A DNA stretch of 64,000 bases from Thermanaerosceptrum fracticalcis (lineage in GTDB: Bacteria > Bacillota > Peptococcia > DRI-13): assembly GCF_000746025.2 (NCBI RefSeq), contig NZ_CP045798.1:2489001-2553000 (forward strand). The letters are read 5' to 3'. Position numbers and translations under genes: made by a program. The notes beneath the pieces were generated by a model, which saw only the letters and a list, made by a program, of their open reading frames with translations, was not told where the DNA came from and made no database searches. This document shows positions 1-64,000 of this stretch, piece by piece. The first letter of the stretch is position 1. The number at the start of each line of letters is the position of its first letter.

Positions 1-313
1 CGTCAATCATTACGGAAGTAAACCCTTCCCGGATGCATTTAATAACCTGATCAAAGCTTGTACCGTGGTCTAAATGCAGGGCTACGGGAATTTTGCTGTT
101 TTTGGCCGCAATGTTGACCAGCCCGACAATATAGTCTAACCCCGCATATTTGATGGCTCCCTGACTGGCCTGGATAATAACGGGTGCTTTTTCGGCCTCG
201 GCTGCAGCCACAATGGCCTGGACGATCTCCATGTTATTGCAGTTAAAGGCCCCCACAGCATATCCACCGGCTTCCGCCTTGTCTAATAATTCTTTTACCG
301 TTACAAGCGGCAT
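1..313 (-). CDS. fba: Class II fructose-bisphosphate aldolase, N-terminal part
   Basis: This is the first 104 codons of a gene that runs off the left edge. The product would cleave or form fructose-1,6-bisphosphate (DHAP plus GAP) in glycolysis and gluconeogenesis. The start is MPLVTVKELLDKAEAGGYAV, followed by GAFNCNNMEI and later ALHLDHGTSF; the HLDHG segment carries the His/Asp metal and catalytic residues typical of class II aldolases. The ATG at 313-311 follows a GGGAGG-type ribosome site. The next gene upstream (503-1168) is on the same strand but separated by a terminator and a 7-bp repeat array, so fba is probably transcribed separately. The family call is firm; the substrate subtype (FBP versus tagatose-BP) cannot be fixed from this part. 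Confidence 0.9.
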   Translation of the reverse strand, partial: MPLVTVKELLDKAEAGGYAVGAFNCNNMEIVQAIVAAAEAEKAPVIIQASQGAIKYAGLDYIVGLVNIAAKNSKIPVALHLDHGTSFDQVIKCIREGFTSVMID

Positions 314-334
314 GATACATGACCTCCCTTAAAT

Positions 335-388
335 TAGTTACTAGTTACTAGTTACTAGTTACTAGTTACTAGTTACTAGTTACTAGTA
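335..388. repeat. Perfect 7-bp tandem array (TAGTTAC)n
   Basis: About seven and a half uninterrupted copies of the heptamer TAGTTAC fill most of the gap in front of fba. Related but shorter arrays occur at 4311-4350 and 10308-10340. The period of seven is shared with other, sequence-unrelated arrays in this window. Confidence 0.93.
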
Positions 389-446
389 ATCTTATTAAAA
401 AGATATTTTAAAAGCACCTAAAAAATAATAAGAATTACACAAAGAA

Positions 447-497
447 AAAAGGCTTTCGTGTTTGCTTATTTTATGATAAGCAAAATCGCCTAGCCTT
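447..497 (-). terminator. Terminator after the 503-1168 gene
   Basis: Read on the minus strand, AAGGCT...GCTTAT forms a long stem with ATAAGC...AGCC and is followed by a run of six T. It begins right behind the stop codon of the zinc-finger gene and closes that unit before fba. Confidence 0.8.
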
Positions 498-502
498 AAA
501 CA

Positions 503-1168
503 CTATTTTCTCACACGACGCCGTTTTTTCAAGCGTTTATCATCCAGGTAACGGTAGGAATGGGCTTCCAAGTGGATACCCTCCATGTTTTGTATCCACT
601 GCAGATCTTTTACCGTCTCCGCAAACACAATTCCCACGGCATCACAGGAGGAACACGATAATTCAATCCTATCCGGGAAAACCTCCAGTTCCAGTTGAGC
701 CCCCCCGCAGCTGCAGGACATTCTCCCTTCCTCGGCCATGGTTCTTAAGAGTTCTAAAGCCTGAAACATCACATCAGAGTTCAAAAAATATTTATCATAG
801 CCCAGGTCCTCGGCCATCTCCCGAATGGACCTGTCTAGATTTTTTACACTTTTCATCACTAATTCTTTTGTGCCGATAAAACCTATTTCCACACCTGTTC
901 CCTCACAGGTGACGGTACGTACTTTCTGGTTCCATAATTCGTGGGCTTTAAGGGTGATGAGATGCTTGGTTTCACACATGACACACTCTATTTGAAGGCA
1001 ATAAATGTTTCTACTCTTTTTGGCGATGTTGATCAGTGTTGTACCGCACTCGCAAAGCACTTTTACGTTGGTGTTGCCGCTAAAATTGAAACGGGAAATG
1101 GCATAAAAGTCCATTTTGCCACAACCGGGGCAGCGTAAAGCCAACGTAGTCAGGGTAGAAACCAGCAT
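503..1168 (-). CDS. Cysteine-rich zinc-finger protein of unknown function
   Basis: A 221-residue protein that I do not recognise as a named family. It contains several Cys pairs: CPGCG near residue 14, CEC near 39, CVMC near 62, CSCGG near 152 and CSSC near 172. This suggests three rubredoxin/zinc-ribbon-like modules around a helical centre; the C-terminus is strongly basic (KRLKKRRRVRK). The ATG has an excellent ribosome site (GGAAGGAGGT, 7-8 nt spacing). It lies between a Spo0F-like regulator and fba on the same strand, which suggests a conserved regulatory or nucleic-acid-binding role, but no function should be assigned. Confidence 0.8.
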   Translation of the reverse strand: MLVSTLTTLALRCPGCGKMDFYAISRFNFSGNTNVKVLCECGTTLINIAKKSRNIYCLQIECVMCETKHLITLKAHELWNQKVRTVTCEGTGVEIGFIGTKELVMKSVKNLDRSIREMAEDLGYDKYFLNSDVMFQALELLRTMAEEGRMSCSCGGAQLELEVFPDRIELSCSSCDAVGIVFAETVKDLQWIQNMEGIHLEAHSYRYLDDKRLKKRRRVRK

Positions 1169-1231
1169 TTTTTATTACCTCCTTCCACAAAGTGTATTCT
1201 CCATTTTAAAGAAAAATCCTGCCACACCCCT

Positions 1232-1258
1232 GTCCAGGAAATTTATAATTTCCTGGAC
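1232..1258. promoter_or_regulatory. Perfect palindrome with 12-bp arms
   Basis: GTCCAGGAAATT and AATTTCCTGGAC are separated by three bases. It lies 64 bp upstream of the zinc-finger gene start and downstream of the Spo0F-like gene. No T-run follows on the minus strand, so it does not look like a terminator for the upstream gene; an operator site or small palindromic repeat is more likely. Confidence 0.5.
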
Positions 1259-1276
1259 TAAAAAAAATGCGGCTAC

Positions 1277-1470
1277 GCCGCTTCGAGTTCCGACTTCCGA
1301 CTTACGATTTCCGCTTACCGACATCCGACGAAGTTTATCGCTGCCCGCCACCCGCTGCCAGCTACCCGAAGATATACTGCTAATTCGGGTATCGGGAAGA
1401 GGGAAGCGTTTTTTCCTTAATCACTACCAACTACCAACTAACCTAATGCCAACTGCTAACTGGTTAGCAG
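1277..1470. repeat. Intergenic heptamer mosaic element
   Basis: The left part is a string of degenerate CCGACTT/CCGCTTA/CCGACAT heptamers. The middle is a CCCGC...ACCCGA segment facing TCGGG...CGGG. The right part is CTACCAA/CTAACCT heptamers that run into the Spo0F-like stop codon. A unit with the same module order recurs at 8691-8822 and 54088-54217, and in reverse at 12204-12370. Confidence 0.75.
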
Positions 1471-1850
1471 ATGTGTCCCCTCTCCTCTTTAAACGTTTCT
1501 TCCAGGATTCTCTGGATTTCTACCAGGCTAAAGGGTTTATTGAGCAAGCCGTCGGCGCCGTGGTTTTTTGCTTCTTCCAAAAGAAAGCTGTCATAAAAAC
1601 CCGTCATAAGAATGATTTTCAGATCTTCACTTATCTTTTTTAATCTCTCCGCTGTTTCAAAGCCGTTGAGACCGGGCATCTTCATATCCATAAGAACCAG
1701 TTTAAAGGATCCTTCCGTAAAAGCTTGCACAGCTTCTGCCCCTGAGGAAACAGTTTCCGCCTCATAACCCAGTTCCACCAGTACTTCTTTAAGTAATTTC
1801 CGAATACCTTCCTGATCGTCAACCACCAATACCTTGGCTGCCACAGGCAC
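1464..1850 (-). CDS. spo0F: Single-domain response regulator, Spo0F-like
   Basis: A 128-residue stand-alone CheY-type receiver with no output domain. Acidic pocket Asp11/Asp12, phosphoacceptor Asp55 (in LVLMDMKMPG), Thr83 and Lys105 are all present, so it should be phosphorylatable. In sporulating Firmicutes a receiver of this type next to fba is usually Spo0F, the phosphorelay intermediate feeding Spo0B/Spo0A. The GTG start has an AAAGGA site a few bases upstream. The length and the fba neighbourhood support Spo0F, but many Clostridia lack a full phosphorelay, so another single-domain regulator role is possible. Confidence 0.8.
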   Translation of the reverse strand: MPVAAKVLVVDDQEGIRKLLKEVLVELGYEAETVSSGAEAVQAFTEGSFKLVLMDMKMPGLNGFETAERLKKISEDLKIILMTGFYDSFLLEEAKNHGADGLLNKPFSLVEIQRILEETFKEERGHIC

Positions 1851-1998
1851 CCGTCCTTTCCCCTATTCACTTCGGGCAACGTTAAGTCCTAAATATTGTA
1901 ATTATCAATAAATTATACTTACAACATTCATTACAAAATTCCTCTTTTGCTAGGTCTAAAATGGGGGAAAATTTAAATTTTTATCGAAAATCCCACTG

Positions 1999-3204
1999 CT
2001 ACTTGACGGCAATTTCCTTTTCCCAGATGGCAGCGGAAGTAACCTTAACACTCTTTACTCTTCCCTCTTCCCGGTATACAACGGGCAAGGTAGGACGAAT
2101 AGCAGTACGACGGGCGGGAACGGTAGCCACTGTTCCCACCTCAATTCCCTTAAGGGTTGTCACATCAACCATACTTAGCTGCATGCCCACCTTGCCGATA
2201 ATAAGACCACGCCCCCCCGGAAAAATGACGGGCTGGCTTACCAGGGGATGCCCCAGGTAGTGCAGGACAAGCTTGGCTATGCCTTTCAGCAGATCTAAGA
2301 TATTGGCCGGTTTTTGGACAGGTTCCGTCTGGAGCCCATCCACAAAACCCAAAGGGAGCACGGCCACTTTAGTCTCCCTTTTTGCCTTGTATGTACGGCC
2401 ATACCCTACACTATGCCCGGCAGGAAGGGTGCGAAGATAAATTACTTTAGCTTTTAAGGACCAGGGATCTTTTAACTTAATCTTTTTTTCCAGTTCAGGA
2501 GCGGGATACTGCCCGTAAAGGAGAGTACCCACCCTCACCATATCCAGCTGCATATGGGGGAGATCCAATACCGCCGCACTGTTGGCCAGGTGTTTGATGG
2601 GTATGTTAATATTTTCTCTTGCCAAATTATCCAGGACATTCTTGAAAATGGCGTACTGCTCTTGTGCATAGCGCTTGTTTTTCCACATGGCTGTGGCCAG
2701 ATGGGAATAGATCCCTTCCAGGTATAGACCGGAAACTGCCGAAATTTCAGAAATAACCTGCAAGGCCTTCCGGGGCCAAACCCCCGTCCTTCCCATACCC
2801 GTTTCTACTTTTAGATGGACCTTGACAGTTCCGCCTCTCTGAGCCAGGCCGTCCTGCAGCCACCGGACAGATTCTCTGTTTCCTATTGTAGCCGTTAAGC
2901 AATAGTCAATAATGGTATTTACATCTTCTTTAAGAAAAGGCCCAAAAACCAGGATGGGTGCAGTAACTCCGGCTTCACGAAGCTCCTTCCCCTCTTCTAC
3001 CGTGGTCACACCCAGCATATCGATACCCAATTTCTCCAGGACCCGGGCAACTTCCACTGCTCCGTGCCCATAAGCATCAGCTTTCACCACGCCTAACATT
3101 TTTACAGGCCTGGGTACCAGTTCGCGAATCTGTTCGAAGTTATATTTGATAACATCCAGGTCAACCTCAACCCATCGTGCGCCAAGGTTGGAAATATCCA
3201 TCAA
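1999..3204 (-). CDS. alr: Alanine racemase
   Basis: A 401-residue PLP enzyme interconverting L- and D-alanine for peptidoglycan. The PLP lysine is Lys41 in VVKADAYGHG at the start of the N-terminal TIM barrel. The RVGTLLYGQYP segment (near residue 230) and SVGYGRTY (near residue 275) belong to the conserved substrate-binding and catalytic-Tyr region. The C-terminus holds the expected beta domain. It begins three bases after the stop codon of the FemX-like gene, so the two form a cell-wall operon. The length is slightly above the usual 370-390 residues. Confidence 0.95.
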   Translation of the reverse strand: MMDISNLGARWVEVDLDVIKYNFEQIRELVPRPVKMLGVVKADAYGHGAVEVARVLEKLGIDMLGVTTVEEGKELREAGVTAPILVFGPFLKEDVNTIIDYCLTATIGNRESVRWLQDGLAQRGGTVKVHLKVETGMGRTGVWPRKALQVISEISAVSGLYLEGIYSHLATAMWKNKRYAQEQYAIFKNVLDNLARENINIPIKHLANSAAVLDLPHMQLDMVRVGTLLYGQYPAPELEKKIKLKDPWSLKAKVIYLRTLPAGHSVGYGRTYKAKRETKVAVLPLGFVDGLQTEPVQKPANILDLLKGIAKLVLHYLGHPLVSQPVIFPGGRGLIIGKVGMQLSMVDVTTLKGIEVGTVATVPARRTAIRPTLPVVYREEGRVKSVKVTSAAIWEKEIAVK

Positions 3205-3207
3205 AAC

Positions 3208-4296
3208 CTACCTCTTTCCCCTTAGTTTTTTCTTCAGGTTAATCAGACGGCGAATGTTCTTCTGGTAAATGGGTTCCAGGGTTGTCCAGAGCCAGTAGTA
3301 AAAGGGTGAATAAACCAGGTCATATTCCCCTACGAATTCCGTATAGACCCCATTAAACCCTTTTTTAAATCTATAAAGCCCGTAAAGGGGATTATCCTCG
3401 CTCAAATGACCGGGAACACCGCGAAAATCGTATAAGGTGCAATTATTGGCTTTAGCCCATTTAATCATGGTCCACTGTAAAAGGTAATTGGGCATCACAT
3501 TCCGGTGGCTGTTGGAAGAGGCGCCGTAAATATACCAGGCTTTGTCCCCGAACAAGAAGGCCAAGGTACCTGCTATAGGCTTCCCTTCATAGTAAGCCAT
3601 AAAAAGCTTAAGGTAACCGGAGGGTACTAAGTAATCCCACAAATCTTCGAAATAACTATAAGAACGCACCAGGAACTTATCCCGTTCGGTAGTTTCTTTG
3701 AGAATTTCATAAAAGACGGGAAGGTCTTCTTTGGTGCAGTCTTCCTTGATCTCTACGCCCTTTTTTTGAGCAAGTCGGATATTATAACGGGTTTTCTGAT
3801 GAAAGTTGTTAAAGAGGGTCTCTTCATCAGGGGTAATATCCAAACGAAAAACAAATTTAGGCTGAACCCCTTCAAAGCCCTGGCCCTTTTCACTGTTTTT
3901 AAAGCCCCTGGAGTTTAGATACTTCTCGAAATCAGCATCTTCTTTAGGAATGTCGGGATCAATTTTAAGGAAAATGGCGCCATGGGCCTTGGCCAGTTTC
4001 CCTACTTCGGCAAACAGAAAGTCCATGAGCCCGTGATTATGTACATCCCCCACCGGGCCCCTGGGCGCGTAGAAAAAGGCCTTGTTAAGCCCTGGAATAA
4101 CCCTTTTCAGGAGACTGACAGCGGCCCGGGGTTCTCCATTTTCATCTTCGACAATCAGTCTTAAGGGCTGCCATTCTCCCCGCCCCTTAATCTCCCCCCA
4201 TTCATAAGACTGGAGAATATGCCCTTTGGGAGCCCGGGACACAAAATCATTAAAATATCTTTTCTCCTCAGGTTCGATTAATCTTGCCTGTAACAT
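3208..4296 (-). CDS. FemAB/FemX-type peptidoglycan bridge aminoacyltransferase
   Basis: A 362-residue protein of the FemABX family, which uses aminoacyl-tRNA to add an amino acid to the lipid II stem peptide. Family signatures include HILQSYEWGEIK near the N-terminus, RGPVGDV, FNNFHQKTRYNIRLAQKKGV at the start of the second GNAT-like half, and AWYIYGASSNSHRNVMPNYL. No long coiled-coil insertion is visible, which fits the shorter FemX-like branch rather than FemA/FemB. It is transcribed just ahead of alr. The added amino acid cannot be predicted. A (TAGTTAC)n array lies directly upstream. Confidence 0.88.
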   Translation of the reverse strand: MLQARLIEPEEKRYFNDFVSRAPKGHILQSYEWGEIKGRGEWQPLRLIVEDENGEPRAAVSLLKRVIPGLNKAFFYAPRGPVGDVHNHGLMDFLFAEVGKLAKAHGAIFLKIDPDIPKEDADFEKYLNSRGFKNSEKGQGFEGVQPKFVFRLDITPDEETLFNNFHQKTRYNIRLAQKKGVEIKEDCTKEDLPVFYEILKETTERDKFLVRSYSYFEDLWDYLVPSGYLKLFMAYYEGKPIAGTLAFLFGDKAWYIYGASSNSHRNVMPNYLLQWTMIKWAKANNCTLYDFRGVPGHLSEDNPLYGLYRFKKGFNGVYTEFVGEYDLVYSPFYYWLWTTLEPIYQKNIRRLINLKKKLRGKR

Positions 4297-4310
4297 GGCA
4301 ACCTCCTTTG

Positions 4311-4350
4311 TTAGTTACTAGTTACTAGTTACTAGTTATTAGTTACTAGT
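4311..4350. repeat. 7-bp tandem array (TAGTTAC)n
   Basis: About five copies of TAGTTAC, one with a TTATTAG variant, lie between the FemX-like start codon and the pyrG terminator. Same unit as the array at 335-388. Confidence 0.9.
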
Positions 4351-4425
4351 GGTTTTCAGCGGGACGCTGGTTACTAAATACTCATCATTACTGTTGGATC
4401 AGGTGGCTATTGATAGTATTTGGCA

Positions 4426-6093
<1,668 letters not shown>

Positions 6094-6149
6094 TCAAAGT
6101 TTATTTAAACATACCTTATAAATTCTATACTTACCCACTGCCCGAGTCA

Positions 6150-6320
6150 ACAGCAATTTGATTCCGATTTTCCGCTTTCCGACGTCCGACATCCGAAACT
6201 GTAACCAGAGTCCAGTGTCCAGCATCTGTATAAGTGACCAGAGTCCAGTGTCCAGAGTCCAGCACCTGTGTAAGTGACCAGAGCCCAGTGTCCGGAGTCC
6301 GGTTAATTTACTGGTCACCG
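6150..6320. repeat. Intergenic heptamer mosaic in the rpoE-pyrG gap
   Basis: Begins with TTCCGAT/TTTCCGC/TTTCCGA/CGTCCGA-type units, then switches to AGAGTCC/AGTGTCC/AGTGACC units in register of seven. The gap of about 330 bp holds this mosaic plus the rpoE terminator and a short AT-rich pyrG leader. Confidence 0.75.
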
Positions 6321-6351
6321 GTCACTGTAAAATGCCACCAACCATCAATAA

Positions 6352-6384
6352 TGAAAAAGAGCCGGAAAGGGTCCGGCCCTTATT
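6352..6384 (-). terminator. Terminator after rpoE
   Basis: On the minus strand GGGCCGGACCCTTTCCGGCTC is followed by five T. The stem overlaps the rpoE stop codon. Confidence 0.75.
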
Positions 6385-6778
6385 CTTCCCACTCATCCTC
6401 TTCATCATCCATGGGCATGATATCGTATTTTTCACTGTATTCACCGTCTTCATATTCTATTTCATCCTGCAAAGAGCGGCGGCGTACAGGTATAGCACGG
6501 GTACCAAATCCAGAAGGAGTAACACGACGCACAACTTTGGTCTGGGTCCATTCCCTCAGTCCCCAGTTACCTTGACCAAGATGAGCAAAACGGTTGTCGA
6601 GGTTAATCTGGGTATGAACTGCTGCCATAAGGCGAGGGTCATCCATGGGCAACCCTTTAATTGCGAAAATCTCCTGCATGAGTTCCCGAAGATTCCTGGG
6701 CTGCCCCCCTGATTTTAATAAATGATAGGCTATCTCAACTTCTGATAGAGCGGAATTAATATTTTTAACTTCTTCCAT
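6380..6778 (-). CDS. rpoE: DNA-directed RNA polymerase delta subunit
   Basis: A 132-residue protein. The N-terminal HARE-HTH domain (LSEVEIAYHLLKSGGQPRNL to about residue 75, with GNWGLREW) is followed by a linker and a strongly acidic tail ending DDEEDEWEE, the hallmark of Gram-positive delta. Delta displaces nucleic acids from RNA polymerase and sharpens promoter selectivity. The tail is shorter than in Bacillus (total about 170). It sits 31 bp after argS and before pyrG, as in many Firmicutes. Confidence 0.93.
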   Translation of the reverse strand: MEEVKNINSALSEVEIAYHLLKSGGQPRNLRELMQEIFAIKGLPMDDPRLMAAVHTQINLDNRFAHLGQGNWGLREWTQTKVVRRVTPSGFGTRAIPVRRRSLQDEIEYEDGEYSEKYDIMPMDDEEDEWEE

Positions 6779-6809
6779 TTGCTCACACCCCTTCTATTCC
6801 TTTTTTTCT

Positions 6810-8483
6810 TTACATTCTTTCCGGTGCACTTAGGCCCAGGAGATGGAGGACATTACGCAAGGTTATACGAGCCGCATCGACGAGACACAGGCGGGCTTTA
6901 CGCAATTCTTCGTCCTCCGTGAGCACGCGGCAGCTATTATAAAAGCTGTGAAACAACGAAGCAAGATCATGGGCATACCGGGCAATCCGGTGGGGCTCCA
7001 TATTCACCGCAGCGCCTACTATTTCTTCGGGCAGGTCGGCAATCTTGCGAATCAATTCAAGTTCCGCCTCTTCCTTTAGTAAAGTAAAATCCACATTCTC
7101 CACGGGAGGCAGCTCTGTGCCGCTGGCTTTCAGGATGCTGTTAATACGGGCATGGGCATATTGCACGTAATAAACCGGGTTTTCCGAGGACTCAGCTTTA
7201 GCCAGATCCAAATCAAAATCCAGATGACTGTCAGGGCTGCGCATGACAAAGAAGTAACGGGCGGCGTCTTTACCCACTTCATCCATTAACTCGCTCAGGG
7301 TAACATACTGCCCGCTTCTTTTGGACATACGCACAATTTCCCCACCACGGAAAAGGCGTACCAGCTGCATGAGGATGACATGGAGGCGGTCAGGGTCATA
7401 GCCTACCGCTTTTACAGCACCTTTCATCCTGGCCACATGACCGTGGTGGTCTGCCCCCCAGATGTTGATAACTTTTTGAAAGCCTCTCTCAAATTTATTC
7501 TTATGATAAGCAATATCTGCGGCAAAATAGGTGGGGATCCCGTTGGACCTGACAACTACTTCGTCCTTTTCGTCACCAAAAAGGGTAGACTTAAACCAGA
7601 GTGCCCCTTCCTTTTCGTAGATATACCCTTTTTCCTGGAGTTCCTTAATGGTTTTGGCAATTGCTCCGCTGTCATGGAGGGTTTGCTCACTGAACCAGAC
7701 ATCATATTCTACCCCGAAACGGGCTAAATCATTACGAATGGCACCGAGCTTCTCTTCCAGGGCTTTTTGAATGAGAAATTCCCTGCGTAAAGCCGAATCC
7801 ATAGAGAGATATTTGTCGCCGACTTCGGCAATGATGTTCTTTACTGTGGTGATGATATCTTCCCCGTGGTAGCCTTCTTCCGGGAAGGGTATATCCTCAC
7901 CCATTAACTGGAGATAACGTGCCTCCAGGGATTTGCCAAAATTTTCTATCTGGTTCCCGGCATCATTGATATAAAACTCCCGGGTCACATCAAAACCAGC
8001 GGCCTCCAAGAGATTACTTAAGGTATCCCCCAGGGCTGCTCCCCGGGCATTCCCCATATGTAATAATCCTGTGGGATTGGCGCTGACAAATTCAACCTGT
8101 ACCTTTTCCTTGTGGCCATATGTGGAATTGCCATAGGTTGTATCTTCTTTTATCACCTTAGGCATGACGGCATAAAGCCAGCCGGTACCCAGATGAAAGT
8201 TGATGAAGCCGGGGCCGGCAATCTCTATTCTATCAACCCAGGTAGCTTCTTTGGAAAAGTTAGCCACCAGGTGTTCAGCGATGACACGGGGAGGAAGTTT
8301 TGCTTGTTTAGTCAGGAGCATGGCAACATTAGTGGCAAAGTCACCATGGGCCTTTTCCCTGGGTACCTCCAGGACAAAATTCGGTATGGACTCAAAGGTA
8401 AGTGCACCTTTAGCACGTGCTTCTTCCAGGGCTTTTTCTATCTGGAGACGGATATTATGACGAACCTCAGCAACAATACTCAT
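6810..8483 (-). CDS. argS: Arginyl-tRNA synthetase
   Basis: A 557-residue class I synthetase charging tRNA-Arg. From the chosen start ([10 protein letters not shown]) it has the Arg-tRNA-synthetase N-terminal domain, then the HIGH-type motif HMGN at residues 142-145 in [14 protein letters not shown]. The KMSKS-type loop is [11 protein letters not shown], and a DALR anticodon-binding domain with [12 protein letters not shown] ends at APERM. The ATG at 8483 has a GGGAGA ribosome site at good distance; an in-frame upstream start at 8528 lacks one and would add 15 unconserved residues. A strong promoter sits about 175 bp upstream. Confidence 0.97.
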
Positions 8484-8656
8484 TCTCTCCCAATGTCCCT
8501 CCCAATCAGATTTCAAAATTAACAGCAACGAGTCACGAGCTCATCCCAATACTTAGTTTGTTATCACTGAGTTTTACATTGTCTACCAACAATTCATACT
8601 CTAGATTAATACTTCCCCCAACTTCTGTCAAGTTAGACTCCTTCTTAATTACCACA

Positions 8657-8686
8657 ATTATATGTTGCCTGCGGGAATGATGTCAA
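8657..8686 (-). promoter_or_regulatory. Sigma-A type promoter of argS-rpoE
   Basis: On the minus strand TTGACA (8686-8681), an 18-bp spacer and TATAAT (8662-8657) match the consensus exactly. The leader to the argS ATG is about 165 nt and holds no obvious T-box sequence. Confidence 0.8.
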
Positions 8687-8690
8687 CGCA

Positions 8691-8822
8691 ACCGGCGACT
8701 TCCGACATCCGATCACCGACTTCCGAATTCCGACAGTGATAGGAATGCTTCATAGATAATATTAATACTTCGGCTATCGGATTTCGGAAAGCGGGTATCG
8801 GAAAGCGTCCTTCTACTACCAA
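8691..8822. repeat. Intergenic heptamer mosaic between argS promoter and ypeB
   Basis: CCGACTT/CCGACAT/CCGAATT units on the left face TCGGATT/TCGGAAA/GCGGGTA units on the right across an AT-rich middle, then a CTACCAAACTAA tail. The halves are partly complementary, so the unit could fold into a long imperfect hairpin. Same module order as 1277-1470 and 54088-54217. Confidence 0.75.
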
Positions 8823-8834
8823 ACTAAATAACTC

Positions 8835-8860
8835 AAAAGCTCCGCTGAAGCGGAGCTTTT
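8835..8860. terminator. Terminator after ypeB
   Basis: AAAAGCTCCGCT / AGCGGAGCTTTT forms a 12-bp stem with a two-base loop, just downstream of the ypeB stop codon. Confidence 0.85.
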
Positions 8861-8862
8861 GC

Positions 8863-10227
8863 TTAGCCTTCTACATTAAAATCGAATTTAGGCGGCGGCG
8901 TAATCCGTACAATGGATTCCTCGCTGCCAGTGAGGGCGTTATAGAAAATAACAAACTTCTCCGTATCTATGGACCCCCGTACTTCCCAGGCAAGAATTTC
9001 TTTTCCCCAGGTATCGGCAATTAAGGCAGGACGGATTAATTCTACATTTAAATAGGAACTCACTTGTTTTTTCAACTGGGCTTCGCTGATACGCGGCGAC
9101 CCTAAATCCCTTTTTTTATGGTACATATAATAGGGTGTTCCTTCGTAGCCGATAATTTCGCCATTATCCAGGGCCACCTGTACTTTTACCTGGTCCGGGT
9201 AAAGAAGGATATCACCCTGCCGCGGCACAAAGGTATAAATGCCTGTCCCATCTCCCTGGTCCACTTCTACCAGGACCATATCGTTAAAACCATGGCTCTG
9301 CAAGAAACTTTTAGCATTACGTTCACCGGCGCTTAAATCCAGGGTCAAGTCACCCACGGTCTTCGGTTTCATGGCCCAGATGATGGTTCCGTCCAGTTTA
9401 CTGACATCGACATAAACAGGTACATTTTCGTTTTCCATGGGGGGGAACTCTATACCGAAGGTGGGAATATCCCCTACACCTTCGTAGCTGATTCTGGCCT
9501 GATGTTTGTCATCCGGGGAAAACCACCATTTTTGGGCAATATTCTGGGCCTCTGCCGCGCTGATATCCTGATTCCCTCTAACCTTTTTCACATCGGGCCT
9601 TACCCGGCTAAACTCTTCATCCAGGTTTAATTCCGGGTATTCCTCCATTTTTTTCTCCATAAGCTGGAAACCGTCAATAATCGTATTATCGACTAAGTCC
9701 CCATTAGCCTGTACCGCAGATACCTCCACCTGGGTCCAGCTCAGCTCTTGATCCAGGATTTGCGAAGCCACCTTTGCCAAATCCTCCCTTAAGACTTTGG
9801 CCCGGTTATAAAGCTGTTCCACTGTCTTCAGGTCTTTTTCCGTAAGCCCCGTTTGTCCCTGGGCTGTCCGGTTCAAAAGGGCGTAAGAAACATCCCCTGT
9901 ATCGGAAAGGAACTTTTCCGTTTTCGATAAGGGGACAAAGGCCAGGGGTAAGGCCCCCAGATCCTCTTGAGCGGCAAAGACCTGACGCCAGATAGTGGCC
10001 AAGCCTAAGATAGCCTGTTCCTTCGATGAACTGATGAGCGTCTGGGCCAATTGTCCAGCAATGGTATCAATATGCCAGCTCAATTCATGATAAGATTTCT
10101 GGTACAGACTCTCGGCCCGGTTCTGCAAATTCTGCCGTGCATGGTATTCACGATAACCCCAGTATCCTGTAGCCAACAAAGCTACCGTTAAGATGCCGGG
10201 CAAAACCCAGTAAAGCCATTTCCTCAT
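8863..10227 (-). CDS. ypeB: Spore germination protein YpeB
   Basis: A 454-residue protein with one N-terminal membrane anchor (KWLYWVLPGILTVALLATGYWGY), a helical middle and C-terminal PepSY-like repeats (for example ISAAEAQNIAQKWW and RISEAQLKKQVSSYLNVE). YpeB is required to place and stabilise the lytic enzyme SleB in the spore cortex region. The ATG at 10227 (MRKWLYW) is chosen because AGGGGGATTGAGG precedes it; a possible start nine codons earlier has no ribosome site. It follows sleB, reproducing the conserved sleB-ypeB operon, although a 125-bp gap with repeats separates them here. Confidence 0.93.
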   Translation of the reverse strand: MRKWLYWVLPGILTVALLATGYWGYREYHARQNLQNRAESLYQKSYHELSWHIDTIAGQLAQTLISSSKEQAILGLATIWRQVFAAQEDLGALPLAFVPLSKTEKFLSDTGDVSYALLNRTAQGQTGLTEKDLKTVEQLYNRAKVLREDLAKVASQILDQELSWTQVEVSAVQANGDLVDNTIIDGFQLMEKKMEEYPELNLDEEFSRVRPDVKKVRGNQDISAAEAQNIAQKWWFSPDDKHQARISYEGVGDIPTFGIEFPPMENENVPVYVDVSKLDGTIIWAMKPKTVGDLTLDLSAGERNAKSFLQSHGFNDMVLVEVDQGDGTGIYTFVPRQGDILLYPDQVKVQVALDNGEIIGYEGTPYYMYHKKRDLGSPRISEAQLKKQVSSYLNVELIRPALIADTWGKEILAWEVRGSIDTEKFVIFYNALTGSEESIVRITPPPKFDFNVEG

Positions 10228-10240
10228 CCTCAATCCCCCT

Positions 10241-10340
10241 TTTATTGGGGACATTCCTGTCCCTTTTCCGCTTTCCGCTTTCCGACTTCCGCCATCCGAC
10301 GAAAACCACTAGCAACTAGTAACTAATAACTAGTAACTAA
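10241..10340. repeat. Repeat cluster in the sleB-ypeB gap
   Basis: Contains a GGGGACATTCCTGTCCC palindrome (10247-10263), then TTTCCGC/TTTCCGA/CTTCCGC heptamers, then CTAGTAACTAATAACTAGTAACTAA heptamers. It combines the GGGGACA repeat family (also 44918-45038) with two heptamer modules. Confidence 0.7.
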
Positions 10341-10352
10341 ACTGCTGCGAAC

Positions 10353-11033
10353 TTACCGGGCAAAGACGTGTTTACCGATACGGGCAATGATGGGCCTGGA
10401 CCAGATCCACCTTGAGGTGGCCGTAGCCGGATTCCAGTAGTATAAGGCTCCACCCGTAGGATCCCAGCCATTAATGGCTGCACGGGCCGCCTTTACTGCT
10501 GATTCCGTAGGAGGCCGGTAGTACTGCCCGTCTGAAACGGCATCAAAAGCCCCGGGTTCAAAAACGACACCATAGACAGTATTGGGAAAGTTGGAGTTCC
10601 TCACCCGATTCACTATTACCGCACCGACAGCTACCTGTCCGACATAGGGTTCACCCCTGGCTTCCCCGCTGATAATTTTCGATAAGACGTAGACATCATT
10701 GCTGGAGACTGTACCACCCCGGCTGCTTTGGGCAGCCGCAGGCTTAGCCTTATTCATGAGAGCGTTCCAGGTCTTTGTACCTACTACACCATCAGCCTTT
10801 AGGCCATTACGCCTTTGGAAAGCTTTTACCGCCTGGGCAGTCTGCCAGCCATATCTTCCGTCTATTTTCACTATGCTAAAACCCAGGGCTTTAAGCTTTG
10901 ACTGCACTTGCCGCACATCGGAGCCGGATACACCGATGTATAAGGGTCGCGCCTGGGCCACGGCCGCGAAATATGCGGTAAAGAAAAGGATTACTGTGAG
11001 AACAACCACCGCTGTCCCAAACAATCTTTTCAA
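10353..11033 (-). CDS. sleB: Spore cortex-lytic enzyme SleB
   Basis: A 226-residue secreted enzyme that cleaves cortex peptidoglycan during germination. A signal peptide (about residues 1-28, ending AVAQA) is followed by a peptidoglycan-binding domain 1 (about 34-95, GSDVRQVQSKLKALGF...DGVVGTKTW). The C-terminal Hydrolase_2 lytic transglycosylase domain has catalytic Glu124 in ISGEARGEPY. The C-terminus keeps the conserved NGWDPTGGALYYWNP. It is paired with ypeB downstream. Expression in the forespore (sigma-G) is expected from the family but I did not resolve a promoter. Confidence 0.96.
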   Translation of the reverse strand: MKRLFGTAVVVLTVILFFTAYFAAVAQARPLYIGVSGSDVRQVQSKLKALGFSIVKIDGRYGWQTAQAVKAFQRRNGLKADGVVGTKTWNALMNKAKPAAAQSSRGGTVSSNDVYVLSKIISGEARGEPYVGQVAVGAVIVNRVRNSNFPNTVYGVVFEPGAFDAVSDGQYYRPPTESAVKAARAAINGWDPTGGALYYWNPATATSRWIWSRPIIARIGKHVFAR

Positions 11034-11093
11034 AGCATCGGAACCCCCTTTTTGATTTTGAATTTAGTATTTGTGATTTTGGCCCGGTATATC

Positions 11094-11118
11094 CAAAAAA
11101 AGAACCCCGCAGGGTTCT
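11094..11118 (-). terminator. Terminator before sleB
   Basis: GAACCC-CGCA-GGGTTC with a run of seven T on the minus strand, directly behind the membrane-protein gene 11130-11888. Confidence 0.85.
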
Positions 11119-11129
11119 CAAGAATTTTT

Positions 11130-11888
11130 CTATTCGGGAATACAAGCGGCACTGAGAAACAACAAATACACAGGATAAAATATAAGAAAAATACTTACTG
11201 TAAGGGAGGGATTAAAGAAAAGAGATAAAAGCATAACCGGCAGACCATAGGTAAGGATATAAAGTAGAAGATATCGGTTGGTGCCCAGCCAGGTTTTTAT
11301 CCCCAGCTTATAGCTAAAGAAAGGCATAACTAAAATCCAGGGCAGGTAATACAGGGTATCGCCTTTCAACGTATTATCGTCCCTGGTAATTTCCAGGGAT
11401 GTATTTTTGGGAACATGACGCGCGGGGTAGATCAAGGCATCCCCTGCATACCGGGGCTCGTCTAAATCCACTAAAGCTTCTAGGGCTGGCAAAAAGTTAA
11501 TAAAGCCGGAGAATTTTCTATCAATATAAAATGTCTGTTCATGACTTATCACCCACACGGTCTCGTATTGATTTTTTTGTTTTTCTACAATAACTCCCTT
11601 GATATTTCCGGCAGGAATACGCACCGAACCATACTGGTTCTCCAGGTAAATGTTTTTTCCCGGGTAATCTATGACTATCCTGGTGGCAGCCAGCGTTACC
11701 CCCTGGTTGAACATCAATAGATAAACCACGAGAAAAGCTGCACTGGCATAGTAGATGAAGAAACGATAAAACCCTGCCCCGGCTTCCATGATTAAACCCA
11801 TACTGATAACGATGTGCAAAACAAAACTGACAACAATGGGTAAAAAAAAGAGCACCGGATGGTTCATGGTAAATTCCACTAGTTCCAC
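11130..11888 (-). CDS. Polytopic membrane protein of unknown function
   Basis: A protein of about 250 residues that I do not recognise. Two N-terminal membrane segments (VLFFLPIVVSFVLHIVISM and FFIYYASAAFLVVYLLM) precede a beta-rich soluble middle (about 75-165) resembling the PH-like region of membrane proteins that print a YVW-type strand pattern. Three further hydrophobic segments close the C-terminus. The GTG at 11888 overlaps the preceding small gene by ten bases; a second GTG three codons later has better spacing to the GAGGGG site, so the true start may be 9 bp shorter. It is translationally coupled to the small membrane protein upstream. Confidence 0.7.
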   Translation of the reverse strand: MELVEFTMNHPVLFFLPIVVSFVLHIVISMGLIMEAGAGFYRFFIYYASAAFLVVYLLMFNQGVTLAATRIVIDYPGKNIYLENQYGSVRIPAGNIKGVIVEKQKNQYETVWVISHEQTFYIDRKFSGFINFLPALEALVDLDEPRYAGDALIYPARHVPKNTSLEITRDDNTLKGDTLYYLPWILVMPFFSYKLGIKTWLGTNRYLLLYILTYGLPVMLLSLFFNPSLTVSIFLIFYPVYLLFLSAACIPE

Positions 11889-12046
11889 CCCTCTTCATGG
11901 AAGCCCAGGGTAGTGATGCCTACGATAAAGACAATAAGGCCCCACAGGAATTGGTGGTTCCCGATAAGAGCCAAGCCCGTAAAGACTGTCAAAACTCCCA
12001 GGCTTTTGATTAATACGATGATCACTTTTAATGCGGCCTGTCTCAT
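11879..12046 (-). CDS. Small two-helix membrane protein
   Basis: A 55-residue protein MRQAALKVIIVLIKSLGVLT... with two hydrophobic segments (about 6-24 and 30-48) and a short charged tail. The ATG at 12046 has a GGGAG site six bases upstream; an earlier in-frame start lacks one. Its stop overlaps the start of the 11130-11888 membrane protein, suggesting that the two are made together. Function unknown. Confidence 0.65.
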   Translation of the reverse strand: MRQAALKVIIVLIKSLGVLTVFTGLALIGNHQFLWGLIVFIVGITTLGFHEEGWN

Positions 12047-12203
12047 AACTCCCGTCTCCCCAGCAGACTGCAAAGATACGTGTGAAATACACTACTTTTA
12101 TGTGTATGCACTGTTTACCTGCAGTATGACAGGCACATTAGCAGATATTATAGCTGACGCAGTAGCTAAGGCGGCCAGGGAGACCGGGGCAGTGCGGACG
12201 TAG

Positions 12204-12370
12204 ATTAGTTGGTAGTTGGCAGTTCGCAGATACTGTTTCGGTGACCGGTGACCAGTGACCGGAATCGGTGACCGGTGACCAGTGACCAGTAAATTAACCG
12301 GACACCGGACACTGGACTCTGGTCACAATTTCGGATGTCGGTAAGCGGAAATCGGACATCCGAAACCGAA
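12204..12370. repeat. Intergenic heptamer mosaic, reversed orientation
   Basis: Reads TTAGTTGGTAGTTGGCAG, then GACCGGT/GACCAGT heptamers, then TCGGATG/TCGGTAA/GCGGAAA/TCGGACA heptamers. This is the module order of 1277-1470 reversed and complemented, with a GACC module in the middle. The surrounding gap 12047-12474 otherwise contains only terminators. Confidence 0.78.
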
Positions 12371-12395
12371 TTATTGGATCAGATAGGAAATATAC

Positions 12396-12464
12396 GCAAA
12401 AAGAAGGCCTCGCAGGCCTTCTTTTTGCGCACAAAAGGGAACCGCGTATGCAGTTCCCTTTTAC
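12396..12464 (-). terminator. Two tandem terminator hairpins after yeiH
   Basis: AAGGGAAC/GTTCCCTT (12433-12464) lies directly behind the stop codon. It is followed by GCAAAAAGAAGGCCT / AGGCCTTCTTTTTGC (12396-12429), a strong stem with A/T tails on both sides. Confidence 0.85.
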
Positions 12465-12474
12465 TATCGTTATT

Positions 12475-13536
12475 TTATGCCAACAGACCAAAGAGGACGT
12501 AAGCCAAGGCCAGGGCCAGCACTGTGTTAAAGAGAGTAGCAATTAAGAACACCACTGTGGGCTTGCCGCCGATATGTTTGAAATCGGCAAAAGTGAGCTC
12601 CAGACCGATACAGACAAAAGCCAGGTTGAAGGCCCACTGCTGCAGGTTCTTGATCGCGGTTAAATCACCTTTATCGAAGAAGTTTATACTGGCAAGAATA
12701 GAAGTCAAAACGAAGCCCAGGACGAACTTGGGGAAACGCTCCCAGATTACGGAGGCACTGGGCTTGGTGCCTTTCTCTACTACCACGGTAAAGTAGAAGG
12801 CCAGAGCAAAGGCTACGAAACCGATGAGGGCGTTCTGGGTCATCTTGACCACAGCGGCAATTTTGGCGGTTGCCTCCCCGTGAATGGTACCGGCACCCAC
12901 TACTGCAGCTGATGTATCAATGTTTCCGCCAAACCAAGCCCCTGCCACTTCAGGAGGCAGACCCATCACGTTAGCCAACCAGGGCATAAGTACCATTAAG
13001 GGGAGAGCAGTGAAAATAACCAAAGCCGTAACATAAGCCAGTTCTTCTTTTTTGGCCAGCACAGAACCTGCTGCGGCAATGGCCGCGGACACGCCACAAA
13101 CGGAAATGGCGGTGGCCATTACGGCTTTGAGGCTTTCCGGGAGACCATACTTGTCACAGAGCCACCAGGTAAAGAAGAACACAGCAGTTATCATAATGAG
13201 ACCTTGAATAATTCCTTTTCCACCCACACTGACGATAACAGCCAGGTTCACACTTGCACCCATCAGTACAAGCCCCGTTTTGAGGAAGAGTTCAGTCCGG
13301 ATGGCAGGCTTAATCATTTCTTTTGTGTTAGTAGCAGTAACGATAGCGTTAGTTATTAAACCTAAAAGAGCGGCCCAGAGAGGGTACTCTAGCGCTTTTG
13401 AAAATTCTTTGCCCACAAATTTAGCGGAATTATGACTGAGCCAGTTTACGACAAGAGCCAGGGCTGCTATGATAACAATGCCAATGATGGTCCCCATTAG
13501 CTGGGATTGAGGCTGTTTTTGTGTATTTACGCTCAT
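12475..13536 (-). CDS. YeiH/UPF0324-family putative sulfate/sulfite exporter
   Basis: A 353-residue polytopic membrane protein with about ten helices. Family signatures visible are GLVLMGASVNLAVIVSVGG, the glycine/alanine-rich SVCGVSAAIAAAGSVL, and WFGGNIDTSAAVVGAG in the centre. Members of this family (PF03601) are annotated as putative sulfate exporters, but direct biochemical support is thin. Immediately upstream is a 31-codon gene whose product looks like the missing first helix of longer relatives. The promoter region carries a pair of inverted 10-bp half-sites, so the unit is probably controlled by a DNA-binding regulator not in the window. Confidence 0.88.
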   Translation of the reverse strand: MSVNTQKQPQSQLMGTIIGIVIIAALALVVNWLSHNSAKFVGKEFSKALEYPLWAALLGLITNAIVTATNTKEMIKPAIRTELFLKTGLVLMGASVNLAVIVSVGGKGIIQGLIMITAVFFFTWWLCDKYGLPESLKAVMATAISVCGVSAAIAAAGSVLAKKEELAYVTALVIFTALPLMVLMPWLANVMGLPPEVAGAWFGGNIDTSAAVVGAGTIHGEATAKIAAVVKMTQNALIGFVAFALAFYFTVVVEKGTKPSASVIWERFPKFVLGFVLTSILASINFFDKGDLTAIKNLQQWAFNLAFVCIGLELTFADFKHIGGKPTVVFLIATLFNTVLALALAYVLFGLLA

Positions 13537-13560
13537 CTTTCAACTTCCTTTCTTTCTATT

Positions 13561-13656
13561 TTACCAGGGTACCTTGGGGATAAACTTCATAGCCACCGCA
13601 AAACAAAGGCCCAAACCCAGGATAACTGCCCACCAGTCTTCATGTAGCTTCATCAT
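13561..13656 (-). CDS. 31-residue membrane peptide preceding yeiH
   Basis: [20 protein letters not shown] continues to a TAA 24 bp before yeiH. It has one hydrophobic helix, an excellent ribosome site (GGGAGGTG, 5 nt spacing) and sits between the promoter and yeiH. An EDWWAV(W)xG segment of this kind is, to my knowledge, the N-terminus of longer YeiH-family proteins, so this looks like a split-off first transmembrane helix or small partner subunit. The assignment of function is inference; the open reading frame and ribosome site are clear. Confidence 0.72.
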
Positions 13657-13683
13657 TACACCTCCCACGCTGCTCTTTATATG

Positions 13684-13763
13684 TACCATAAGCATCTTGC
13701 TAATATGATGCATAAATTAGCGTTTTATAAATAGTATAATTTCAGCTTATGGTATTGTTAAAC
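13684..13763 (-). promoter_or_regulatory. yeiH promoter with inverted operator half-sites
   Basis: TTTAAC (13762-13757), an 18-bp spacer and TATACT (13738-13733) form a weak sigma-A promoter on the minus strand. TACCATAAGC fills the spacer (13754-13745), and its perfect inverse GCTTATGGTA is read on the minus strand at 13693-13684, about 50 bp downstream. The arrangement suggests a repressor or activator binding two sites. Confidence 0.55.
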
Positions 13764-13927
13764 ATATTTCGACTTAAAACTGATAATCCCTTCTGGATTA
13801 GCGCAATATTTCACAATTTAATAATAAGGATATTTAACTCTATCTATAAAATTATTTTGTGATTGTGGGGGCAAGTACTCTTTCTTCATCCCCCTACACC
13901 TTTATAGGGAAAGTGATTCTTTCCCTC

Positions 13928-13972
13928 AAGCAACAAAGGCCTCTCCCTAAGCGGGAGAGGCCTTTGTTGCTT
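13928..13972. terminator. Long terminator hairpin after the stalk-domain gene
   Basis: AAGCAACAAAGGCCTCTCCC pairs perfectly with its complement across a 5-base loop (20-bp stem). The stretch between it and the gene at 14104 shows no other feature. Confidence 0.8.
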
Positions 13973-14103
13973 TATTTCTTATACCATTGTTTTTTCCCAT
14001 GAAGGTATTCCTTTATCCCAGGCCTGATCACAGGAATAAAAACATCCCTTTAGCTCCGGGAGAAGACCCATATCCTGTAAGATTGCCGCTGCTTCATGCT
14101 TGT

Positions 14104-16101
14104 TCACGTTCGCACATCCACTACCCAGCTGGCCACCCAGGCTGCCTCGCCGGACGTGAGTTTAACCTTATACCAGTCACCCTCCGTCCCCGTAATCATC
14201 ATGTATTCTCCTTTTAATACTTTACCTGCCAGGGGATAATGGGTACCGGGGCCGCTTCGCACGTTGACGTAGCTGTGCTCTGCTTTCACATAAGCTTTAT
14301 AGCCAATGGGATATTGATTAACAGGAGTGGAGTTACTGCTGCCGGACCCGTTGCCCTGGGTAATGGTGATGCTGCGGGTCGTTCCGTCCCAGGCCACCTG
14401 GGCCCCGAAATTTTCACTGACAAAACGGATTGGCACCATCAACCTGTTGTTAATCATGGAGGCAGGGGCCGCCAGGCTAACAAAAGCACCATTGACTTTG
14501 GCCAGCTTGGAATTGACCCAGAGTGTCATTTCTTTTGTTCCATACTTTACTGTCACATAGCTGCCTGCACTGTTATATTCGGTAGTTGCCCCCAGAGCGT
14601 CAGCCACGAAACGTAAGGGCACCAAGGTAACATTGCTGACAATGGCGGGGGCTGCATCCATCACGGTTACCAAATTATCCACCTCGGCCAAAATACTGTC
14701 CACTCTTAAACGTACCGTTTTGTTCACGGTAACAGGTGTAGTGCCGGGTGGAATTACGGAAGAGGAGGCAGTTTTAATGACATACCAGTCGGAAAGAATG
14801 GTACCGGCACTCCTTAAGACTCCTACATCCATTTTATACTGGGCAGGTCCGGGATTTTTGATGCCGGCGGCTCTATCGATGCTAATCACGATTTGCTCAT
14901 TACTGGATAAAGTTTCGTCCAGGGTAAAGATTAGTTCCCCCTTCTTTGTGTTTACCAGAACTCCGGCGGCAGTCCTGCCGTTTACTTTGACATGTTCTTT
15001 GCTCACTGCGGAGGGAATCTCCGTACCGCTGGGAAAAGCCAGAACTAACCCGGTAATGGTACTGTCAAACCTGTAAAGGAGGCCAGGCTTGATGGTGATG
15101 GTATAAGCGGCCTGCTGTCCAGCTCCGTCGGGGGTAACCACAACACTGAGGCCTGCTTTACTTTCTTCAGCGGAAGAGCTGCCTTCCTCCGTCTTATACG
15201 GGAAAGAGGTGATTTCCCGTGTCTCAGCCGAGGTGGCTACTCTAATGGTGTTATAGGCGGAAGCCCGGGGATTTTTAATCTGGGCTTCGGAGGAAATCAC
15301 TAACTCCACGGCCCCGTTGGCAGGAATCGTTAACCCCGCCGGCAATTGAAGGGTAATTTTATTTCCCTCTATGGTCAAGGTTTGACCGGCTAGAGTGTAC
15401 CCGTTAATGGTTATGCAGCGGCCATCTACCCAACCGGGCATCCCCGTACCGGAAGGAAAGGTAAGGAAAATCTTATCTACCCCTCCCGTTAATCTGCCGT
15501 TGGGTGAAGTTTTAAAACTGATCCGGTACACAGGGGCTTTTCCGCTTTCCCCTGTGCTGATGCTGACTTTAGGTTTGCTTACGCCATTGGAGTATTCAAA
15601 GTCGGTAATATAAAAGGGCTCTGTCTTCACTTCCTTCGTGTCCTGAGAGGTGTAAAGGGCAATCTGATAATACCCTGCTTCCCGGGGATTGCGGATGACA
15701 CTGCCGGCGATGCCGATTTCCACTTCTTCTCCCGCTAAGATATTCACGGCGGAAGGTACAGTCAGAGTCAAAATATTGTTGGATAAATCCAAGCCCGCCA
15801 CATCACGGCTGTTGCAAGAGACATTGCCTGCTGTAATATTTGAAGAAATGTCAATCCCTTGTGGGAACTTGAGGGTAACGGTATCTCTCCCCCCCATTAA
15901 AGTATGGGGAGTCGTAAAGCGTATAAAATAAGAGACAGGTCTGTCTACCACATTGTCACGCAGGATAAGCTCCGGATTTGTTACTGCTGTATAACTCCCG
16001 AAAATCCTTATATTCCTATGGGCTGCAACCGCCGGTACAGGGAAATAATACAGGCTTAGTATAAGTGATATCACTAAGAGAAAGGAAATTTTTCTCCTCA
16101 C
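14104..16101 (-). CDS. Secreted stalk-domain protein with C-terminal SH3 domain
   Basis: A 665-residue exported protein. A signal peptide (about 1-27, KISFLLVISLILSLYYFPV) is followed by three to four related beta-sandwich repeats of about 100 residues. These repeat a pattern like ISFKTSP..LTGGVDKIFLTFPSG and end in ...IKNP motifs. Two copper-amine-oxidase-N-like stalk motifs follow (VPLRFVADALGA and VPIRFVSENFGA, about 480-580), then a bacterial SH3 domain (SYVNVRSGPGTHYPLAGKV) at the C-terminus. SH3b and stalk modules suggest a cell-wall-associated surface protein. The GTG start has AGGAGG eight bases upstream. It is probably monocistronic, between terminators. Confidence 0.85.
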   Translation of the reverse strand: MRRKISFLLVISLILSLYYFPVPAVAAHRNIRIFGSYTAVTNPELILRDNVVDRPVSYFIRFTTPHTLMGGRDTVTLKFPQGIDISSNITAGNVSCNSRDVAGLDLSNNILTLTVPSAVNILAGEEVEIGIAGSVIRNPREAGYYQIALYTSQDTKEVKTEPFYITDFEYSNGVSKPKVSISTGESGKAPVYRISFKTSPNGRLTGGVDKIFLTFPSGTGMPGWVDGRCITINGYTLAGQTLTIEGNKITLQLPAGLTIPANGAVELVISSEAQIKNPRASAYNTIRVATSAETREITSFPYKTEEGSSSAEESKAGLSVVVTPDGAGQQAAYTITIKPGLLYRFDSTITGLVLAFPSGTEIPSAVSKEHVKVNGRTAAGVLVNTKKGELIFTLDETLSSNEQIVISIDRAAGIKNPGPAQYKMDVGVLRSAGTILSDWYVIKTASSSVIPPGTTPVTVNKTVRLRVDSILAEVDNLVTVMDAAPAIVSNVTLVPLRFVADALGATTEYNSAGSYVTVKYGTKEMTLWVNSKLAKVNGAFVSLAAPASMINNRLMVPIRFVSENFGAQVAWDGTTRSITITQGNGSGSSNSTPVNQYPIGYKAYVKAEHSYVNVRSGPGTHYPLAGKVLKGEYMMITGTEGDWYKVKLTSGEAAWVASWVVDVRT

Positions 16102-16223
16102 ATCATCACCCTCCTTATCCTCTGCTTTTTCGCTACCATTCTTTTCTTATTATACATAATTTTCATACCCGGGGAAAACTTGGAGAAGGACTGTTTCCGT
16201 ATAGAACATGGGAAATAAGAAAT

Positions 16224-16251
16224 AGACCAAAGAGGTAAATCTTTGGTCTAG
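16224..16251 (-). terminator. Terminator after the flavodiiron gene
   Basis: TAGACCAAAGA and TCTTTGGTCTA form an 11-bp perfect stem with a 6-base loop, twelve bases behind the stop codon, with a T-rich tail on the minus strand. Confidence 0.8.
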
Positions 16252-16263
16252 GAAATCTTGAAG

Positions 16264-17442
16264 TTATAGTTTTTTCGCAAACTCCCGGCCGAACTCCACA
16301 CATTGGGCCAGTTCTTCTTCCGTGGGATTATACTGGACACGGATCCCTTCCTGCACTACCTTGATACCGGCCTGTTCCAGTCGCTCGGAAATATTTTTTA
16401 CGGCTTCCCCGCTCCAACCGTAAGAGCCGAAAGCAGCCCCCACTTTGTTTTTAAATTTCATGCCCTTCAGCAGTTCCAGTACGGCGGCCACTGAGGATAA
16501 GAGGCTGTTATTTACAGTAGAACTCCCCACAAGGACGGCTTTGGCCCTGAAAACATCAGCGATAAGCTCGGTATGGTCCGTCTTGGCGGAATGGATAATT
16601 TTATAGGCCAAACCCTCTCTTTTCAACCCTTCGGCAATGGCATGGGCCATTTTTTTCGTGGCTTCCCACATGGTGTCATAAATAACAGCCACAAAATCTT
16701 CCTGGTAGTCTCCGGCCCACTGGTAATACTTGTCCACAATCTGCAGGGGGTTGTCCCGCCAGATGACACCATGACTGGGAGCAATGATTTCCACGGGGAG
16801 ATTTAAGGATTTAAACTGGTCAATCTTCTGCCTTACCATCTTGCTGAAGGGGGTAAGGATATTGGCATAGTATTTTAGAGCCTCCTGGTAAAGCTCACAC
16901 TGGTCCACCTGGTCATTGTAAAACTGAGAGGTGGCATAATGCTGCCCAAAGGCATCATTGGACAAGAGGACATTGGCTCCCTTGACATAGGTGAACATGC
17001 TGTCGGGCCAGTGGAGCATGGGAGCTTCAATAAACATGAGTTCATACTCACCCAGGCTAAGGGTATCCCCGGTTTTCACCACCTGAATGTTCCAATCCTG
17101 GTGGTGGTGTTTCTTTAAAATCTTGGCCCCGTTTTGGGTGCAGTAGATAGGGGTATGGGGGATCTTGGACATTAAAAGCCCCATACTCCCCGAATGATCA
17201 ATTTCCGAGTGATTGACCACAATGTAATCAATATTCTTAAGCCCCACGTTTTTCTCCAGGTTCGCCACATACTCTTCTTTGAAAGGGTCCCAGGCCGTAT
17301 CCACTAAAACGGTTTTTTGGTCTTTGATGAGATAAGAATTATACGTGGAACCCCGCCGGGTGGTATATTCTTCACCGTGGAACTTTCTGAGCTCCCAGTC
17401 TTTGATGCCTACCCAGTAGATGTTCTTTTTTATTTCAAACAT
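16264..17442 (-). CDS. fprA: Flavodiiron protein (FprA type)
   Basis: A 392-residue A-type flavoprotein that reduces O2 to water or NO to N2O in anaerobes. The N-terminal metallo-beta-lactamase domain has the diiron ligand set His78-x-Glu80-x-Asp82-His83 (NHSEIDHSGS), a further His in MLHWPDSMF, the bridging Asp in LLSNDAFGQH, and His in APSHGVIWR. The flavodoxin domain begins near residue 252 (VAVIYDTMWEAT) with FMN-loop residues GSSTVNNS and FGSYGWSG. No rubredoxin tail is fused. It has its own promoter and terminator, consistent with an oxidative-stress unit. Confidence 0.95.
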   Translation of the reverse strand: MFEIKKNIYWVGIKDWELRKFHGEEYTTRRGSTYNSYLIKDQKTVLVDTAWDPFKEEYVANLEKNVGLKNIDYIVVNHSEIDHSGSMGLLMSKIPHTPIYCTQNGAKILKKHHHQDWNIQVVKTGDTLSLGEYELMFIEAPMLHWPDSMFTYVKGANVLLSNDAFGQHYATSQFYNDQVDQCELYQEALKYYANILTPFSKMVRQKIDQFKSLNLPVEIIAPSHGVIWRDNPLQIVDKYYQWAGDYQEDFVAVIYDTMWEATKKMAHAIAEGLKREGLAYKIIHSAKTDHTELIADVFRAKAVLVGSSTVNNSLLSSVAAVLELLKGMKFKNKVGAAFGSYGWSGEAVKNISERLEQAGIKVVQEGIRVQYNPTEEELAQCVEFGREFAKKL

Positions 17443-17472
17443 GCTTTATCCTCCTTTTCTTAATTTACTTCT

Positions 17473-17501
17473 ATCCTATCTAATAAGAATGATTCCTGCA
17501 A
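17473..17501 (-). promoter_or_regulatory. Putative promoter of fprA
   Basis: TTGCAG (17501-17496), 17-bp spacer, TAGGAT (17478-17473) on the minus strand, about 30 bp upstream of the fprA ATG, which has AAAGGAGG. Confidence 0.5.
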
Positions 17502-17613
17502 GTACTCTGGTAAACTTTACCGTTACTATTTGCCTGTAACCTGTTTCAACTTGCGTAATATAGTATTATGCCGTAAATTATACCATTTCACGCTAAGCAA
17601 GGGAGAGGGGATT

Positions 17614-17985
17614 ATGCTAAACTGTCTGTGGCGCAAGCTAACGCATATTTTGGCAAAACCTCAATTTTCACCACCCATGGAAGAAAAAATGGATAAGCTG
17701 ATAGAAAAACTCACCGCCCTGGAAAAGAGCCAGGAGGATTTATACCGTTTGCTGGCGCAAAAAAGCTGGGTAATAGAGAAAATCATCATCGAAAAGATGC
17801 ACAACGATAAACTAGAATTCAGACTTGATACCATAGATGTGAAAGAATTAAGCGGCATGCTCAATATTGGTGTTAATCACGGAGGAAATCTCATCAAACA
17901 CACGCCTGACAAAACAATAAATGATCCCGGCATTACTCCGGTAAAATTCAGTTATAAGAAAAACATACAGGCCCCTCCAAGATAG
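17614..17985 (+). CDS. GerPC-like spore germination/coat-associated protein
   Basis: A 123-residue protein. Residues about 22-60 (EEKMDKLIEKLTALEKSQEDL) form a coiled coil, followed by KIIIEKMHNDKLEFRLDTID and VKELSGMLNIGVNHG. The segment ExLxGxLNIGxxxG resembles the C-terminal part of GerPC-type proteins, which act in permeability of the spore coat to germinants. The ATG at 17614 is chosen because GGGAGAGGGG lies just upstream; an in-frame start 84 bp earlier lacks one. Rest of the gerP operon is not present here, so the assignment rests on this motif only. Confidence 0.6.
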   Translation: MLNCLWRKLTHILAKPQFSPPMEEKMDKLIEKLTALEKSQEDLYRLLAQKSWVIEKIIIEKMHNDKLEFRLDTIDVKELSGMLNIGVNHGGNLIKHTPDKTINDPGITPVKFSYKKNIQAPPR

Positions 17986-18039
17986 TGAAAAGAAAAAGGG
18001 AAACCTTCCATGTGAAGATTCCCCTTATGTACTGTACCG

Positions 18040-18237
18040 TTAAACTAATGATGCCTGGTCACTGTCAAAATCCTCTACAAGATACAAATGGCGTTCTTTT
18101 TTATCCGGAGCAAGGGAACACTTATTTGTCCAGGTTTTATCTCCCAAATTTTCACCGCAATAAGGGCATTTCCAATCGGGATCATCATAAGCGGAATAGG
18201 AATTTCCCCCGCAAGCAGGACATGTTTTTTTAATCAT
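18040..18237 (-). CDS. Small zinc-ribbon protein
   Basis: A 65-residue protein with two CPxC knuckles: CPACG near residue 8 and CPYCG near residue 24. A third cysteine and a Lys/Asp-rich tail follow. The spacing of the two pairs matches a treble-clef or rubredoxin-like zinc ribbon. It converges with the GerPC-like gene, and an imperfect hairpin lies between their stops. No specific function can be assigned. Confidence 0.6.
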   Translation of the reverse strand: MIKKTCPACGGNSYSAYDDPDWKCPYCGENLGDKTWTNKCSLAPDKKERHLYLVEDFDSDQASLV

Positions 18238-18299
18238 GTCAGACTTTCTCCTTTATTAGTACGAAAATAACCCTATCAAATAATCAATATGCTTGTAAG

Positions 18300-19969
18300 G
18301 CAAAAAAGACAATAACGAACTAGCAGATGCAAGTTCATGCATCTGACGGATTAATCCTTCTGGAGGATATAACTGTTAGACAGCTTACTGGACTTCTCTC
18401 ACCTCCAGACCGAGTTTTTTAGCTTCGGCAATAATTCTTTTTACACGGAATTTTTCCTGTTTTTGTTTAGCTTTTTCAAAGGATGTCTCGTCGTAGTCAA
18501 CATCTTTCTTCAATAAGTTGTAAATGATCACGAGGAGCTTTCTGGCTAATGCAATGAGAGCTTTCTTGGCCCCGCGGCGTTGTTTTATCTTCCAGTACCA
18601 AGACGATAAATAGCTATCGCGTATTCGGGTGATGCACCAGGCAATTTCGCAAAGGATTCGTTTTAGATAGGTGTTGCCATGGGTGGTACGGGTGGACTTT
18701 TTTTTCCTGCACTTTCATTATTACCAGGACTTAAGCCCGCCCAGGAACAGATATGTTCCGCGGTTTTGAATCGGCTCATATCAATGCCGATTTCCGCCAA
18801 GATTGCAGCAGCGGCGGTTTTGTCAATCCCCGGGATGCCGTCCAGTTGCTCCAGTTGTCTTTGATATTGCTTGAGTTTTTCCTCAAGCTTTTGCTCTACC
18901 TGGTGAAGATGCTCGTAGTGCTGATCCAGCCACCCTAGCAAAAGCTTGAGGAACTCCCTTTGGTGAACATCCATTTTACCATTGACAGCCTGTTTGATCT
19001 CATGGAGCTTGCTCTTAGCGCGCCCCTTTACAAATGTTTCTACTTCGCGGGCAGATATCTTCCCGTAGCAGCAAAGGTGATCTATAATTGCTCGGCCTGA
19101 TACGCCGAATATATCGGTGAGAAATGTTGACAGCTTAAAGCCGCAGCTTTGTAAGTGCTTTTCAATCCGATTTTTCTGGGAAGTAATTTCCTCGACGATG
19201 CTTTTACGGTACCGGGTCAGATTACGGAGTTCCCGGATAGGTTTCGAGGGGATAAAACTTCCTTCTAACAATCCGGCACGCAAGAGAGTGGCTATCCATT
19301 CAGCGTCCTTCATGTCGGTCTTTTTGCCAGGAACATTCTTCATGTGCCGGGCGTTGGTAACAATCAAAACCATACTGCCGTCAAAGGCTTCTTCCAGTAC
19401 GTTATATACAGGCTGCCAATAAACACCAGTACTTTCCATAGCCACATTCCGGCAGTTTTCCTCTTCCAGCCAGGCTTTTAGTTCATCAAGTCCAGCAAGA
19501 AGGGTGGAAAAAGTGCGGATGGTTTTAACTGGTTCCCCGTCAACATTGCCTTTTAATAAGCAGGCGACAACAGTTTCCTTGTGGACATCAAGACCACAAC
19601 AAATTTCCAGAATGTCTTGCATACGACTCACTCCTGCTCCAATGGATTTCAGGGATGATTGCCCGAGAAAATATGGAGTTTAGTACCCGTGCTGTTCCCA
19701 AGTCCTTAAAAACAAGGGGCGACAATTGGCCGTGCTCAAAGGCAATCAGGTTAGGTTTTTAGTCGAGGTTATACCATCAAAATACAATCAACCTTTGTCC
19801 CTGATAATTCCAATGTAGCAGAAAATTAGACCATTGTAATCACTTCTACATATTTTCATAATTGGTTGTGCCTTCTAGGCATGGGTGGTTTTTAGGATGT
19901 TTTTAGTAGATTATATGTGCCGCATCCCCCGGGCTGTTACTGTTGGATTGTGAATGGAAAAATAATAAG
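18300..19969 (-). mobile_element. IS110-family insertion sequence (approximate limits)
   Basis: The transposase plus its non-coding flanks. IS110 elements have no clear terminal inverted repeats, so the ends are estimates. The 340 bp upstream of the transposase start (19632-19969) contain no gene; in the IS110 group this region normally encodes the bridge RNA that pairs with target and donor DNA. I see T-rich and GC-rich patches but cannot assign the guide loops by eye. Confidence 0.6.
18385..19631 (-). pseudogene. IS110-family transposase with a frameshift in an A8 tract
   Basis: The N-terminal RuvC-like DEDD domain is intact: CCGLDVHKETVVA, AMESTGVYWQPVY and DMKDAEWIATLL. So are the coiled coil and the start of the Transposase_20 domain (GIPGIDKTAAAAIL, WAGLSPGNNESAGK with the catalytic Ser). 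Eight A on the minus strand at 18705-18698 then shift the frame, giving a stop at 18663. The remainder (STRTTHGNTYLKRILCEIAW ... VREVQ) continues in the -1 frame to 18385. Restoring one A gives a normal protein of about 420 residues. It is either dead, a homopolymer sequencing error, or expressed by slippage on the A tract. Confidence 0.88.
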
Positions 19970-20020
19970 AAGCAATACAAACGCATAGAATGCATTCATA
20001 TTGCCTCATCGGGCTTTACT
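19970..20020 (-). terminator. Hairpin of the GTAAAGCCC...GGCAATA family
   Basis: On the minus strand GTAAAGCCC is followed by GCAATA..AATGCAT / ATGCGTT..TATTGC and a T-rich tract. The same element with compensatory changes occurs at 41623-41680 and 42301-42358. It lies directly behind the small gene 20041-20148 and probably terminates it. Confidence 0.6.
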
Positions 20021-20040
20021 AATAATCTTATTATATAGGA

Positions 20041-20148
20041 CTAATACAATAAATACATCACTACACTAATAAAAGATATAATCAGAGCACCAAAAACCAA
20101 GACTTTCACGTAATCATTAGATGGGGGAAGGCCTTTCTTTTCTCTCAT
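20041..20148 (-). CDS. 35-residue membrane peptide behind a c-di-GMP-I riboswitch
   Basis: MREKKGLPPSNDYVKVLVFG continues as a hydrophobic helix and ends MYLLY. The ATG is preceded by AAGGAGAAC at suitable spacing. The polar N-terminus and a single transmembrane helix make it a typical small membrane protein. It is the first open reading frame after the riboswitch terminator, about 115 bp downstream, so it is the likely riboswitch target. No family recognised; the reading frame is short, so coding status rests on the ribosome site and context. Confidence 0.55.
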   Translation of the reverse strand: MREKKGLPPSNDYVKVLVFGALIISFISVVMYLLY

Positions 20149-20262
20149 TAGGTATTGTTCTCCTTGAAAAAAAATCACATATAAAAATATACCACATCTC
20201 TTGCATTCTGTCAGTCATGTTTTTTTACGTTTAAGCCAATTACTGAAGTGGCTATCAAAATG

Positions 20263-20411
20263 AAAAAACCCTGTTTTAGGAATCACCAAAACAGGGGTAA
20301 AGTCTGACTTCACCCTGGTTACCGGCAACCCGACCATCATGGCCCCCGCAAGGACTTTAGACTCGTGGCTTTGCGTCCCTGGCTTTCGCCAGGTTTGCCT
20401 TTATCAGTGAT
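20263..20411 (-). ncRNA. c-di-GMP-I (GEMM) riboswitch with terminator
   Basis: On the minus strand the conserved core is present in order: AAAGGCAAACC, a stem closed by a GAAA tetraloop (CTGGC-GAAA-GCCAG), GGGACGCAAAGCC, a second stem, then GGGTTGCCGG. An expression platform follows: CAGGGTGAAGTC can pair with GACTTTACCCCTG (antiterminator). The alternative is the terminator CCCTGTTTT...AAAACAGGG with six T (20297-20263). The switch reads toward the 35-residue peptide gene and, beyond it, IS110. Whether ligand turns expression on or off cannot be decided by eye. Confidence 0.88.
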
Positions 20412-20522
20412 ATAATCTTTGCTACATGGTTACACACAATTCCATAAAACGGTGTCTAATAACCTTTATTCTACACGAAACAGCATATTCCTTCTCTATT
20501 TATTAAATAATTCTAATAAAAC

Positions 20523-20548
20523 GGGACTGGGGCTCTAGGTCCCAGTCC
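20523..20548 (-). terminator. Terminator after murJ
   Basis: GGACTGGG and CCCAGTCC form the stem, followed by CGTTTTATT on the minus strand; the stem overlaps the murJ stop. It closes the exopolysaccharide locus. Confidence 0.75.
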
Positions 20549-22118
20549 TTAAGGCTACCTTGCCTTTATTCGCAATGACTTTCGTAATATCCAGCAAATA
20601 ACTAAATTCATCTATTCTCGTGATAAACCCCGTTAGGAGGTATACTATCAAGCCAATGAAAATATCAATCCCCACCCTTAGGGCCAATAAGATTTTACTG
20701 CCTGTGAGGGTTTTAACCAGAATAGCATCCATACCGCTGACAGCAAGACCCATGATCAGGGAAGCAGCAACTACCTTGCTGGCAAAGATAAGCAACTCCT
20801 TGTTTATAATTCCTTTCACTCGTCTGCCTAATATGGCAACGAGCAGAAGGGCATTAACAGTACTGGCTATGGAATTAGCCAGGGCAAGACCGAGATGCTG
20901 ACCGCTTTTAACCAATAATACGGAAAGCCCAAGGTTTATAGCCACAGTTACCACTGTCACCTTCACAGGGGTTACCGTATCCTGCAGAGCATAAAAACCC
21001 CTGGTAATGACTGGCCCCAGGCACTGACCGATTAACCCCACTGAAAGGAGCAGCAAAGCCCCTGTAGTAAGATAGACCGCCCGCTCATCAAAGGCACCCC
21101 GCTTAAAAAGGAGCTCCACTATGGGATGCCTGAGAATCATTAATCCCATGACTGCAGGGGCAGTAAAGAGGAAGACCATCTTTGCCCCTCGCGCCAGAGT
21201 ACCCGTAAACCGGCCCATTTCTTTAAAGGCCACAGCCCGGCTCAAGCTGGGAAATATGGCTGTACCCACCGCCATTACAAATATACCCTGAGGGAGAAGT
21301 ATCAGCTTTGTGGCATAGTTCAGTGCGGAGATGGAACCTTCATTTAGACCCGAACCAAAGAAATAGTAAATGAGTACATTTAACTGACCCACACCACTTC
21401 CTATGAGAACGGGCAGCATGAGACGAAAAACTTTCTTTACACTCTCATCCCTGATACTGATTAAACCAATAAAGCGAAAGCTCGTCTTCTTAATAAAGAT
21501 TATCTGAAAAAGGGCCCCCATAGCAGTACCCACTAACATACCTAGAGCTGCACCGTAGATTCCATAATTACGCCCTAGGGTAAAGACCGCTCCTATGACC
21601 GCTATATTGAGAATAACGGGGGCCATGGCCGGGGGCGCAAAGATATTACTTGCGTTTAATACACCCATTAGGAAGTTTGTGATAGTAAAAAAGAGGATAG
21701 TCGGAAAGATCAAGATGGCCAAAACTGAGGCTAGCTCCAGGGTTGACTCGTTAAACCCCGGTGCAAATAGCCTGATGACGTACTCGGAATAAGTAATGCC
21801 CATGAGAACAATAATCCCCATGATAAAAACAGCCACCACAAATACTGTAGTAAAAATTTTCCTGGCTTCCGGCACCTGCCCCCTGGCCATGTACTCCAGA
21901 AAAATAGGAACTACCACAACCACCAGGGCAGAACTTAGTATGCCATTAAACATATATGGAATGTTAAAGACCACCAGAAAGGCATCAGTAACACTGTTGG
22001 CCCCAAACTGCTGGGCTATAACTGCCTCCCGGGCAAAACCCAGTATCTTTGACAGTACTGTGATTACGGCTATAACCAGCGTAGCTTTAGCTACCGTACC
22101 CACTTTTTTATTGTCCAT
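20535..22118 (-). CDS. murJ: MurJ/MviN-family lipid-linked oligosaccharide flippase
   Basis: A 527-residue MOP-superfamily membrane protein with about 14 helices. It starts MDNKKVGTVAKATLVIAVIT and carries the MurJ signatures GFAREAVIAQQFGANSVTDAF, PPAMAPVILNIAVIG and LTTGALLLLSVGLIGQCLGP. MurJ flips lipid II. Here it is the last gene of an exopolysaccharide operon that lacks a recognisable Wzx, so it may also or instead export the polysaccharide repeat unit. The ATG at 22118 is chosen because GGAG precedes it; a TTG four codons upstream overlaps that site. Confidence 0.9.
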   Translation of the reverse strand: MDNKKVGTVAKATLVIAVITVLSKILGFAREAVIAQQFGANSVTDAFLVVFNIPYMFNGILSSALVVVVVPIFLEYMARGQVPEARKIFTTVFVVAVFIMGIIVLMGITYSEYVIRLFAPGFNESTLELASVLAILIFPTILFFTITNFLMGVLNASNIFAPPAMAPVILNIAVIGAVFTLGRNYGIYGAALGMLVGTAMGALFQIIFIKKTSFRFIGLISIRDESVKKVFRLMLPVLIGSGVGQLNVLIYYFFGSGLNEGSISALNYATKLILLPQGIFVMAVGTAIFPSLSRAVAFKEMGRFTGTLARGAKMVFLFTAPAVMGLMILRHPIVELLFKRGAFDERAVYLTTGALLLLSVGLIGQCLGPVITRGFYALQDTVTPVKVTVVTVAINLGLSVLLVKSGQHLGLALANSIASTVNALLLVAILGRRVKGIINKELLIFASKVVAASLIMGLAVSGMDAILVKTLTGSKILLALRVGIDIFIGLIVYLLTGFITRIDEFSYLLDITKVIANKGKVALRTGT

Positions 22119-22152
22119 ATTTAACTCCAATACTTATACAAAATTTCTCAAT

Positions 22153-23934
22153 CTACATGGCAGCATTAAGCCGTAAGCAGTTTCCCTGTAACCTGTCAGC
22201 ACTGCCTTGGTTCATAATATCTATCATATAATTCTTTAACTGCAGTAATTTATCGTTAGCCTCAACTTCACTACCACCACAAACACCAAAATAGATTTTA
22301 AGCTTTGGCTCAGTACCGGAAGGACGAATGCACAACCAGGAAGCATCCTCCAGGATATATTTCAAGACGTTGGACTTGGGAAGACTGATTAGTTCCTCCC
22401 TGCCTTCTAACAGGTATGATCTTCTCTGGTTTAGATAATCCTCCACAGCGACAATTCCCTTACCAGCTATGGTGAGAATATAACCTTTTCGGAAATCTTC
22501 CATTACCTTCACAATTCTCTCCTGCCCCTCTTTCCCTTCCAGGTTCAAAGAGAGCAAATCTTCCCGATAGAAACCGTACTTGCGAAAAATACGCTGAAGC
22601 TGTTCATAGAGGGTAAGCCCCTTAGTTTTATAGTAAAGGGCCATCTCCGCAGCCAGAAGACAAGCCTGAACGGCATCCTTATCCCGCACTTCATCACCAA
22701 TGAGGTAGCCATAGCTTTCCTCATAGCCAAAGAGGAACTGTCGTTCACCTTTCTCCTTGAATTCCTTTATTTTCTCCCCTATATATTTGAAGCCGGTCAG
22801 GGTATCAATGGTCTCGATTCCATATGCCGCAGCTATGGATCTGCCAATTTCCGAGGTAACAATGGTCTTAATTACCGTACCATTGGGTGGAAGCAATCCC
22901 TGGTTCTGTCTCTGGGAGAGAATATACTCCAGAAACAGGGCCCCCAGCTGGTTTCCCGTGATAACTCTGTATTTGCCCGCATCATCCTTCACAGCTACAC
23001 CCACACGGTCTGCATCAGGATCAGTAGCCAGCAGGATATCGGCGTCAATTTTCTCCCCTAGCTTTATACTCAGCTCAAAGGCAGCATGCTCCTCAGGATT
23101 AGGGTATTTTACCGTAGGAAAGTTGCCATTGGGACATTCCTGCTCGGGAACCACGTGTACATTCCTGAAGCCCATTTCTCTCAGGATGCGTGTTACAGGC
23201 TTGTTCCCGGTACCATGGAGTGGCGAATATACAATAGTGATTTCCTGCCCCCGGTCCTTTATCAGTTCAGGCTGCAAGGACAAAGTCTTTACATAGGAAA
23301 TATATTTCTTTACCAGTTCATCCCCTGGAAAGACTATCAGCCCTCGCAGAACAGCTTCATCATAGTCCATTGCGGTCACCGCAAGCTCATCAACCACCTT
23401 CGCTATCTCCTGAGTAATGGCATTTGCTATATTATCTGTAATCTGACCGCCATCGGACCAGTAGACCTTGTACCCGTTATATTCGGGGGGGTTGTGGCTG
23501 GCGGTGATGACTATCCCTGCAGTAGCCTCCAGTTCCCTTACAGCGAAAGACAGTACCGGTGTTGGCATCAGTTCCTTGAACACAAAGGCTTTGATGCCAT
23601 TATCAGCCAGTACCTTCGCCGCTTCTACGGCAAACTCCCGGGACATCCGGCGGGAGTCATAGGCGATAACTACCGAGGGCAGCTTATCCCAGCGGATGTT
23701 TTTATGCATGTATAAAGCTAAACCCTTGGTAGCCTTGCGGACGGTATAGATATTCATTCTGTTGGTCCCCGCTCCGATGATGCCACGCAAACCCCCTGTA
23801 CCGAATTCCAGATCTTTGTAGAACCTTGCTTCGATTTCCCTCTCATTTTCTGCAACCTCTTTAAGCTCATTTCTTAATGTTTCATCCAGGTTAGGATGAT
23901 TGAGCCATTTATAATACTTCGTCAACTGATCCAC
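22153..23934 (-). CDS. pgcA: Phosphoglucomutase/phosphomannomutase
   Basis: A 593-residue alpha-D-phosphohexomutase of the long PgcA type. The phosphoserine is Ser146 in ITASHNPPEYNG. The metal loop is DPDADRVG, the sugar-binding loop is FGYEESYGYL, and the phosphate-binding loop is RPSGTEPKLKIY. It converts glucose-6-P to glucose-1-P (feeding GalU) and, depending on specificity, mannose-6-P to mannose-1-P (feeding ManC). Both substrates are needed by this locus and no second mutase is visible, so dual specificity is attractive but inferred. Confidence 0.94.
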   Translation of the reverse strand: MDQLTKYYKWLNHPNLDETLRNELKEVAENEREIEARFYKDLEFGTGGLRGIIGAGTNRMNIYTVRKATKGLALYMHKNIRWDKLPSVVIAYDSRRMSREFAVEAAKVLADNGIKAFVFKELMPTPVLSFAVRELEATAGIVITASHNPPEYNGYKVYWSDGGQITDNIANAITQEIAKVVDELAVTAMDYDEAVLRGLIVFPGDELVKKYISYVKTLSLQPELIKDRGQEITIVYSPLHGTGNKPVTRILREMGFRNVHVVPEQECPNGNFPTVKYPNPEEHAAFELSIKLGEKIDADILLATDPDADRVGVAVKDDAGKYRVITGNQLGALFLEYILSQRQNQGLLPPNGTVIKTIVTSEIGRSIAAAYGIETIDTLTGFKYIGEKIKEFKEKGERQFLFGYEESYGYLIGDEVRDKDAVQACLLAAEMALYYKTKGLTLYEQLQRIFRKYGFYREDLLSLNLEGKEGQERIVKVMEDFRKGYILTIAGKGIVAVEDYLNQRRSYLLEGREELISLPKSNVLKYILEDASWLCIRPSGTEPKLKIYFGVCGGSEVEANDKLLQLKNYMIDIMNQGSADRLQGNCLRLNAAM

Positions 23935-23959
23935 TTAGCCCACTCCATAATTTATTAAA

Positions 23960-24958
23960 CTAAAAATTTTCATTTGTGTTATAACCATTAGGATGTAACT
24001 GATGCCATTTCCAGGCAGTTTCAATAATTTCTTTTAATCCTTGATATTTCGGCTGCCAGCCTAGTTCCCTTTTAATCTTCTCTGCAGATGCTACCAGCAC
24101 AGCCGGATCCCCGGGCCGACGTTCCCCTTCGACCACCTTTATTGGCTTGCCAACCACTTCCTCAGCAGCCCTTATAACTTCCCTCACTGAAAAACCATTA
24201 CCATTGCCAAGGTTATATACTGCCGACTGACCATCAGCAAGCAATTTCTCAAGAGCCAGGATATGAGCCTCCGCCAAATCGTTAACGTGAATATAATCCC
24301 TGATACATGTACCGTCCGGCGTGGGGTAATCAGTGCCAAATATCCTGATTTCCGGTAACTTGCCAAGGGCACTTTGTAAGACAAGGGGCATCAAATGTGT
24401 CTCGGGAGTGTGATCTTCACCGATTTCCCCGCTTTCATCCGCTCCACAGGCATTAAAATATCTTAAGGAGATATATTTAAGGCCGTAAGCTAAGTCATAA
24501 TCCTTCAGAATCTCCTCAATCATTAGTTTTGTTTTACCGTATACATTGGTAGGATTTTTAGGACTATTCTCAGTAATGGGTATTTCTTGAGGTTCTCCGT
24601 AAACAGCAGCCGTAGAGGAAAATACTATTCTTTTAATATTATTATTTAGCATAACTTTTAGGAGATTTACTGTTCCACAAACATTGTTTACATAATATTT
24701 CTCCGGTTCAGCCATCGATTCTCCTACTAAGCTATAGGCAGCAAAGTGAATAACGCTTTGTATATTATACTTTTTCATCGTACTATCTAATAATTGTTCA
24801 TCAAGAATATTACCCACAATGAGGGGTATATCCTTTACAGACTCTTTATGACTTTTTTCCAGACTGTCATAGACTATAACATTATAACCAATGTCAGTTA
24901 ATTTTCTTACCGTGTGAGAGCCTATATATCCTGCTCCTCCGGTGACAAGTATGGACAA
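23960..24958 (-). CDS. galE: UDP-glucose 4-epimerase
   Basis: A 332-residue extended SDR enzyme. The NAD-binding GGAGYIGSHT lies at the N-terminus, catalytic Ser/Thr is in RIVFSSTAAVYGEP, and catalytic Tyr-Lys is in NVYGKTKLMIE. C-terminal LGNGNGFSVREVI and GDPAVLVAS segments are typical of GalE. It converts the UDP-glucose made by GalU into UDP-galactose for the polysaccharide. It lies in the run of nucleotide-sugar genes on the minus strand, 25-37 bp from its neighbours. Confidence 0.94.
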   Translation of the reverse strand: MSILVTGGAGYIGSHTVRKLTDIGYNVIVYDSLEKSHKESVKDIPLIVGNILDEQLLDSTMKKYNIQSVIHFAAYSLVGESMAEPEKYYVNNVCGTVNLLKVMLNNNIKRIVFSSTAAVYGEPQEIPITENSPKNPTNVYGKTKLMIEEILKDYDLAYGLKYISLRYFNACGADESGEIGEDHTPETHLMPLVLQSALGKLPEIRIFGTDYPTPDGTCIRDYIHVNDLAEAHILALEKLLADGQSAVYNLGNGNGFSVREVIRAAEEVVGKPIKVVEGERRPGDPAVLVASAEKIKRELGWQPKYQGLKEIIETAWKWHQLHPNGYNTNENF

Positions 24959-24994
24959 AGTATCTACTCCTTCCTTGATCTGTAACGTTAATTA

Positions 24995-25933
24995 TTAATC
25001 ATTTTTATAATAATTCTTTATAAACCAATTATACGTTAATAAAATTCCTTCTCGTAATGAAACTTTAGCCTTCCAGCCAAGACTGGTAAGCCTACTTATA
25101 TCTAGTAATTTTCTGGGTGTTCCATCAGGCTTTGACGTATTCCAAATGATATCTCCTTTATATTCTACAATTTCTTTAATCAACAAAGCCAATTCCCTGA
25201 TGGAAATATCTTCACCAACTCCTATATTAATGATTTCATTCTGATTATATTTATCCATTAAGAATATACACGCGTCTGCCAAATCGTCTATGTAAAGAAA
25301 TTCACGTCTGGGGGTACCGGTTCCCCACACTTCTACATAAGGGAGCTTGTTTACTTTTGCCTCATGAAATTTGCGAATCAAGGCTGGCATTACATGGGAA
25401 GTTTCCAAGTCAAAGTTATCATTTGGCCCATATAGATTAGTCGGCATTACTGAGATAAAATTGGTGTTATATTCCCTGTTATATGCCTGACAGAGCTGTA
25501 TCCCGGCAATCTTTGCCACAGCATAAGGCATGTTGGTAGGTTCCAGTTCTCCAGATAATAGATATTCTTCCTTTATGGGTTGTGGTGCAAACTTGGGATA
25601 AATACACGAACTCCCGAGAAATAAAAGCTTTTTAACTCCATATAAGTGTGACGAATGAATTACGTTGCTTTCGATCATAATATTGTCATAAATAAACTGA
25701 CCAGGATATTTAGAGTTCGCTAGAATTCCACCTACTTTTGCTGCAGCTAGAAAAACATACTCCGGTTTTTCTAACTCAAAAAAATGCTTAACTGCCAAAG
25801 AATCTCTCAGATCCAATTCTTTACTGGACTTATATACGAGATTCTTATAACCTAACCCCTCTAGTCTCCGTTTTATCGCACTTCCCACTAATCCACCATG
25901 TCCGGCTACATATATTTTTGCAGTCTTCTCCAT
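24995..25933 (-). CDS. fcl: GDP-L-fucose synthase
   Basis: A 312-residue SDR epimerase/reductase. [16 protein letters not shown] is the NADPH site, [15 protein letters not shown] and [10 protein letters not shown] hold the catalytic Ser-Tyr-Lys, and [17 protein letters not shown] is diagnostic of the GMER branch. It converts GDP-4-keto-6-deoxymannose from Gmd to GDP-L-fucose with NADPH. It follows gmd directly. Codon use is visibly AT-richer than in the flanking housekeeping genes. Confidence 0.95.
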
Positions 25934-25954
25934 ATTTTTTATTCACCCGTTTCC

Positions 25955-27040
25955 CTACTCATAAGGATTATAAGTAGTATACCCGTTATTTTCACACAAC
26001 AGATCCTTTTCAGCTAACCTTAAATCCTCTTTAATCATTATCTCAACCAGTTTTCCAAAAGTAACCTCAGGCTCCCATCCAAGCTTTTCCTTGGCCTTAG
26101 AGTAATCCCCAAGAAGTAAATCTACTTCTGTCGGTCTGAAATACCGGGGATCAACTTGAACTAGAACATTACCCGACTTTGAGTCTATCCCTCTTTCCTT
26201 TACGCCATTACCTTCCCATAAAATATCAATTCCTACATGTTTAAACGCTAATTCAACAAACTCTCTAACGGAATGGGTTTCTCCGGTAGCGATTACATAG
26301 TCATTTGGTTTTTCTTGTTGTAACATAAGCCACATGGCCTTGACATAGTCCCCCGCATAACCCCAGTCTCTTTTCGCATCCAAATTCCCCAGATAAAGTT
26401 TGTCCTGTAACCCAAGCTTAATCCTAGCCACAGCACGTGTAATTTTTCTTGTAACGAAAGTCTCTCCACGTACTGGAGATTCATGGTTAAAAAGAATGCC
26501 GTTACACGCAAAGATATTGTATGCTTCGCGGTAATTTACGGTAATCCAATAAGCATACAGTTTTGCTGCGGCGTACGGACTGCGGGGATAGAAAGGGGTC
26601 GTCTCCCGTTGAGGAATTTCCTGTACTTTACCAAACAATTCACTGGTAGAAGCTTGATAAAACTTCGTTCTTTCTGTTAAACCCAGAATTCTAATAGCTT
26701 CCAAGAGTCTTAAAGTTCCCAAGGCATCAGAATTAGCAGTATATTCAGGTGTCTCAAAAGACACCTGAACATGACTTTGTGCTGCTAGATTATATATTTC
26801 ATCTGGCTGTACTTCCTGAATAATCCTTATAAGATTTGTAGCATCAGTAAGATCACCGTAATGTAATAGAAATCTTACATTTTCCTCATGTGGATCCTTA
26901 TATAAATGATCTATACGAGTAGTATTAAATAATGAACTTCTACGTTTAATCCCATGAACCTCATATCCTTTATTTAGCAGGAACTCAGCTAAATATGCTC
27001 CATCTTGACCCGTAATACCTGTAATTAGAGCTTTTTTCAT
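25955..27040 (-). CDS. gmd: GDP-mannose 4,6-dehydratase
   Basis: A 361-residue SDR dehydratase, first step of GDP-fucose synthesis. It has [17 protein letters not shown] (NADP site), the Gmd-specific [18 protein letters not shown], the catalytic Thr-Glu in [10 protein letters not shown] and Tyr-Lys in [12 protein letters not shown]. The [13 protein letters not shown] segment is also typical. Its start overlaps the stop of the glycosyltransferase gene by four bases (ATGA), so the two are translationally coupled. Confidence 0.97.
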
Positions 27041-28284
27041 CCGTTCTTTCCTCCGTCTTTTAATTCTTTTAGTTTAGATTCAAAACTTCCTAATATCTTG
27101 TCAATATCTAAATATTCTTCAGCATATTTCCTGCCATTAATACCCAATTCGCTAAGTTTCTCTCTATTGTTATATAAATTAACAATTGTTTCTGCCATTA
27201 CTTCAGGATTCTCTGGTTCAATTACTATACCACATTGGTATTTTTGGACAACTTTTGAAACTTCACAGGATTCATTAGCTGATACCAAAGCTGGAGTACC
27301 ACTTGCTAAAATGTTTGTAAGCTTAGATGGCATCACAATATCAGTAACATCCTTTTGTTGGGGAACTAAACATATGTCTGCAGCACTCAGCATATTTGGT
27401 AAAATTTCCTTTGGTTGGATACCAAGAAACTGTACATTATGTAAATTAAGTTTCTTCACTCGATTTATTAACCATTCCTTTTTAGCTCCTTCTCCGACAA
27501 TAAGGAACTTAATCATATTTTTATTAATTAATAAACTAGCAGCATCAACTACATAATCTAAGCCCTGTTTTTCACCGATGTTACCTGCGTAAAGAACAAC
27601 AAAATCATCTTTGTCAATCTCGTTTACTATCCTGAATTCATTATTTTTCTCTAGCGGTTTAACATCTCTTATATCAGCCCAATTTGGGAATAATGTAACT
27701 TTTTTTTCATCTATACCTTTGTTTATTATTTTTTCTTTCATACCCATACTGATAGTTGTTATCAAATCTGCCTTTTTCAATATTAACCTTTCAACATACC
27801 TTAAAGTATTAAGCACTTTATTATTTTTTATCATTTGTAAATCAGCTGCAGCATCGATTTGGAGATCCTGGATATGATAAACAAACGGAATATTCAACAG
27901 TACTGAAACAAAATATCCATGTAATCCTATTAAAAATGGAGGACTTATACTTATTACTACATCTGGGCTCATTCTTATTTGTCTTAAAAGGTTAAACATA
28001 CTGGAAAATTCAAATGATAATTCATGAATAATTCTTTTTATTGATGTAACTGTATCTGGTACATATACATAAGATCTGTAGATGTTTACTCCGTTAACAG
28101 ACTCAATATCATACAATTTATTATCATATCTGTCGTAGATCTTCCATTTCGGATAATATGGAAAACCCGTTATGACAGAAACAGTATGTCCTTTTTCAAC
28201 TAACCACTCACACATTTGAGTAGTATATAGACCTGTTGAGGTTATTTCTGGGTAATAATTAATTCCTATAACTAATATTTTCAT
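27037..28284 (-). CDS. GT4-family glycosyltransferase
   Basis: A 415-residue GT-B enzyme. The N-terminal half begins [20 protein letters not shown] and has GFPYYPKW; the C-terminal half has [40 protein letters not shown] and the E-x7-E type [10 protein letters not shown]. It resembles WbuB/colanic-acid-type fucosyl- or N-acetylfucosaminyl-transferases, consistent with the GDP-fucose genes that follow, but the donor cannot be proven. It is the only dedicated sugar transferase in the locus besides the priming enzyme. Confidence 0.88.
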
Positions 28285-28326
28285 AAATGCGATTCACTCC
28301 CAGTCAACATGTATATCTATAGTTAC

Positions 28327-28531
28327 TTAACTCCTACTATTCTCGAGTGAGCAATTATCGTTTTTTGTAAGGCCTGCTGCGTGTGAATTCAAGAGGATCC
28401 TGTTTTGTAAAATGCAGAAGATGATCGCTAAGGAATTCACTTCCGTTGCCGGAATGAATTGCCCACGGACGAGAAGGCCACTCGTTGATAAAATTAGATC
28501 CTTCACTGCCATCGTAGGTAACTTCTTTCAT
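28327..28531 (-). pseudogene. Fragment of a DDE (rve) integrase-type transposase
   Basis: The translated fragment NEWPSRPWAIHSGNGSEFL continues with FTRSRPYKK, then, after a one-base frame slip in an A tract, KNDNCSLENSR. This matches the integrase-core pattern IHSDNGSEF...FTRSRPYKKNDNCxVEQKN of IS3/IS481-like transposases. The second catalytic Asp is replaced by Gly, and both ends of the gene are missing. The 300-bp gap between manC and the glycosyltransferase contains nothing else, so this is a scar of past insertion inside the polysaccharide locus. Confidence 0.8.
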
Positions 28532-28586
28532 GATTAATCACACCGTCACTGGCGGTTGGCTTGTTAACGTCAAAGAGCGTGACTCG

Positions 28587-29960
28587 TTACATACAACGAC
28601 CAAAATCATCTTCGATCCTAACAATATCATCTTCTTCTAAATATTCACCGAGTTGCACTTCAATTACCTCTAATTGAACCCTGCCTGGATTTTCTAGTCT
28701 ATGTTTATACCCTGATTGAACATAGGTACTTTCTCCACTTCTTACAAAATACTCTTCATCTTCTATAGTTACTTTTGCTGCACCTTTTACGACTATCCAG
28801 TGCTCACTGCGGTGGTGGTGTAGCTGGTAGCTCAATTTTTTCCCTGGCAAAACAGTGATGCGTTTTATTTTATAAAAGAGCCCTTCTTCTAAAATCGTAT
28901 ATGAACCCCATGGCCTATAGGTAGTTAAGTGAAAATCTACTCTTTGATTCTTACTGGATTTTAATTTGTCTACTACATCTTTAACCTTTTGCGAATAATT
29001 CTTTTTACATATCAGAAGGGTATCTTTTTCATCCACAACAATTAAATCATTGACTCCTATTAAGGCTACTGATTTGTCTTTACCTGTGTAAAGCAAGTTA
29101 TTATTTGATTCTAGTAATATATCGCCATTAAACTTGATATTGCCGTATTCATCACTAGGATATTCATCATAGAAAGCATCGAAACTGCCCAAGTCACTCC
29201 ATTTAATATCTAGCGGAATTACGGCTACTCGCTGTGATTTTTCCATAATACCGTAGTCTATGGAAATACTTGGTGCTTTTTCAAACATTTCGTTAATATC
29301 TTTTAAATTAAATGTTTGATAAACTTCCTGGCAATGCTCTTTTACTTCCTCAGTAAAAACATCTGTCCTGAACATAAACATACCGCTATTCCATAAATAT
29401 CCATTTTCCATGTAAGAAAGAGCTGTGTCGTAATCAGGTTTTTCTTTAAATTCAGATACTTTGTAACCATCCCCTAGGGGATCACTTGGTTTGATATAGC
29501 CATAACCAGTATGTGGCTTATATGGCTTTACACCGAAAGTAATTAGATATTCACTGGTTAGTGACAATCCTTTTTTAATTATGTTAATGAGGGTTAATTC
29601 ATCTTTAATTAAGTTATCGGAAGGGAATACTGCTACTTTGTCTTCTCCTTGTTTTTGTATTTCTTTTACCCCGAAATATATAGCTGGAAGCGTGTTTTTG
29701 CCCACGGGTTCAATTAAAACATTGTTTTCGTTAAATTTATAACCCAATTCTTCAATTTGACTTAGGACCAAAAATTTATAATTTGCATTGGTTACTATGT
29801 ATATCTGGTCTGAGTCTGTTAATTTTAAGCACCTTTCAAAGGACATTTGAAAGATGGATCGATCCATATTCTTTAGTTTGAGAAATTGCTTGGGATAATA
29901 AGTGCGACTTAGGGGCCATAACCTGGTACCGTTCCCTCCGGCTAAAATAATAGTTTTCAT
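28587..29960 (-). CDS. manC: Mannose-1-phosphate guanylyltransferase (with cupin domain)
   Basis: A 457-residue type II enzyme. The N-terminal nucleotidyltransferase has ILAGGNGTRLWPLSR, FPSDNLI and FKEKPDYDTA. The C-terminal cupin (about 345-450) contains RPWGSYTILEEG, KKLSYQLHHHRSEHWIVVKG and QSGYKHRLENPG, the phosphomannose-isomerase signature. It forms GDP-mannose, and the cupin could isomerise fructose-6-P to mannose-6-P. It supplies Gmd/Fcl downstream, although a transposase scar interrupts the operon between them. Confidence 0.95.
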   Translation of the reverse strand: MKTIILAGGNGTRLWPLSRTYYPKQFLKLKNMDRSIFQMSFERCLKLTDSDQIYIVTNANYKFLVLSQIEELGYKFNENNVLIEPVGKNTLPAIYFGVKEIQKQGEDKVAVFPSDNLIKDELTLINIIKKGLSLTSEYLITFGVKPYKPHTGYGYIKPSDPLGDGYKVSEFKEKPDYDTALSYMENGYLWNSGMFMFRTDVFTEEVKEHCQEVYQTFNLKDINEMFEKAPSISIDYGIMEKSQRVAVIPLDIKWSDLGSFDAFYDEYPSDEYGNIKFNGDILLESNNNLLYTGKDKSVALIGVNDLIVVDEKDTLLICKKNYSQKVKDVVDKLKSSKNQRVDFHLTTYRPWGSYTILEEGLFYKIKRITVLPGKKLSYQLHHHRSEHWIVVKGAAKVTIEDEEYFVRSGESTYVQSGYKHRLENPGRVQLEVIEVQLGEYLEEDDIVRIEDDFGRCM

Positions 29961-30000
29961 TTTATGTCCTCCTTAGGATGGCTTTGACACAAGTTTTTTC

Positions 30001-30675
30001 TTAGTAAGCACCTTTTCTACCCAAAACAATACCCGCTGTTCGGATTAGTATTTTTATATCCATCCACAATGACCAATTACGGACATACCTAACATCCAAT
30101 TGCACTCTTTCCTCATAGTCAATATCATTCCGACCACTAACTTGCCAAAGACCAGTAATACCCGGTAAAACCGCTTTATATATCTCATAATAATTTCCAT
30201 ATTTCTGAACTTCTTTGTTAATAATTGGTCTCGGCCCTACTAAACTCATCTCTCCCTTTATTACGTTAACCAGCTGCGGAAGTTCATCCAAACTTGTTTT
30301 TCTTAAGAAATGACCTACTCTTGTAATCCGTGGGTCGTTTTTTAATTTAAAATCTTTTTCCCACTCTTCACGAAGTTGGGGATTCTCTAATAATAAATTA
30401 TCCAGGATTTCCTGTGAATTCATTACCATCGTACGAAACTTTAAACACTTAAAACTCTTCCCATCTTTTCCAACCCTGGTGTGACCAAATATTACAGGCC
30501 CCTTTGAATCAATCTTAATGGCAATTGCAATCAATATCATGAAAGGAAGGGCCACCAATAGAGCCGCAAATCCTACAACCAAATCAAATATCCTTTTAGA
30601 CACGTATCCGGTCGTTTTCACACTTTTGTGACTTGATACCTTTTTATCGATTGAAACAATCTCGGTCTGAGCCAT
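30001..30675 (-). CDS. Undecaprenyl-phosphate sugar-1-phosphate transferase (priming enzyme)
   Basis: A 224-residue short-form bacterial sugar transferase (PF02397), monotopic. The membrane segment (RIFDLVVGFAALLVALPFM) is followed by the catalytic KCLKFRTMVMNSQE, RVGHFLRKTSLDELPQLVNV, LVGPRPIINKE and the closing GITGLWQVSGRNDIDYEERV. It starts the repeat unit by loading a sugar-1-phosphate onto undecaprenyl phosphate. The galactose or glucose preference is not readable. No N-terminal four-helix domain is present, so it is the minimal catalytic form. Confidence 0.93.
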   Translation of the reverse strand: MAQTEIVSIDKKVSSHKSVKTTGYVSKRIFDLVVGFAALLVALPFMILIAIAIKIDSKGPVIFGHTRVGKDGKSFKCLKFRTMVMNSQEILDNLLLENPQLREEWEKDFKLKNDPRITRVGHFLRKTSLDELPQLVNVIKGEMSLVGPRPIINKEVQKYGNYYEIYKAVLPGITGLWQVSGRNDIDYEERVQLDVRYVRNWSLWMDIKILIRTAGIVLGRKGAY

Positions 30676-30806
30676 TATAGTACTCTCCCTCCTTCTATAA
30701 TCTTAGATTTCTTTGAATATCTCGCTAAATCTTAGATTTTCACATTTTCCAAAACAAGCATTATGGGTAATATATTTATCTATATATACGGATGAGATTC
30801 TACTAT

Positions 30807-31880
30807 TCATCTACTAGCAACTGCGTGTTTTAGAAATTCTAACTGCTTTTTCTTTTCTTCCTCTAAATAATCTTTATTAAGTAGAACCGGCTTTTTTCTA
30901 ATATCTGTCAGACCTAACCGATCAAATAAATAGGATCGAGGTGATGGTGTAAATAACATTGCCGGTTTACCGTATGCTAAAGTAGCCACACAGGCGTGCA
31001 CACGATCACTTAATGTCAAGGTTGTATTCGCATAAACAGTAAAATATGTAAATGGTTCATCAGATGCTATGGCATTCGGATGTTTATAAACTTTCCAAGT
31101 GATATGGGGATTGAAACGATGTTCCGGTCGAATAACTAGATATTCTCCTATCTGTTCTGGAAGCTTTCTAATATCCAATAAATGACCAATATATGCCTGC
31201 CATTTTCCTTTTTTCGAAAACCAGTTTTGTATTTTGGGAATTTTAAGGCTCCACTTATAATTTAAAGCTTCAAAAGAATAATCAAATGTACTACTATTGG
31301 GATTATTTAAATGTATGTCAGGTTCAGGAAAACGATCAAAATTCAGGGTAATGTATGGTTTAATATCCAACACAAATGGTTCATAAGCGTTCGTAACAAA
31401 AAAAGCACTATCAATGCCGTTATATGATTTTTCACAACAATCTTTAAAAGCATCGTATGTTTGTTTATCTCTTGTGCACAATATTTCAGGTGGATATTGC
31501 TTTAAGAATTCTCTATTAGCCTGAACTTCTGCTTGATTATGCTTAAACATTGCAGCACTAAGTAGAATAATCTTAACTCCACGCCTCTTTAAATGTTTAA
31601 AAGTATCCTCCCAAAGGTTTCTAAAATTTACTGTGAGCATAGGCCCTTGTAGAACAATATATTTTACATCAAGATATTTGAGTAGACCGATATCTTTCTT
31701 GGGGTTACCTTTACTTTGATTATGAAAAGTTCTATAACCCGGCTGATCCTGTATATAGTCAACATCATGTTCGGGAAATATTTCTTGTAATATTTTCTTT
31801 CCACCTACATTAAAAAAGGCATTACCTATATTTTGTCCCCAAAATCCTGAAACCAGCGCTACTCTAGGTTTGTTAGTCAT
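30807..31880 (-). CDS. Polysaccharide pyruvyl transferase family protein
   Basis: A 357-residue protein starting MTNKPRVALVSGFWGQNIGN. The pattern GxxGNxG near the N-terminus, the central YIVLQGPMLTVNF, and DRVHACVATLAYGKPAMLF near the C-terminus (the DR-x-H motif) fit the PF04230 superfamily. Members add pyruvate ketals to exopolysaccharide sugars. It overlaps the polymerase gene by eight bases, arguing for co-expression. The divergence is large enough that a different transferase activity within the fold is possible. Confidence 0.75.
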   Translation of the reverse strand: MTNKPRVALVSGFWGQNIGNAFFNVGGKKILQEIFPEHDVDYIQDQPGYRTFHNQSKGNPKKDIGLLKYLDVKYIVLQGPMLTVNFRNLWEDTFKHLKRRGVKIILLSAAMFKHNQAEVQANREFLKQYPPEILCTRDKQTYDAFKDCCEKSYNGIDSAFFVTNAYEPFVLDIKPYITLNFDRFPEPDIHLNNPNSSTFDYSFEALNYKWSLKIPKIQNWFSKKGKWQAYIGHLLDIRKLPEQIGEYLVIRPEHRFNPHITWKVYKHPNAIASDEPFTYFTVYANTTLTLSDRVHACVATLAYGKPAMLFTPSPRSYLFDRLGLTDIRKKPVLLNKDYLEEEKKKQLEFLKHAVASR

Positions 31881-33090
31881 CGTTATTCCTCCTCGTAGTC
31901 AGAAAACCAGCTAAACAGTATGAAAAAGCAGGATCAATTAAAATGTTAAATAACATAAAGTTAATGAAGTAAATTATTAAAGATAGGTTGTATATAAGAA
32001 CAATTGGGTTTAACAAGTTTTTATCATATAAACGTTTGTTGATTATAATATTCTTAAAAATATTAAACGAGATGTATAGGAATAAAAATAACCCTAATAA
32101 ACCATATCTATAGAACATTTGAACTGGCCCAATATGAATATTGTGCACTAAACCAAATTCGGTAATATTAGGCTCTGGGTACGAATAGTACGGTGTAAAT
32201 GTTGCACCATATCCATGACCAATTAATATATTCAGCACAGAACCCTCCATCTTAGTTATTTTAATTACATCCTTAACCTCCATTAATCTACCCATAAATG
32301 ATTCGTCTGTTTTTCCTTCCACAATAGTATGTAACCGAGTAGTTTTAAGCTCCAAATACATATTATTAATAAGGCTCGTTGTATCTATATTCAAGAGGCC
32401 AAATATAAAAATAAGCAACATAGAGACATAAATGAACATAGTCGAAAACCTTATTCTTCCCAATCTAAAACCCCTTATATATAAAAAAATTAAAGCTCCT
32501 ATAAACCAAGTTAATATACTTGTCCTTACGTTTGAGAAATAACTTAGCGACAAGTATAATAAAAGTAATATTATAAAAAAAATTTTTCTTTTATTTCTTT
32601 GTTCAAACAATAATAATACCCAAGTTGCAGCTATTAAAACAACATGAGGTGGATCATACCTATTCTCCCCACGAACTAATCCCCCCCATAAGTCATTAAA
32701 AGGTGCGATTAACGAAGCTAAAAGCATAAATGCAAATAATAGTTTATTTAACCCCCTATCCAAGAACATCTTTGAATCAATTCTACCCAAAAAAACTAGG
32801 ACTACCGGAAATAAAATAGTTACAAAGTCACCAATTACATACTTTAGAAAGACAACGTCTTGTAAAAATATAGAAATTATTGGTAAACAAATGAGGATCA
32901 TACTAGAAGTTAAATAAATAAGATCATCTATCTTTACAACACGCATTCTTGCCAATTTTACCAGGGTTACAATAAGAACCCCCATAAATACAATACCATA
33001 GGATACTCGCCAATAAGGTACTCCCCTCGAAAGTAGCGAGTCTAAGATAGAATATATTCCGAGTAATATAATTATTAATTTCCCCAACAA
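31873..33090 (-). CDS. O-antigen/exopolysaccharide polymerase (Wzy-like)
   Basis: A 405-residue polytopic protein with about ten to twelve helices and a large central loop (RGENRYDPPHVVLIAAT and MGRLMEVKDVIKITKMEG). NVRTSILTWFIGALIFLYI and a late GHGYGATFTPYYSYPEP...LVHNIHIGPVQMFYRYGLLG match the Wzy_C/O-antigen-ligase pattern in which a periplasmic His precedes a glycine-rich segment. The start is TTG with a GGGG site. It begins twelve bases after the truncated cpsB. Very AT-rich, as expected for a fast-evolving polymerase. Confidence 0.78.
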   Translation of the reverse strand: MLGKLIIILLGIYSILDSLLSRGVPYWRVSYGIVFMGVLIVTLVKLARMRVVKIDDLIYLTSSMILICLPIISIFLQDVVFLKYVIGDFVTILFPVVLVFLGRIDSKMFLDRGLNKLLFAFMLLASLIAPFNDLWGGLVRGENRYDPPHVVLIAATWVLLLFEQRNKRKIFFIILLLLYLSLSYFSNVRTSILTWFIGALIFLYIRGFRLGRIRFSTMFIYVSMLLIFIFGLLNIDTTSLINNMYLELKTTRLHTIVEGKTDESFMGRLMEVKDVIKITKMEGSVLNILIGHGYGATFTPYYSYPEPNITEFGLVHNIHIGPVQMFYRYGLLGLFLFLYISFNIFKNIIINKRLYDKNLLNPIVLIYNLSLIIYFINFMLFNILIDPAFSYCLAGFLTTRRNNDD

Positions 33091-33101
33091 AATTACCCCA
33101 C

Positions 33102-33734
33102 TTACAATAACTTATAGCCTCTTTCTGAATGTGCATCACTACCCCAGTAATCAATAAATCCCTGATTGTCCAGAGATATAATTAGTTTCTTTGCTTTATT
33201 TCCATATTTCCCGCGAATACTACTGAAGTTTCCTTGAAACATAATACTGGTACTACCATAGCGTTTAAAACTTCCCATATCATCCTGTAACCAGTAATAT
33301 CGCTCTGGGTGGGCTACAACAGGCATTATACCTAGTAGCTTAATTTGATCTAGCACCTGTGTCGCCCACAAGGGACGACATTGGGATAACGGAAATTCTA
33401 CTAACACATGTGTACCCTTATCCATCAACGTCATCAGCTTCCTTTCTTTTAGAAGCTGCGGTATGGTAGGGCTGAGCATTATCTCGCTGCCGGGATACAC
33501 CGTAACAGGTATCCTGGCATTTCTTATGGCATCATTCAGGAAATCCACTTCCGTTAAGATAATCTCTCTATAGTTTTCACATACACCCTCCTCAAAGTGA
33601 GGTGTAGCCACTATTTTCGTAAATCCTAACTGTGCAGCAGCCCTGGCCATGGCTAAGGATTCATGATAACTCTTGGGCCCATCATCTACACCCGGCAGGA
33701 TATGGCAGTGCCAATCGGTGTCTCCCCACATCAT
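33102..33734 (-). CDS. CpsB/YwqE-type tyrosine phosphatase, C-terminally short
   Basis: A 210-residue PHP-fold protein tyrosine phosphatase that dephosphorylates the CpsD kinase. Metal ligands are visible in DTDWHCHILPGVDDGPKS, ATPHFEEG, PGSEIMLS, VAHPERYYWLQ and GSDAHSERG. Relatives are about 240-255 residues; here the protein ends eight residues after the last metal-binding motif, so the final helices are missing. The break coincides with the switch to AT-rich DNA at the polymerase gene. It overlaps cpsD by four bases. Confidence 0.88.
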   Translation of the reverse strand: MMWGDTDWHCHILPGVDDGPKSYHESLAMARAAAQLGFTKIVATPHFEEGVCENYREIILTEVDFLNDAIRNARIPVTVYPGSEIMLSPTIPQLLKERKLMTLMDKGTHVLVEFPLSQCRPLWATQVLDQIKLLGIMPVVAHPERYYWLQDDMGSFKRYGSTSIMFQGNFSSIRGKYGNKAKKLIISLDNQGFIDYWGSDAHSERGYKLL

Positions 33735-34429
33735 TTGCCCTCTCCGTAGTAATAGTAGTAATAGTGGTCTTCCCTGGACCTTTCCACACTGTTCAGGACA
33801 ACTCCCAGGATTCTTGCCTTAGCGCGGACCAAATGCTCCTTGGCCTCCTTGGCCCGATCGATTCTTGTCCTGCCGGATACGGCCACCAGGATAATCCCAT
33901 CCACTTTTACCGAAAGAAGGACGGCATCGGTAACGGCGAGAACAGGGGGTGTATCCACGAGAACGTAATCAAATCTTTCCGTAAGTTTCTTGATAAGACA
34001 GGTCATCCTTTCGGAAGCCAAAAGCTCCGCCGGGTTAGGGGGAATGGGCCCTGAGGAAAGGAGGTATACCCCTTCGCTCTTTGTTTCTCTGATACACTCG
34101 TCCAAATCTGCATTTTCAGCCAAAACATTGGTTAAACCCACAGCATTATGCCGGGTAAAGATCTTATGCTGTACCGGGAGTCGCAGGTCGGCATCTATGA
34201 CCAGGATTTTCTTGCCTGTCTGGGCCAGGGTAACAGCCAGGTTGGCAAGCACCGTAGACTTCCCTTCATCGGGTCCCGAGCTGGTGAAGGCAATGGATCT
34301 TATTTCCTTATTCATGCCTAGAAACTGGAGGTTGGTCCGCAATACTTTAAAGGCTTCCGCTTCCGGGGACTTAGGATAATGATGGGCAATTAAGGCATTA
34401 TTTTGCGGTAGTAGTGCTTCTCTCTGCAT
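33731..34429 (-). CDS. CpsD-type tyrosine-protein kinase
   Basis: A 232-residue BY-kinase catalytic subunit. Walker A is SSGPDEGKSTVLANLAV near residues 50-66; A' is KILVIDADLRLPVQH; Walker B is YVLVDTPPVLAVTD. The tyrosine cluster EDHYYYYYYGEGK at the C-terminus is the autophosphorylation tail. It works with the Wzz-like adaptor to control chain length, and with CpsB. The ATG at 34429 has AAAGGA eight bases upstream; the gene overlaps the Wzz-like gene by 32 bases, so translation is probably coupled. Confidence 0.93.
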   Translation of the reverse strand: MQREALLPQNNALIAHHYPKSPEAEAFKVLRTNLQFLGMNKEIRSIAFTSSGPDEGKSTVLANLAVTLAQTGKKILVIDADLRLPVQHKIFTRHNAVGLTNVLAENADLDECIRETKSEGVYLLSSGPIPPNPAELLASERMTCLIKKLTERFDYVLVDTPPVLAVTDAVLLSVKVDGIILVAVSGRTRIDRAKEAKEHLVRAKARILGVVLNSVERSREDHYYYYYYGEGK

Positions 34430-35732
34430 AGCCTGTATCCTTTCCAAAGGAATTTTTGTCTTTACCGTTTTCCTTAAACTTGGGTATCATACCCAGTACG
34501 GGCAACCCCAGGTGTTTCTCCACGTCTTCCCTGGTGCGAATCTTGTTATCAAGAAATTCCAGGACGAAAGCGAAAACTACGGACATCATGAGACCGAGGA
34601 CACCGGCCAGGGCCAGGTTCAGCTTTTTGTTGGGCTTGACGGGGTCGACTTTAAGTGTTGAAGGGGAAACAATTTGAATGCTTGTTTCACCAAGGTTAAT
34701 GGACTTGGTTATCTGGGTCTGGGTAATTTTTTCAGACAGCAGTGCATAGGTTTTCTCCAACTCTTCAACTTTTCTCTGCACCAGTTCAGTCTCGTTTTTC
34801 TTGTTGGTTAATTCTGCCTGGAGCTGGTCAAGCTGGGTTTGCAGCTGTTTCATCCTGTTGGAGAGGGCCTCCATTTGCGCCCCTTTCTCCGTTAAAGCAA
34901 TGTTTTTGGCAGTTACTTGTTCTTTAAGTGAAACATACAGAGAATTTGTCTGGGTTTGCTCTGCAGGGGGAATCTCCTTTAGTCTTTTTTCCAGTTCCTT
35001 TAAACCCGCCTGCAGCTGCTGATAAGAAACCTGGCTTTCCAGGTACAAGCTTCTGAATTTATTCAAATCATTACCGATACTGACCCGCTCCTGCTCTAAA
35101 AAAGCAATACTGCGCGGCCTCGCTTCCAGCTCTTTTAATTTTGCCCGCTCAGCTTCCAGGTCTTTACTGACTACTTTGATCTGGTCCTGAAGAAAGAGAA
35201 CAGATTTGCTCAACTGCTGCTGGGTGTTCTTGGAAATTGATTCCAGGAAGAGTTCAGTTAAAGTGCTGCCTATAGCCACAGCCAGCTTGGGATCTGTATT
35301 ATTTACCTTAACTTCGATTAAGTTTGTATCCTTAAGAGCAGTAACCTTGAGCATTTTGCCTAGACTCTCTACGGTATAACCCTCTTTGGCCAGATCCAGC
35401 TTTGTAATAACTCCGCTGAGGAGGACGGGGTCCTTGATTTGTTCTACATATGTCTTGATGGTCATTTCCGGTAAGCGGGAAATCGTGCTGATCATAGACT
35501 CCAGGTCGTTACCCTCGGTACGGGTGACCTTTTTGGCGTCACCCTGCACCACAAGAAGGGTGGTCTGAGCCTCGTAGACGGGAGGGAGAATAAAAAAGGA
35601 AAGGATAGCTGAGGTAAGGAGAGCAGTAAGGGTAAGGATGATGATGATCCATTTACGCCTGTCCAGGACCTCTATTACCTGCCGGAGATCTATTTCCTGA
35701 TAAACTTGCTGACCGTCCGTCTCTCTGTTCAT
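34398..35732 (-). CDS. Wzz/CpsC-type polysaccharide co-polymerase
   Basis: A 444-residue protein with a membrane segment near each end (KWIIIILTLTALLTSAILSF and LNLALAGVLGLMMSVVFAFV). A large extracellular region lies between them and has long coiled coils (about 170-330, for example LSNRMKQLQTQLDQLQAELT). It begins with the Wzz domain (EIDLRQVIEVLDRRKW). The proline-rich PVKPNKKLN before the second helix is typical. The short cytoplasmic C-terminus would activate CpsD. It overlaps the upstream ligase gene by four bases. Confidence 0.93.
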   Translation of the reverse strand: MNRETDGQQVYQEIDLRQVIEVLDRRKWIIIILTLTALLTSAILSFFILPPVYEAQTTLLVVQGDAKKVTRTEGNDLESMISTISRLPEMTIKTYVEQIKDPVLLSGVITKLDLAKEGYTVESLGKMLKVTALKDTNLIEVKVNNTDPKLAVAIGSTLTELFLESISKNTQQQLSKSVLFLQDQIKVVSKDLEAERAKLKELEARPRSIAFLEQERVSIGNDLNKFRSLYLESQVSYQQLQAGLKELEKRLKEIPPAEQTQTNSLYVSLKEQVTAKNIALTEKGAQMEALSNRMKQLQTQLDQLQAELTNKKNETELVQRKVEELEKTYALLSEKITQTQITKSINLGETSIQIVSPSTLKVDPVKPNKKLNLALAGVLGLMMSVVFAFVLEFLDNKIRTREDVEKHLGLPVLGMIPKFKENGKDKNSFGKDTGYAERSTTTAK

Positions 35733-38014
35733 GCTTTTCCCCCATTCATAAGATTTGCTAGGTTTTGTATTTTTTCATAAAATAACTGGTTTTCCCGGTT
35801 ATTTTTAATGTACTGGTTATAAAACCTGGTGTGATTTACGGGGTCCCAGTCCTGGTAGGCAAGAGCCAATAATGAACCCGCTTGACTTTTGGTATCTTTA
35901 TTATTGAGGGCCTTGGAAAGCGCTTCTGCCGCCGTCTTTTTCTCCGCTAAAAGCAGCGAGACTTGCCCTGACAGCAGGTAAACTTGCGCCGTAGGCCTCA
36001 TATTATAACGTTTTTCAGAAGCGAGATAATTTTCTTCGATTTTTTGGGTCACTGCTAAACATTGGGTAAAATAAGGCTTAGCATCGAGGGGTTTCCCTTT
36101 TTCTAAAAAAGCCATACCCCTGTCGAAATAGCTTTGGGCCAGCACCTCCAGTGTATAAGGATCTTTCGGCAGGAGGCGGGCCAGGCGCTCCCTTTCTTTT
36201 AGAAGAGCCTCTTCATCACCTAAAAGAGCATAGGCCCTGTCCAGGGACCACCTGGTCTTTATGTCATAAGGAGCCATCTCTATGGCTCTATTTGCATAGT
36301 AATAAACTTTCTCCTTATATGTTTCTTTAGGCAAGGACTTATAGCGGTGAGCATACAACTCGGCTAAAGCGGCAGCCAGATTAGGCGACAGGGGAGAAAG
36401 AAAATAGGCCTGTTCAAACTTATCAATAGCCCGGGGATAGTAACCCATCTGCTTTTCCTCCACACCCTCTTTGCTGAGTAAAGCAGCCCGGTATTCCCGG
36501 GCTGCAGGAATGATTAACAGCCCGCCGATAAGTAAGGATAATATGAAATAGCCCGGTTTAGGTATAAGCAAGAGCTTACTCCTGTGGCGGCCAGAGCCGT
36601 TGACTTCATTGTTTACCATCGCCCCCAAGGACCAGAAAACCATGGTTATAGCAGGCATGGAAAGTTCCATGTCTATCCCGCTGTGGATCAGGAGCACCAG
36701 AAAGGCCAGGATGACAGCCCAGGTATAAGGCCAGCGTGGGGTCTCTTTTCTGTGCAGGAGATATTTTATTATCTTATGCAGCAAAAGGGCCCACACGGCA
36801 AGGTAAGTGACAAGCCCCAGGGTCCCGGTTTCTGCCCAGATTTGGAAATAGTGGTTATGCACCTCACTGGACCAGTAAAACCTTTTGTCCTGGTATTGAT
36901 GATAAAGGGAGTTCCAGCCCCCGGCCCCCGCGCCAAGGAAGGGATAATCCCGGACGATCCTGAGGGCTATGCGGTTCATATCCATTCTGTCCTGATAGCT
37001 GCTGTCTTCCCCGCTGATGGTGCCAAAGCGCTGAATAACCGTTGTATCTAAGATTTGACTGACGGGAGTAGGCAAGATTTGAGAAGTGTAGGAAAAATAG
37101 ATAAATGCGCACAAGATAAGCTCCAGAGTCAGGGCCCATAACAAGACTTTCTTGTGGCGTCGCAGAAATCTTTTCTTTTCCACAATGCCAGGAAGAATAT
37201 GCAAAAAACTCAAAGCGGCCATCAGCAGCACGGCTCCCAGGGCCAGCCAAGCCAAGGCGCCGGAATAGTCCTTTGCGTACACACCCTTTAAAAAGCCTTT
37301 GCTGCCCAAGAAACCAAAGAAAATGATGACGATGATATGGTAAAGGCTTTTCCAGAAAGATCTTCGGCCAATACCCAATAGGTAGATAAAAAGAGCCAGC
37401 CCCAGGACCAGCCAAGTCCCCCGGGATAAACTGCCCAAAAGGGCAATAATATTTAAATAAATTCCCAAGCCCAGGATGGCCTTGAGCCCAAGGGCATCCC
37501 GTGTCAACAAGGATCCCGTGCCCAAGAGGGCTCCCGCTGCCGCATAGATGCCAAGGGCATTGGGGTACTGAAATGAGGACATAATCCGCCCATGGGCAAA
37601 GGCTTCAGGAAAGTTTACCTTTTCCACAGCGGCTCCTATTCCCAAAGCCGAAACTGCGACAGTGCTCATAAAGACAAACAGCGTAAATCTTTCTCTGTCT
37701 TTGGCTTCCTTGGTCAATTCCAGGACAAGATAATAGATTAGAACATAATCAAAAACCCGGTATATGCCGAGAAGAGCTTCCTTCAGATAAACGGCAGTAA
37801 AGATGGTGAGAATATTCACAATTAAATAGGCCAGTACGGCATAATCCATCAATTGAAATTTCAGCTCTGCCTGCCTATCCCCCAGACGGGTTGCACCATA
37901 AAGAAGCCAGATAAAACCCAAATACATTTGAGCCAGAACAAGCTCTTCCTCATAGAAAAGTCCCTTCATGAGGGGCGCAATAACAAGTCCCGCACCTACT
38001 CCCCAAAATATCAA
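35729..38014 (-). CDS. O-antigen ligase-like membrane protein with TPR tail
   Basis: A 761-residue protein. About twelve transmembrane helices with the Wzy_C/ligase signature (NALGIYAAAGALLG, LSRGTWLVLGLALF, GAGAGGWNSLYHQYQDK, SEVHNHYFQIWAETGTLGLV) are followed from about residue 500 by tetratricopeptide repeats (MGYYPRAIDKFEQAYFLSPL...). Such proteins attach or polymerise glycans. The start used is a TTG without a clear ribosome site. The frame stays open about 50 bases upstream (as ...VGEYGLQGNFRLKP), where GAGAGG lies near an ATA codon, so a non-standard start is possible. Confidence 0.82.
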   Translation of the reverse strand: MIFWGVGAGLVIAPLMKGLFYEEELVLAQMYLGFIWLLYGATRLGDRQAELKFQLMDYAVLAYLIVNILTIFTAVYLKEALLGIYRVFDYVLIYYLVLELTKEAKDRERFTLFVFMSTVAVSALGIGAAVEKVNFPEAFAHGRIMSSFQYPNALGIYAAAGALLGTGSLLTRDALGLKAILGLGIYLNIIALLGSLSRGTWLVLGLALFIYLLGIGRRSFWKSLYHIIVIIFFGFLGSKGFLKGVYAKDYSGALAWLALGAVLLMAALSFLHILPGIVEKKRFLRRHKKVLLWALTLELILCAFIYFSYTSQILPTPVSQILDTTVIQRFGTISGEDSSYQDRMDMNRIALRIVRDYPFLGAGAGGWNSLYHQYQDKRFYWSSEVHNHYFQIWAETGTLGLVTYLAVWALLLHKIIKYLLHRKETPRWPYTWAVILAFLVLLIHSGIDMELSMPAITMVFWSLGAMVNNEVNGSGRHRSKLLLIPKPGYFILSLLIGGLLIIPAAREYRAALLSKEGVEEKQMGYYPRAIDKFEQAYFLSPLSPNLAAALAELYAHRYKSLPKETYKEKVYYYANRAIEMAPYDIKTRWSLDRAYALLGDEEALLKERERLARLLPKDPYTLEVLAQSYFDRGMAFLEKGKPLDAKPYFTQCLAVTQKIEENYLASEKRYNMRPTAQVYLLSGQVSLLLAEKKTAAEALSKALNNKDTKSQAGSLLALAYQDWDPVNHTRFYNQYIKNNRENQLFYEKIQNLANLMNGGKA

Positions 38015-38102
38015 GGGCTTTAGTCTGAAATTACCTTGCAGTCCGTATTCACCAACAATTTCTTTAACTATTGCCTCTCACCTCTGTTAAGTATTGGGGG
38101 TC

Positions 38103-38131
38103 GCGAGGGGTAAAGACACCTTTACCCCTCG
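38103..38131. terminator. Hairpin between the surface-protein gene and the ligase gene
   Basis: CGAGGGGTAAAG and CTTTACCCCTCG form a 12-bp stem with a 5-base loop, 15 bases behind the stop codon at 38146. No long T-run, so it may only partly terminate. Confidence 0.55.
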
Positions 38132-38145
38132 TTGACTTAACTTTC

Positions 38146-39267
38146 TTACTTCACAACTTCCACTCTGTAGGAGGAGGGGAACCATTTGACGTTAGCCCCG
38201 AAGGACTCAGAAACATAACGCAGAGGGACCATGGTCCGGTTCTTTATGATCTTGGCGGGCACATCCATACCCGGTAAGGGCTTATCGATTACGAGAACGA
38301 GTTCTTTGCCGTCCTGTTTCATTTTGACAGTGCGGGCAGCATCGATCCAGTCTACTTTTACACCCATGCTTTCGGCCACGAATCTTAAAGGTACCATGGT
38401 CCTATCATTAACCAAGGTGGCCGGTGAATCCAGGATCTTTGAGGTACCGTTGACAATAGCGGTGGAATTGTTGAGGGTTAAACTGATCTTTACTAATTTG
38501 GTATTCTTCATTACGGTATAGTAGCTGAACCTGTCGGTATAGAAGGTAAAGGTCTTTTTCACCGGGTCATAAGTACCACCTAAAGAAACGGCCACAGTCT
38601 TGCCGGAAGCGTCCTTCTCCAGGCGCACGCCGGTAAGCTGGTTTATTTCTTCCTGAGTGAGTGTACCGAGGGCAGAGAGATCCAGGGTCACAGCCACAGG
38701 CTCAGGGAAGCTGTCTATTCTGGTAGTTGTAGTTCCCGTTCTCACCTGGGCGCTCAGATCTACCATGATTCCGCCCACAGAAAAGAGACCGGTACTTTGG
38801 CCCAGAGGAGCGCTGGCCAGGATGTTGTTTGCTTCCGCCTGGGATACTACCTGGACACCTAATTCGACCACAGCATTCTCAGCCCGGACGGCATTAGTAA
38901 TCGCCGGAGCCTGGAGGGCCTGCTGGGAGAACTGCACATTTACCCCCGGTCTCTCCAGGGTGAGAGATTCGTTAGCCCGCGCTAAAGCGTTTACTACAGT
39001 GGGGCTGATTTGGGCGGTGTTGTTATTGCCTAAGGATAAAACAGCCTCACCTGTCTGCCTTAAAGCCTGGTCTATGGCCTTATCGTGGTCAGTTTTTACA
39101 TTTTCCGTTACAGGGGTTGCCGGGGGCAATGTGGGCGGGGGCGGCGTGGACCCACCGCCATAGGGGCCGGCAAAAACGGCGCTAAAGGAACAAAGGGTAA
39201 AAGCCAACACGATTAAGCACATTACAGAAATTTTTCTTAAGTAAGTCTTTTTTACATGATTGGACAT
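38146..39267 (-). CDS. Secreted stalk-domain (copper amine oxidase N-like) protein
   Basis: A 373-residue exported protein. The signal peptide MSNHVKKTYLRKISVMCLIV ends near AVFAGPYG, followed by a proline-rich linker (TPPPPTLPPATPV) and a middle beta domain with a YDPVKKTFTFYTDRFSYYTV segment. Two stalk motifs close it: VPLRFVAESMGVKVDW and VPLRYVSESFGANVKW. Despite the domain name, no amine oxidase catalytic part exists. The ATG at 39267 has AGGAGG nine bases upstream. It heads the assembly half of the polysaccharide operon and may be a wall-bound accessory. It shares the stalk module with 14104-16101. Confidence 0.83.
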   Translation of the reverse strand: MSNHVKKTYLRKISVMCLIVLAFTLCSFSAVFAGPYGGGSTPPPPTLPPATPVTENVKTDHDKAIDQALRQTGEAVLSLGNNNTAQISPTVVNALARANESLTLERPGVNVQFSQQALQAPAITNAVRAENAVVELGVQVVSQAEANNILASAPLGQSTGLFSVGGIMVDLSAQVRTGTTTTRIDSFPEPVAVTLDLSALGTLTQEEINQLTGVRLEKDASGKTVAVSLGGTYDPVKKTFTFYTDRFSYYTVMKNTKLVKISLTLNNSTAIVNGTSKILDSPATLVNDRTMVPLRFVAESMGVKVDWIDAARTVKMKQDGKELVLVIDKPLPGMDVPAKIIKNRTMVPLRYVSESFGANVKWFPSSYRVEVVK

Positions 39268-39365
39268 GAAAATCATCCTCCTAATTTATTACTAAAATTA
39301 TTTCCAGTATTTTACCCGGCAGTGTTATACTAAAAGCAATATTTTACTATGAAATGGTGGGTGCC

Positions 39366-39863
39366 ATGAATAAAGAGGTTAATAATAGCGCCCATAACGA
39401 AGGACCTGTAAATAACGGTAAAAAGATATGGTTGATGCCACTACTCCTTTTGTTGTGGATAAGTATAATGTTTTCTTTTTCCAATATTCCAGGGCTGCTG
39501 ACCCTTCCAATCCTGATGAAACTTAATATTTTGCCTGAAATTAAGAACCCCCAGCTGGCCAAGGAACTTGAGTATGTCCTCAGAAAATCCGCTCACATCA
39601 TGGAATATGCCGTACTTTTCATTATTGTTTTTCTCACAATTAAGACCTTAGTGGCTAAGGAAAGTACCGCCAGGGGTTTGGCTAAGAGCATGTTATTCAG
39701 CCTTCTTTTCTGCTTTCTCTTTGCCATCAGCGATGAGTTTCATCAAACCCTGGTACCTAACCGTACCGGCAAGCTTTTTGATGTGATTATTGACCTTTTC
39801 GGAGTATTTTGGGGACAGGTGGTTATATTACTCTATGTAATCTGGCGGCGCCAGGGCTCTTAA
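39366..39863 (+). CDS. VanZ-family membrane protein
   Basis: A 165-residue protein with four helices. The conserved VanZ-like features are [13 protein letters not shown] after the first helix, the central [26 protein letters not shown], and a final helix. VanZ-like proteins can raise teicoplanin resistance, but most chromosomal members have no proven role. The ATG at 39366 follows GGTGGG. It is one of only four plus-strand genes and converges on galU, overlapping it tail to tail by 41 bases. Confidence 0.88.
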
Positions 39864-40740
39864 GTTCAGATTGAGAATATACGAGATCTGCCAGGTATTG
39901 TCCCACTTCCTCTTTCAGGTCGTCCCTGCGCAGGGCAAACTCCACTGTGGCTCTGATGAAGCCAAATTTATCCCCCACATCGTAACGAACGCCCTCAAAC
40001 TCATAACCTAACACCTTTTGTGTTTTATTGAGCTCCCTGATAGCGTCAGTCAGCTGGATTTCCCCGCCAGAGCCGGGAGGGAGGGTGTCCAGGATTGGCA
40101 GTATTTCCGGTGTGAGAATATATCTTCCCATAATGGCCAGATTGGAAGGAGCCCCTTCAGGGTGGGGCTTTTCCACCATGCTGACGATACTGTGCAAGCC
40201 TTTTCTGATGAGGCCATTACTTTTAATGATGCCGTACTTGGACACGTCAAACCTGTCTACTTCGCGAATCCCGATGACAGAGGTCTGATATTCTTCAAAT
40301 ATTTCTATCATCTGTTTTAAACAGGGCTTCTGGGAGATTACAACATCGTCCCCGAGAAGTACGGCAAAAGGCTCATTGCCAATAAACTTACGGGCGCTCC
40401 ATACCGCATGACCCAGGCCCTTGGCCTCTTTCTGCCTCACATAATATACTGAGGCCATATTGGAGATATATTCCACCTGATTAAGGAGCTCCCGTTTACC
40501 TTTGGCATCCAGGGTAGCTTCCAGTTCATAGGACTTGTCAAAGTGGTCCTCGATGGCCGTTTTGCCCCGGCCGGTAACAATGATGATATCCTCTATACCT
40601 GACTGGATGGCTTCTTCTACGATATACTGTATGGTGGGCTTATCAACGATGGGAAGCATCTCTTTGGGCTGGGCCTTGGTCGCTGGAAGAAACCTGGTGC
40701 CAAGGCCGGCGGCGGGTATTACCGCTTTCTTTATTTTCAT
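39823..40740 (-). CDS. galU: UTP-glucose-1-phosphate uridylyltransferase
   Basis: A 305-residue nucleotidyltransferase: [30 protein letters not shown] at the N-terminus is the signature; LLGDDVVI (Mg/nucleotide), [14 protein letters not shown] and [10 protein letters not shown] follow. It makes UDP-glucose, the precursor for GalE and for the polysaccharide. It lies between the cupin phosphoglucose isomerase and the surface-protein gene on the minus strand, so glucose-6-P, glucose-1-P and UDP-glucose enzymes are all in this locus. Confidence 0.97.
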
Positions 40741-40762
40741 AGCAATTTCACCCCCTTTATTA

Positions 40763-41488
40763 CTACTTCAAAAAGACAAAAGCCCGTGGATTATCAACGA
40801 ATAAGTCATACAAACTATTCTTTTTACTTACCGGTATGGGACTGGGCCACTCTGCTGCTTTAACCCTCTTCGGCTCTACCTGCCGGGTATAATTATTATT
40901 TGGTACTATGGCATAGCCGGAAAAGTCATCCCTAAAGCAGTAGACGGCAGCGCCCTTCTTCCGTTTGATCGGTTCATAATCGGATTTAAAAGCAGCTTCT
41001 ACTAAATTAGCCATTACTAATGTCCTTTTTCCCGGATTAATGGTTATATGGCCATAGTTTGGAGGAATATAGACTTTATCCCCCTTTTTTGCTTCAATGA
41101 GAATCACTTCTTCCGCTTCTCCCTCCTGATCATTCTTTTGCAGAAGATAAAGGGCCTGGCCGTCCAGCACTTCATAGTATTCTGAATAGGACAGTCCTGT
41201 GTTAGCTTTAACAGGATGAAAATGTCCTACTGTCTTGATATACTCTCCCATAACCACTTTCGGCGGAATAACCGTAATATCATACCTGATATTGTGTGCG
41301 CGGAAGATTTCCTTGTGTTCCCGCTCTTCTACGCCCCGGTAAATAAAGTAGATGGGGGGATTATCGTAGGAGGGAAAGGGTAAGTATGTTAAATTTTGCA
41401 AAGCCATTAACCTGCAAATATCAGGCTTAACCAAGCGTGCCGCCAAACCGGTGTTGTTTATTTTTCTGGTATTCAAGGCTACGTTCAT
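40763..41488 (-). CDS. Cupin-type (archaeal-type) glucose-6-phosphate isomerase
   Basis: A protein of about 241 residues of the PF06560 family. The cupin metal site is GHFHPVK (two His), the Glu/Tyr in [12 protein letters not shown], and a final His in [12 protein letters not shown]. It interconverts glucose-6-P and fructose-6-P and is unrelated to the common PGI fold. ATG 41488 is preferred to the in-frame TTG six bases upstream because AAAGGCGGG then has proper spacing. The 130-bp region upstream contains a GC-rich structured stretch (41525-41605) that I could not match to a known RNA. Confidence 0.85.
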
Positions 41489-41618
41489 ACGCAAACCCGC
41501 CTTTTATATAGCCATACTTTCATTAATAGAAACTGGTTCCTTAGTGTCCGTCGAAAACAGGACTTTGCAGCGCCCCATCAACTGGTAATCCCCCAGGGCA
41601 GCCGTTTTTTTATAAAAA

Positions 41619-41705
41619 TTAAAAGGCAATACAAATGCATAACACTAAAAATGCACTCGTATTGCCTCCAGGGGCTTTACTCTTCTTATTAATTTTTTCA
41701 TCCAA
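41619..41705 (-). CDS. Candidate 28-residue peptide downstream of the Com-like gene
   Basis: TTG start with an ideal AAGGAGGT site nine bases upstream, encoding MDEKINKKSKAPGGNTSAFL and a short hydrophobic end. The 3' half coincides with the covarying hairpin, so the sequence may be conserved as RNA rather than protein. Copy 2 (42246-42383) has the same start but reads through to 45 residues. Coding status uncertain. Confidence 0.3.
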   Translation of the reverse strand: MDEKINKKSKAPGGNTSAFLVLCICIAF

Positions 41706-41922
41706 AAAAAGGTACCTCCTTAATTATAATTTCATTCTAATAAGGTTTTTTTCAAATAGCAATATTGTTGCCAATTATTCTATATAAAATTAACAATTAA
41801 TGCAAATTATGTTTAACTATTATCTTACCTCCACTCCTACGACACCGTTCGTTTTAATAATCATTAACCGCTTACATTTGTTACATTTGATCTCAATGTT
41901 GGGCCCTTTAACAATACAAATA
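41623..41922. repeat. 300-bp direct repeat, copy 1 (Com-like unit)
   Basis: Matches 42301-42600 at a constant offset of 678 bp. The first 242 bases are identical, then a single mismatch, then divergence sets in inside the coding part near 41920. It contains the 3' half of a Com-like gene, its 3' region and the GTAAAGCCC/GGCAATA hairpin. Confidence 0.93.
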
Positions 41923-42005
41923 AGTTTGTTACACAGACACCTCTCTTCTTCATCATTAAGCAGCTTAAAATCATCAAAATCAACTTTACTTACATCCAAA
42001 TCCAT
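41820..42005 (-). CDS. Com-like zinc-ribbon protein, copy 1
   Basis: A protein of about 61 residues with the pattern ERCLCNKLICIVKG...IEIKCNKCKRLM. This is the Cys arrangement of the Mu Com/zinc-ribbon family (small translational or DNA-binding regulators in phages). The C-terminal 40 residues are essentially identical to copy 2, while the acidic N-terminus (DLDVSKVDFDDFKLLNDEEE) is unrelated. GGAGGG abuts the ATG at 42005, so the real start may be the TTG six bases further in. It lies next to an IS110 remnant and has no riboswitch of its own. Confidence 0.65.
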   Translation of the reverse strand: MDLDVSKVDFDDFKLLNDEEERCLCNKLICIVKGPNIEIKCNKCKRLMIIKTNGVVGVEVR

Positions 42006-42061
42006 CCCTCCAGATTTATATTTTGTTACTATATAAAATATTTTCCATATGGTCCAAGTTA

Positions 42062-42240
42062 GTAGCATTTGTTGGTATCAACCCTCACAATCCGGAGAGT
42101 TTACAGGTACTCGTAATAAGATGTCAAAACGAGGTTCCCCATATCTTCGGCGTGCTATATGGATAGCTGCTGCCGTAGCTGCTTTTAACGATCCTGTTCT
42201 TTCTGAGTTTTATCTGAAAGAAATCGATACACTCGACTGC
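42062..42240 (+). pseudogene. C-terminal fragment of an IS110-family transposase
   Basis: On the plus strand, AFVGI, a frame slip, then PSQSGEFTGTRNKMSKRG and SPYLRRAIWIAAAVAAFNDP lead to FYLKEID. This is the typical end of an IS110/IS1111 Transposase_20 domain. Start, catalytic DEDD domain and true end are missing. It belongs to a different IS110 subgroup from the element at 18.4-19.6 kb and separates the two copies of the Com-like unit. Confidence 0.83.
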
Positions 42241-42245
42241 TTTAT

Positions 42246-42383
42246 CTACGTGCAGATCCCTGGGAAGTCCTGTGCTATCAACCCTCCCCCAGTCATAAAT
42301 AAGGCAATACAAATGCATAACACTAAAAATGCACTCGTATTGCCTCCAGGGGCTTTACTCTTCTTATTAATTTTTTCATCCAA
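42246..42383 (-). CDS. Candidate 45-residue peptide, copy 2
   Basis: Same AAGGAGGT-TTG start as copy 1; reads KAPGGNTSAFLVLCICIALF as one hydrophobic helix, then runs into the remnant IS110 sequence and stops. The first 25 codons are identical to copy 1. It may be the original form of the peptide, or an open frame without function that covers a terminator hairpin. Confidence 0.3.
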   Translation of the reverse strand: MDEKINKKSKAPGGNTSAFLVLCICIALFMTGGGLIAQDFPGICT

Positions 42384-42600
42384 AAAAAGGTACCTCCTTA
42401 ATTATAATTTCATTCTAATAAGGTTTTTTTCAAATAGCAATATTGTTGCCAATTATTCTATATAAAATTAACAATTAATGCAAATTATGTTTAACTATTA
42501 TCTTACCTCCACTCCTACGACACCGTTCGTTTTAATAATCATCAACCGCTTACATTTGTTACATTTGATCTCAATGTTGGGCCCTTTAACAATACAGATC
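42301..42600. repeat. 300-bp direct repeat, copy 2 (Com-like unit)
   Basis: Second copy of the unit at 41623-41922 (offset 678). It is followed upstream on the minus strand by a c-di-GMP-II riboswitch, which copy 1 lacks. Confidence 0.93.
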
Positions 42601-42698
42601 AGCTTGTTGCATAAACACCTTTCCTGTTCATATATGATTAAATCACAATGATCGGCGTCTTCTTTTTTTATCTCCAATTTCACCTCTCCAAATATCAT
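42498..42698 (-). CDS. Com-like zinc-ribbon protein, copy 2, riboswitch controlled
   Basis: A 66-residue protein with the same C-terminal zinc ribbon as copy 1 (ERCLCNKLICIVKG...KCNKCKRLMIIKTNG) and a different N-terminus (KLEIKKEDADHCDLIIYEQ). The ATG at 42698 has only a weak ribosome site; a TTG seven codons in has GGAGAGG at good distance. It lies 48 bases after the terminator of a c-di-GMP-II riboswitch, so its expression should respond to the second messenger. Com of phage Mu activates translation of a DNA modification gene; no such partner gene is visible here. Confidence 0.65.
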   Translation of the reverse strand: MIFGEVKLEIKKEDADHCDLIIYEQERCLCNKLICIVKGPNIEIKCNKCKRLMIIKTNGVVGVEVR

Positions 42699-42745
42699 AG
42701 CTTCTGCTCGCTTTCTTTGTTATATTGTTAAAACGAAGAACCCAT

Positions 42746-42850
42746 AAAAAAAAACCGTACAGGGATCATACCCGTACGGCCGGTTGCACTATCAGCTCCA
42801 TACAGTTCAAGTGCCCAATTACAAACTGTACTTCTACGCTTCCGCATCCC
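42746..42850 (-). ncRNA. c-di-GMP-II riboswitch with terminator
   Basis: Minus-strand core in order: GATGCGGAAGC, GTAGAAGTACAG, TTGGGCACTTGAACTGTA, GAGCTGATAGTGCAACCG, GCCGTACGG. GGGCACUUG...GUGCAACCG is the diagnostic pseudoknot region of class II. The 3' strand that closes P1 (CCGTA with TGCGG) is also the left arm of the terminator CCGTACGGGTATGATCCCTGTACGG followed by nine T (42754-42746). Ligand binding should therefore favour read-through (ON switch); this is inference from the overlap. The rest of the gap 42851-43242 shows only AT-rich sequence with no gene. Confidence 0.87.
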
Positions 42851-43198
42851 TTTTATTGACAAAAAAAGTTAGATGAAGTTAGACATTAATACTGTTCGTT
42901 GGATTATAAATTTTTCCTTTATTTTTTTTTCGAATTTTTCTGATATAACATGTCATATCTCGACTAAATTTTTATATATTTAAGATTCAGCTCAAACTCT
43001 GTTAAAACAACAGCCGTACTCTTCAGCTCTGTATGTATAAAATAACAATATAAAAATCTCCCTGTTATAACAATATCTTTTGCTAACTTGTCAATGACAA
43101 ATTGTTGTCATAAAACCGTGACAAATATGTAATAGATTTCCTGGGGAAGCTAAACTTCATACCAATCATTCCTTTAATTTTTCAGGATGAAAGTTGGA

Positions 43199-43226
43199 AG
43201 GCCGAAGTCTCCTCCGGCCTGATTTT
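43199..43226. terminator. Hairpin behind lysA
   Basis: AGGCCGAAG...TCCGGCCT stem with a T6 run on the plus strand; on the minus strand (the lysA direction) the tail is only moderately T-rich. Confidence 0.5.
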
Positions 43227-43242
43227 TTGCTGGATAATTTAA

Positions 43243-44523
43243 TTACAGCCTGGAAAAATCCAGGGTCTGGAAGAGATCTTCCAGGGTCTCCGCCCGACGG
43301 ATCAATTCTACACTGCCGTCGGGTTTTAGGAGCAGTTCGGCAGAACGCAGTTTGCCGTTGTAATTGAAGCCCATGGCGTGCCCGTGGGCACCGGTATCGT
43401 GGATAACCACAATATCCCCGATATCGATCCTGGGCAGAGGGCGGTCAATGGCAAACTTATCGTTATTCTCACAGAGACTGCCGGTGACATCATAGGTATG
43501 GTCCAAAGGCCAGTCTTCTTTCCCTACTACGGTGATGTGATGGTAAGCGCCGTACATACCGGGACGCATAAGGTTGGCCATGCAGGCATCCAGCCCTACA
43601 TAATTCTTGTAAATCTCTTTTTTGTGGAGGACCATAGCCACCAGGTAGCCATAAGGCCCGGTGATCATGCGGCCGCATTCCATGGCCAGTTTCAGGGGGT
43701 GCAGGCCGTTGGCCACGATCTTCTCCTCATAGGCCTTCCTAATCCCCCGGCCAATGTACTCCAGGTCTACCACTTCCTGTTCAGGCCGGTAGGGTATACC
43801 GATGCCGCCGCCGAAATTTACCAGTTCAATGCGAATATCCAGGGTACGATAAAGTTCGATGATCAGATCAAACATCATATTGGCGGTTTCGATAAAATAG
43901 TTGGGATCCAGTTCATTGGAAATCACCATGGTATGGATGCCGAAACGTTTGACACCCTTTTCTTTCATGATTTTATAGGCTTCAAAGATCTGTTTCCGGG
44001 TAAGGCCGTATTTGGCTTCTTCGGGATTGCCGATGATTGAGTTCCCACCCTCACGCAGAGGGCCGGGATTATAACGGAAGGAAATGATTTCAGGAATTCC
44101 TACATGCTTCTCCAGGTAGTCGATGTGACTGATATCATCGAGGTTGATAATGGCCCCCAGTTCAAAGGCTTTCTGGTATTCCACGGCCGGTGTGTCGTTT
44201 GAGGTAAAGACGATATTCTCTCCTACTATGCCTGCCTTTTCGGCCAGGACCAGCTCTGCCAGGGAACTGCAGTCGGCGCCGAAGCCTTCCTCCCGCAAGA
44301 TCTTCAGGATATAGGGATTAGGGGTAGCTTTCACGGCAAAATATTCTTTAAAGGCGGGGGCCCAGGCAAAGGCTTGAATCAGTCTTCTGGCATTTTCCCT
44401 GATGGCTTTTTCATCATAGATATGAAAGGGAGTAGGGTGCTCTTTAATAATCTCTTCCAGCTGTGCTTTGGTAAAAGGCAACTTTTTCTCGGCCACGTAA
44501 ATTTCCTCCTCTATATTTTTCAT
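43243..44523 (-). CDS. lysA: Diaminopimelate decarboxylase
   Basis: A 426-residue PLP fold-III decarboxylase making L-lysine from meso-diaminopimelate. PLP lysine is Lys65 in EYFAVKATPNP; the substrate/PLP loops are NFGGGIGIPY and MECGRMITGPYGYL, and the C-terminal catalytic GSLCENNDKF contains the conserved Cys-Glu. It belongs to the long variant with an extra N-terminal segment (about 20 residues). The lysine riboswitch in its leader confirms the pathway assignment. It is transcribed divergently from metF. Confidence 0.95.
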   Translation of the reverse strand: MKNIEEEIYVAEKKLPFTKAQLEEIIKEHPTPFHIYDEKAIRENARRLIQAFAWAPAFKEYFAVKATPNPYILKILREEGFGADCSSLAELVLAEKAGIVGENIVFTSNDTPAVEYQKAFELGAIINLDDISHIDYLEKHVGIPEIISFRYNPGPLREGGNSIIGNPEEAKYGLTRKQIFEAYKIMKEKGVKRFGIHTMVISNELDPNYFIETANMMFDLIIELYRTLDIRIELVNFGGGIGIPYRPEQEVVDLEYIGRGIRKAYEEKIVANGLHPLKLAMECGRMITGPYGYLVAMVLHKKEIYKNYVGLDACMANLMRPGMYGAYHHITVVGKEDWPLDHTYDVTGSLCENNDKFAIDRPLPRIDIGDIVVIHDTGAHGHAMGFNYNGKLRSAELLLKPDGSVELIRRAETLEDLFQTLDFSRL

Positions 44524-44530
44524 CTATATA

Positions 44531-44776
44531 AACAAAAAAGCAGCTTACGAGCACTTCCCGCAAGCTGCTTCATAAGGCAAAGGTCTGCCCCTGCCCTGCT
44601 GTACGAAATAGCGCTCCACCCAAAAAATATTGGGTGACAGTCTTGTGCTTATTCAACACAAGCCCAGCAAAGGTCCCCGGCCTGAAAACCTTCACTTCGG
44701 CGGCCATTCCTTTCCGTACCCGTCATCGCCGGCCTGCTCCCGATACGTACTCATAATATGCCGCGCCTCTACCATT
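44531..44776 (-). ncRNA. Lysine riboswitch (L box) with terminator
   Basis: On the minus strand: GGTAGAGGCGCG, GAGTACGTAT, GGAAAGGAATGGCCGCCGAAG, GCTGGGCTTGTGTTGAATAA, GACTGTCACC and TGGAGCGCTATTTCG. These are the ordered conserved blocks of the five-stem lysine aptamer. It is followed by a terminator GAAGCAGCTTGCGGG...CGTAAGCTGCTTTTTTG (44571-44531), eight bases before lysA. High lysine should close the aptamer and stop lysA transcription. Confidence 0.95.
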
Positions 44777-44786
44777 AATTTATTCT

Positions 44787-44815
44787 ATTGTGCAACAGAG
44801 CTCGAAGTCTGTCAA
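44787..44815 (-). promoter_or_regulatory. Promoter of lysA
   Basis: TTGACA (44815-44810), a 17-bp spacer and CACAAT (44792-44787) on the minus strand, positioned just ahead of the riboswitch. Confidence 0.6.
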
Positions 44816-44873
44816 TAGATATATTTTGACGGCATTGAGGTTCAAATATTATGGCAAAATGTGGTGGCTTATA

Positions 44874-44902
44874 TTGACAGCACCTGATAAATATATTACA
44901 AT
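44874..44902 (+). promoter_or_regulatory. Promoter of metF
   Basis: TTGACA (44874-44879), 17-bp spacer, TACAAT (44897-44902). The leader then contains the tandem GGGGACA repeat, so the repeat would be transcribed in the 5' untranslated region. Confidence 0.65.
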
Positions 44903-44917
44903 TCATCACAATTAAAC

Positions 44918-45038
44918 TGGGGACATTCCTGTCTCCAAGGAACTGCCCGCTCTTCAGCAGGTGTGTCCCCTTTCACCACGTTGGGGACATTCCTGTCTCC
45001 AAGGAACTGCCCGCTCTTCAGCAGGTGTGTCCCCTTTC
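44918..45038. repeat. Tandem pair of 57-bp GGGGACA-family repeats
   Basis: Two identical 57-bp units (44918-44974 and 44982-45038) start TGGGGACATTCCTGTCTCC and end GTGTGTCCCCTTTC. The unit ends are inverted (GGGGACA/TGTCCCC), giving a REP-like hairpin. A degenerate single copy is at 10246-10263. They occupy the metF leader. Confidence 0.9.
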
Positions 45039-45066
45039 CTATATATAAACTTCCGGAGGTGCCGCC

Positions 45067-45951
45067 ATGTTGATCAAAGATATTTTTGCAACTAAGAAAC
45101 CTGTGATTTCTTTTGAAATATTTCCTCCCAAAAAAGATAGTCCTATTGAAACCATTTACAACACCATCGAGGGCCTAAAGGATTTAAAACCCGATTTTAT
45201 CAGTGTTACCTATGGGGCTGGCGGCAGCACAACCAACAGGACAGTAGAGATAGCGTCCCTGATTAAACACAAGTACGGCCTGGAAGCCCTGGCCCACCTC
45301 ACCTGCATCGCCGCCACCAAACAGGAAATCGAGGGCATCCTTAATAGCCTCAAAGACAATGGTATAGAAAACATCCTGGCACTAAGGGGCGACTTACCCC
45401 AGGATCCTGATTTTAAGTTTCCCGACCCTCTCCATTACCAGTACGCCAAAGACCTTATCCTTCACATCCAGAGCCTCGGCAGCTTCTCTGTGGGTGCAGC
45501 CTGCTACCCCGAAGGGCACCTGGAGTGTGATGATATCGAAAAAGATTTAAGCTATCTAAAACAAAAGGTAGATACGGGTGTGGACTTCTTAATCACCCAG
45601 CTCTTCTTTGATAATGAAATTTTTTATGAATTTTTGGATCATATGGCAAGGGCCCGTATCAACGTACCCGTTACTGCAGGGATTATGCCGGTCCTGAACC
45701 GAAAACAGATCGAACGTATCACTTCTCTCTGCAAAGCTTCTTTGACCAAAAAGTTTATCAGGATTATGGAGCGGTATGAGCATAATCCGGAAGCACTAAA
45801 AGAGGCGGGTATCGCCTATGCTACGGAGCAGATCATCGACCTGCTCTCCTGGGGTGTGGACGGTATCCACATCTATACCATGAACCGCCCGGAGGTTACC
45901 AGGAAAATCGTAGAAAATATGTCGACGATCCGGTCAGTGATCAGTACCTAA
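45067..45951 (+). CDS. metF: Methylenetetrahydrofolate reductase
   Basis: A 294-residue TIM-barrel flavoenzyme reducing 5,10-methylene-THF to 5-methyl-THF. Typical motifs: ISFEIFPPKKD near the N-terminus (catalytic Glu), SVTYGAGGST (folate/FAD), ALRGDLPQD, and ITQLFFDNEIFYEFLD. The product feeds methionine synthesis and, in acetogens, the Wood-Ljungdahl methyl branch. CXGGAGGTG-type site (CGGAGGTG) precedes the ATG. The Zn-finger MetV partner is not in the window. Confidence 0.95.
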   Translation: MLIKDIFATKKPVISFEIFPPKKDSPIETIYNTIEGLKDLKPDFISVTYGAGGSTTNRTVEIASLIKHKYGLEALAHLTCIAATKQEIEGILNSLKDNGIENILALRGDLPQDPDFKFPDPLHYQYAKDLILHIQSLGSFSVGAACYPEGHLECDDIEKDLSYLKQKVDTGVDFLITQLFFDNEIFYEFLDHMARARINVPVTAGIMPVLNRKQIERITSLCKASLTKKFIRIMERYEHNPEALKEAGIAYATEQIIDLLSWGVDGIHIYTMNRPEVTRKIVENMSTIRSVIST

Positions 45952-46064
45952 TTCTCCTAAATTGTGCAACAAGTATACTGTATTATATCAACCCTTTGCC
46001 GTGTTCAACCATTATATATAGATAATAACTGTTTGTTGGAAAAAAATACAAGGAGTTGCGGCAC

Positions 46065-46964
46065 TTGCGTAAATCAGACTTCACCAAAATTGAGGAACTT
46101 ATCTGCCAAGATTTAGGCGGGCGAGGGCTGGGAAAAGCTGCTCTCATTCCCGGAGACCTGGCCAGGGCCGCGGAAAAGCTGATGGACAGTACAACAGTAC
46201 TTATTGTTACAGGCTTTGGCATAAAAGACACTCTTATAGGAGAAACAGATGGTCCGCTGGGCGCCCTCTCTTTGGCAGGAGCTTTGGAGGAATTGGGTAA
46301 AAATGCTGTTCTGATCACAGATCAATACTCCAGTCCCTTATTAGAGGCGGGCTCCACTCTTAAGGGCCTTTCCTCACCCCTTGAAGTCGTCCCTTATGAC
46401 GGGGCCGAAATTTTCTGTGTAGATTTGATCAATAAATACCGGCCATCCATGATTGTAGCCATCGAGCGCCCCGGACGGGCCCGGGATGGACGCTTTTACT
46501 CCATGCGAGGAGAAGATTTAACCTATCTTATACCAAATACCGATCCCCTCTTTACTAAAGCGGCGGAGCTTGGTATTCCTACCGCTGCAGTAGGGGACGG
46601 GGGCAATGAACTGGGTATGGGGAAAATAGCCGACATTATTCAAAACTCTGTTTCTAACGGTACCCAGATCTGCGCGGTTACCAGGGCCGATTATGTGCTG
46701 GTAACGGGGGTCTCCAACTGGGGAGGCCACGGCCTCACAGCCGCCCTTTCCCTGCTTTCCGGAAAGAACCTTCTCCACGACAGGAAAATGGAAAAGGATT
46801 TGTTAGCTGCCCTGGTGAAAGAGGGAGCCATTGACGGCTGCAGCAAAAAGCGGGAGATGACCGTGGACGGGTTAAGCCTGGAAATAAATTTGGCAATCTT
46901 GGACGAGCTCCATCAGATAGTAGAAATGGAGTTACTAAAGGAGAAAAAAGCCGTATCCTTCTAA
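46065..46964 (+). CDS. DUF4392 family protein (D-glutamate cyclase-like)
   Basis: A protein of about 300 residues of PF14336. Recognisable features are LIVTGFGIKDTLIGETDGPLG (cofactor-free loop), SMIVAIERPGRARDGRFYSM, and AVGDGGNELGMGKI with the conserved acidic/Gly motif. Family members have D-glutamate cyclase activity in eukaryotes; bacterial members are mostly unstudied. The TTG at 46065 is used because AGGAG lies nine bases upstream; the TTG nine bases earlier overlaps that site. It is the second plus-strand gene after metF and ends at a terminator. Confidence 0.82.
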   Translation: MRKSDFTKIEELICQDLGGRGLGKAALIPGDLARAAEKLMDSTTVLIVTGFGIKDTLIGETDGPLGALSLAGALEELGKNAVLITDQYSSPLLEAGSTLKGLSSPLEVVPYDGAEIFCVDLINKYRPSMIVAIERPGRARDGRFYSMRGEDLTYLIPNTDPLFTKAAELGIPTAAVGDGGNELGMGKIADIIQNSVSNGTQICAVTRADYVLVTGVSNWGGHGLTAALSLLSGKNLLHDRKMEKDLLAALVKEGAIDGCSKKREMTVDGLSLEINLAILDELHQIVEMELLKEKKAVSF

Positions 46965-46981
46965 GAGAACAAAAAACGAGA

Positions 46982-47020
46982 AAAAACGACTGCCACCCTT
47001 AAAAGGTTTGCAGCCGTTTT
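46982..47020 (+). terminator. Terminator after the DUF4392 gene
   Basis: AAACGACTGC / GCAGCCGTT stem with one mismatch, followed by eight T on the plus strand. It lies inside the extended end of the convergent GNAT gene. Confidence 0.8.
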
Positions 47021-47718
47021 TTTTGGCTTATGCGACAAGGGGGACGGTTCTCTTGTCGCAAAAAGGGATTTTTCCATTCCATCAAAACCCCATAGTGATG
47101 GGATTCTTCATCCTCCAGATAATTGGAAACTAAAGCCACAGGCACTCTGCCGCAGTGCAGGAGAAAAGTGATAACAGGGTCCTTTAATTCCCCTCTTACG
47201 ACGGCTTCCAGATACTGTTCTGCCGTCATCTCCTGGGCTACGCGATGATAGCCGGGAATTCTACCGCCACCCAGCAAGCGGCGCAATCCTTTATACACTA
47301 CCACTTCATACATGGACTGCATGAGCCATTTCCCTAATCCCAGTTTACGATAGGCAGGCCTGATACAGATATCCACCACGTAAAGAGTATCTCCGTTGGG
47401 GTCGTGGTTTCGAATGTAACCGTTATCCGTAATCTCGCTCCAGGTATGATGGGTATGGTTGTGGTCCAGTTTGACAATTAAACCCGTCATGGAACCGGCC
47501 AGGGTGCCTTCCACTTCCGCACACAAAGCTCCTTCGGGGAACAAAGTGATGTGATTATATAACTGCTCCTCATTCCACCAGAGTTCGGCAGGAAAAGGAG
47601 GAGGAAAGCTTTCCTGCTGGATACGGATTAAGCCGGGAAAATCTTTTTCCCGGTAAGAACGGATAACCCCTTGGACCGTACGGTCCCCGTCAAAGAAATA
47701 AAGTTCTTTGTAAAACAT
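46999..47718 (-). CDS. GNAT-family N-acetyltransferase with a REP-derived C-terminus
   Basis: About 239 residues. The GNAT fold is shown by LYVVDICIRPAYRKLGLGKWLM (acetyl-CoA loop R-x-x-G-x-G) and by GVLMEWKNPF at the end of the domain. The final 20 residues (LRQENRPPCRISQK...) are read from a REP palindrome and a terminator stem, so the original stop was lost. The ATG at 47718 is taken over an upstream TTG that overlaps the GGAGG site. It follows the nitrilase gene by 31 bases; the two activities are fused in YhcX-type proteins elsewhere. Confidence 0.85.
   Translation of the reverse strand: MFYKELYFFDGDRTVQGVIRSYREKDFPGLIRIQQESFPPPFPAELWWNEEQLYNHITLFPEGALCAEVEGTLAGSMTGLIVKLDHNHTHHTWSEITDNGYIRNHDPNGDTLYVVDICIRPAYRKLGLGKWLMQSMYEVVVYKGLRRLLGGGRIPGYHRVAQEMTAEQYLEAVVRGELKDPVITFLLHCGRVPVALVSNYLEDEESHHYGVLMEWKNPFLRQENRPPCRISQKKRLQTF
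47031..47060. repeat. REP palindrome R1, inside the GNAT gene end
   Basis: TGCGACAAG and CTTGTCGCA arms around GGGGACGGTTCT. Same family as 50615-50646, 52473-52504, 53366-53396 and 57879-57908, probably mobilised by the RAYT at 52518-53315. Confidence 0.93.
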
Positions 47719-47749
47719 GCACCTTTTCACCTCCAACCCCCGGCTTAAT

Positions 47750-48607
47750 TCAGTTCCAATCAGGATACAAATCGGTACGGCGGTCCCGCCAGGTGGTAAC
47801 AGAGCCGGCTTCTCTAACCTGGTAGAGTAATGCTAAATCCAGGTCTGCTGTAATAATCATATCGTCGTTAATCTCCCCTTCGGCTAACAGGCCATGAGGA
47901 GGAAAGGGAATATCATTGGGTGTAATGACGGCTGCCTGCCCGAAATTGGCCCTCATAAAATCCACCGTGGGAAGACTCCCTACTGTACCTGTTGTCACCA
48001 CATAGACCTGGTTCTCTATGGCCCGCGCATGGCTGGTATATCTTACGCGATAAAAACCATGGCGGTCATCGGTGCAGGATGGGCAAAAGATGACATCGGC
48101 ACCCCGGGCCCGTACCATTCTCACAATTTCGGGGAATTCAATATCATAACAGGTCAAAAGGGCTATTCTACCCTTCTCTGTGTCAAAGACATGAAGTTCA
48201 TCTCCCGGTGTAATTCCCCACTCCTTTATCTCCGTAGGGGTCATATGAAGTTTGGGCTGAACAGCCACCCGGCCATCGGGGTAAAAAAGATGAGCCGTAT
48301 TATACAACTTACCACCCTCCCTGATGACGTGGGTTCCCCCGATAATATGCATTCCGGTGCTTCTGGCCAGCCCTGTAAAAAGTGAATAATACTGGTCCGT
48401 AAACTCCGGCAATTCTTGAATACTCAAGGCTCTGCCTTTTTTATCGCCTATTGACAAAAGCTGGGTAGTAAAAAATTCAGGAAACAAGACAAATTCAGCC
48501 CCGAACTCCTGGGCTGTTTTTACATAATGCTCCACCTGCCGGGCAAAATCTTGAAAACGCTTGATGGTATGCAGGTGATATTGAACCGCTGAGACTCTGA
48601 ATTTCAC
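47750..48607 (-). CDS. Carbon-nitrogen hydrolase (nitrilase superfamily)
   Basis: A 285-residue amidase/nitrilase-fold enzyme. The catalytic triad is visible: Glu in VLFPEFFTTQ, Lys in VQPKLHMTPTE and Cys in IALLTCYDIEFPEIVRMV. The intermediate NQVYVVTTGTVGS is also conserved. The substrate is unknown. The GTG start has AGGAG eight bases upstream. It is directly followed by a GNAT gene, so the pair may act on the same amine/amide compound. Confidence 0.9.
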   Translation of the reverse strand: MKFRVSAVQYHLHTIKRFQDFARQVEHYVKTAQEFGAEFVLFPEFFTTQLLSIGDKKGRALSIQELPEFTDQYYSLFTGLARSTGMHIIGGTHVIREGGKLYNTAHLFYPDGRVAVQPKLHMTPTEIKEWGITPGDELHVFDTEKGRIALLTCYDIEFPEIVRMVRARGADVIFCPSCTDDRHGFYRVRYTSHARAIENQVYVVTTGTVGSLPTVDFMRANFGQAAVITPNDIPFPPHGLLAEGEINDDMIITADLDLALLYQVREAGSVTTWRDRRTDLYPDWN

Positions 48608-48699
48608 AGGGTTATCTCCTTTCCTGAAGATGGTTCTTCTCTTTTATGCCAAATATAGCGCAACAGGTTATTCAAGTCAAGAAAACGACTTAAAGCAAA

Positions 48700-48734
48700 A
48701 GCTCTGTGTCCCTCCACTCCGAGGGCACAGAGCT
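48700..48734 (-). terminator. Terminator after the YwgA-like gene
   Basis: AAGCTCTGTG / CACAGAGCTT outer stem with an inner CCTC/GAGG, followed by TTGCTTT on the minus strand, 14 bases behind the stop. Confidence 0.8.
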
Positions 48735-48747
48735 TATATCTATTCAC

Positions 48748-49248
48748 TCAATGCAAAATCTGAAATAATTCGTCATAAGCTGCAAAGGCTTGGTCAAAAA
48801 AAGCTGCCAGGTGGCCCTTAAAGGTGTGGAGCTTACCCTTAAGTTCCTCACCGTCTAAACCTTCGTTCTTAAAGAAGATGATGGAACTGAGAACCTCCAA
48901 TACCCTGGTCTCTTGCTGGGAAAGGTATTGGACAATACTTTTTAGGTTCTGATCACGGCAAAGCCGGGTGGGATTGGAGGAATCAACAGCCTCAATAATA
49001 TAAGTCCTATAGCCATATTCTTCTTCCTCGTTTTCCTTGAGAATACCAAATGATTCTCCTACGCTTAGGTCATTGGCCAATTCCTCGGAATAAACGCCGT
49101 AATAATTCCACTTAAACTGATAAGGCTTCAAGGGCGGGTCTGAAAGCTCTTGCAGTATGTAAATAATCTTTTGTATTTTCTTTCTCCCTCTGATTTTCCC
49201 CCCACACATGCTGATAACATCACGTAGGGCAAAGATGTTCTCAAGCAT
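48748..49248 (-). CDS. YwgA-like protein
   Basis: A 166-residue helical protein. GGKIRGRKKIQKIIYILQEL and FKWNYYGVYSEELANDL resemble both the YwgA family and the SocA/Panacea type antitoxin-chaperone fold (pattern GKI..KLQK..Y and YGxYS). It lies 27 bases behind the HD phosphohydrolase, the same pairing as ywfO-ywgA in Bacillus, which supports the YwgA reading. Function unknown. Confidence 0.72.
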   Translation of the reverse strand: MLENIFALRDVISMCGGKIRGRKKIQKIIYILQELSDPPLKPYQFKWNYYGVYSEELANDLSVGESFGILKENEEEEYGYRTYIIEAVDSSNPTRLCRDQNLKSIVQYLSQQETRVLEVLSSIIFFKNEGLDGEELKGKLHTFKGHLAAFFDQAFAAYDELFQILH

Positions 49249-49275
49249 ACTCTATCCCCTCCTTCACCAAGATAT

Positions 49276-50535
49276 TTAAGGTTTGATATACCAGCGAATT
49301 GTATCCTTTTTCAGCGCATTGGAGGCTTGGACAATGATGCTGTCTTCCAGGGCCGATAAAGGTATAATCTCATCTTTCTCCTTGCAGACAAAGATCTCTT
49401 CCAACACATCCCGGGTGGTGTATAAATCTTTGTAGGCTACATTTTTGGAGCTATCCTCATAAAAGAAATATTTCTTTTCATCTTCACTGGAGTATTGGGC
49501 CAGAATTTCTTCCCTCTTTTTGTAATAGGCTATGGGCTCTTGGGGAGGAAAAACTACCTTGAGGGGTACACGGCAGAAAAGATATTCCAGGAGTTTATGT
49601 AAAACCGGGTCCTTCACCTTATTATACCATTCATTAAACCAGGACATCATTACAAAATCATCTAGCTGTAAATAATCCTCAATACTTATGGTAGAGTTGA
49701 ATAAAGCTTCTATGACCTTATATCCGGCCAGCTTTTTATGTTCTTTCTCCAATATTCTCTTGATGAGGTTATTGACGATGGCTTCAAATGAGCGAATTAC
49801 CTTGTGGTAGTACACATGAATGTACATATAGTGCCTGCCCAGCAGGTACTGTTCCAAGACATTCAAGCCTTTTTTATGATTGATCCCCACCACGGTTTGT
49901 CCTTTGACCGAGGGAAAAGTGGCCGTTTCAATACTAATATTTCGTAAGAGCCAGTCAACATCAAATTTTCCATAATTGGCTCCTGTCATATAGGAGTCTC
50001 TCAAAAGGTAATCAATTCTGTCGGCATCAAACTGGCTGGAAATAACGGAGGCTACATGGGTACTGGGATACTTCTTTTGCAGGACCTGGCAGACCCTTGC
50101 GGGGAAATCTGTACCAAATCTTTGCAGCCTTGTGTTTATTTCCCGGCATTCCAGAATAATCCTTGTGGACATTTCCTCATGTTCAAAATGTCCGCCCAAA
50201 TTTTTGATGGCACCCTCCAGCATATGGCTGAAGGGCCCATGTCCGATATCGTGAAGCAGGGCCGCCGTGGTAATCAGTTTCTCCTCATCTTTGTTCAAAG
50301 TAAAATGACTGCTGTTTCTTTTGAGGGCCCGGATGACCCTCTTTGACATTTCATACACGCCCAGTGAGTGGGCGAAACGGCTGTGTTCTGCCGATGGGTA
50401 GACCAGCCAGGCTACGCCCAATTGCCTGATTCTTCTCAGCCGCTGAAAGGCATACGTATCGATAAGTTCCAGGACATCGTCTTCTACTTCGATAATGTTG
50501 TGAATAGGGTCCCTGATAACTTTGCCCATGCGCAC
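49276..50535 (-). CDS. HD-domain phosphohydrolase, YwfO-like
   Basis: A 419-residue protein related to dGTPase-type HD proteins. IRDPIHNIIEVEDDVLELI opens the family; metal ligands are in EHSRFAHSLGVYE, ALLHDIGHGPFSHMLE and FDADRIDYLLRDS. The N-terminus PIHNxIxV and RLRRIRQLG are typical of the YwfO branch, reported to hydrolyse nucleoside triphosphates. The C-terminal 150 residues are less conserved. It forms an operon with the YwgA-like gene. A REP and a RAYT remnant lie just upstream. Confidence 0.88.
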   Translation of the reverse strand: MRMGKVIRDPIHNIIEVEDDVLELIDTYAFQRLRRIRQLGVAWLVYPSAEHSRFAHSLGVYEMSKRVIRALKRNSSHFTLNKDEEKLITTAALLHDIGHGPFSHMLEGAIKNLGGHFEHEEMSTRIILECREINTRLQRFGTDFPARVCQVLQKKYPSTHVASVISSQFDADRIDYLLRDSYMTGANYGKFDVDWLLRNISIETATFPSVKGQTVVGINHKKGLNVLEQYLLGRHYMYIHVYYHKVIRSFEAIVNNLIKRILEKEHKKLAGYKVIEALFNSTISIEDYLQLDDFVMMSWFNEWYNKVKDPVLHKLLEYLFCRVPLKVVFPPQEPIAYYKKREEILAQYSSEDEKKYFFYEDSSKNVAYKDLYTTRDVLEEIFVCKEKDEIIPLSALEDSIIVQASNALKKDTIRWYIKP

Positions 50536-50614
50536 GCTCCACTTAAAGAGGTTGTTTACTCCCTTATTCTACTTCCTGGGTATTTTATCCTCCCTTGTTT
50601 TGGTAAATATTTGG

Positions 50615-50646
50615 TGCGACAACGGGGACGGTTCTCGGTTGTCGCA
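50615..50646. repeat. REP palindrome R2
   Basis: TGCGACAAC and GTTGTCGCA arms around GGGGACGGTTCTCG. It is placed 13 bases from the dead RAYT tail, exactly the spacing of R3 to the live RAYT gene. Confidence 0.93.
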
Positions 50647-50659
50647 TTAATCACCTTAA

Positions 50660-50720
50660 TCATGCTCTAAATACGATATCTTTACTAATTCCGATTAGCT
50701 TTGCTGGCTGCCGGACCGAA
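50660..50720 (-). pseudogene. Truncated 3' end of a second RAYT transposase
   Basis: Reads SVRQPAKLIGISKDIVFRA and a TGA, against SVRQLSKLLGISKDIVFRA at the end of the intact gene 52518-53315. Upstream coding sequence is gone. The fragment and its REP (R2) are the remnant of an older copy of the same unit. Confidence 0.88.
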
Positions 50721-50781
50721 GTTTAGATCAATGTCTAACAAAAATGACACAACAATAACTTAGTGTCAGGCACCATACAAA

Positions 50782-52029
50782 TCAAATGAGCAGGTTGAAT
50801 AATTCCGGGCTTTCATTGATGACTGTATACCGGATACCTTTCTGTTTCATCCTTTCGATGAGCAAATCATAATCTTCTTTTTTGTTCAGTTCAATCCCCA
50901 CCAGGGTGGGACCTTCTTCTTTATTGTTTACTTTGGTATATTCAAAACGGGTGATGTCATCACGAGGACCCAGGACTTCCACGACGAATTCCTTCAAGGC
51001 TCCGGGCCGTTGGGGGAAATTGATAATGAAATAATGTTTTAAACCTTCGTAAAGCAGAGATCTTTCCTTAATTTCCTGCATCCTTTCGATGTCATTGTTC
51101 CCCCCGCTGATGATACAAACAACATTTTTCCCCTTAATCTGCTCTTTGTAAAAATCCAGGGCGGCAACGGGAAGAGCCCCCGCCGGTTCCACAACTATGG
51201 CATTTTCATTGTAGAGCTCCAGGATACTTGTACACACTTTGCCCTCCGGTACCGCAACAATATCATCAATTACCTTCTTGCAAATGCCAAAAGTAAGCTC
51301 GCCCACCCGTTTTACCGCAGCCCCATCCACAAACTTGTCGATGGTTTCTAAAGTTATCACTTGCTTTTCCTCCAGTGACTTTTTCATGGAACAGGCTCCC
51401 AGGGGCTCCACGCCAATTATTTTGGTATTGGGGCTAATGTTTTTGATATAGCTGCCTACACCGGCAATTAAGCCCCCACCACCAATGGTACAAAAAACAA
51501 AGTCAATTTCTTCCTGAGCATCATCCATAATCTCCATACCGATAGTCCCCTGACCGGCTATAATCTTATAATCATCAAAGGGATGAATAAACACTTTATT
51601 TTCTTTTTCACAATAGGCCTTTGCAGCTAAGAAAGAATCGTCGAATGTATCCCCGGTTAAAACCACTTCCACAAACTGCCCGCCGAAACGATTGACCTGA
51701 CCAACTTTCTGCCTGGGAGTTGTGGCCGGCATAAAGATTGTCCCGGGAATATTTAAAGCTTTACATGAATAAGCTACTCCCTGAGCATGATTCCCTGCGC
51801 TGGCACATACCACGCCATTTTTCAGAGTTTCCTCAGGGATACTTTGGATTGAGTTGTAGGCTCCTCTTATTTTGAAAGACCTCACTACCTGCAGGTCTTC
51901 TCGCTTTAAAAAGACGTTACATTCATATCTTTCTGATAAAATCTCATTTTTCTGAAGAGGTGTTTTTTGGATAACACCCTTGAGGGCCCGGCCCGCTTTG
52001 ATGATTTCTTCCGTCTGCAATTTGCTCAC
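50782..52029 (-). CDS. ilvA: Threonine ammonia-lyase
   Basis: A 415-residue fold-II PLP enzyme converting threonine to 2-oxobutanoate, the first step of isoleucine synthesis. The PLP lysine is in VVRSFKIRGAYNSI; the phosphate cup is CTIGGGGLIAGV; a C-terminal ACT-like domain (about 325-415, NFPQRPGALKEFVVEVL) suggests allosteric control. The GTG at 52029 has AAGGGG nine bases upstream; a TTG three codons earlier overlaps it. An isoleucine-type T-box precedes it, so it is the biosynthetic enzyme rather than the catabolic one. Confidence 0.94.
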   Translation of the reverse strand: MSKLQTEEIIKAGRALKGVIQKTPLQKNEILSERYECNVFLKREDLQVVRSFKIRGAYNSIQSIPEETLKNGVVCASAGNHAQGVAYSCKALNIPGTIFMPATTPRQKVGQVNRFGGQFVEVVLTGDTFDDSFLAAKAYCEKENKVFIHPFDDYKIIAGQGTIGMEIMDDAQEEIDFVFCTIGGGGLIAGVGSYIKNISPNTKIIGVEPLGACSMKKSLEEKQVITLETIDKFVDGAAVKRVGELTFGICKKVIDDIVAVPEGKVCTSILELYNENAIVVEPAGALPVAALDFYKEQIKGKNVVCIISGGNNDIERMQEIKERSLLYEGLKHYFIINFPQRPGALKEFVVEVLGPRDDITRFEYTKVNNKEEGPTLVGIELNKKEDYDLLIERMKQKGIRYTVINESPELFNLLI

Positions 52030-52071
52030 TTTTCTCAACCCCTTTTTAGTTTAAATAATCAATCTATAAAA

Positions 52072-52395
52072 AAATGTCTCGTCCTTAGGACACATGAGCA
52101 TGTGTCCTAAGGACGAGACATTTTCCCGTAGTACCACCTTAATTCTCTATTGGTTCACACCAATAGATTCAGCGAGTCTAAAGCTGCAGCTTTAACTCGC
52201 GCCAGGTAACGGTGGCCTATATGTCCGGCATAGTTTACTAAGAATAACTCCGTTCAACACAGCAGCTCAGGAGTGATCATTATATACCCATTTATCACCG
52301 GCTCTCAACAGCTGCCAGCTTTCTGTAGATAAATTGTGGTATTTTTCTCTCCGTCAAAACTTTTATCCCTGTTATAGATTTTTCCTTTGGATGAT
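52072..52395 (-). ncRNA. T-box leader of ilvA
   Basis: The T-box sequence AAGGTGGTACTACGG lies at 52140-52126. It is followed by a very stable terminator TGTCTCGTCCTTAGGACACA and its complement (52122-52072) with a T tail; the antiterminator would form with the T-box bulge. Upstream are Stem I elements (GAGAGCCGGTG). A candidate specifier codon ATC (Ile) is at 52277-52275 in ATGATCACTCCTGAG, which fits ilvA. Uncharged tRNA-Ile should allow read-through. Confidence 0.92.
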
Positions 52396-52405
52396 TTGTT
52401 ATTAT

Positions 52406-52434
52406 ATAATACAAAAAACAAAAGAACTAGTCAA
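52406..52434 (-). promoter_or_regulatory. Promoter of the ilvA T-box transcript
   Basis: TTGACT (52434-52429), 17-bp spacer, TATTAT (52411-52406) on the minus strand, with a second TATAAT-like stretch just downstream. Confidence 0.7.
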
Positions 52435-52472
52435 TGATTATTTATACAGAGGATCCTAACAGGGGACCCTCA

Positions 52473-52504
52473 CGCGACAGCGGGGACGGTTCTTGATTGT
52501 CGCA
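52473..52504. repeat. REP palindrome R3, left flank of the RAYT
   Basis: GCGACAGC...GATTGTCGC arms around GGGGACGGTTCTT. Imperfect compared with the other copies. Inverted relative to R4 on the other side of the gene. Confidence 0.88.
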
Positions 52505-52517
52505 TTAATCACATTAA

Positions 52518-53315
52518 TCATGCTCTGAACACAATATCTTTACTAATTCCGAGTAGCTTTGATAGCTGCCGGACCGAAGTTGATATACTTCCTTTTATCT
52601 CTCTTATCAAGGCGTCCCTCTCTTCTCTGCTCACACATTTTTTTAGCTCCTCAACACTTCGTCCATGTTTTCCTAAAATATTCTCGATTCTTTCCTTAAG
52701 CTCTTTATCATTTATACTTAAACATTCTTCCTCTGCACTCGGCTGGAAATCCAAAAATTTATCTTCGTTCACTTGTTGAGTAAATCTTATAAACTCTCTT
52801 ACCGCAATTTGGGGGTCCTCAGAAAACATCGATAGTAAAAATTCAGTACTTATCAGGTTACCCCTTGCTCTTTCTCCGCAAACGTATGCTTTATAACTAC
52901 TCCATTTATAATTCCCCGCACTTTTCACTAAGCCTGCTTTCACTGGGTTATTATGTATGTATCTAGCCGCGGCCAGTAAATACGAATCGTTATCTATAAT
53001 CTCACTCCGAAACCGGTCGTGGAATAAATGACCTACCCGAGCATATTTTTTATTGAAATAGTAAACATAACTTACAGTAATACGCTTCATTATCCTTGCA
53101 ATATTATCATTTGCTTCTTTTATTAGAAGGTGCACGTGATTGTCCATAAGGCAATAAGCATATATGTAGTAGTTCTTGTCTTCTTTCATTTTTCCCAAAG
53201 TATCTATGAATTGGTTGCGATCTTCATCATCGAGAAAGATGTCTTTCTTCTCGTTACCTCTTAGCATTACATGGTAAACCTGAGTATGACTCATTCGCCT
53301 GGGATATCGCGCCAT
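52518..53315 (-). CDS. REP-associated tyrosine transposase (RAYT, Y1 family)
   Basis: A 265-residue single-strand DNA transposase. The HUH motif is in CLMDNHVHLLIKEA and the catalytic Tyr in AARYIHNNPVKAGLV; N-terminal YHVMLRGNEKKDIF is typical of the family. A C-terminal extension (about 190-265) ends in a helix-turn-helix-like STSVRQLSKLLGIS. RAYTs are thought to spread REP palindromes. It is flanked by inverted REPs R3 and R4, and all catalytic residues are present, so it may be active. AAAGGTG precedes the ATG. Confidence 0.93.
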   Translation of the reverse strand: MARYPRRMSHTQVYHVMLRGNEKKDIFLDDEDRNQFIDTLGKMKEDKNYYIYAYCLMDNHVHLLIKEANDNIARIMKRITVSYVYYFNKKYARVGHLFHDRFRSEIIDNDSYLLAAARYIHNNPVKAGLVKSAGNYKWSSYKAYVCGERARGNLISTEFLLSMFSEDPQIAVREFIRFTQQVNEDKFLDFQPSAEEECLSINDKELKERIENILGKHGRSVEELKKCVSREERDALIREIKGSISTSVRQLSKLLGISKDIVFRA

Positions 53316-53365
53316 TTAAATCACCTTTCAATATATTTCCATCGATTATATCATAGCAAGCGAAA

Positions 53366-53396
53366 TGCGACAAGGGAGAACCGTCCCCGTGTCGCA
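53366..53396. repeat. REP palindrome R4, right flank of the RAYT
   Basis: TGCGACA...TGTCGCA arms around AGAACCGTCCCC. It is in opposite orientation to R3 and ends three bases before the rlmH stop codon region. Confidence 0.92.
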
Positions 53397-53399
53397 TTC

Positions 53400-53879
53400 T
53401 TACTTATGATACGGCAGCCCTTTGATTATGCTGAACCCGCGATAAACCTGCTCCAGCAAAAGGATACGCATGAGTTGGTGGGGAAAGGTCATGGGGGAAA
53501 AGGACAGGGGAAAGTCACCTCGTTTAATGACCTCGCTTGATAAGCCGTGGGAGCCGCCGATGATAAAAGCAACCTGGCTTTTGCCCTCCAGGGCCAGCCT
53601 CCCTAGGAGGTCCGCCAATCCTTCAGAGGAAAGGGTTTTGCCTTCAATCACCAACGGAATCACATAAAAAGAGGGGGAAAGGTGTTTCAAAATCCTTTCC
53701 CCTTCTTTTGCTTTCACCTGTTCTATTTCGGCCTGGGAGGGATTGTCACTGATCCTTTCCTCAGCCACCTCAATGATTTCTACTTTAGCAAAGGAGGTGA
53801 GCCGCTTAAGGTACTCGTCAACAGCCTCACGCCAGTATTTTTCTTTGAGCCTGCCGACAGTGATCACTTTAATCTGCAT
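53400..53879 (-). CDS. rlmH: 23S rRNA (pseudouridine1915-N3)-methyltransferase
   Basis: A 159-residue SPOUT methyltransferase acting on helix 69 of the 70S ribosome. The knot region FIIGGSHGLSSEVIKRGDF and the final MTFPHQLMRILLLEQVYRGF...GLPYHK are the family hallmark. It starts MQIKVITVGRLKEKYWREAV. It overlaps the CxxH/CxxC gene by 11 bases and is the last gene of the walJ-htrA-rlmH block. The RAYT unit has inserted directly behind its stop. Confidence 0.97.
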   Translation of the reverse strand: MQIKVITVGRLKEKYWREAVDEYLKRLTSFAKVEIIEVAEERISDNPSQAEIEQVKAKEGERILKHLSPSFYVIPLVIEGKTLSSEGLADLLGRLALEGKSQVAFIIGGSHGLSSEVIKRGDFPLSFSPMTFPHQLMRILLLEQVYRGFSIIKGLPYHK

Positions 53880-54051
53880 ACTTTTTCACCACATAGACTG
53901 CTTCTCTGCCGCAGTAGTGACAAACCTGCGGCATGTCGCTCAGGTCTTCATCTATGACCTGGGACATTAAAAACATCTCCGGGGGCTCATGATATTTCTC
54001 CGTAAAATTATCCAGAGCTCTATCCAAATGTTCTTGGCAGGCTAATAACAT
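53869..54051 (-). CDS. CxxH/CxxC protein
   Basis: A 60-residue protein with C-x-x-H (ACQEH) near the N-terminus and C-x-x-C (CHYCG) near the C-terminus, the two halves of a predicted zinc site. It matches the CxxH/CxxC family (BA_5709 type) that accompanies rlmH in Gram-positives. The ATG at 54051 has AAGGAGGG; an apparent longer frame upstream is only the heptamer repeat region. Function unknown. Confidence 0.85.
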   Translation of the reverse strand: MLLACQEHLDRALDNFTEKYHEPPEMFLMSQVIDEDLSDMPQVCHYCGREAVYVVKKYAD

Positions 54052-54087
54052 ATGATTACCCTCCTTGTATATTCCGCTATCCTTTTT

Positions 54088-54217
54088 CCGACATCCGACT
54101 TCCAATTTCTGACGAAGTTCATCGCTGCCCGCTACCCGAAAAATAAGCGTTGGATAGAAAAGTCGGGTGTCGGGAGGCGGGAAACGGAGAGCGTCGGTTA
54201 CTACCAACTACCAACTA
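54088..54217. repeat. Intergenic heptamer mosaic behind htrA
   Basis: CCGACATCCGACTT units, then GACGAAGTTCATCGCTGCCC and the facing TCGGGTGTCGGGAGGCGGG, then CTACCAACTACCAACTAA. The module order and several 15-20 bp stretches match 1277-1470, 53 kb away. Confidence 0.8.
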
Positions 54218-54219
54218 AA

Positions 54220-55353
54220 TTACTCCCTCGGCATTTCCCCCAGCGTCAGGGGAACGTCCAGTTTCTTGTTGCCCCGGTAAATATTAACGGTAATCTGATC
54301 TCCCGGCTTAAACTGTTTCAGAACTTCACTCAGTTCATCAAAATTCGTTACTTTCTGACCGTTAATGCCTACAATGATATCTTCCGATTTAAGACCGGCT
54401 TTCTGGGCCGCACCGCCGGGAATGACCCGGTCAATATAGATACCCTGGGGAAGATCATTGAGACGGGCGGTCCGCTCATCAATGACGGCTCCGTAGATCC
54501 CCAAAGAAGGCCTGCTGATATAACCATGCTCGATAAGTTCATTGATGATGGGACGGGCATCACTGATGGGGATGGCAAAGCCCATGCCTTCCACCCCCGG
54601 GATAACCAGTTTGGCACTGTTTATGCCGATGACCTGCCCCCGGCTGTTGACCAGGGCACCGCCGCTGTTTCCCGGATTTATTGCCGCATCGGTCTGGATC
54701 AGTTTAAATTTTCTTTCCTCGATGGTAATATTACGTTCCTTGGCGCTGACTACCCCGGCCGTAACGGAACGGGCGAACTCATAACCCAGGGGATTGCCGA
54801 TGGCTACCACCAGTTCCCCCACTTTAATCTGGTTGGAATCTCCCAAATCCGCGACAGGTATATTGGGTGCATTTATTTTTAAGACAGCCAAATCTGTCCG
54901 GGGATCGCTGCCCACCACCTGAGCATCGACCTGGCGGCCATCGGCCAGGTTAACACTGATGCTCTGGGCTTTCTCAATGACATGGTAGTTGGTAACGATA
55001 TGCCCTTCTTTACTGATTATTACCCCGGAGCCGCTGCCTCTTTCCACCACACGTTCCCGGCCAAAGAAGTCCTGGGTGACAACCCTGTTGGAAATACCTA
55101 CTACGGTAGGTCCCACCTGCTCAGCAATGGCCACTACCGGAGAATAATCCTGATAACCGCCGGGCAGGGGAGCCTCTTTACCGGGTTCCTGTATAATAGG
55201 AGGTTGTTGGGGGACTTTAAACATCTCCGGCCCGTAAACCATAGGAGCTAAACTTAAAGACAGCAATCCACCAATGACCGCACTGACAAGGCTTAAAAGG
55301 ATAGTGGGCAGGAACCTACGCCTTCTGGGATATTCATCATCATAATAACTCAT
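54220..55353 (-). CDS. htrA: Membrane-anchored serine protease HtrA/DegP
   Basis: A 377-residue S1C protease. One N-terminal membrane segment (about 14-38), then the chymotrypsin-fold domain with triad His124 (VTNYHVIEK), Asp154 (RTDLAVLKI) and Ser230 (NPGNSGGALVN). A single PDZ domain (about 275-370, GAAQKAGLKSEDIIVGINGQ) closes it. It degrades or refolds damaged exported proteins. It sits between walJ and the CxxH/CxxC gene, matching the conserved wal-locus downstream block. Confidence 0.96.
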   Translation of the reverse strand: MSYYDDEYPRRRRFLPTILLSLVSAVIGGLLSLSLAPMVYGPEMFKVPQQPPIIQEPGKEAPLPGGYQDYSPVVAIAEQVGPTVVGISNRVVTQDFFGRERVVERGSGSGVIISKEGHIVTNYHVIEKAQSISVNLADGRQVDAQVVGSDPRTDLAVLKINAPNIPVADLGDSNQIKVGELVVAIGNPLGYEFARSVTAGVVSAKERNITIEERKFKLIQTDAAINPGNSGGALVNSRGQVIGINSAKLVIPGVEGMGFAIPISDARPIINELIEHGYISRPSLGIYGAVIDERTARLNDLPQGIYIDRVIPGGAAQKAGLKSEDIIVGINGQKVTNFDELSEVLKQFKPGDQITVNIYRGNKKLDVPLTLGEMPRE

Positions 55354-55367
55354 ATTTCCCCTCCTCT

Positions 55368-56156
55368 TTAGATTTTTATCCGTGGACTGGGTTTGTAACG
55401 GGGAGCTACAAAAATATCCACCTCATCCAGGCTTACTTGGTTAAGGGCTAGCTGCTCCTGGACAGTGTTTAAGGCCAGGGCAGGCTTATTATTTTCCTCG
55501 CTCAAGTGAGCCAGGATTACTTTTCTAGTTTTCCCCCCAAGGGTCCGTAACAATGCTTGTCCCGCACTTTCGTTGGAAAGATGGCCTAAAATACTGGCAA
55601 TCCTTTTTTTGAGGGACCAGGGATAGGGGCCCGTCCTGAGGAGTTCCACGTCGTGGTTGGCTTCTAGGATTAGGGCATCAAGATTACGTAGGTGTTTTTC
55701 CATGCGGCTGGTCATGACCCCTGAGTCCGTAGCGACCCCCAGAGTCCTCTCCTCATTACCCAGGACATATCCCACAGGCTCCAGAGCATCATGGGAGACG
55801 GGGAAGACCTCTATTTTCAAATCGCCTATTTCCCAGGTAGTATCCGTGTTGATTATGTATTGTTGCCCAGGAGGCACCGGTCCGATCAGGGGCGACATTT
55901 CGCACCAGGTACCCTCAGTAGCATAGACAGGCAGTTTATACCTCCTGGCCAGAACTCCAGCCCCCAGGGTATGATCCCGGTGGGCGTGGGTAATAAGCAA
56001 CGCATCCAAAGCAGCCAGGTCCACGCCGCAGGCCTGGGAAGCAGCATTAGCCAGGACTTTCCCGCTTAATCCCGCATCGATTAAAACTTTAGTTTGCTCT
56101 GTCTCAATGTAAATAGCATTGCCCGAACTTCCGCTTCGTAATGTACAAACATTCAT
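55368..56156 (-). CDS. walJ: Metallo-beta-lactamase fold hydrolase, WalJ/YycJ-like
   Basis: A 262-residue MBL-fold protein with His57-x-His59-x-Asp61-His62 (LITHAHRDHTLGAG), a further His in FPVSHDALEP, the bridging Asp in ATDSGVMT, and a final His in VILAHLSEENNKP. WalJ proteins are linked to cell-wall and DNA replication coordination; the substrate is not established. No walRKHI genes are in the window, so the block has been separated from the two-component system. Confidence 0.9.
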   Translation of the reverse strand: MNVCTLRSGSSGNAIYIETEQTKVLIDAGLSGKVLANAASQACGVDLAALDALLITHAHRDHTLGAGVLARRYKLPVYATEGTWCEMSPLIGPVPPGQQYIINTDTTWEIGDLKIEVFPVSHDALEPVGYVLGNEERTLGVATDSGVMTSRMEKHLRNLDALILEANHDVELLRTGPYPWSLKKRIASILGHLSNESAGQALLRTLGGKTRKVILAHLSEENNKPALALNTVQEQLALNQVSLDEVDIFVAPRYKPSPRIKI

Positions 56157-56188
56157 CTCTTATCTCCAAGTTTAGATATTTTTCTTTC

Positions 56189-57703
56189 CTACCTCTGATT
56201 ATACAAATACCTGGCAAAAAAGTCATCCCATCTGTTGCCGGTGACCTCTTCTACAATGTCTATAAAATCCCTGATCCGAGCATTTTTGTATTGAAAATCG
56301 TGATAATAGCGCTGCAAAATCTCCTGAAACTTCTCAGAGCCTACTTGTTCTTTCAGTAAATCCAGAACCAGGGCTCCCTGCTGGTAAACCAGTTTACTAT
56401 ATTCCTTCATATCGCGGTACTGATTGAGAGGTTTAACCCGCATGTCCGGTTCAGCCCGCCCCTTTCCCAGAAAACGGGCTTTGATTTCTCTGGCTTTTTC
56501 CATGCCATAGGTATCGGCAAAATACAGGTAGGTCGTATAATTGGTAAGGGCTTCATCCAACCAGGATTCCTCAACCTGGTCATTGCCCACAACATTGTAC
56601 CACCACTGGTGAATCAGTTCATGGGCTACCGCGAATTCAAAAAATTCGTCTTCCGGATTTTCATACAGCTTTTTGGCGATATAAACCAGGTTAGGATATT
56701 CCATGCCCCCAAAGAGAAAATCAACTTCGGCGATACGCACTTCCGGATAAGGGTAGGGGCCAATATAGGATTGACAGAAAGTGAGGACCTGCCGGGCTAT
56801 TTTTATAACACGCTCACCTGCCTTACCGTGCTCCGGATAATAAAGGGAGTAAATGACGGGGCTTCCTTTTCCTATGCTTTCACTATACCGGGAACTGCTG
56901 ACCCAGGCAAAATCCCGTACGTTATCGGCCCGCCAGGTGAGGATTTTGTTCTTACCATTAAATTGAACCTTTTCCAGGTAGCCGGTGGCGCCCACGATCT
57001 CTTCCACAGGTACTTCTAAAGTCACTAAATAATCCCCTGTTTCGCTGTAGAAAGGATCACCCACCGCATAATAGGGGTCCAGATTCCAGCCCAGCTCGTC
57101 ATAGACGGCTAAAATGGGATACCAGTTGCCGAAGCGGCTCTCCTCCCCCTGATAACCCATTCTCCCGGTGGTTTGGGGCAGCTTTATGGTAAAATCCACC
57201 TGCAGGGAGAGTTTCTGGCCATGATGAAAGAGAGCAGGCAACAAGACATTTAACTGGGTACCTTCCAATTTGAATAAGCAGTTCTGTCCGTTGAGACGGA
57301 TCTGTTTGATGGCCCCATGTCCAGGCTGCCAGTTTGCCTGGGGAGCGTCTCCTGTCCGGGGAAGAGGCGCAGTGTCGGCTTTATTAAAAGCGGCGGGATA
57401 AAAATGAAAATAAAGGTTGGAGAGGACGCGTCCCGTTTGATTAAAAACATCCGCCGAGACCCTGGCCTCAAGAAAATGTTCAACGGGTTGATATTTAACT
57501 TTCATGGCATACTGGGCAGAAATACTGGGCGGAACAACAGGAGCAGGAGTAGTTTGCCGTGGTTCGGGAGGGACTAAGGGTCTTAGGAGCTTATCCTGTT
57601 CCCGGGTATCGAAGAGGTGGTTTCCGACGGTAAAAACTAACCAGACCAGACCAACCCACAGTATTACTACCAGTAGAGCATCCCGGATTCTCCGCCAGAG
57701 CAT
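56189..57703 (-). CDS. Membrane-anchored M1-family zinc metallopeptidase
   Basis: A 504-residue protein with an N-terminal membrane anchor (about 8-28) and a proline-rich linker. An aminopeptidase-N-like beta domain precedes the gluzincin catalytic domain: HELIH at 361-365 and the third zinc ligand Glu384 in WLDEALTNY. The GGMEYP motif (332-337) corresponds to the GAMEN exopeptidase motif of M1 enzymes in altered form, so substrate preference may differ. ATG 57703 has AGGGGGTG; a longer frame upstream lacks a site. Confidence 0.87.
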   Translation of the reverse strand: MLWRRIRDALLVVILWVGLVWLVFTVGNHLFDTREQDKLLRPLVPPEPRQTTPAPVVPPSISAQYAMKVKYQPVEHFLEARVSADVFNQTGRVLSNLYFHFYPAAFNKADTAPLPRTGDAPQANWQPGHGAIKQIRLNGQNCLFKLEGTQLNVLLPALFHHGQKLSLQVDFTIKLPQTTGRMGYQGEESRFGNWYPILAVYDELGWNLDPYYAVGDPFYSETGDYLVTLEVPVEEIVGATGYLEKVQFNGKNKILTWRADNVRDFAWVSSSRYSESIGKGSPVIYSLYYPEHGKAGERVIKIARQVLTFCQSYIGPYPYPEVRIAEVDFLFGGMEYPNLVYIAKKLYENPEDEFFEFAVAHELIHQWWYNVVGNDQVEESWLDEALTNYTTYLYFADTYGMEKAREIKARFLGKGRAEPDMRVKPLNQYRDMKEYSKLVYQQGALVLDLLKEQVGSEKFQEILQRYYHDFQYKNARIRDFIDIVEEVTGNRWDDFFARYLYNQR

Positions 57704-57878
57704 CTCAACACCCCCTTGTGTACTACTTATGCGGGTGAGTGTGAGAACAGAACCAGCTCTGGCAGTAATGCTTGGTCGTAAATTGTTAGATTGTTGAGAA
57801 ACTAAAAGATAAAGGGAAGGGGGGTGCCGGCAGGCGATTTTCACAATAATAGAACAGGCTTAATGTGACAATGAGTAA

Positions 57879-57908
57879 TGCGACAACGAGAACCGTCCCC
57901 GTGTCGCA
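57879..57908. repeat. REP palindrome R5
   Basis: TGCGACAAC...GTGTCGCA around AGAACCGTCCCC, lying between the M1 peptidase start region and the BON gene end. Confidence 0.92.
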
Positions 57909-57913
57909 AATTA

Positions 57914-57936
57914 AGAAGACGCAAGGGATGCTTGCG
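57914..57936 (-). terminator. Hairpin after the BON gene
   Basis: AGGCGCAAG / CTTGCGTCT stem on the minus strand with a CTTAATTT tail, directly behind the stop codon. Confidence 0.6.
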
Positions 57937-57938
57937 CC

Positions 57939-58826
57939 TTAATGCCTGGCTACTTCAATATCATTATGGACCTGCTTTATTCCGGGAATCCCTCCCGCCA
58001 CCAGCTCAGCCTGGGACTTGGCCTCTACGGAGTATACCTCTCCACCCAAATATGCGGTACCATCGATGACATATGCTTCGATTTGGAACCCTGGAGTGGC
58101 CCATTCATTTTTCCTGAGCCGTTCCCGCAAAAGATTAGTGAGTTCGCTGTCTCGGTCATTGCCGCCATGCCGGGTACTTAAATTGTTGACAACCCGGCGC
58201 ACACCGGGAACGGTACTGGCTAAACGTCCTGCTGTTTCCTTTTCTTTCAAGGTATTTACCGTGCCGTCCAGGTATATGACCCCGTTACGACAGGAGGTTC
58301 TCACATCACGTGCTGAAACCTCTTCACTGGCTGAGAGAGCCACCTCTACGGCATTGGTGATGGTAGCGTCATCGTGAGGGCCTTCCAGGTTATCTCCGAT
58401 TTTTAATTGATTCATGACCACGTCTTTGACGCCCATCACCGTGGAAGCTAATTCCCGGGCGATATTGGCTTCCGCTAAAGTCTTTACCCTTCCCTGCAGG
58501 TAGACTGCACCCCGTTTCGTGGTAGCCCCTACTTCCTGAGCTTCCAATTGGGGTTCGGAAAAAAATTTGCCTATGACCTGCTGGGTAATTTGTTCATCAG
58601 TGATTTCTCCATCCATCCCTACTGTTAAGGCATTGTTCACACCTTTAATCCCTGAAATGGAATTAACAACACGTTCAGCATAATCTTTTTCTGAGAGTAC
58701 ATCGACTATCCCCGTTAAAGTCACATAGCCCTTCTCCACCTGGACGTTGACACCCAAACTGCTGTTATGCATGTTCTCGGAAAGGGCTTCTTCTACTTTC
58801 AGTTTTATCATATCATCCTGGGTCAT
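57939..58826 (-). CDS. Four-BON-domain protein
   Basis: A 295-residue protein composed of four BON modules of about 70 residues. Each has the pattern V..G.V.L.G.V.....A...A..V.GV..V.N.L, e.g. VEKGYVTLTGIVDVL, AVYLQGRVKTLAEA, VIYLDGTVNTLKEK and TAYLGGEVYSVEAK. No signal peptide is visible, so unlike OsmY it is probably cytoplasmic. BON domains bind phospholipid or mediate assembly; the function here is unknown. A 10-bp-stem hairpin sits just before its ribosome site. Confidence 0.88.
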   Translation of the reverse strand: MTQDDMIKLKVEEALSENMHNSSLGVNVQVEKGYVTLTGIVDVLSEKDYAERVVNSISGIKGVNNALTVGMDGEITDEQITQQVIGKFFSEPQLEAQEVGATTKRGAVYLQGRVKTLAEANIARELASTVMGVKDVVMNQLKIGDNLEGPHDDATITNAVEVALSASEEVSARDVRTSCRNGVIYLDGTVNTLKEKETAGRLASTVPGVRRVVNNLSTRHGGNDRDSELTNLLRERLRKNEWATPGFQIEAYVIDGTAYLGGEVYSVEAKSQAELVAGGIPGIKQVHNDIEVARH

Positions 58827-58840
58827 GTTTACCCTCCTTA

Positions 58841-58871
58841 GGAAAAGCTAGTTCTCGTACTTAGCTTTTCC
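58841..58871 (-). promoter_or_regulatory. Hairpin in the BON gene leader
   Basis: GGAAAAGCTA and TAGCTTTTCC form a perfect 10-bp stem with an 11-base loop, followed immediately by the AAGGAGGG site of the BON gene. No T-run, so it may influence translation or mRNA stability. Confidence 0.45.
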
Positions 58872-58926
58872 CAAGGAAAAACAAAGCATGTACGCCTGGT
58901 TTAGCAGACTCTCCCGTTAACCTTTG

Positions 58927-59805
58927 TTATATAGTTTCAGTGTCAATGTAATCCTTCACGTTTTTCTCCAGGGTGGAAAGATTTATCCCATAAACTTTGC
59001 TGAAAGCCTCATTGATACGGAAACCCTGGGCTAAAGCTTTCAATAATTCGTGGATTTTTTCCGGACCATAATGGTCAATCAAATAGTCTACGGTCTTTAA
59101 AGACTGCCAGTAGGCCAGGATCTGGTCGGGCTGCTGATCAAATTCTCCATCTAAACTGGTCAAAGGATAAAGTTTACTGCGTTTTGAGCGTAGAGGCTCA
59201 TCCAGGGTAAATCCTGTAATTTCTCTCTCCACATATTGGGCTATTCCTTCCGTAAGCCAGCGTGTGTAGTTCCCTTTGGTCTGGTAATCAATAAACAGAT
59301 GGGTCAGTTCATGGGAAAGAGGGCCGTCTTTTTTAAACAATACTTCTCTTTCCGGGCCTGGCAGTTCCCGGGGAAGCCAGGCATGGGGGGAAAGAAGCCT
59401 GATACTTCCGGCCCAGTAAACACCTACGGCACTTTTGTCACCCTTCATGCCAAAACTGTCATTAAAAGAATCACTGTCCGGGTAGATAATGAGGGGAATT
59501 TTCTGGGCGGGCGGGTTGTAGCCTAAATACTTCCCTACCTGATGATAATAGGTTTCCGCCGTCTCCGTAATGAGCCCGGCCATATCAGCATCGGCAGAGG
59601 TATATTTTACGATAAAGTTATGGCTTTCTTTAACCTCAAAATCCTTGGTCTGGTAGTTTACATATAGTGATATGCCTTTTTTTAAAATTTGATAAGGTAA
59701 GGTGCGGATTTCCGCCCAGCCCCGACCAGTAAAGGAACTGACGATTATAAAGAATATTAAGACTGCTATGACACTTTTATTGTTTACGGTAGCTAGATTT
59801 GCCAT
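58927..59805 (-). CDS. Secreted MA-clan zinc peptidase-like protein
   Basis: A 292-residue exported protein. The signal peptide/anchor is about residues 8-32 (KSVIAVLIFFIIVSSFTG). The gluzincin motif is HELTH at 165-169 and the third ligand Glu in WLTEGIAQYVE (about 186), as in the peptidase MA-like family. C-terminal region LPLTSLDG..FDQQPDQILAYWQS resembles other members. The ATG at 59805 has GGAGGAG; the longer frame is unsupported. The substrate is unknown. Together with the M1 protein it gives two surface metallopeptidases within 4 kb. Confidence 0.87.
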   Translation of the reverse strand: MANLATVNNKSVIAVLIFFIIVSSFTGRGWAEIRTLPYQILKKGISLYVNYQTKDFEVKESHNFIVKYTSADADMAGLITETAETYYHQVGKYLGYNPPAQKIPLIIYPDSDSFNDSFGMKGDKSAVGVYWAGSIRLLSPHAWLPRELPGPEREVLFKKDGPLSHELTHLFIDYQTKGNYTRWLTEGIAQYVEREITGFTLDEPLRSKRSKLYPLTSLDGEFDQQPDQILAYWQSLKTVDYLIDHYGPEKIHELLKALAQGFRINEAFSKVYGINLSTLEKNVKDYIDTETI

Positions 59806-59885
59806 CTCTTTTCTCCTCCTCTCCGCCAGGGGTGCACAGTCCATTATACAGGATTTTTTAGAGTCCTTTACTAGTAAAATAAAGG

Positions 59886-59916
59886 GAAACCCCGCTCCGG
59901 AAAAGAGCGGGGTTTC
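59886..59916 (-). terminator. Terminator after the small membrane peptide gene
   Basis: GAAACCCCGCTC / GAGCGGGGTTTC stem (about 12 bp) followed by CCCTTTATTTT on the minus strand. Confidence 0.85.
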
Positions 59917-59928
59917 TTTACTAATATG

Positions 59929-60036
59929 TCAGAAGTACCAGCTAAAAGAGGTTAAAAGAAGTCCCAGGCTCAAAATGGCCACCAGGACTATCATCATAAC
60001 GCGGGCAATCTTTTGTTTTGTCTTTCTCGACATCAT
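59929..60036 (-). CDS. 35-residue basic membrane peptide
   Basis: MMSRKTKQKIARVMMIVLVA continues as a hydrophobic helix and ends FSWYF. It has a positively charged N-terminus and one transmembrane helix. GGAGGG lies 11 bases upstream of the ATG; the frame is open for nine more codons upstream (MRIWRVFFA). It is followed at once by a strong terminator, supporting a real transcribed gene. Similar short Lys/Arg-helix proteins (DUF4044-like) are common in Clostridia; no function. Confidence 0.6.
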   Translation of the reverse strand: MMSRKTKQKIARVMMIVLVAILSLGLLLTSFSWYF

Positions 60037-60076
60037 GGCAAAGAATACCCTCCATATGCGCATAACTATTTTTATT

Positions 60077-60994
60077 CTACAGGGAATTCAGGTATTTTTC
60101 CACCGCAGGTAAAACCAGGGCGCCGTCCCCCACGGCTGTAGCCACCTGCCGGGACCCTTTAAAGCGGCAGTCACCTACGGCAAATACACCCGGGACCCGG
60201 GTTTCCAAGGCCTCATTGGTGATAATGTATCCTTGAGGGTTACGTTCAATCACCGCAGGGAGGCAGTCAGTATTGGGCTGGGTTCCCACATAAATGAAAA
60301 CACCATCAACCTGAACTTCCCGGGACTCCTGGGTCTTTACATTATGGAGCTTCAATGTTTTTACCTGGCTGTCTCCCCTGATCTCATCTACTACAGCATC
60401 CCAAATCACTTTAATATTGGGAACCTGAAGGGCTCTATCTCCCAGGACTTTCGCAGCACGAAAAGCATCGCGGCGATGGATGATGGTTACTTCCTGAGCC
60501 AGTTTGGAGAGATAGATGGCTTCTTCCACGGCGGCATCGCCGCCCCCAATCACAGCCACTTTTTTCTGGCGGAAAAAGAAGCCGTCACAGGTGGCACAGT
60601 AAGACACCCCCCTGCCCCGGAATTTTCTTTCTCCTTCTACTCCCAGTTCCCGGGGCTGGGCCCCGGTGGCCACAATGATGGTTTTACCTTCCACATCACC
60701 CTGGGTAGTAGTGACTGTTTTAATCCCTCCTTCAACAGTCAGGCCGGTAACCTGTGCTGTCATAAATTCACAGCCAAAGCGAGCCGCTTGGCTATAAAAC
60801 TTTAGCATCAACTCAGGACCGGAAACCCCCTCCGGAAATCCGGGATAGTTTTCGATGATTTCCGTAGTGGCGGCCTGTCCCCCCGGCGCCCCCATCTCTA
60901 CCAAGAGCGTTTTCCAGCCTGCCCGGCAGGTATAGATAGCCGTTGTAAGTCCGGCAGGCCCTCCTCCCAATATCACCACATCGTACAACACCAT
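60077..60994 (-). CDS. trxB: Thioredoxin reductase
   Basis: A 305-residue low-molecular-weight flavoprotein. FAD site GGGPAGLTTAIYTCRAG, redox-active Cys133-Ala-Thr-Cys136 (SYCATCDGFFF), NADPH site VIGGGDAAVEEAIYL with HRRDAFRA, and C-terminal VFAVGDCRFKGSRQVATAVGDG. It reduces thioredoxin with NADPH. No thioredoxin gene lies in the window. The next gene downstream is the small membrane peptide. Confidence 0.96.
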   Translation of the reverse strand: MVLYDVVILGGGPAGLTTAIYTCRAGWKTLLVEMGAPGGQAATTEIIENYPGFPEGVSGPELMLKFYSQAARFGCEFMTAQVTGLTVEGGIKTVTTTQGDVEGKTIIVATGAQPRELGVEGERKFRGRGVSYCATCDGFFFRQKKVAVIGGGDAAVEEAIYLSKLAQEVTIIHRRDAFRAAKVLGDRALQVPNIKVIWDAVVDEIRGDSQVKTLKLHNVKTQESREVQVDGVFIYVGTQPNTDCLPAVIERNPQGYIITNEALETRVPGVFAVGDCRFKGSRQVATAVGDGALVLPAVEKYLNSL

Positions 60995-61018
60995 CCACTC
61001 TCCTTCCCTGTTATAAGT

Positions 61019-61411
61019 CTAGCGGGACAGAGCATCCATGTGCTCCACTTTAATACATCTATCCATGATAATCTCAGCGCCTTTTTCTCTGGCTAATTTT
61101 GCAGCTTCCTGGCTAACAATACCCTGTTGCAGCCAGATTATCTTAATTCCCCTCTCCAGAGCTTCTTCCACAATAGGCAGGAGCTTCTCCGCCCTCATAA
61201 AAAAATTAGCCACGTCAATTTTAACGTCAGCAGGAATATCCCTAAGCCGCTGGTAACCTTTTTCCCCCAGGACCTCTTCGCCTTTAGGATTGATGGGAAT
61301 GATCCGGAAGCCTTTTTCTTTCATATATTGGGAAACGAAATAAGCGGGTCGGTCAGGGTTATTGCTTAAACCGATGACTGCAATAGTTTTGATCCGGGAA
61401 AAATCAAACAT
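61019..61411 (-). CDS. CoA-binding domain protein
   Basis: A 130-residue single Rossmann domain (PF13380). IAVIGLSNNPDRPAYFVSQY is the nucleotide-binding start; IIPINPKGEEVLGEKGY, DVANFFMRAEKLLPIV and IIWLQQGIVSQEA follow. Stand-alone members bind CoA or related nucleotides; the physiological role is unknown. It starts ATG at 61411 and ends 24 bases before trxB, so they probably form an operon. Confidence 0.92.
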   Translation of the reverse strand: MFDFSRIKTIAVIGLSNNPDRPAYFVSQYMKEKGFRIIPINPKGEEVLGEKGYQRLRDIPADVKIDVANFFMRAEKLLPIVEEALERGIKIIWLQQGIVSQEAAKLAREKGAEIIMDRCIKVEHMDALSR

Positions 61412-61566
61412 TGTTATCCACTCCTGAAAGTTTATTTTTGGCGTTAATCCCTCTACAGGGGAGTCAAGGGAAACAGTTATAGGCCACCACTGTTAATATC
61501 GATATATATTTATAATAATATATTCTACCGTTTTTGACTATCCCAATCATCTTTTCTTATAAAACA

Positions 61567-61596
61567 AGAAAAAACACAGGCAAAAACCTGTGCTTT
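61567..61596 (-). terminator. Terminator after the M23 peptidase gene
   Basis: CACAGG / CCTGTG stem around TTTTTG followed by six T on the minus strand, beginning at the stop codon. Confidence 0.85.
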
Positions 61597-61597
61597 A

Positions 61598-63010
61598 CTA
61601 TCGTTCTAAGTAGCGTAAGGGATTCTGGTGTTCTCCGTTAATCCTCACTTCAAAATGGAGGTGAGACCCTGTACTGCGTCCTGTTGAACCTACTTTGCCG
61701 ATGATGCTGCCCCTGCTTACCCGTTGTCCAATACTTACATCAATACTGGACAAGTGAGCATAGCGGGTAGTTAAGCCCCGGCCGTGGTCAACCACGATAG
61801 ATTTACCGTAATGTCCATCCCAGCCAGCTTCAAGAACAACACCATCTTCTGCGGCATAGACGGGGTCTCCCGTCACACCGTCAATATCTATACCGGTATG
61901 AAACTCTCTTCCTCGCTTACCATAGCCGGAGGTTATCCTGTCCCTCGTAGGCCAGCCTAATATACCGCTGCCGCCGTCGCCCCGGGACGCTACCATCATC
62001 TTGGTTCCTCTCACCACAACACGGCTGATGGGCTGCAACAGAACCTTTTCGGCCAGGGTTTCACGGGAAGTTTCCACGCCATTGGCCTTGGTGATGCGAT
62101 ATGTAACCTCACGGGAACCATAGGCCCCTTCCTGTTTTACACTTTGCTGTCCCCGCCACAGGCTGGAGTCACTCTCATACTGGGTGGGATAAGGTATCTT
62201 CTCCTCCACAGTGGTTGTCACTATAGACACCACAGTAACAAGGGGCTCTGATTTTACCAGATTGAGCTTCTGCCCTATTTTTAGGAACTCACTTTTCATC
62301 TCCGGGTTGGCTTCTTTTAACTGGGCTACTGTCATATTGTTGTCCCGGGCAATAGTCCAGAGGGAATCACCATTCTTTACAGTATATTGAGAAGCTTTGG
62401 CCAATCCCTGCATCATGATTTCTGCCGCTTTTTCCGGGGTCTTTAATTCCCATAAAAGAGCCTCCGCGGCCACTATCTTAACTTCTTCGTTAAAAGCCAT
62501 TTTCTCAACGGTTACATTACTGCCCTCAGGCAAGTAGTTCTTTTTTAACAGTTCCAAGGCGGCCTGCGCTCCTTCTTCACTGGCCAAATAGAGCGCTGGT
62601 TTGTCATTGACAGTAATAGACCAGCTCTTAACTGTCCAGGCCAACTTTTCCTTGAGTAAGGTAACCAACTGCTGGTCATCCAGAGCCTTGTCTTCCCTTT
62701 TAGCCTTTTCTGCATCATAGCTCAGCTTGGTAGTAAATCCGCTGATACTAATTCCATATTGTTTTTCCAGTTCACTTTTGGCTTTAGTTAAGGCTTCATT
62801 AACCTGACCTTCATTAGCCACTACAGCCAGAGGCTCATCATTAGCCAAAAGTATTACAGGTTTACCGCCGGTTGTTATGTAAAAGATACTGGTTATCAGT
62901 AGAAGGAGACCAAATATCCATAATCCTTTGTGACGAATGACTTGAGGCCAGGCAGGTAAAGAATAGGGATGCAAATTTTTTAAACGAGCCAATACCGCAT
63001 TTCCTTTCAT
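61598..63010 (-). CDS. M23 metallopeptidase with LysM and G5 domains
   Basis: A 470-residue cell-wall hydrolase. An N-terminal membrane anchor (about 30-47, GLWIFGLLLLITSIFYIT) is followed by a helical region. LysM (about 213-258, YTVKNGDSLWTIARDNNMTV), G5 (about 265-345, ...EKVLLQPISRVVVRGTK) and the C-terminal M23 domain come next. Zinc ligands lie in FHTGIDIDG and GSHLHFEVRING, with the second His set in RYAHLSS. It should be an endopeptidase on peptidoglycan cross-links, or a scaffold. AGGGAAAA precedes the ATG. The 370-bp gap upstream holds only a terminator. Confidence 0.93.
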   Translation of the reverse strand: MKGNAVLARLKNLHPYSLPAWPQVIRHKGLWIFGLLLLITSIFYITTGGKPVILLANDEPLAVVANEGQVNEALTKAKSELEKQYGISISGFTTKLSYDAEKAKREDKALDDQQLVTLLKEKLAWTVKSWSITVNDKPALYLASEEGAQAALELLKKNYLPEGSNVTVEKMAFNEEVKIVAAEALLWELKTPEKAAEIMMQGLAKASQYTVKNGDSLWTIARDNNMTVAQLKEANPEMKSEFLKIGQKLNLVKSEPLVTVVSIVTTTVEEKIPYPTQYESDSSLWRGQQSVKQEGAYGSREVTYRITKANGVETSRETLAEKVLLQPISRVVVRGTKMMVASRGDGGSGILGWPTRDRITSGYGKRGREFHTGIDIDGVTGDPVYAAEDGVVLEAGWDGHYGKSIVVDHGRGLTTRYAHLSSIDVSIGQRVSRGSIIGKVGSTGRSTGSHLHFEVRINGEHQNPLRYLER

Positions 63011-63200
63011 TTTTCCCTAAAGGTGCTCCTGGAAGCAGGACTAAGAATGTGGCATATCCGCCTTTAGGGCTCCTCACCTTCCTTCCTTATATGCGTTATT
63101 TTTTATTGTATGCCTGAACCGGTATTTTCGGCATAACCTAGTACAAAATAAGGAGAATGTCCCATTTCAGTTCAGGCTAAAAAACTTTTGCGGCAAAAGA

Positions 63201-63225
63201 AAGCTTGGCCTGAGAGCCAAGCCTT
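63201..63225 (-). terminator. Terminator after the SCIFF maturase gene
   Basis: AAGGCTTGGC / GCCAAGCTT stem on the minus strand followed by TCTTTTGCC; about 155 bases behind the stop codon. Confidence 0.65.
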
Positions 63226-63381
63226 AGAGACGGCATATGGACTATTGACAGTGACAAGCTAATTATAGCACAAACCGCCAACTTGTTACAACAGTCAGCT
63301 TGGGCTGCCGGCAGATTTTTCTTCGCCTTTCCTAGAAATCTTTTTACATATTTTTGCCAATGGCAAGCCTTTTTTAAACAT

Positions 63382-64000
63382 CTAGGCCGGATGGCGTTCC
63401 TCACTGCATTTTACCTGCAGGAAAATAGCGCATTCCAGCCGCTTCTTTTCCAGCTCACAACCCAGACTGTATGGTTTAAAAATATCCTGGTTAAAATTAT
63501 AGGCATTAGCGTGGCAGCCCCCGCTGCAAAAGAAACGGGCCCAGCACTGGCGGCAGGCTGCTTTATTGAGCACATGGGCAGACTGGAACCTCTTACCCCA
63601 GGAAGTATTGGTAATACCCTCCTCTACACTGCCCAGCTTAAATTCCTCTTTACCCACAAACTGGTGGCAGGGGTATAAATAACCTTCCGGTGAAACGGCC
63701 AGGTATTCATGACCGGCACCGCAGCCTGATAAACGCTTGGGTAAACAGGGTCCCTTATCCAGGCTGATATTAAAGTGGAAAAAATTAAAGGGCTGTCCCT
63801 GCCGGTAAGCCGCCAGCCAGGCTTTCGTCAACAGTTCGTATTGTTCCTTAAGTACGGGCAAATCTTCATCCCTTAAGGCATAATCATGTTCAGGTGAGGC
63901 TACCACAGGCTCTACGGACACCTGGTTAAAGCCTTCCTCTACCAGGTGAAGAACGTCCCGGCAGAAATCCAGGTTGAAACGTGTATACGTGCCCCTGACA
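63382..64000 (-). CDS. Thioether-forming SCIFF peptide maturase (radical SAM), C-terminal part
   Basis: The last 205 codons of a gene that continues beyond the window. The region contains VRGTYTRFNLDF, FNQVSVEPVVASPEH (end of the radical SAM barrel) and the SPASM domain: GCGAGHEYLAVSPEGYLYPC, ...ACRQCWARFFCSGGCHANAY..., a final Cys in YSLGCELEKKRLECAIF. These match the CteB-type enzymes that make sulfur-to-alpha-carbon thioethers in the small SCIFF peptide. The radical SAM CxxxCxxC and the precursor peptide would lie to the right of position 64000. Confidence 0.87.
   Translation of the reverse strand, partial: VRGTYTRFNLDFCRDVLHLVEEGFNQVSVEPVVASPEHDYALRDEDLPVLKEQYELLTKAWLAAYRQGQPFNFFHFNISLDKGPCLPKRLSGCGAGHEYLAVSPEGYLYPCHQFVGKEEFKLGSVEEGITNTSWGKRFQSAHVLNKAACRQCWARFFCSGGCHANAYNFNQDIFKPYSLGCELEKKRLECAIFLQVKCSEERHPA

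What the first reader, a model, noticed from the sequence alone, without database searches (positions are those of the whole stretch)
42301..42850. c-di-GMP-II riboswitch controlling a Com-like zinc-ribbon gene
A textbook class II c-di-GMP aptamer whose P1 3' strand is also the left arm of a T9 terminator lies 48 bp before a 66-residue Com-like protein. Phage-Mu Com is a translational activator, so control of such a protein by a signalling nucleotide would be new. It could link c-di-GMP state to phage-derived or DNA-modification functions. The protein has no obvious partner in the window, so its target is open.
Basis: partly seen in the sequence, partly recalled or inferred. Interest (0 to 1): 0.72.

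Follow-up and report, generated by a model that had tools for sequence, protein, structure and literature searches.

The report
Signal-controlled RNA-binding regulator heading slime genes
A bacterial RNA sensor for the signal molecule c-di-GMP controls a small Com-like protein, and beside that protein's genes, at the head of a 20-kb surface-polysaccharide cluster, lie RNA hairpins of the kind phage Com is known to bind, overlapping transcription stop signals, which suggests a two-step switch for making biofilm polymer.

Summary
The riboswitch is real: RF01786 at 42769-42852 (- strand), 69.7 bits, the only one in this 3.8-Mb genome. The 3' strand of its P1 is the left arm of a terminator ending in nine T, so ligand should allow read-through (ON). 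The downstream protein is a remote relative of phage Com (hhalign 97%). It is not phage-like in context and does have a partner. It and a 99%-identical duplicate head a 20-kb exopolysaccharide cluster, an arrangement kept, without the riboswitch, in another family of the order. Directly after each Com-like gene lies a conserved hairpin, GYC-[C N1-4 GA]-GRC, overlapping a terminator. I found it by comparing intergenic DNA. It matches the published SELEX target of Com (CC-N2-3-GAG in a C-G-closed loop). Such boxes flank Com-like genes across Bacillota (9 of 12 subfamily loci against 3.0 by chance). A tandem form occurs in 13 of 150 genomes, all with Com-like genes, and also at unlinked operons. 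The 64-kb window holds exactly three boxes: two after the Com-like genes, one after a c-di-GMP-I-controlled small ORF. Best reading: c-di-GMP induces a Com-type RNA-binding protein that acts on terminators of envelope operons. The riboswitch link is so far special to this genome; binding and direction are untested.

The parts
42769..42852 (-). c-di-GMP-II riboswitch aptamer
   Evidence: RF01786, 69.7 bits (gathering 53.5); single copy in the genome
42746..42781 (-). intrinsic terminator of the riboswitch; left arm 42779-42771 begins with the 3' strand of P1, T tract 42754-42746
   Evidence: sequence, terminator scan, fold; mutually exclusive with P1
42498..42677 (-). Com-like zinc-ribbon gene, 59 aa from TTG (66 aa if read from ATG 42698)
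   Evidence: Com homology
42302..42356 (-). Com box GCC-[CCUGGA]-GGC (42353-42342) whose GGC is the base of a terminator-like hairpin (arms 42345-42329 / 42318-42302); T tract degraded next to the IS110 remnant
42049..42290 (+). remnant of an IS110-type transposase between the two copies
   Evidence: PF02371 E 3.2e-7
41820..41999 (-). second Com-like gene (59 aa from TTG), 80% identical protein, no riboswitch of its own
41611..41678 (-). Com box (41675-41664) and intact terminator hairpin (41667-41624) with T-rich tail, between the second Com-like gene and the EPS genes
20535..41494 (-). exopolysaccharide cluster: cupin phosphoglucose isomerase, galU, Cu-amine-oxidase-N protein, Wzy_C, Wzz, Wze/CpsD, CpsB, sugar transferase, manC, gmd, fcl, galE, phosphomannomutase, MurJ-type flippase
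   Evidence: ten of the proteins by Pfam, the rest read from the translations; gaps between genes
20321..20409 (-). c-di-GMP-I riboswitch at the end of the EPS cluster, with its own terminator
   Evidence: RF01051, 84.0 bits; sequence
20041..20148 (-). small ORF (35 aa, one hydrophobic membrane-like segment) behind the c-di-GMP-I riboswitch
   Evidence: sequence and ORF list
19968..20017 (-). third Com box GCC-[CGAUGA]-GGC (20014-20003) overlapping a terminator hairpin, 21 kb from the Com-like genes

Best explanation
A two-step RNA switch for envelope genes. Step 1: c-di-GMP binding stabilises the aptamer, whose P1 takes the left arm of the terminator, so transcription reads into the Com-like gene (ON switch). 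Step 2: the Com-like zinc-ribbon protein binds Com-type hairpins (GYC-[C N1-4 GA]-GRC, 'Com boxes') in nascent RNA. In the window the GRC strand of each box is also the base of a terminator hairpin. Holding the box therefore pulls the bottom pairs off the terminator, next to its T tract, and favours read-through. This would act between the Com-like genes and the exopolysaccharide cluster, and at the third box after the c-di-GMP-I-controlled small ORF. It parallels phage Com, which binds a small hairpin and melts a neighbouring inhibitory stem, but works on termination instead of translation. Shown by sequence: the riboswitch and its platform, the Com relationship, the boxes and their overlap with terminators, the EPS context and the co-occurrence. 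Inferred: ligand binding, box binding by this protein, the direction of the effect, and the EPS cluster as target.
For: Riboswitch and shared P1/terminator strand. Com relationship: hhalign 97%, PHROG Com matched by 26 of 31 members, Pfam Zn_ribbon_Com by 8 of 31. Boxes were found from intergenic conservation before I read the Com SELEX paper, whose target is CC-N2-3-GAG in a hairpin loop closed by C-G (PMC6483171). Exactly three boxes in 64 kb, all with GGC as the base of a terminator. Enrichment near Com-like genes 4.4-fold, P 3e-15, controls 0.6; by locus 9 of 12 against 3.04, 0 of 2000 placements. 46 of 49 boxes near Com-like genes precede a terminator-like hairpin, 19 of 57 elsewhere. Tandem-box model: 13 of 150 genomes, all with Com-like genes, six of them unused in building it, and unlinked copies at other operons. 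Terminator pairs covary. Com-like gene syntenic upstream of galU/Wzy/Wzz in another family of the order, with box, and heading EPS or S-layer genes elsewhere.
Against: No binding or expression data. The riboswitch-to-Com link is seen in this genome only; the syntenic relative lacks it. Three of 12 subfamily loci show no box, and about 3 of the 9 positives are expected by chance. The mini-hairpin has only 3 bp and its pairs are nearly invariant within the tandem type, so covariation there is uninformative; only C-G to U-A between genomes supports it. The window terminators have 16-17 bp, so losing the bottom 3-4 pairs may weaken them only partly. In three related loci (L081, L084, G188) the box stands about 7 nt 5' of the terminator instead of overlapping it. 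The short single-box model is too weak for genome-wide counts. The first zinc knuckle is CxC, not CxxC as in phage Com.
Confidence: 0.55

Rival explanations
1. The Com-like protein is a brake: it binds the boxes and promotes termination (or blocks translation downstream), forming a negative feedback on its own transcript and on the next operon, so c-di-GMP lowers the target.
For: Boxes sit directly 3' of the Com-like genes, where autoregulation is natural. In L081, L084 and G188 the box stands 5' of the terminator without overlapping it.
Against: In the window and in the tandem type the GRC strand is shared with the terminator base (33 of 46), so a bound box excludes the full terminator.
Confidence: 0.2
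2. The boxes belong to another factor or a small ligand; the Com-like protein merely lives beside them and the riboswitch controls it for an unrelated purpose.
For: No binding data. Tandem boxes with an alternative hairpin GACUUUAAGUC between them look like a riboswitch. Unlinked boxes occur.
Against: Box shape equals the SELEX target of Com, and all 13 genomes with tandem boxes carry Com-like genes although only 24 of 150 do.
Confidence: 0.15
3. The riboswitch is the leader of the whole EPS operon, or a displaced leader, and the Com-like gene is a passenger; IS110 activity and duplication put it there.
For: c-di-GMP control of EPS is usual (own knowledge); one unrelated genome has c-di-GMP-II inside a Com-headed EPS operon (L082); IS110 remnant and duplication here; the relative has no riboswitch.
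Against: The Com-like gene is old at this place (synteny in another family), and two terminator hairpins separate the riboswitch from the EPS genes, so some factor must relieve them.
Confidence: 0.2
4. One reading: phage-derived Com controlling a phage or DNA-modification function.
For: Family relationship to phage Com.
Against: No phage relative in 50,697 records; no mom or methyltransferase neighbour; conserved chromosomal context.
Confidence: 0.02

Closest known systems
c-di-GMP-II riboswitch (RF01786)
   Same: Full-length covariance match above the curated cut-off; P1 competing with a terminator
   Different: Target is a Com-like gene; in relatives targets are mostly surface or secreted proteins
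Phage Mu Com and the com/mom system (PHROG 13819, PF10122)
   Same: Small zinc ribbon; RC-x-CNKL ... IEIKC-x-x-CK core; target hairpin loop CC-N-GAG closed by C-G
   Different: Chromosomal, no mom partner, CxC instead of CxxC in the first knuckle, predicted to act on terminators instead of a translation start
RNA-dependent antitermination of polysaccharide operons (EAR in Bacillus, LoaP, RfaH/ops; own knowledge)
   Same: Read-through in long EPS operons directed by an element near the 5' end
   Different: No NusG-type protein and no EAR match; a local hairpin shared with one terminator and a zinc-ribbon protein
Protein-controlled terminator/antiterminator pairs (LicT/SacY RAT, PyrR, TRAP, HutP; own knowledge)
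   Same: Protein site overlapping one arm of a terminator
   Different: Unrelated protein family and unrelated RNA site

Membership tests
c-di-GMP-II riboswitch RF01786 | covariance-model score above the curated cut-off over the full model | tested here: met
   69.7 against 53.5 bits, positions 1-84 of 84
c-di-GMP-II riboswitch RF01786 | expression platform coupled to P1 | tested here: met
   P1 3' strand is the terminator left arm
c-di-GMP-II riboswitch RF01786 | binds c-di-GMP | not testable with these tools
   needs in-line probing
Com (PF10122 / PHROG 13819) | profile similarity to phage Com | tested here: met
   family alignment hhalign 97%, E 5.4e-11; PHROG 26 of 31 members
Com (PF10122 / PHROG 13819) | the window protein itself passes the curated Pfam cut-off | tested here: not met
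   no Pfam hit up to E 1; PF10122 hits 8 of 31 relatives, best E 3.1e-4. So it is filed as Com-like, not as a Pfam member
Com (PF10122 / PHROG 13819) | four-cysteine ribbon CxxC...CxxC | tested here: inconclusive
   second knuckle CxxC kept; first is CxC plus an extra Cys
Com (PF10122 / PHROG 13819) | mom or DNA-modification gene directly downstream | tested here: not met
   EPS, S-layer or cytochrome genes instead
Com (PF10122 / PHROG 13819) | cognate RNA hairpin CC-N2-3-GAG with C-G closing pair nearby | tested here: met
   9 of 12 subfamily loci against 3.04 expected; window boxes have N3
Com (PF10122 / PHROG 13819) | binds that RNA | not testable with these tools
   needs EMSA or SHAPE
Any described RNA family (for the Com box element) | match to an Rfam 15 family | tested here: not met
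   no gathering-level hit to the element in the Com-like loci searched; only chance-level hits at E up to 1

The most novel reading that the evidence does not exclude
Chromosomal Com-like zinc ribbons and tandem or single Com boxes on terminators form an undescribed RNA-based termination regulon of Bacillota, controlling envelope polysaccharide/S-layer operons (one subfamily) and respiratory operons such as cytochrome and nuo genes (the other). Here it is wired directly to c-di-GMP through a riboswitch, giving a riboswitch-to-RNA-binding-protein-to-terminator cascade.
Probability: 0.5. Interest if true: 0.9.

Novelty: new variant of a known kind. Interest (0 to 1): 0.78.

Why it matters
Com has been known mainly as one phage's translational activator of a DNA-modification gene. 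These data suggest that its relatives are host regulators in many anaerobic Bacillota, with a recognisable RNA site placed on terminators. That would give a concrete, testable mechanism for how c-di-GMP could switch a 20-kb exopolysaccharide cluster in Gram-positive anaerobes: a riboswitch that makes an RNA-binding protein which then opens terminators. The site is short and defined, so binding, termination and regulon can be tested directly in vitro.

Tried and rejected
Exact box pattern over 198 genomes: hits in 82 genomes, many likely chance, so pattern counts alone were not used. Short single-box model over 196 genomes: only the best few places are real; the six other top hits inspected (G013, G116, G133, G082, G115, G056) lie in or among coding ORFs, not at terminators. 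Fourth exact box in the own genome (3070597) and a second one in G003 lie in coding sequence. c-di-GMP-II loci in relatives: no Com-like gene downstream and no box with a terminator. Rfam at low threshold on the hairpin: only chance hits. Solved-structure search by sequence: none. AlphaFold model: four strands in the core, mean pLDDT 64.5, no significant fold match, so not used. Literature: no paper joins c-di-GMP-II riboswitches and zinc ribbons, and none holds the Pfam name of the Com ribbon; this covers the open-licence library only.

Full report
Observation. The c-di-GMP-II aptamer is real and complete. Rfam RF01786 matches 42852-42769 on the - strand with 69.7 bits (cut-off 53.5), and it is the only copy in the 3.8-Mb genome. 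The 3' strand of its short P1 is the beginning of the left arm of a terminator with nine T. By this anatomy ligand binding should prevent termination, so the switch is predicted to be ON with c-di-GMP. The gene behind it is read as 66 codons from ATG 42698; the Shine-Dalgarno sequence and the duplicate gene favour TTG 42677, 59 aa. A 300-nt block holding the 3' part of the gene and its downstream hairpin is duplicated at 41623-41922 (99%). The two proteins differ mainly in their first 20 residues, and an IS110 remnant lies between the copies.

The protein. Pfam and NCBIfam give nothing for the window protein, and PHROG Com only E 0.029. A family alignment of 31 relatives settles it better: hhalign against six phage Com proteins gives 97% and E 5e-11, PHROG Com is matched by 26 of 31 members, and Pfam Zn_ribbon_Com by 8. 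No phage record carries a close relative. In relatives the genes are chromosomal. One subfamily (KCRHCKR) forms arrays with cytochrome and membrane genes. The window's subfamily (KCNKCKR) mostly heads EPS, S-layer or secretion genes: galU/Wzy/Wzz in G003, the same order as here; an EPS cluster with galU in L079; a Wzz-like gene, a CpsD-type kinase and further polysaccharide genes in L082; surface proteins in L081 and G188; a SecA gene in Desulforamulus putei. The gene names in relatives are my reading of the translations; ten proteins of the window's own cluster were checked with Pfam.

The RNA element. Reading the DNA behind Com-like genes in unrelated contigs showed the same word, AAAG-YCC-N-GAG-RC-AAU, followed by a terminator. 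In the window it occurs exactly three times, each with GGC as the base of a terminator-like hairpin: after each Com-like gene, and after a 35-aa membrane-like ORF behind a c-di-GMP-I riboswitch at the far end of the EPS cluster. Only afterwards did I read the SELEX study of Com (PMC6483171): its target is CC(N)2-3GAG in a hairpin loop closed by C-G, often as two copies. The word is that hairpin: GCC-[CCUGGA]-GGC. The other subfamily has a tandem form, GUCCAGAGAC-UUUAA-GUCCAGAGGC, with the second box sharing GGC with the terminator GGCCAGC...GCUGGCC. Its loops have one base between CC and GAG, shorter than the SELEX spacing.

Statistics. The SELEX-type hairpin is 4.4 times denser within 250 nt of Com-like genes than elsewhere in the same loci (P 3e-15), while two control loops are not (0.6-fold). 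These counts include tandem arrays, so they are not independent. By locus, 9 of 12 loci of the window's subfamily have a box at SELEX spacing against 3.04 for random placement, 0 of 2000; at the wider spacing 1-4 the same test gives 12 of 2000, and for the other subfamily the single-hairpin locus test is not significant, so its case rests on the tandem model. Of 49 boxes near Com-like genes 46 precede a terminator-like hairpin; elsewhere in those loci 19 of 57 do, some of them probably real unlinked sites. A covariance model of the tandem form finds 13 of 150 genomes. All 13 have Com-like genes, which only 24 of 150 have (P 1.4e-12); for the six genomes not used to build the model the value is 9e-6. 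Relatedness among genomes makes these P values optimistic. Unlinked copies stand before nuo genes, a transporter, radical-SAM and other operons, as expected of a trans-acting factor. Terminator pairs covary. The box pairs hardly vary within the tandem type and so are uninformative there; between genomes the middle pair changes from C-G to U-A.

Mechanism. Most likely, c-di-GMP turns on the Com-like protein, which binds boxes and opens terminators in front of the EPS genes. Riboswitch anatomy, protein family, boxes and overlaps are read from sequence; binding, direction and target are inference. A brake acting by promoting termination is the main rival for direction. The riboswitch looks like a recent addition: the syntenic relative has none even at low threshold, and no c-di-GMP-II locus inspected in relatives precedes a Com-like gene. 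Yet the pairing may not be an accident. An unrelated genome has a c-di-GMP-II riboswitch inside a Com-headed EPS operon (L082), another a c-di-GMP-I riboswitch 119 nt after its Com-like gene (G004), and here the third box follows a c-di-GMP-I riboswitch.

Verdict.

Noticed in passing
loci L061-L065, L074, L075 and L020-L024: Arrays of Com-like genes alternate with small membrane proteins, multihaem-type cytochrome and formate-dehydrogenase-like genes in many Bacillota, with tandem Com boxes in the gaps.
   Followed up: partly
alignment A5: In tandem boxes the linker makes GACU-UUA-AGUC, a perfect 4-bp hairpin using the 3' half of box 1 and the 5' half of box 2, so free RNA could hide both boxes.
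   Followed up: no
L192 (G083), L190 (G055), L194 (G139), L191 (G047): Tandem boxes unlinked to Com-like genes stand before nuo genes, an MFS transporter and a small membrane protein next to ftsZ.
   Followed up: partly
L082 2257-2340: c-di-GMP-II riboswitch inside an EPS operon, 1.6 kb downstream of a Com-like gene that heads it.
   Followed up: partly
L004 1793-1878: c-di-GMP-I riboswitch with a terminator, 119 nt after a Com-like gene, before a metallopeptidase-like gene.
   Followed up: no
window 18663-19631: IS110 transposase gene, identical in protein to a copy at genome position about 3.072 Mb; it lies about 340 bp behind the third Com box and may have cut it off from its target.
   Followed up: no
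window 18040-18237 and L060 691-918: A small double-zinc-knuckle protein downstream of the c-di-GMP-I riboswitch region resembles one behind a c-di-GMP-II riboswitch in genome G082.
   Followed up: no
window 44601-44779 and 52106-52366: Ordinary lysine riboswitch and T-box leader on the - strand.
   Followed up: no
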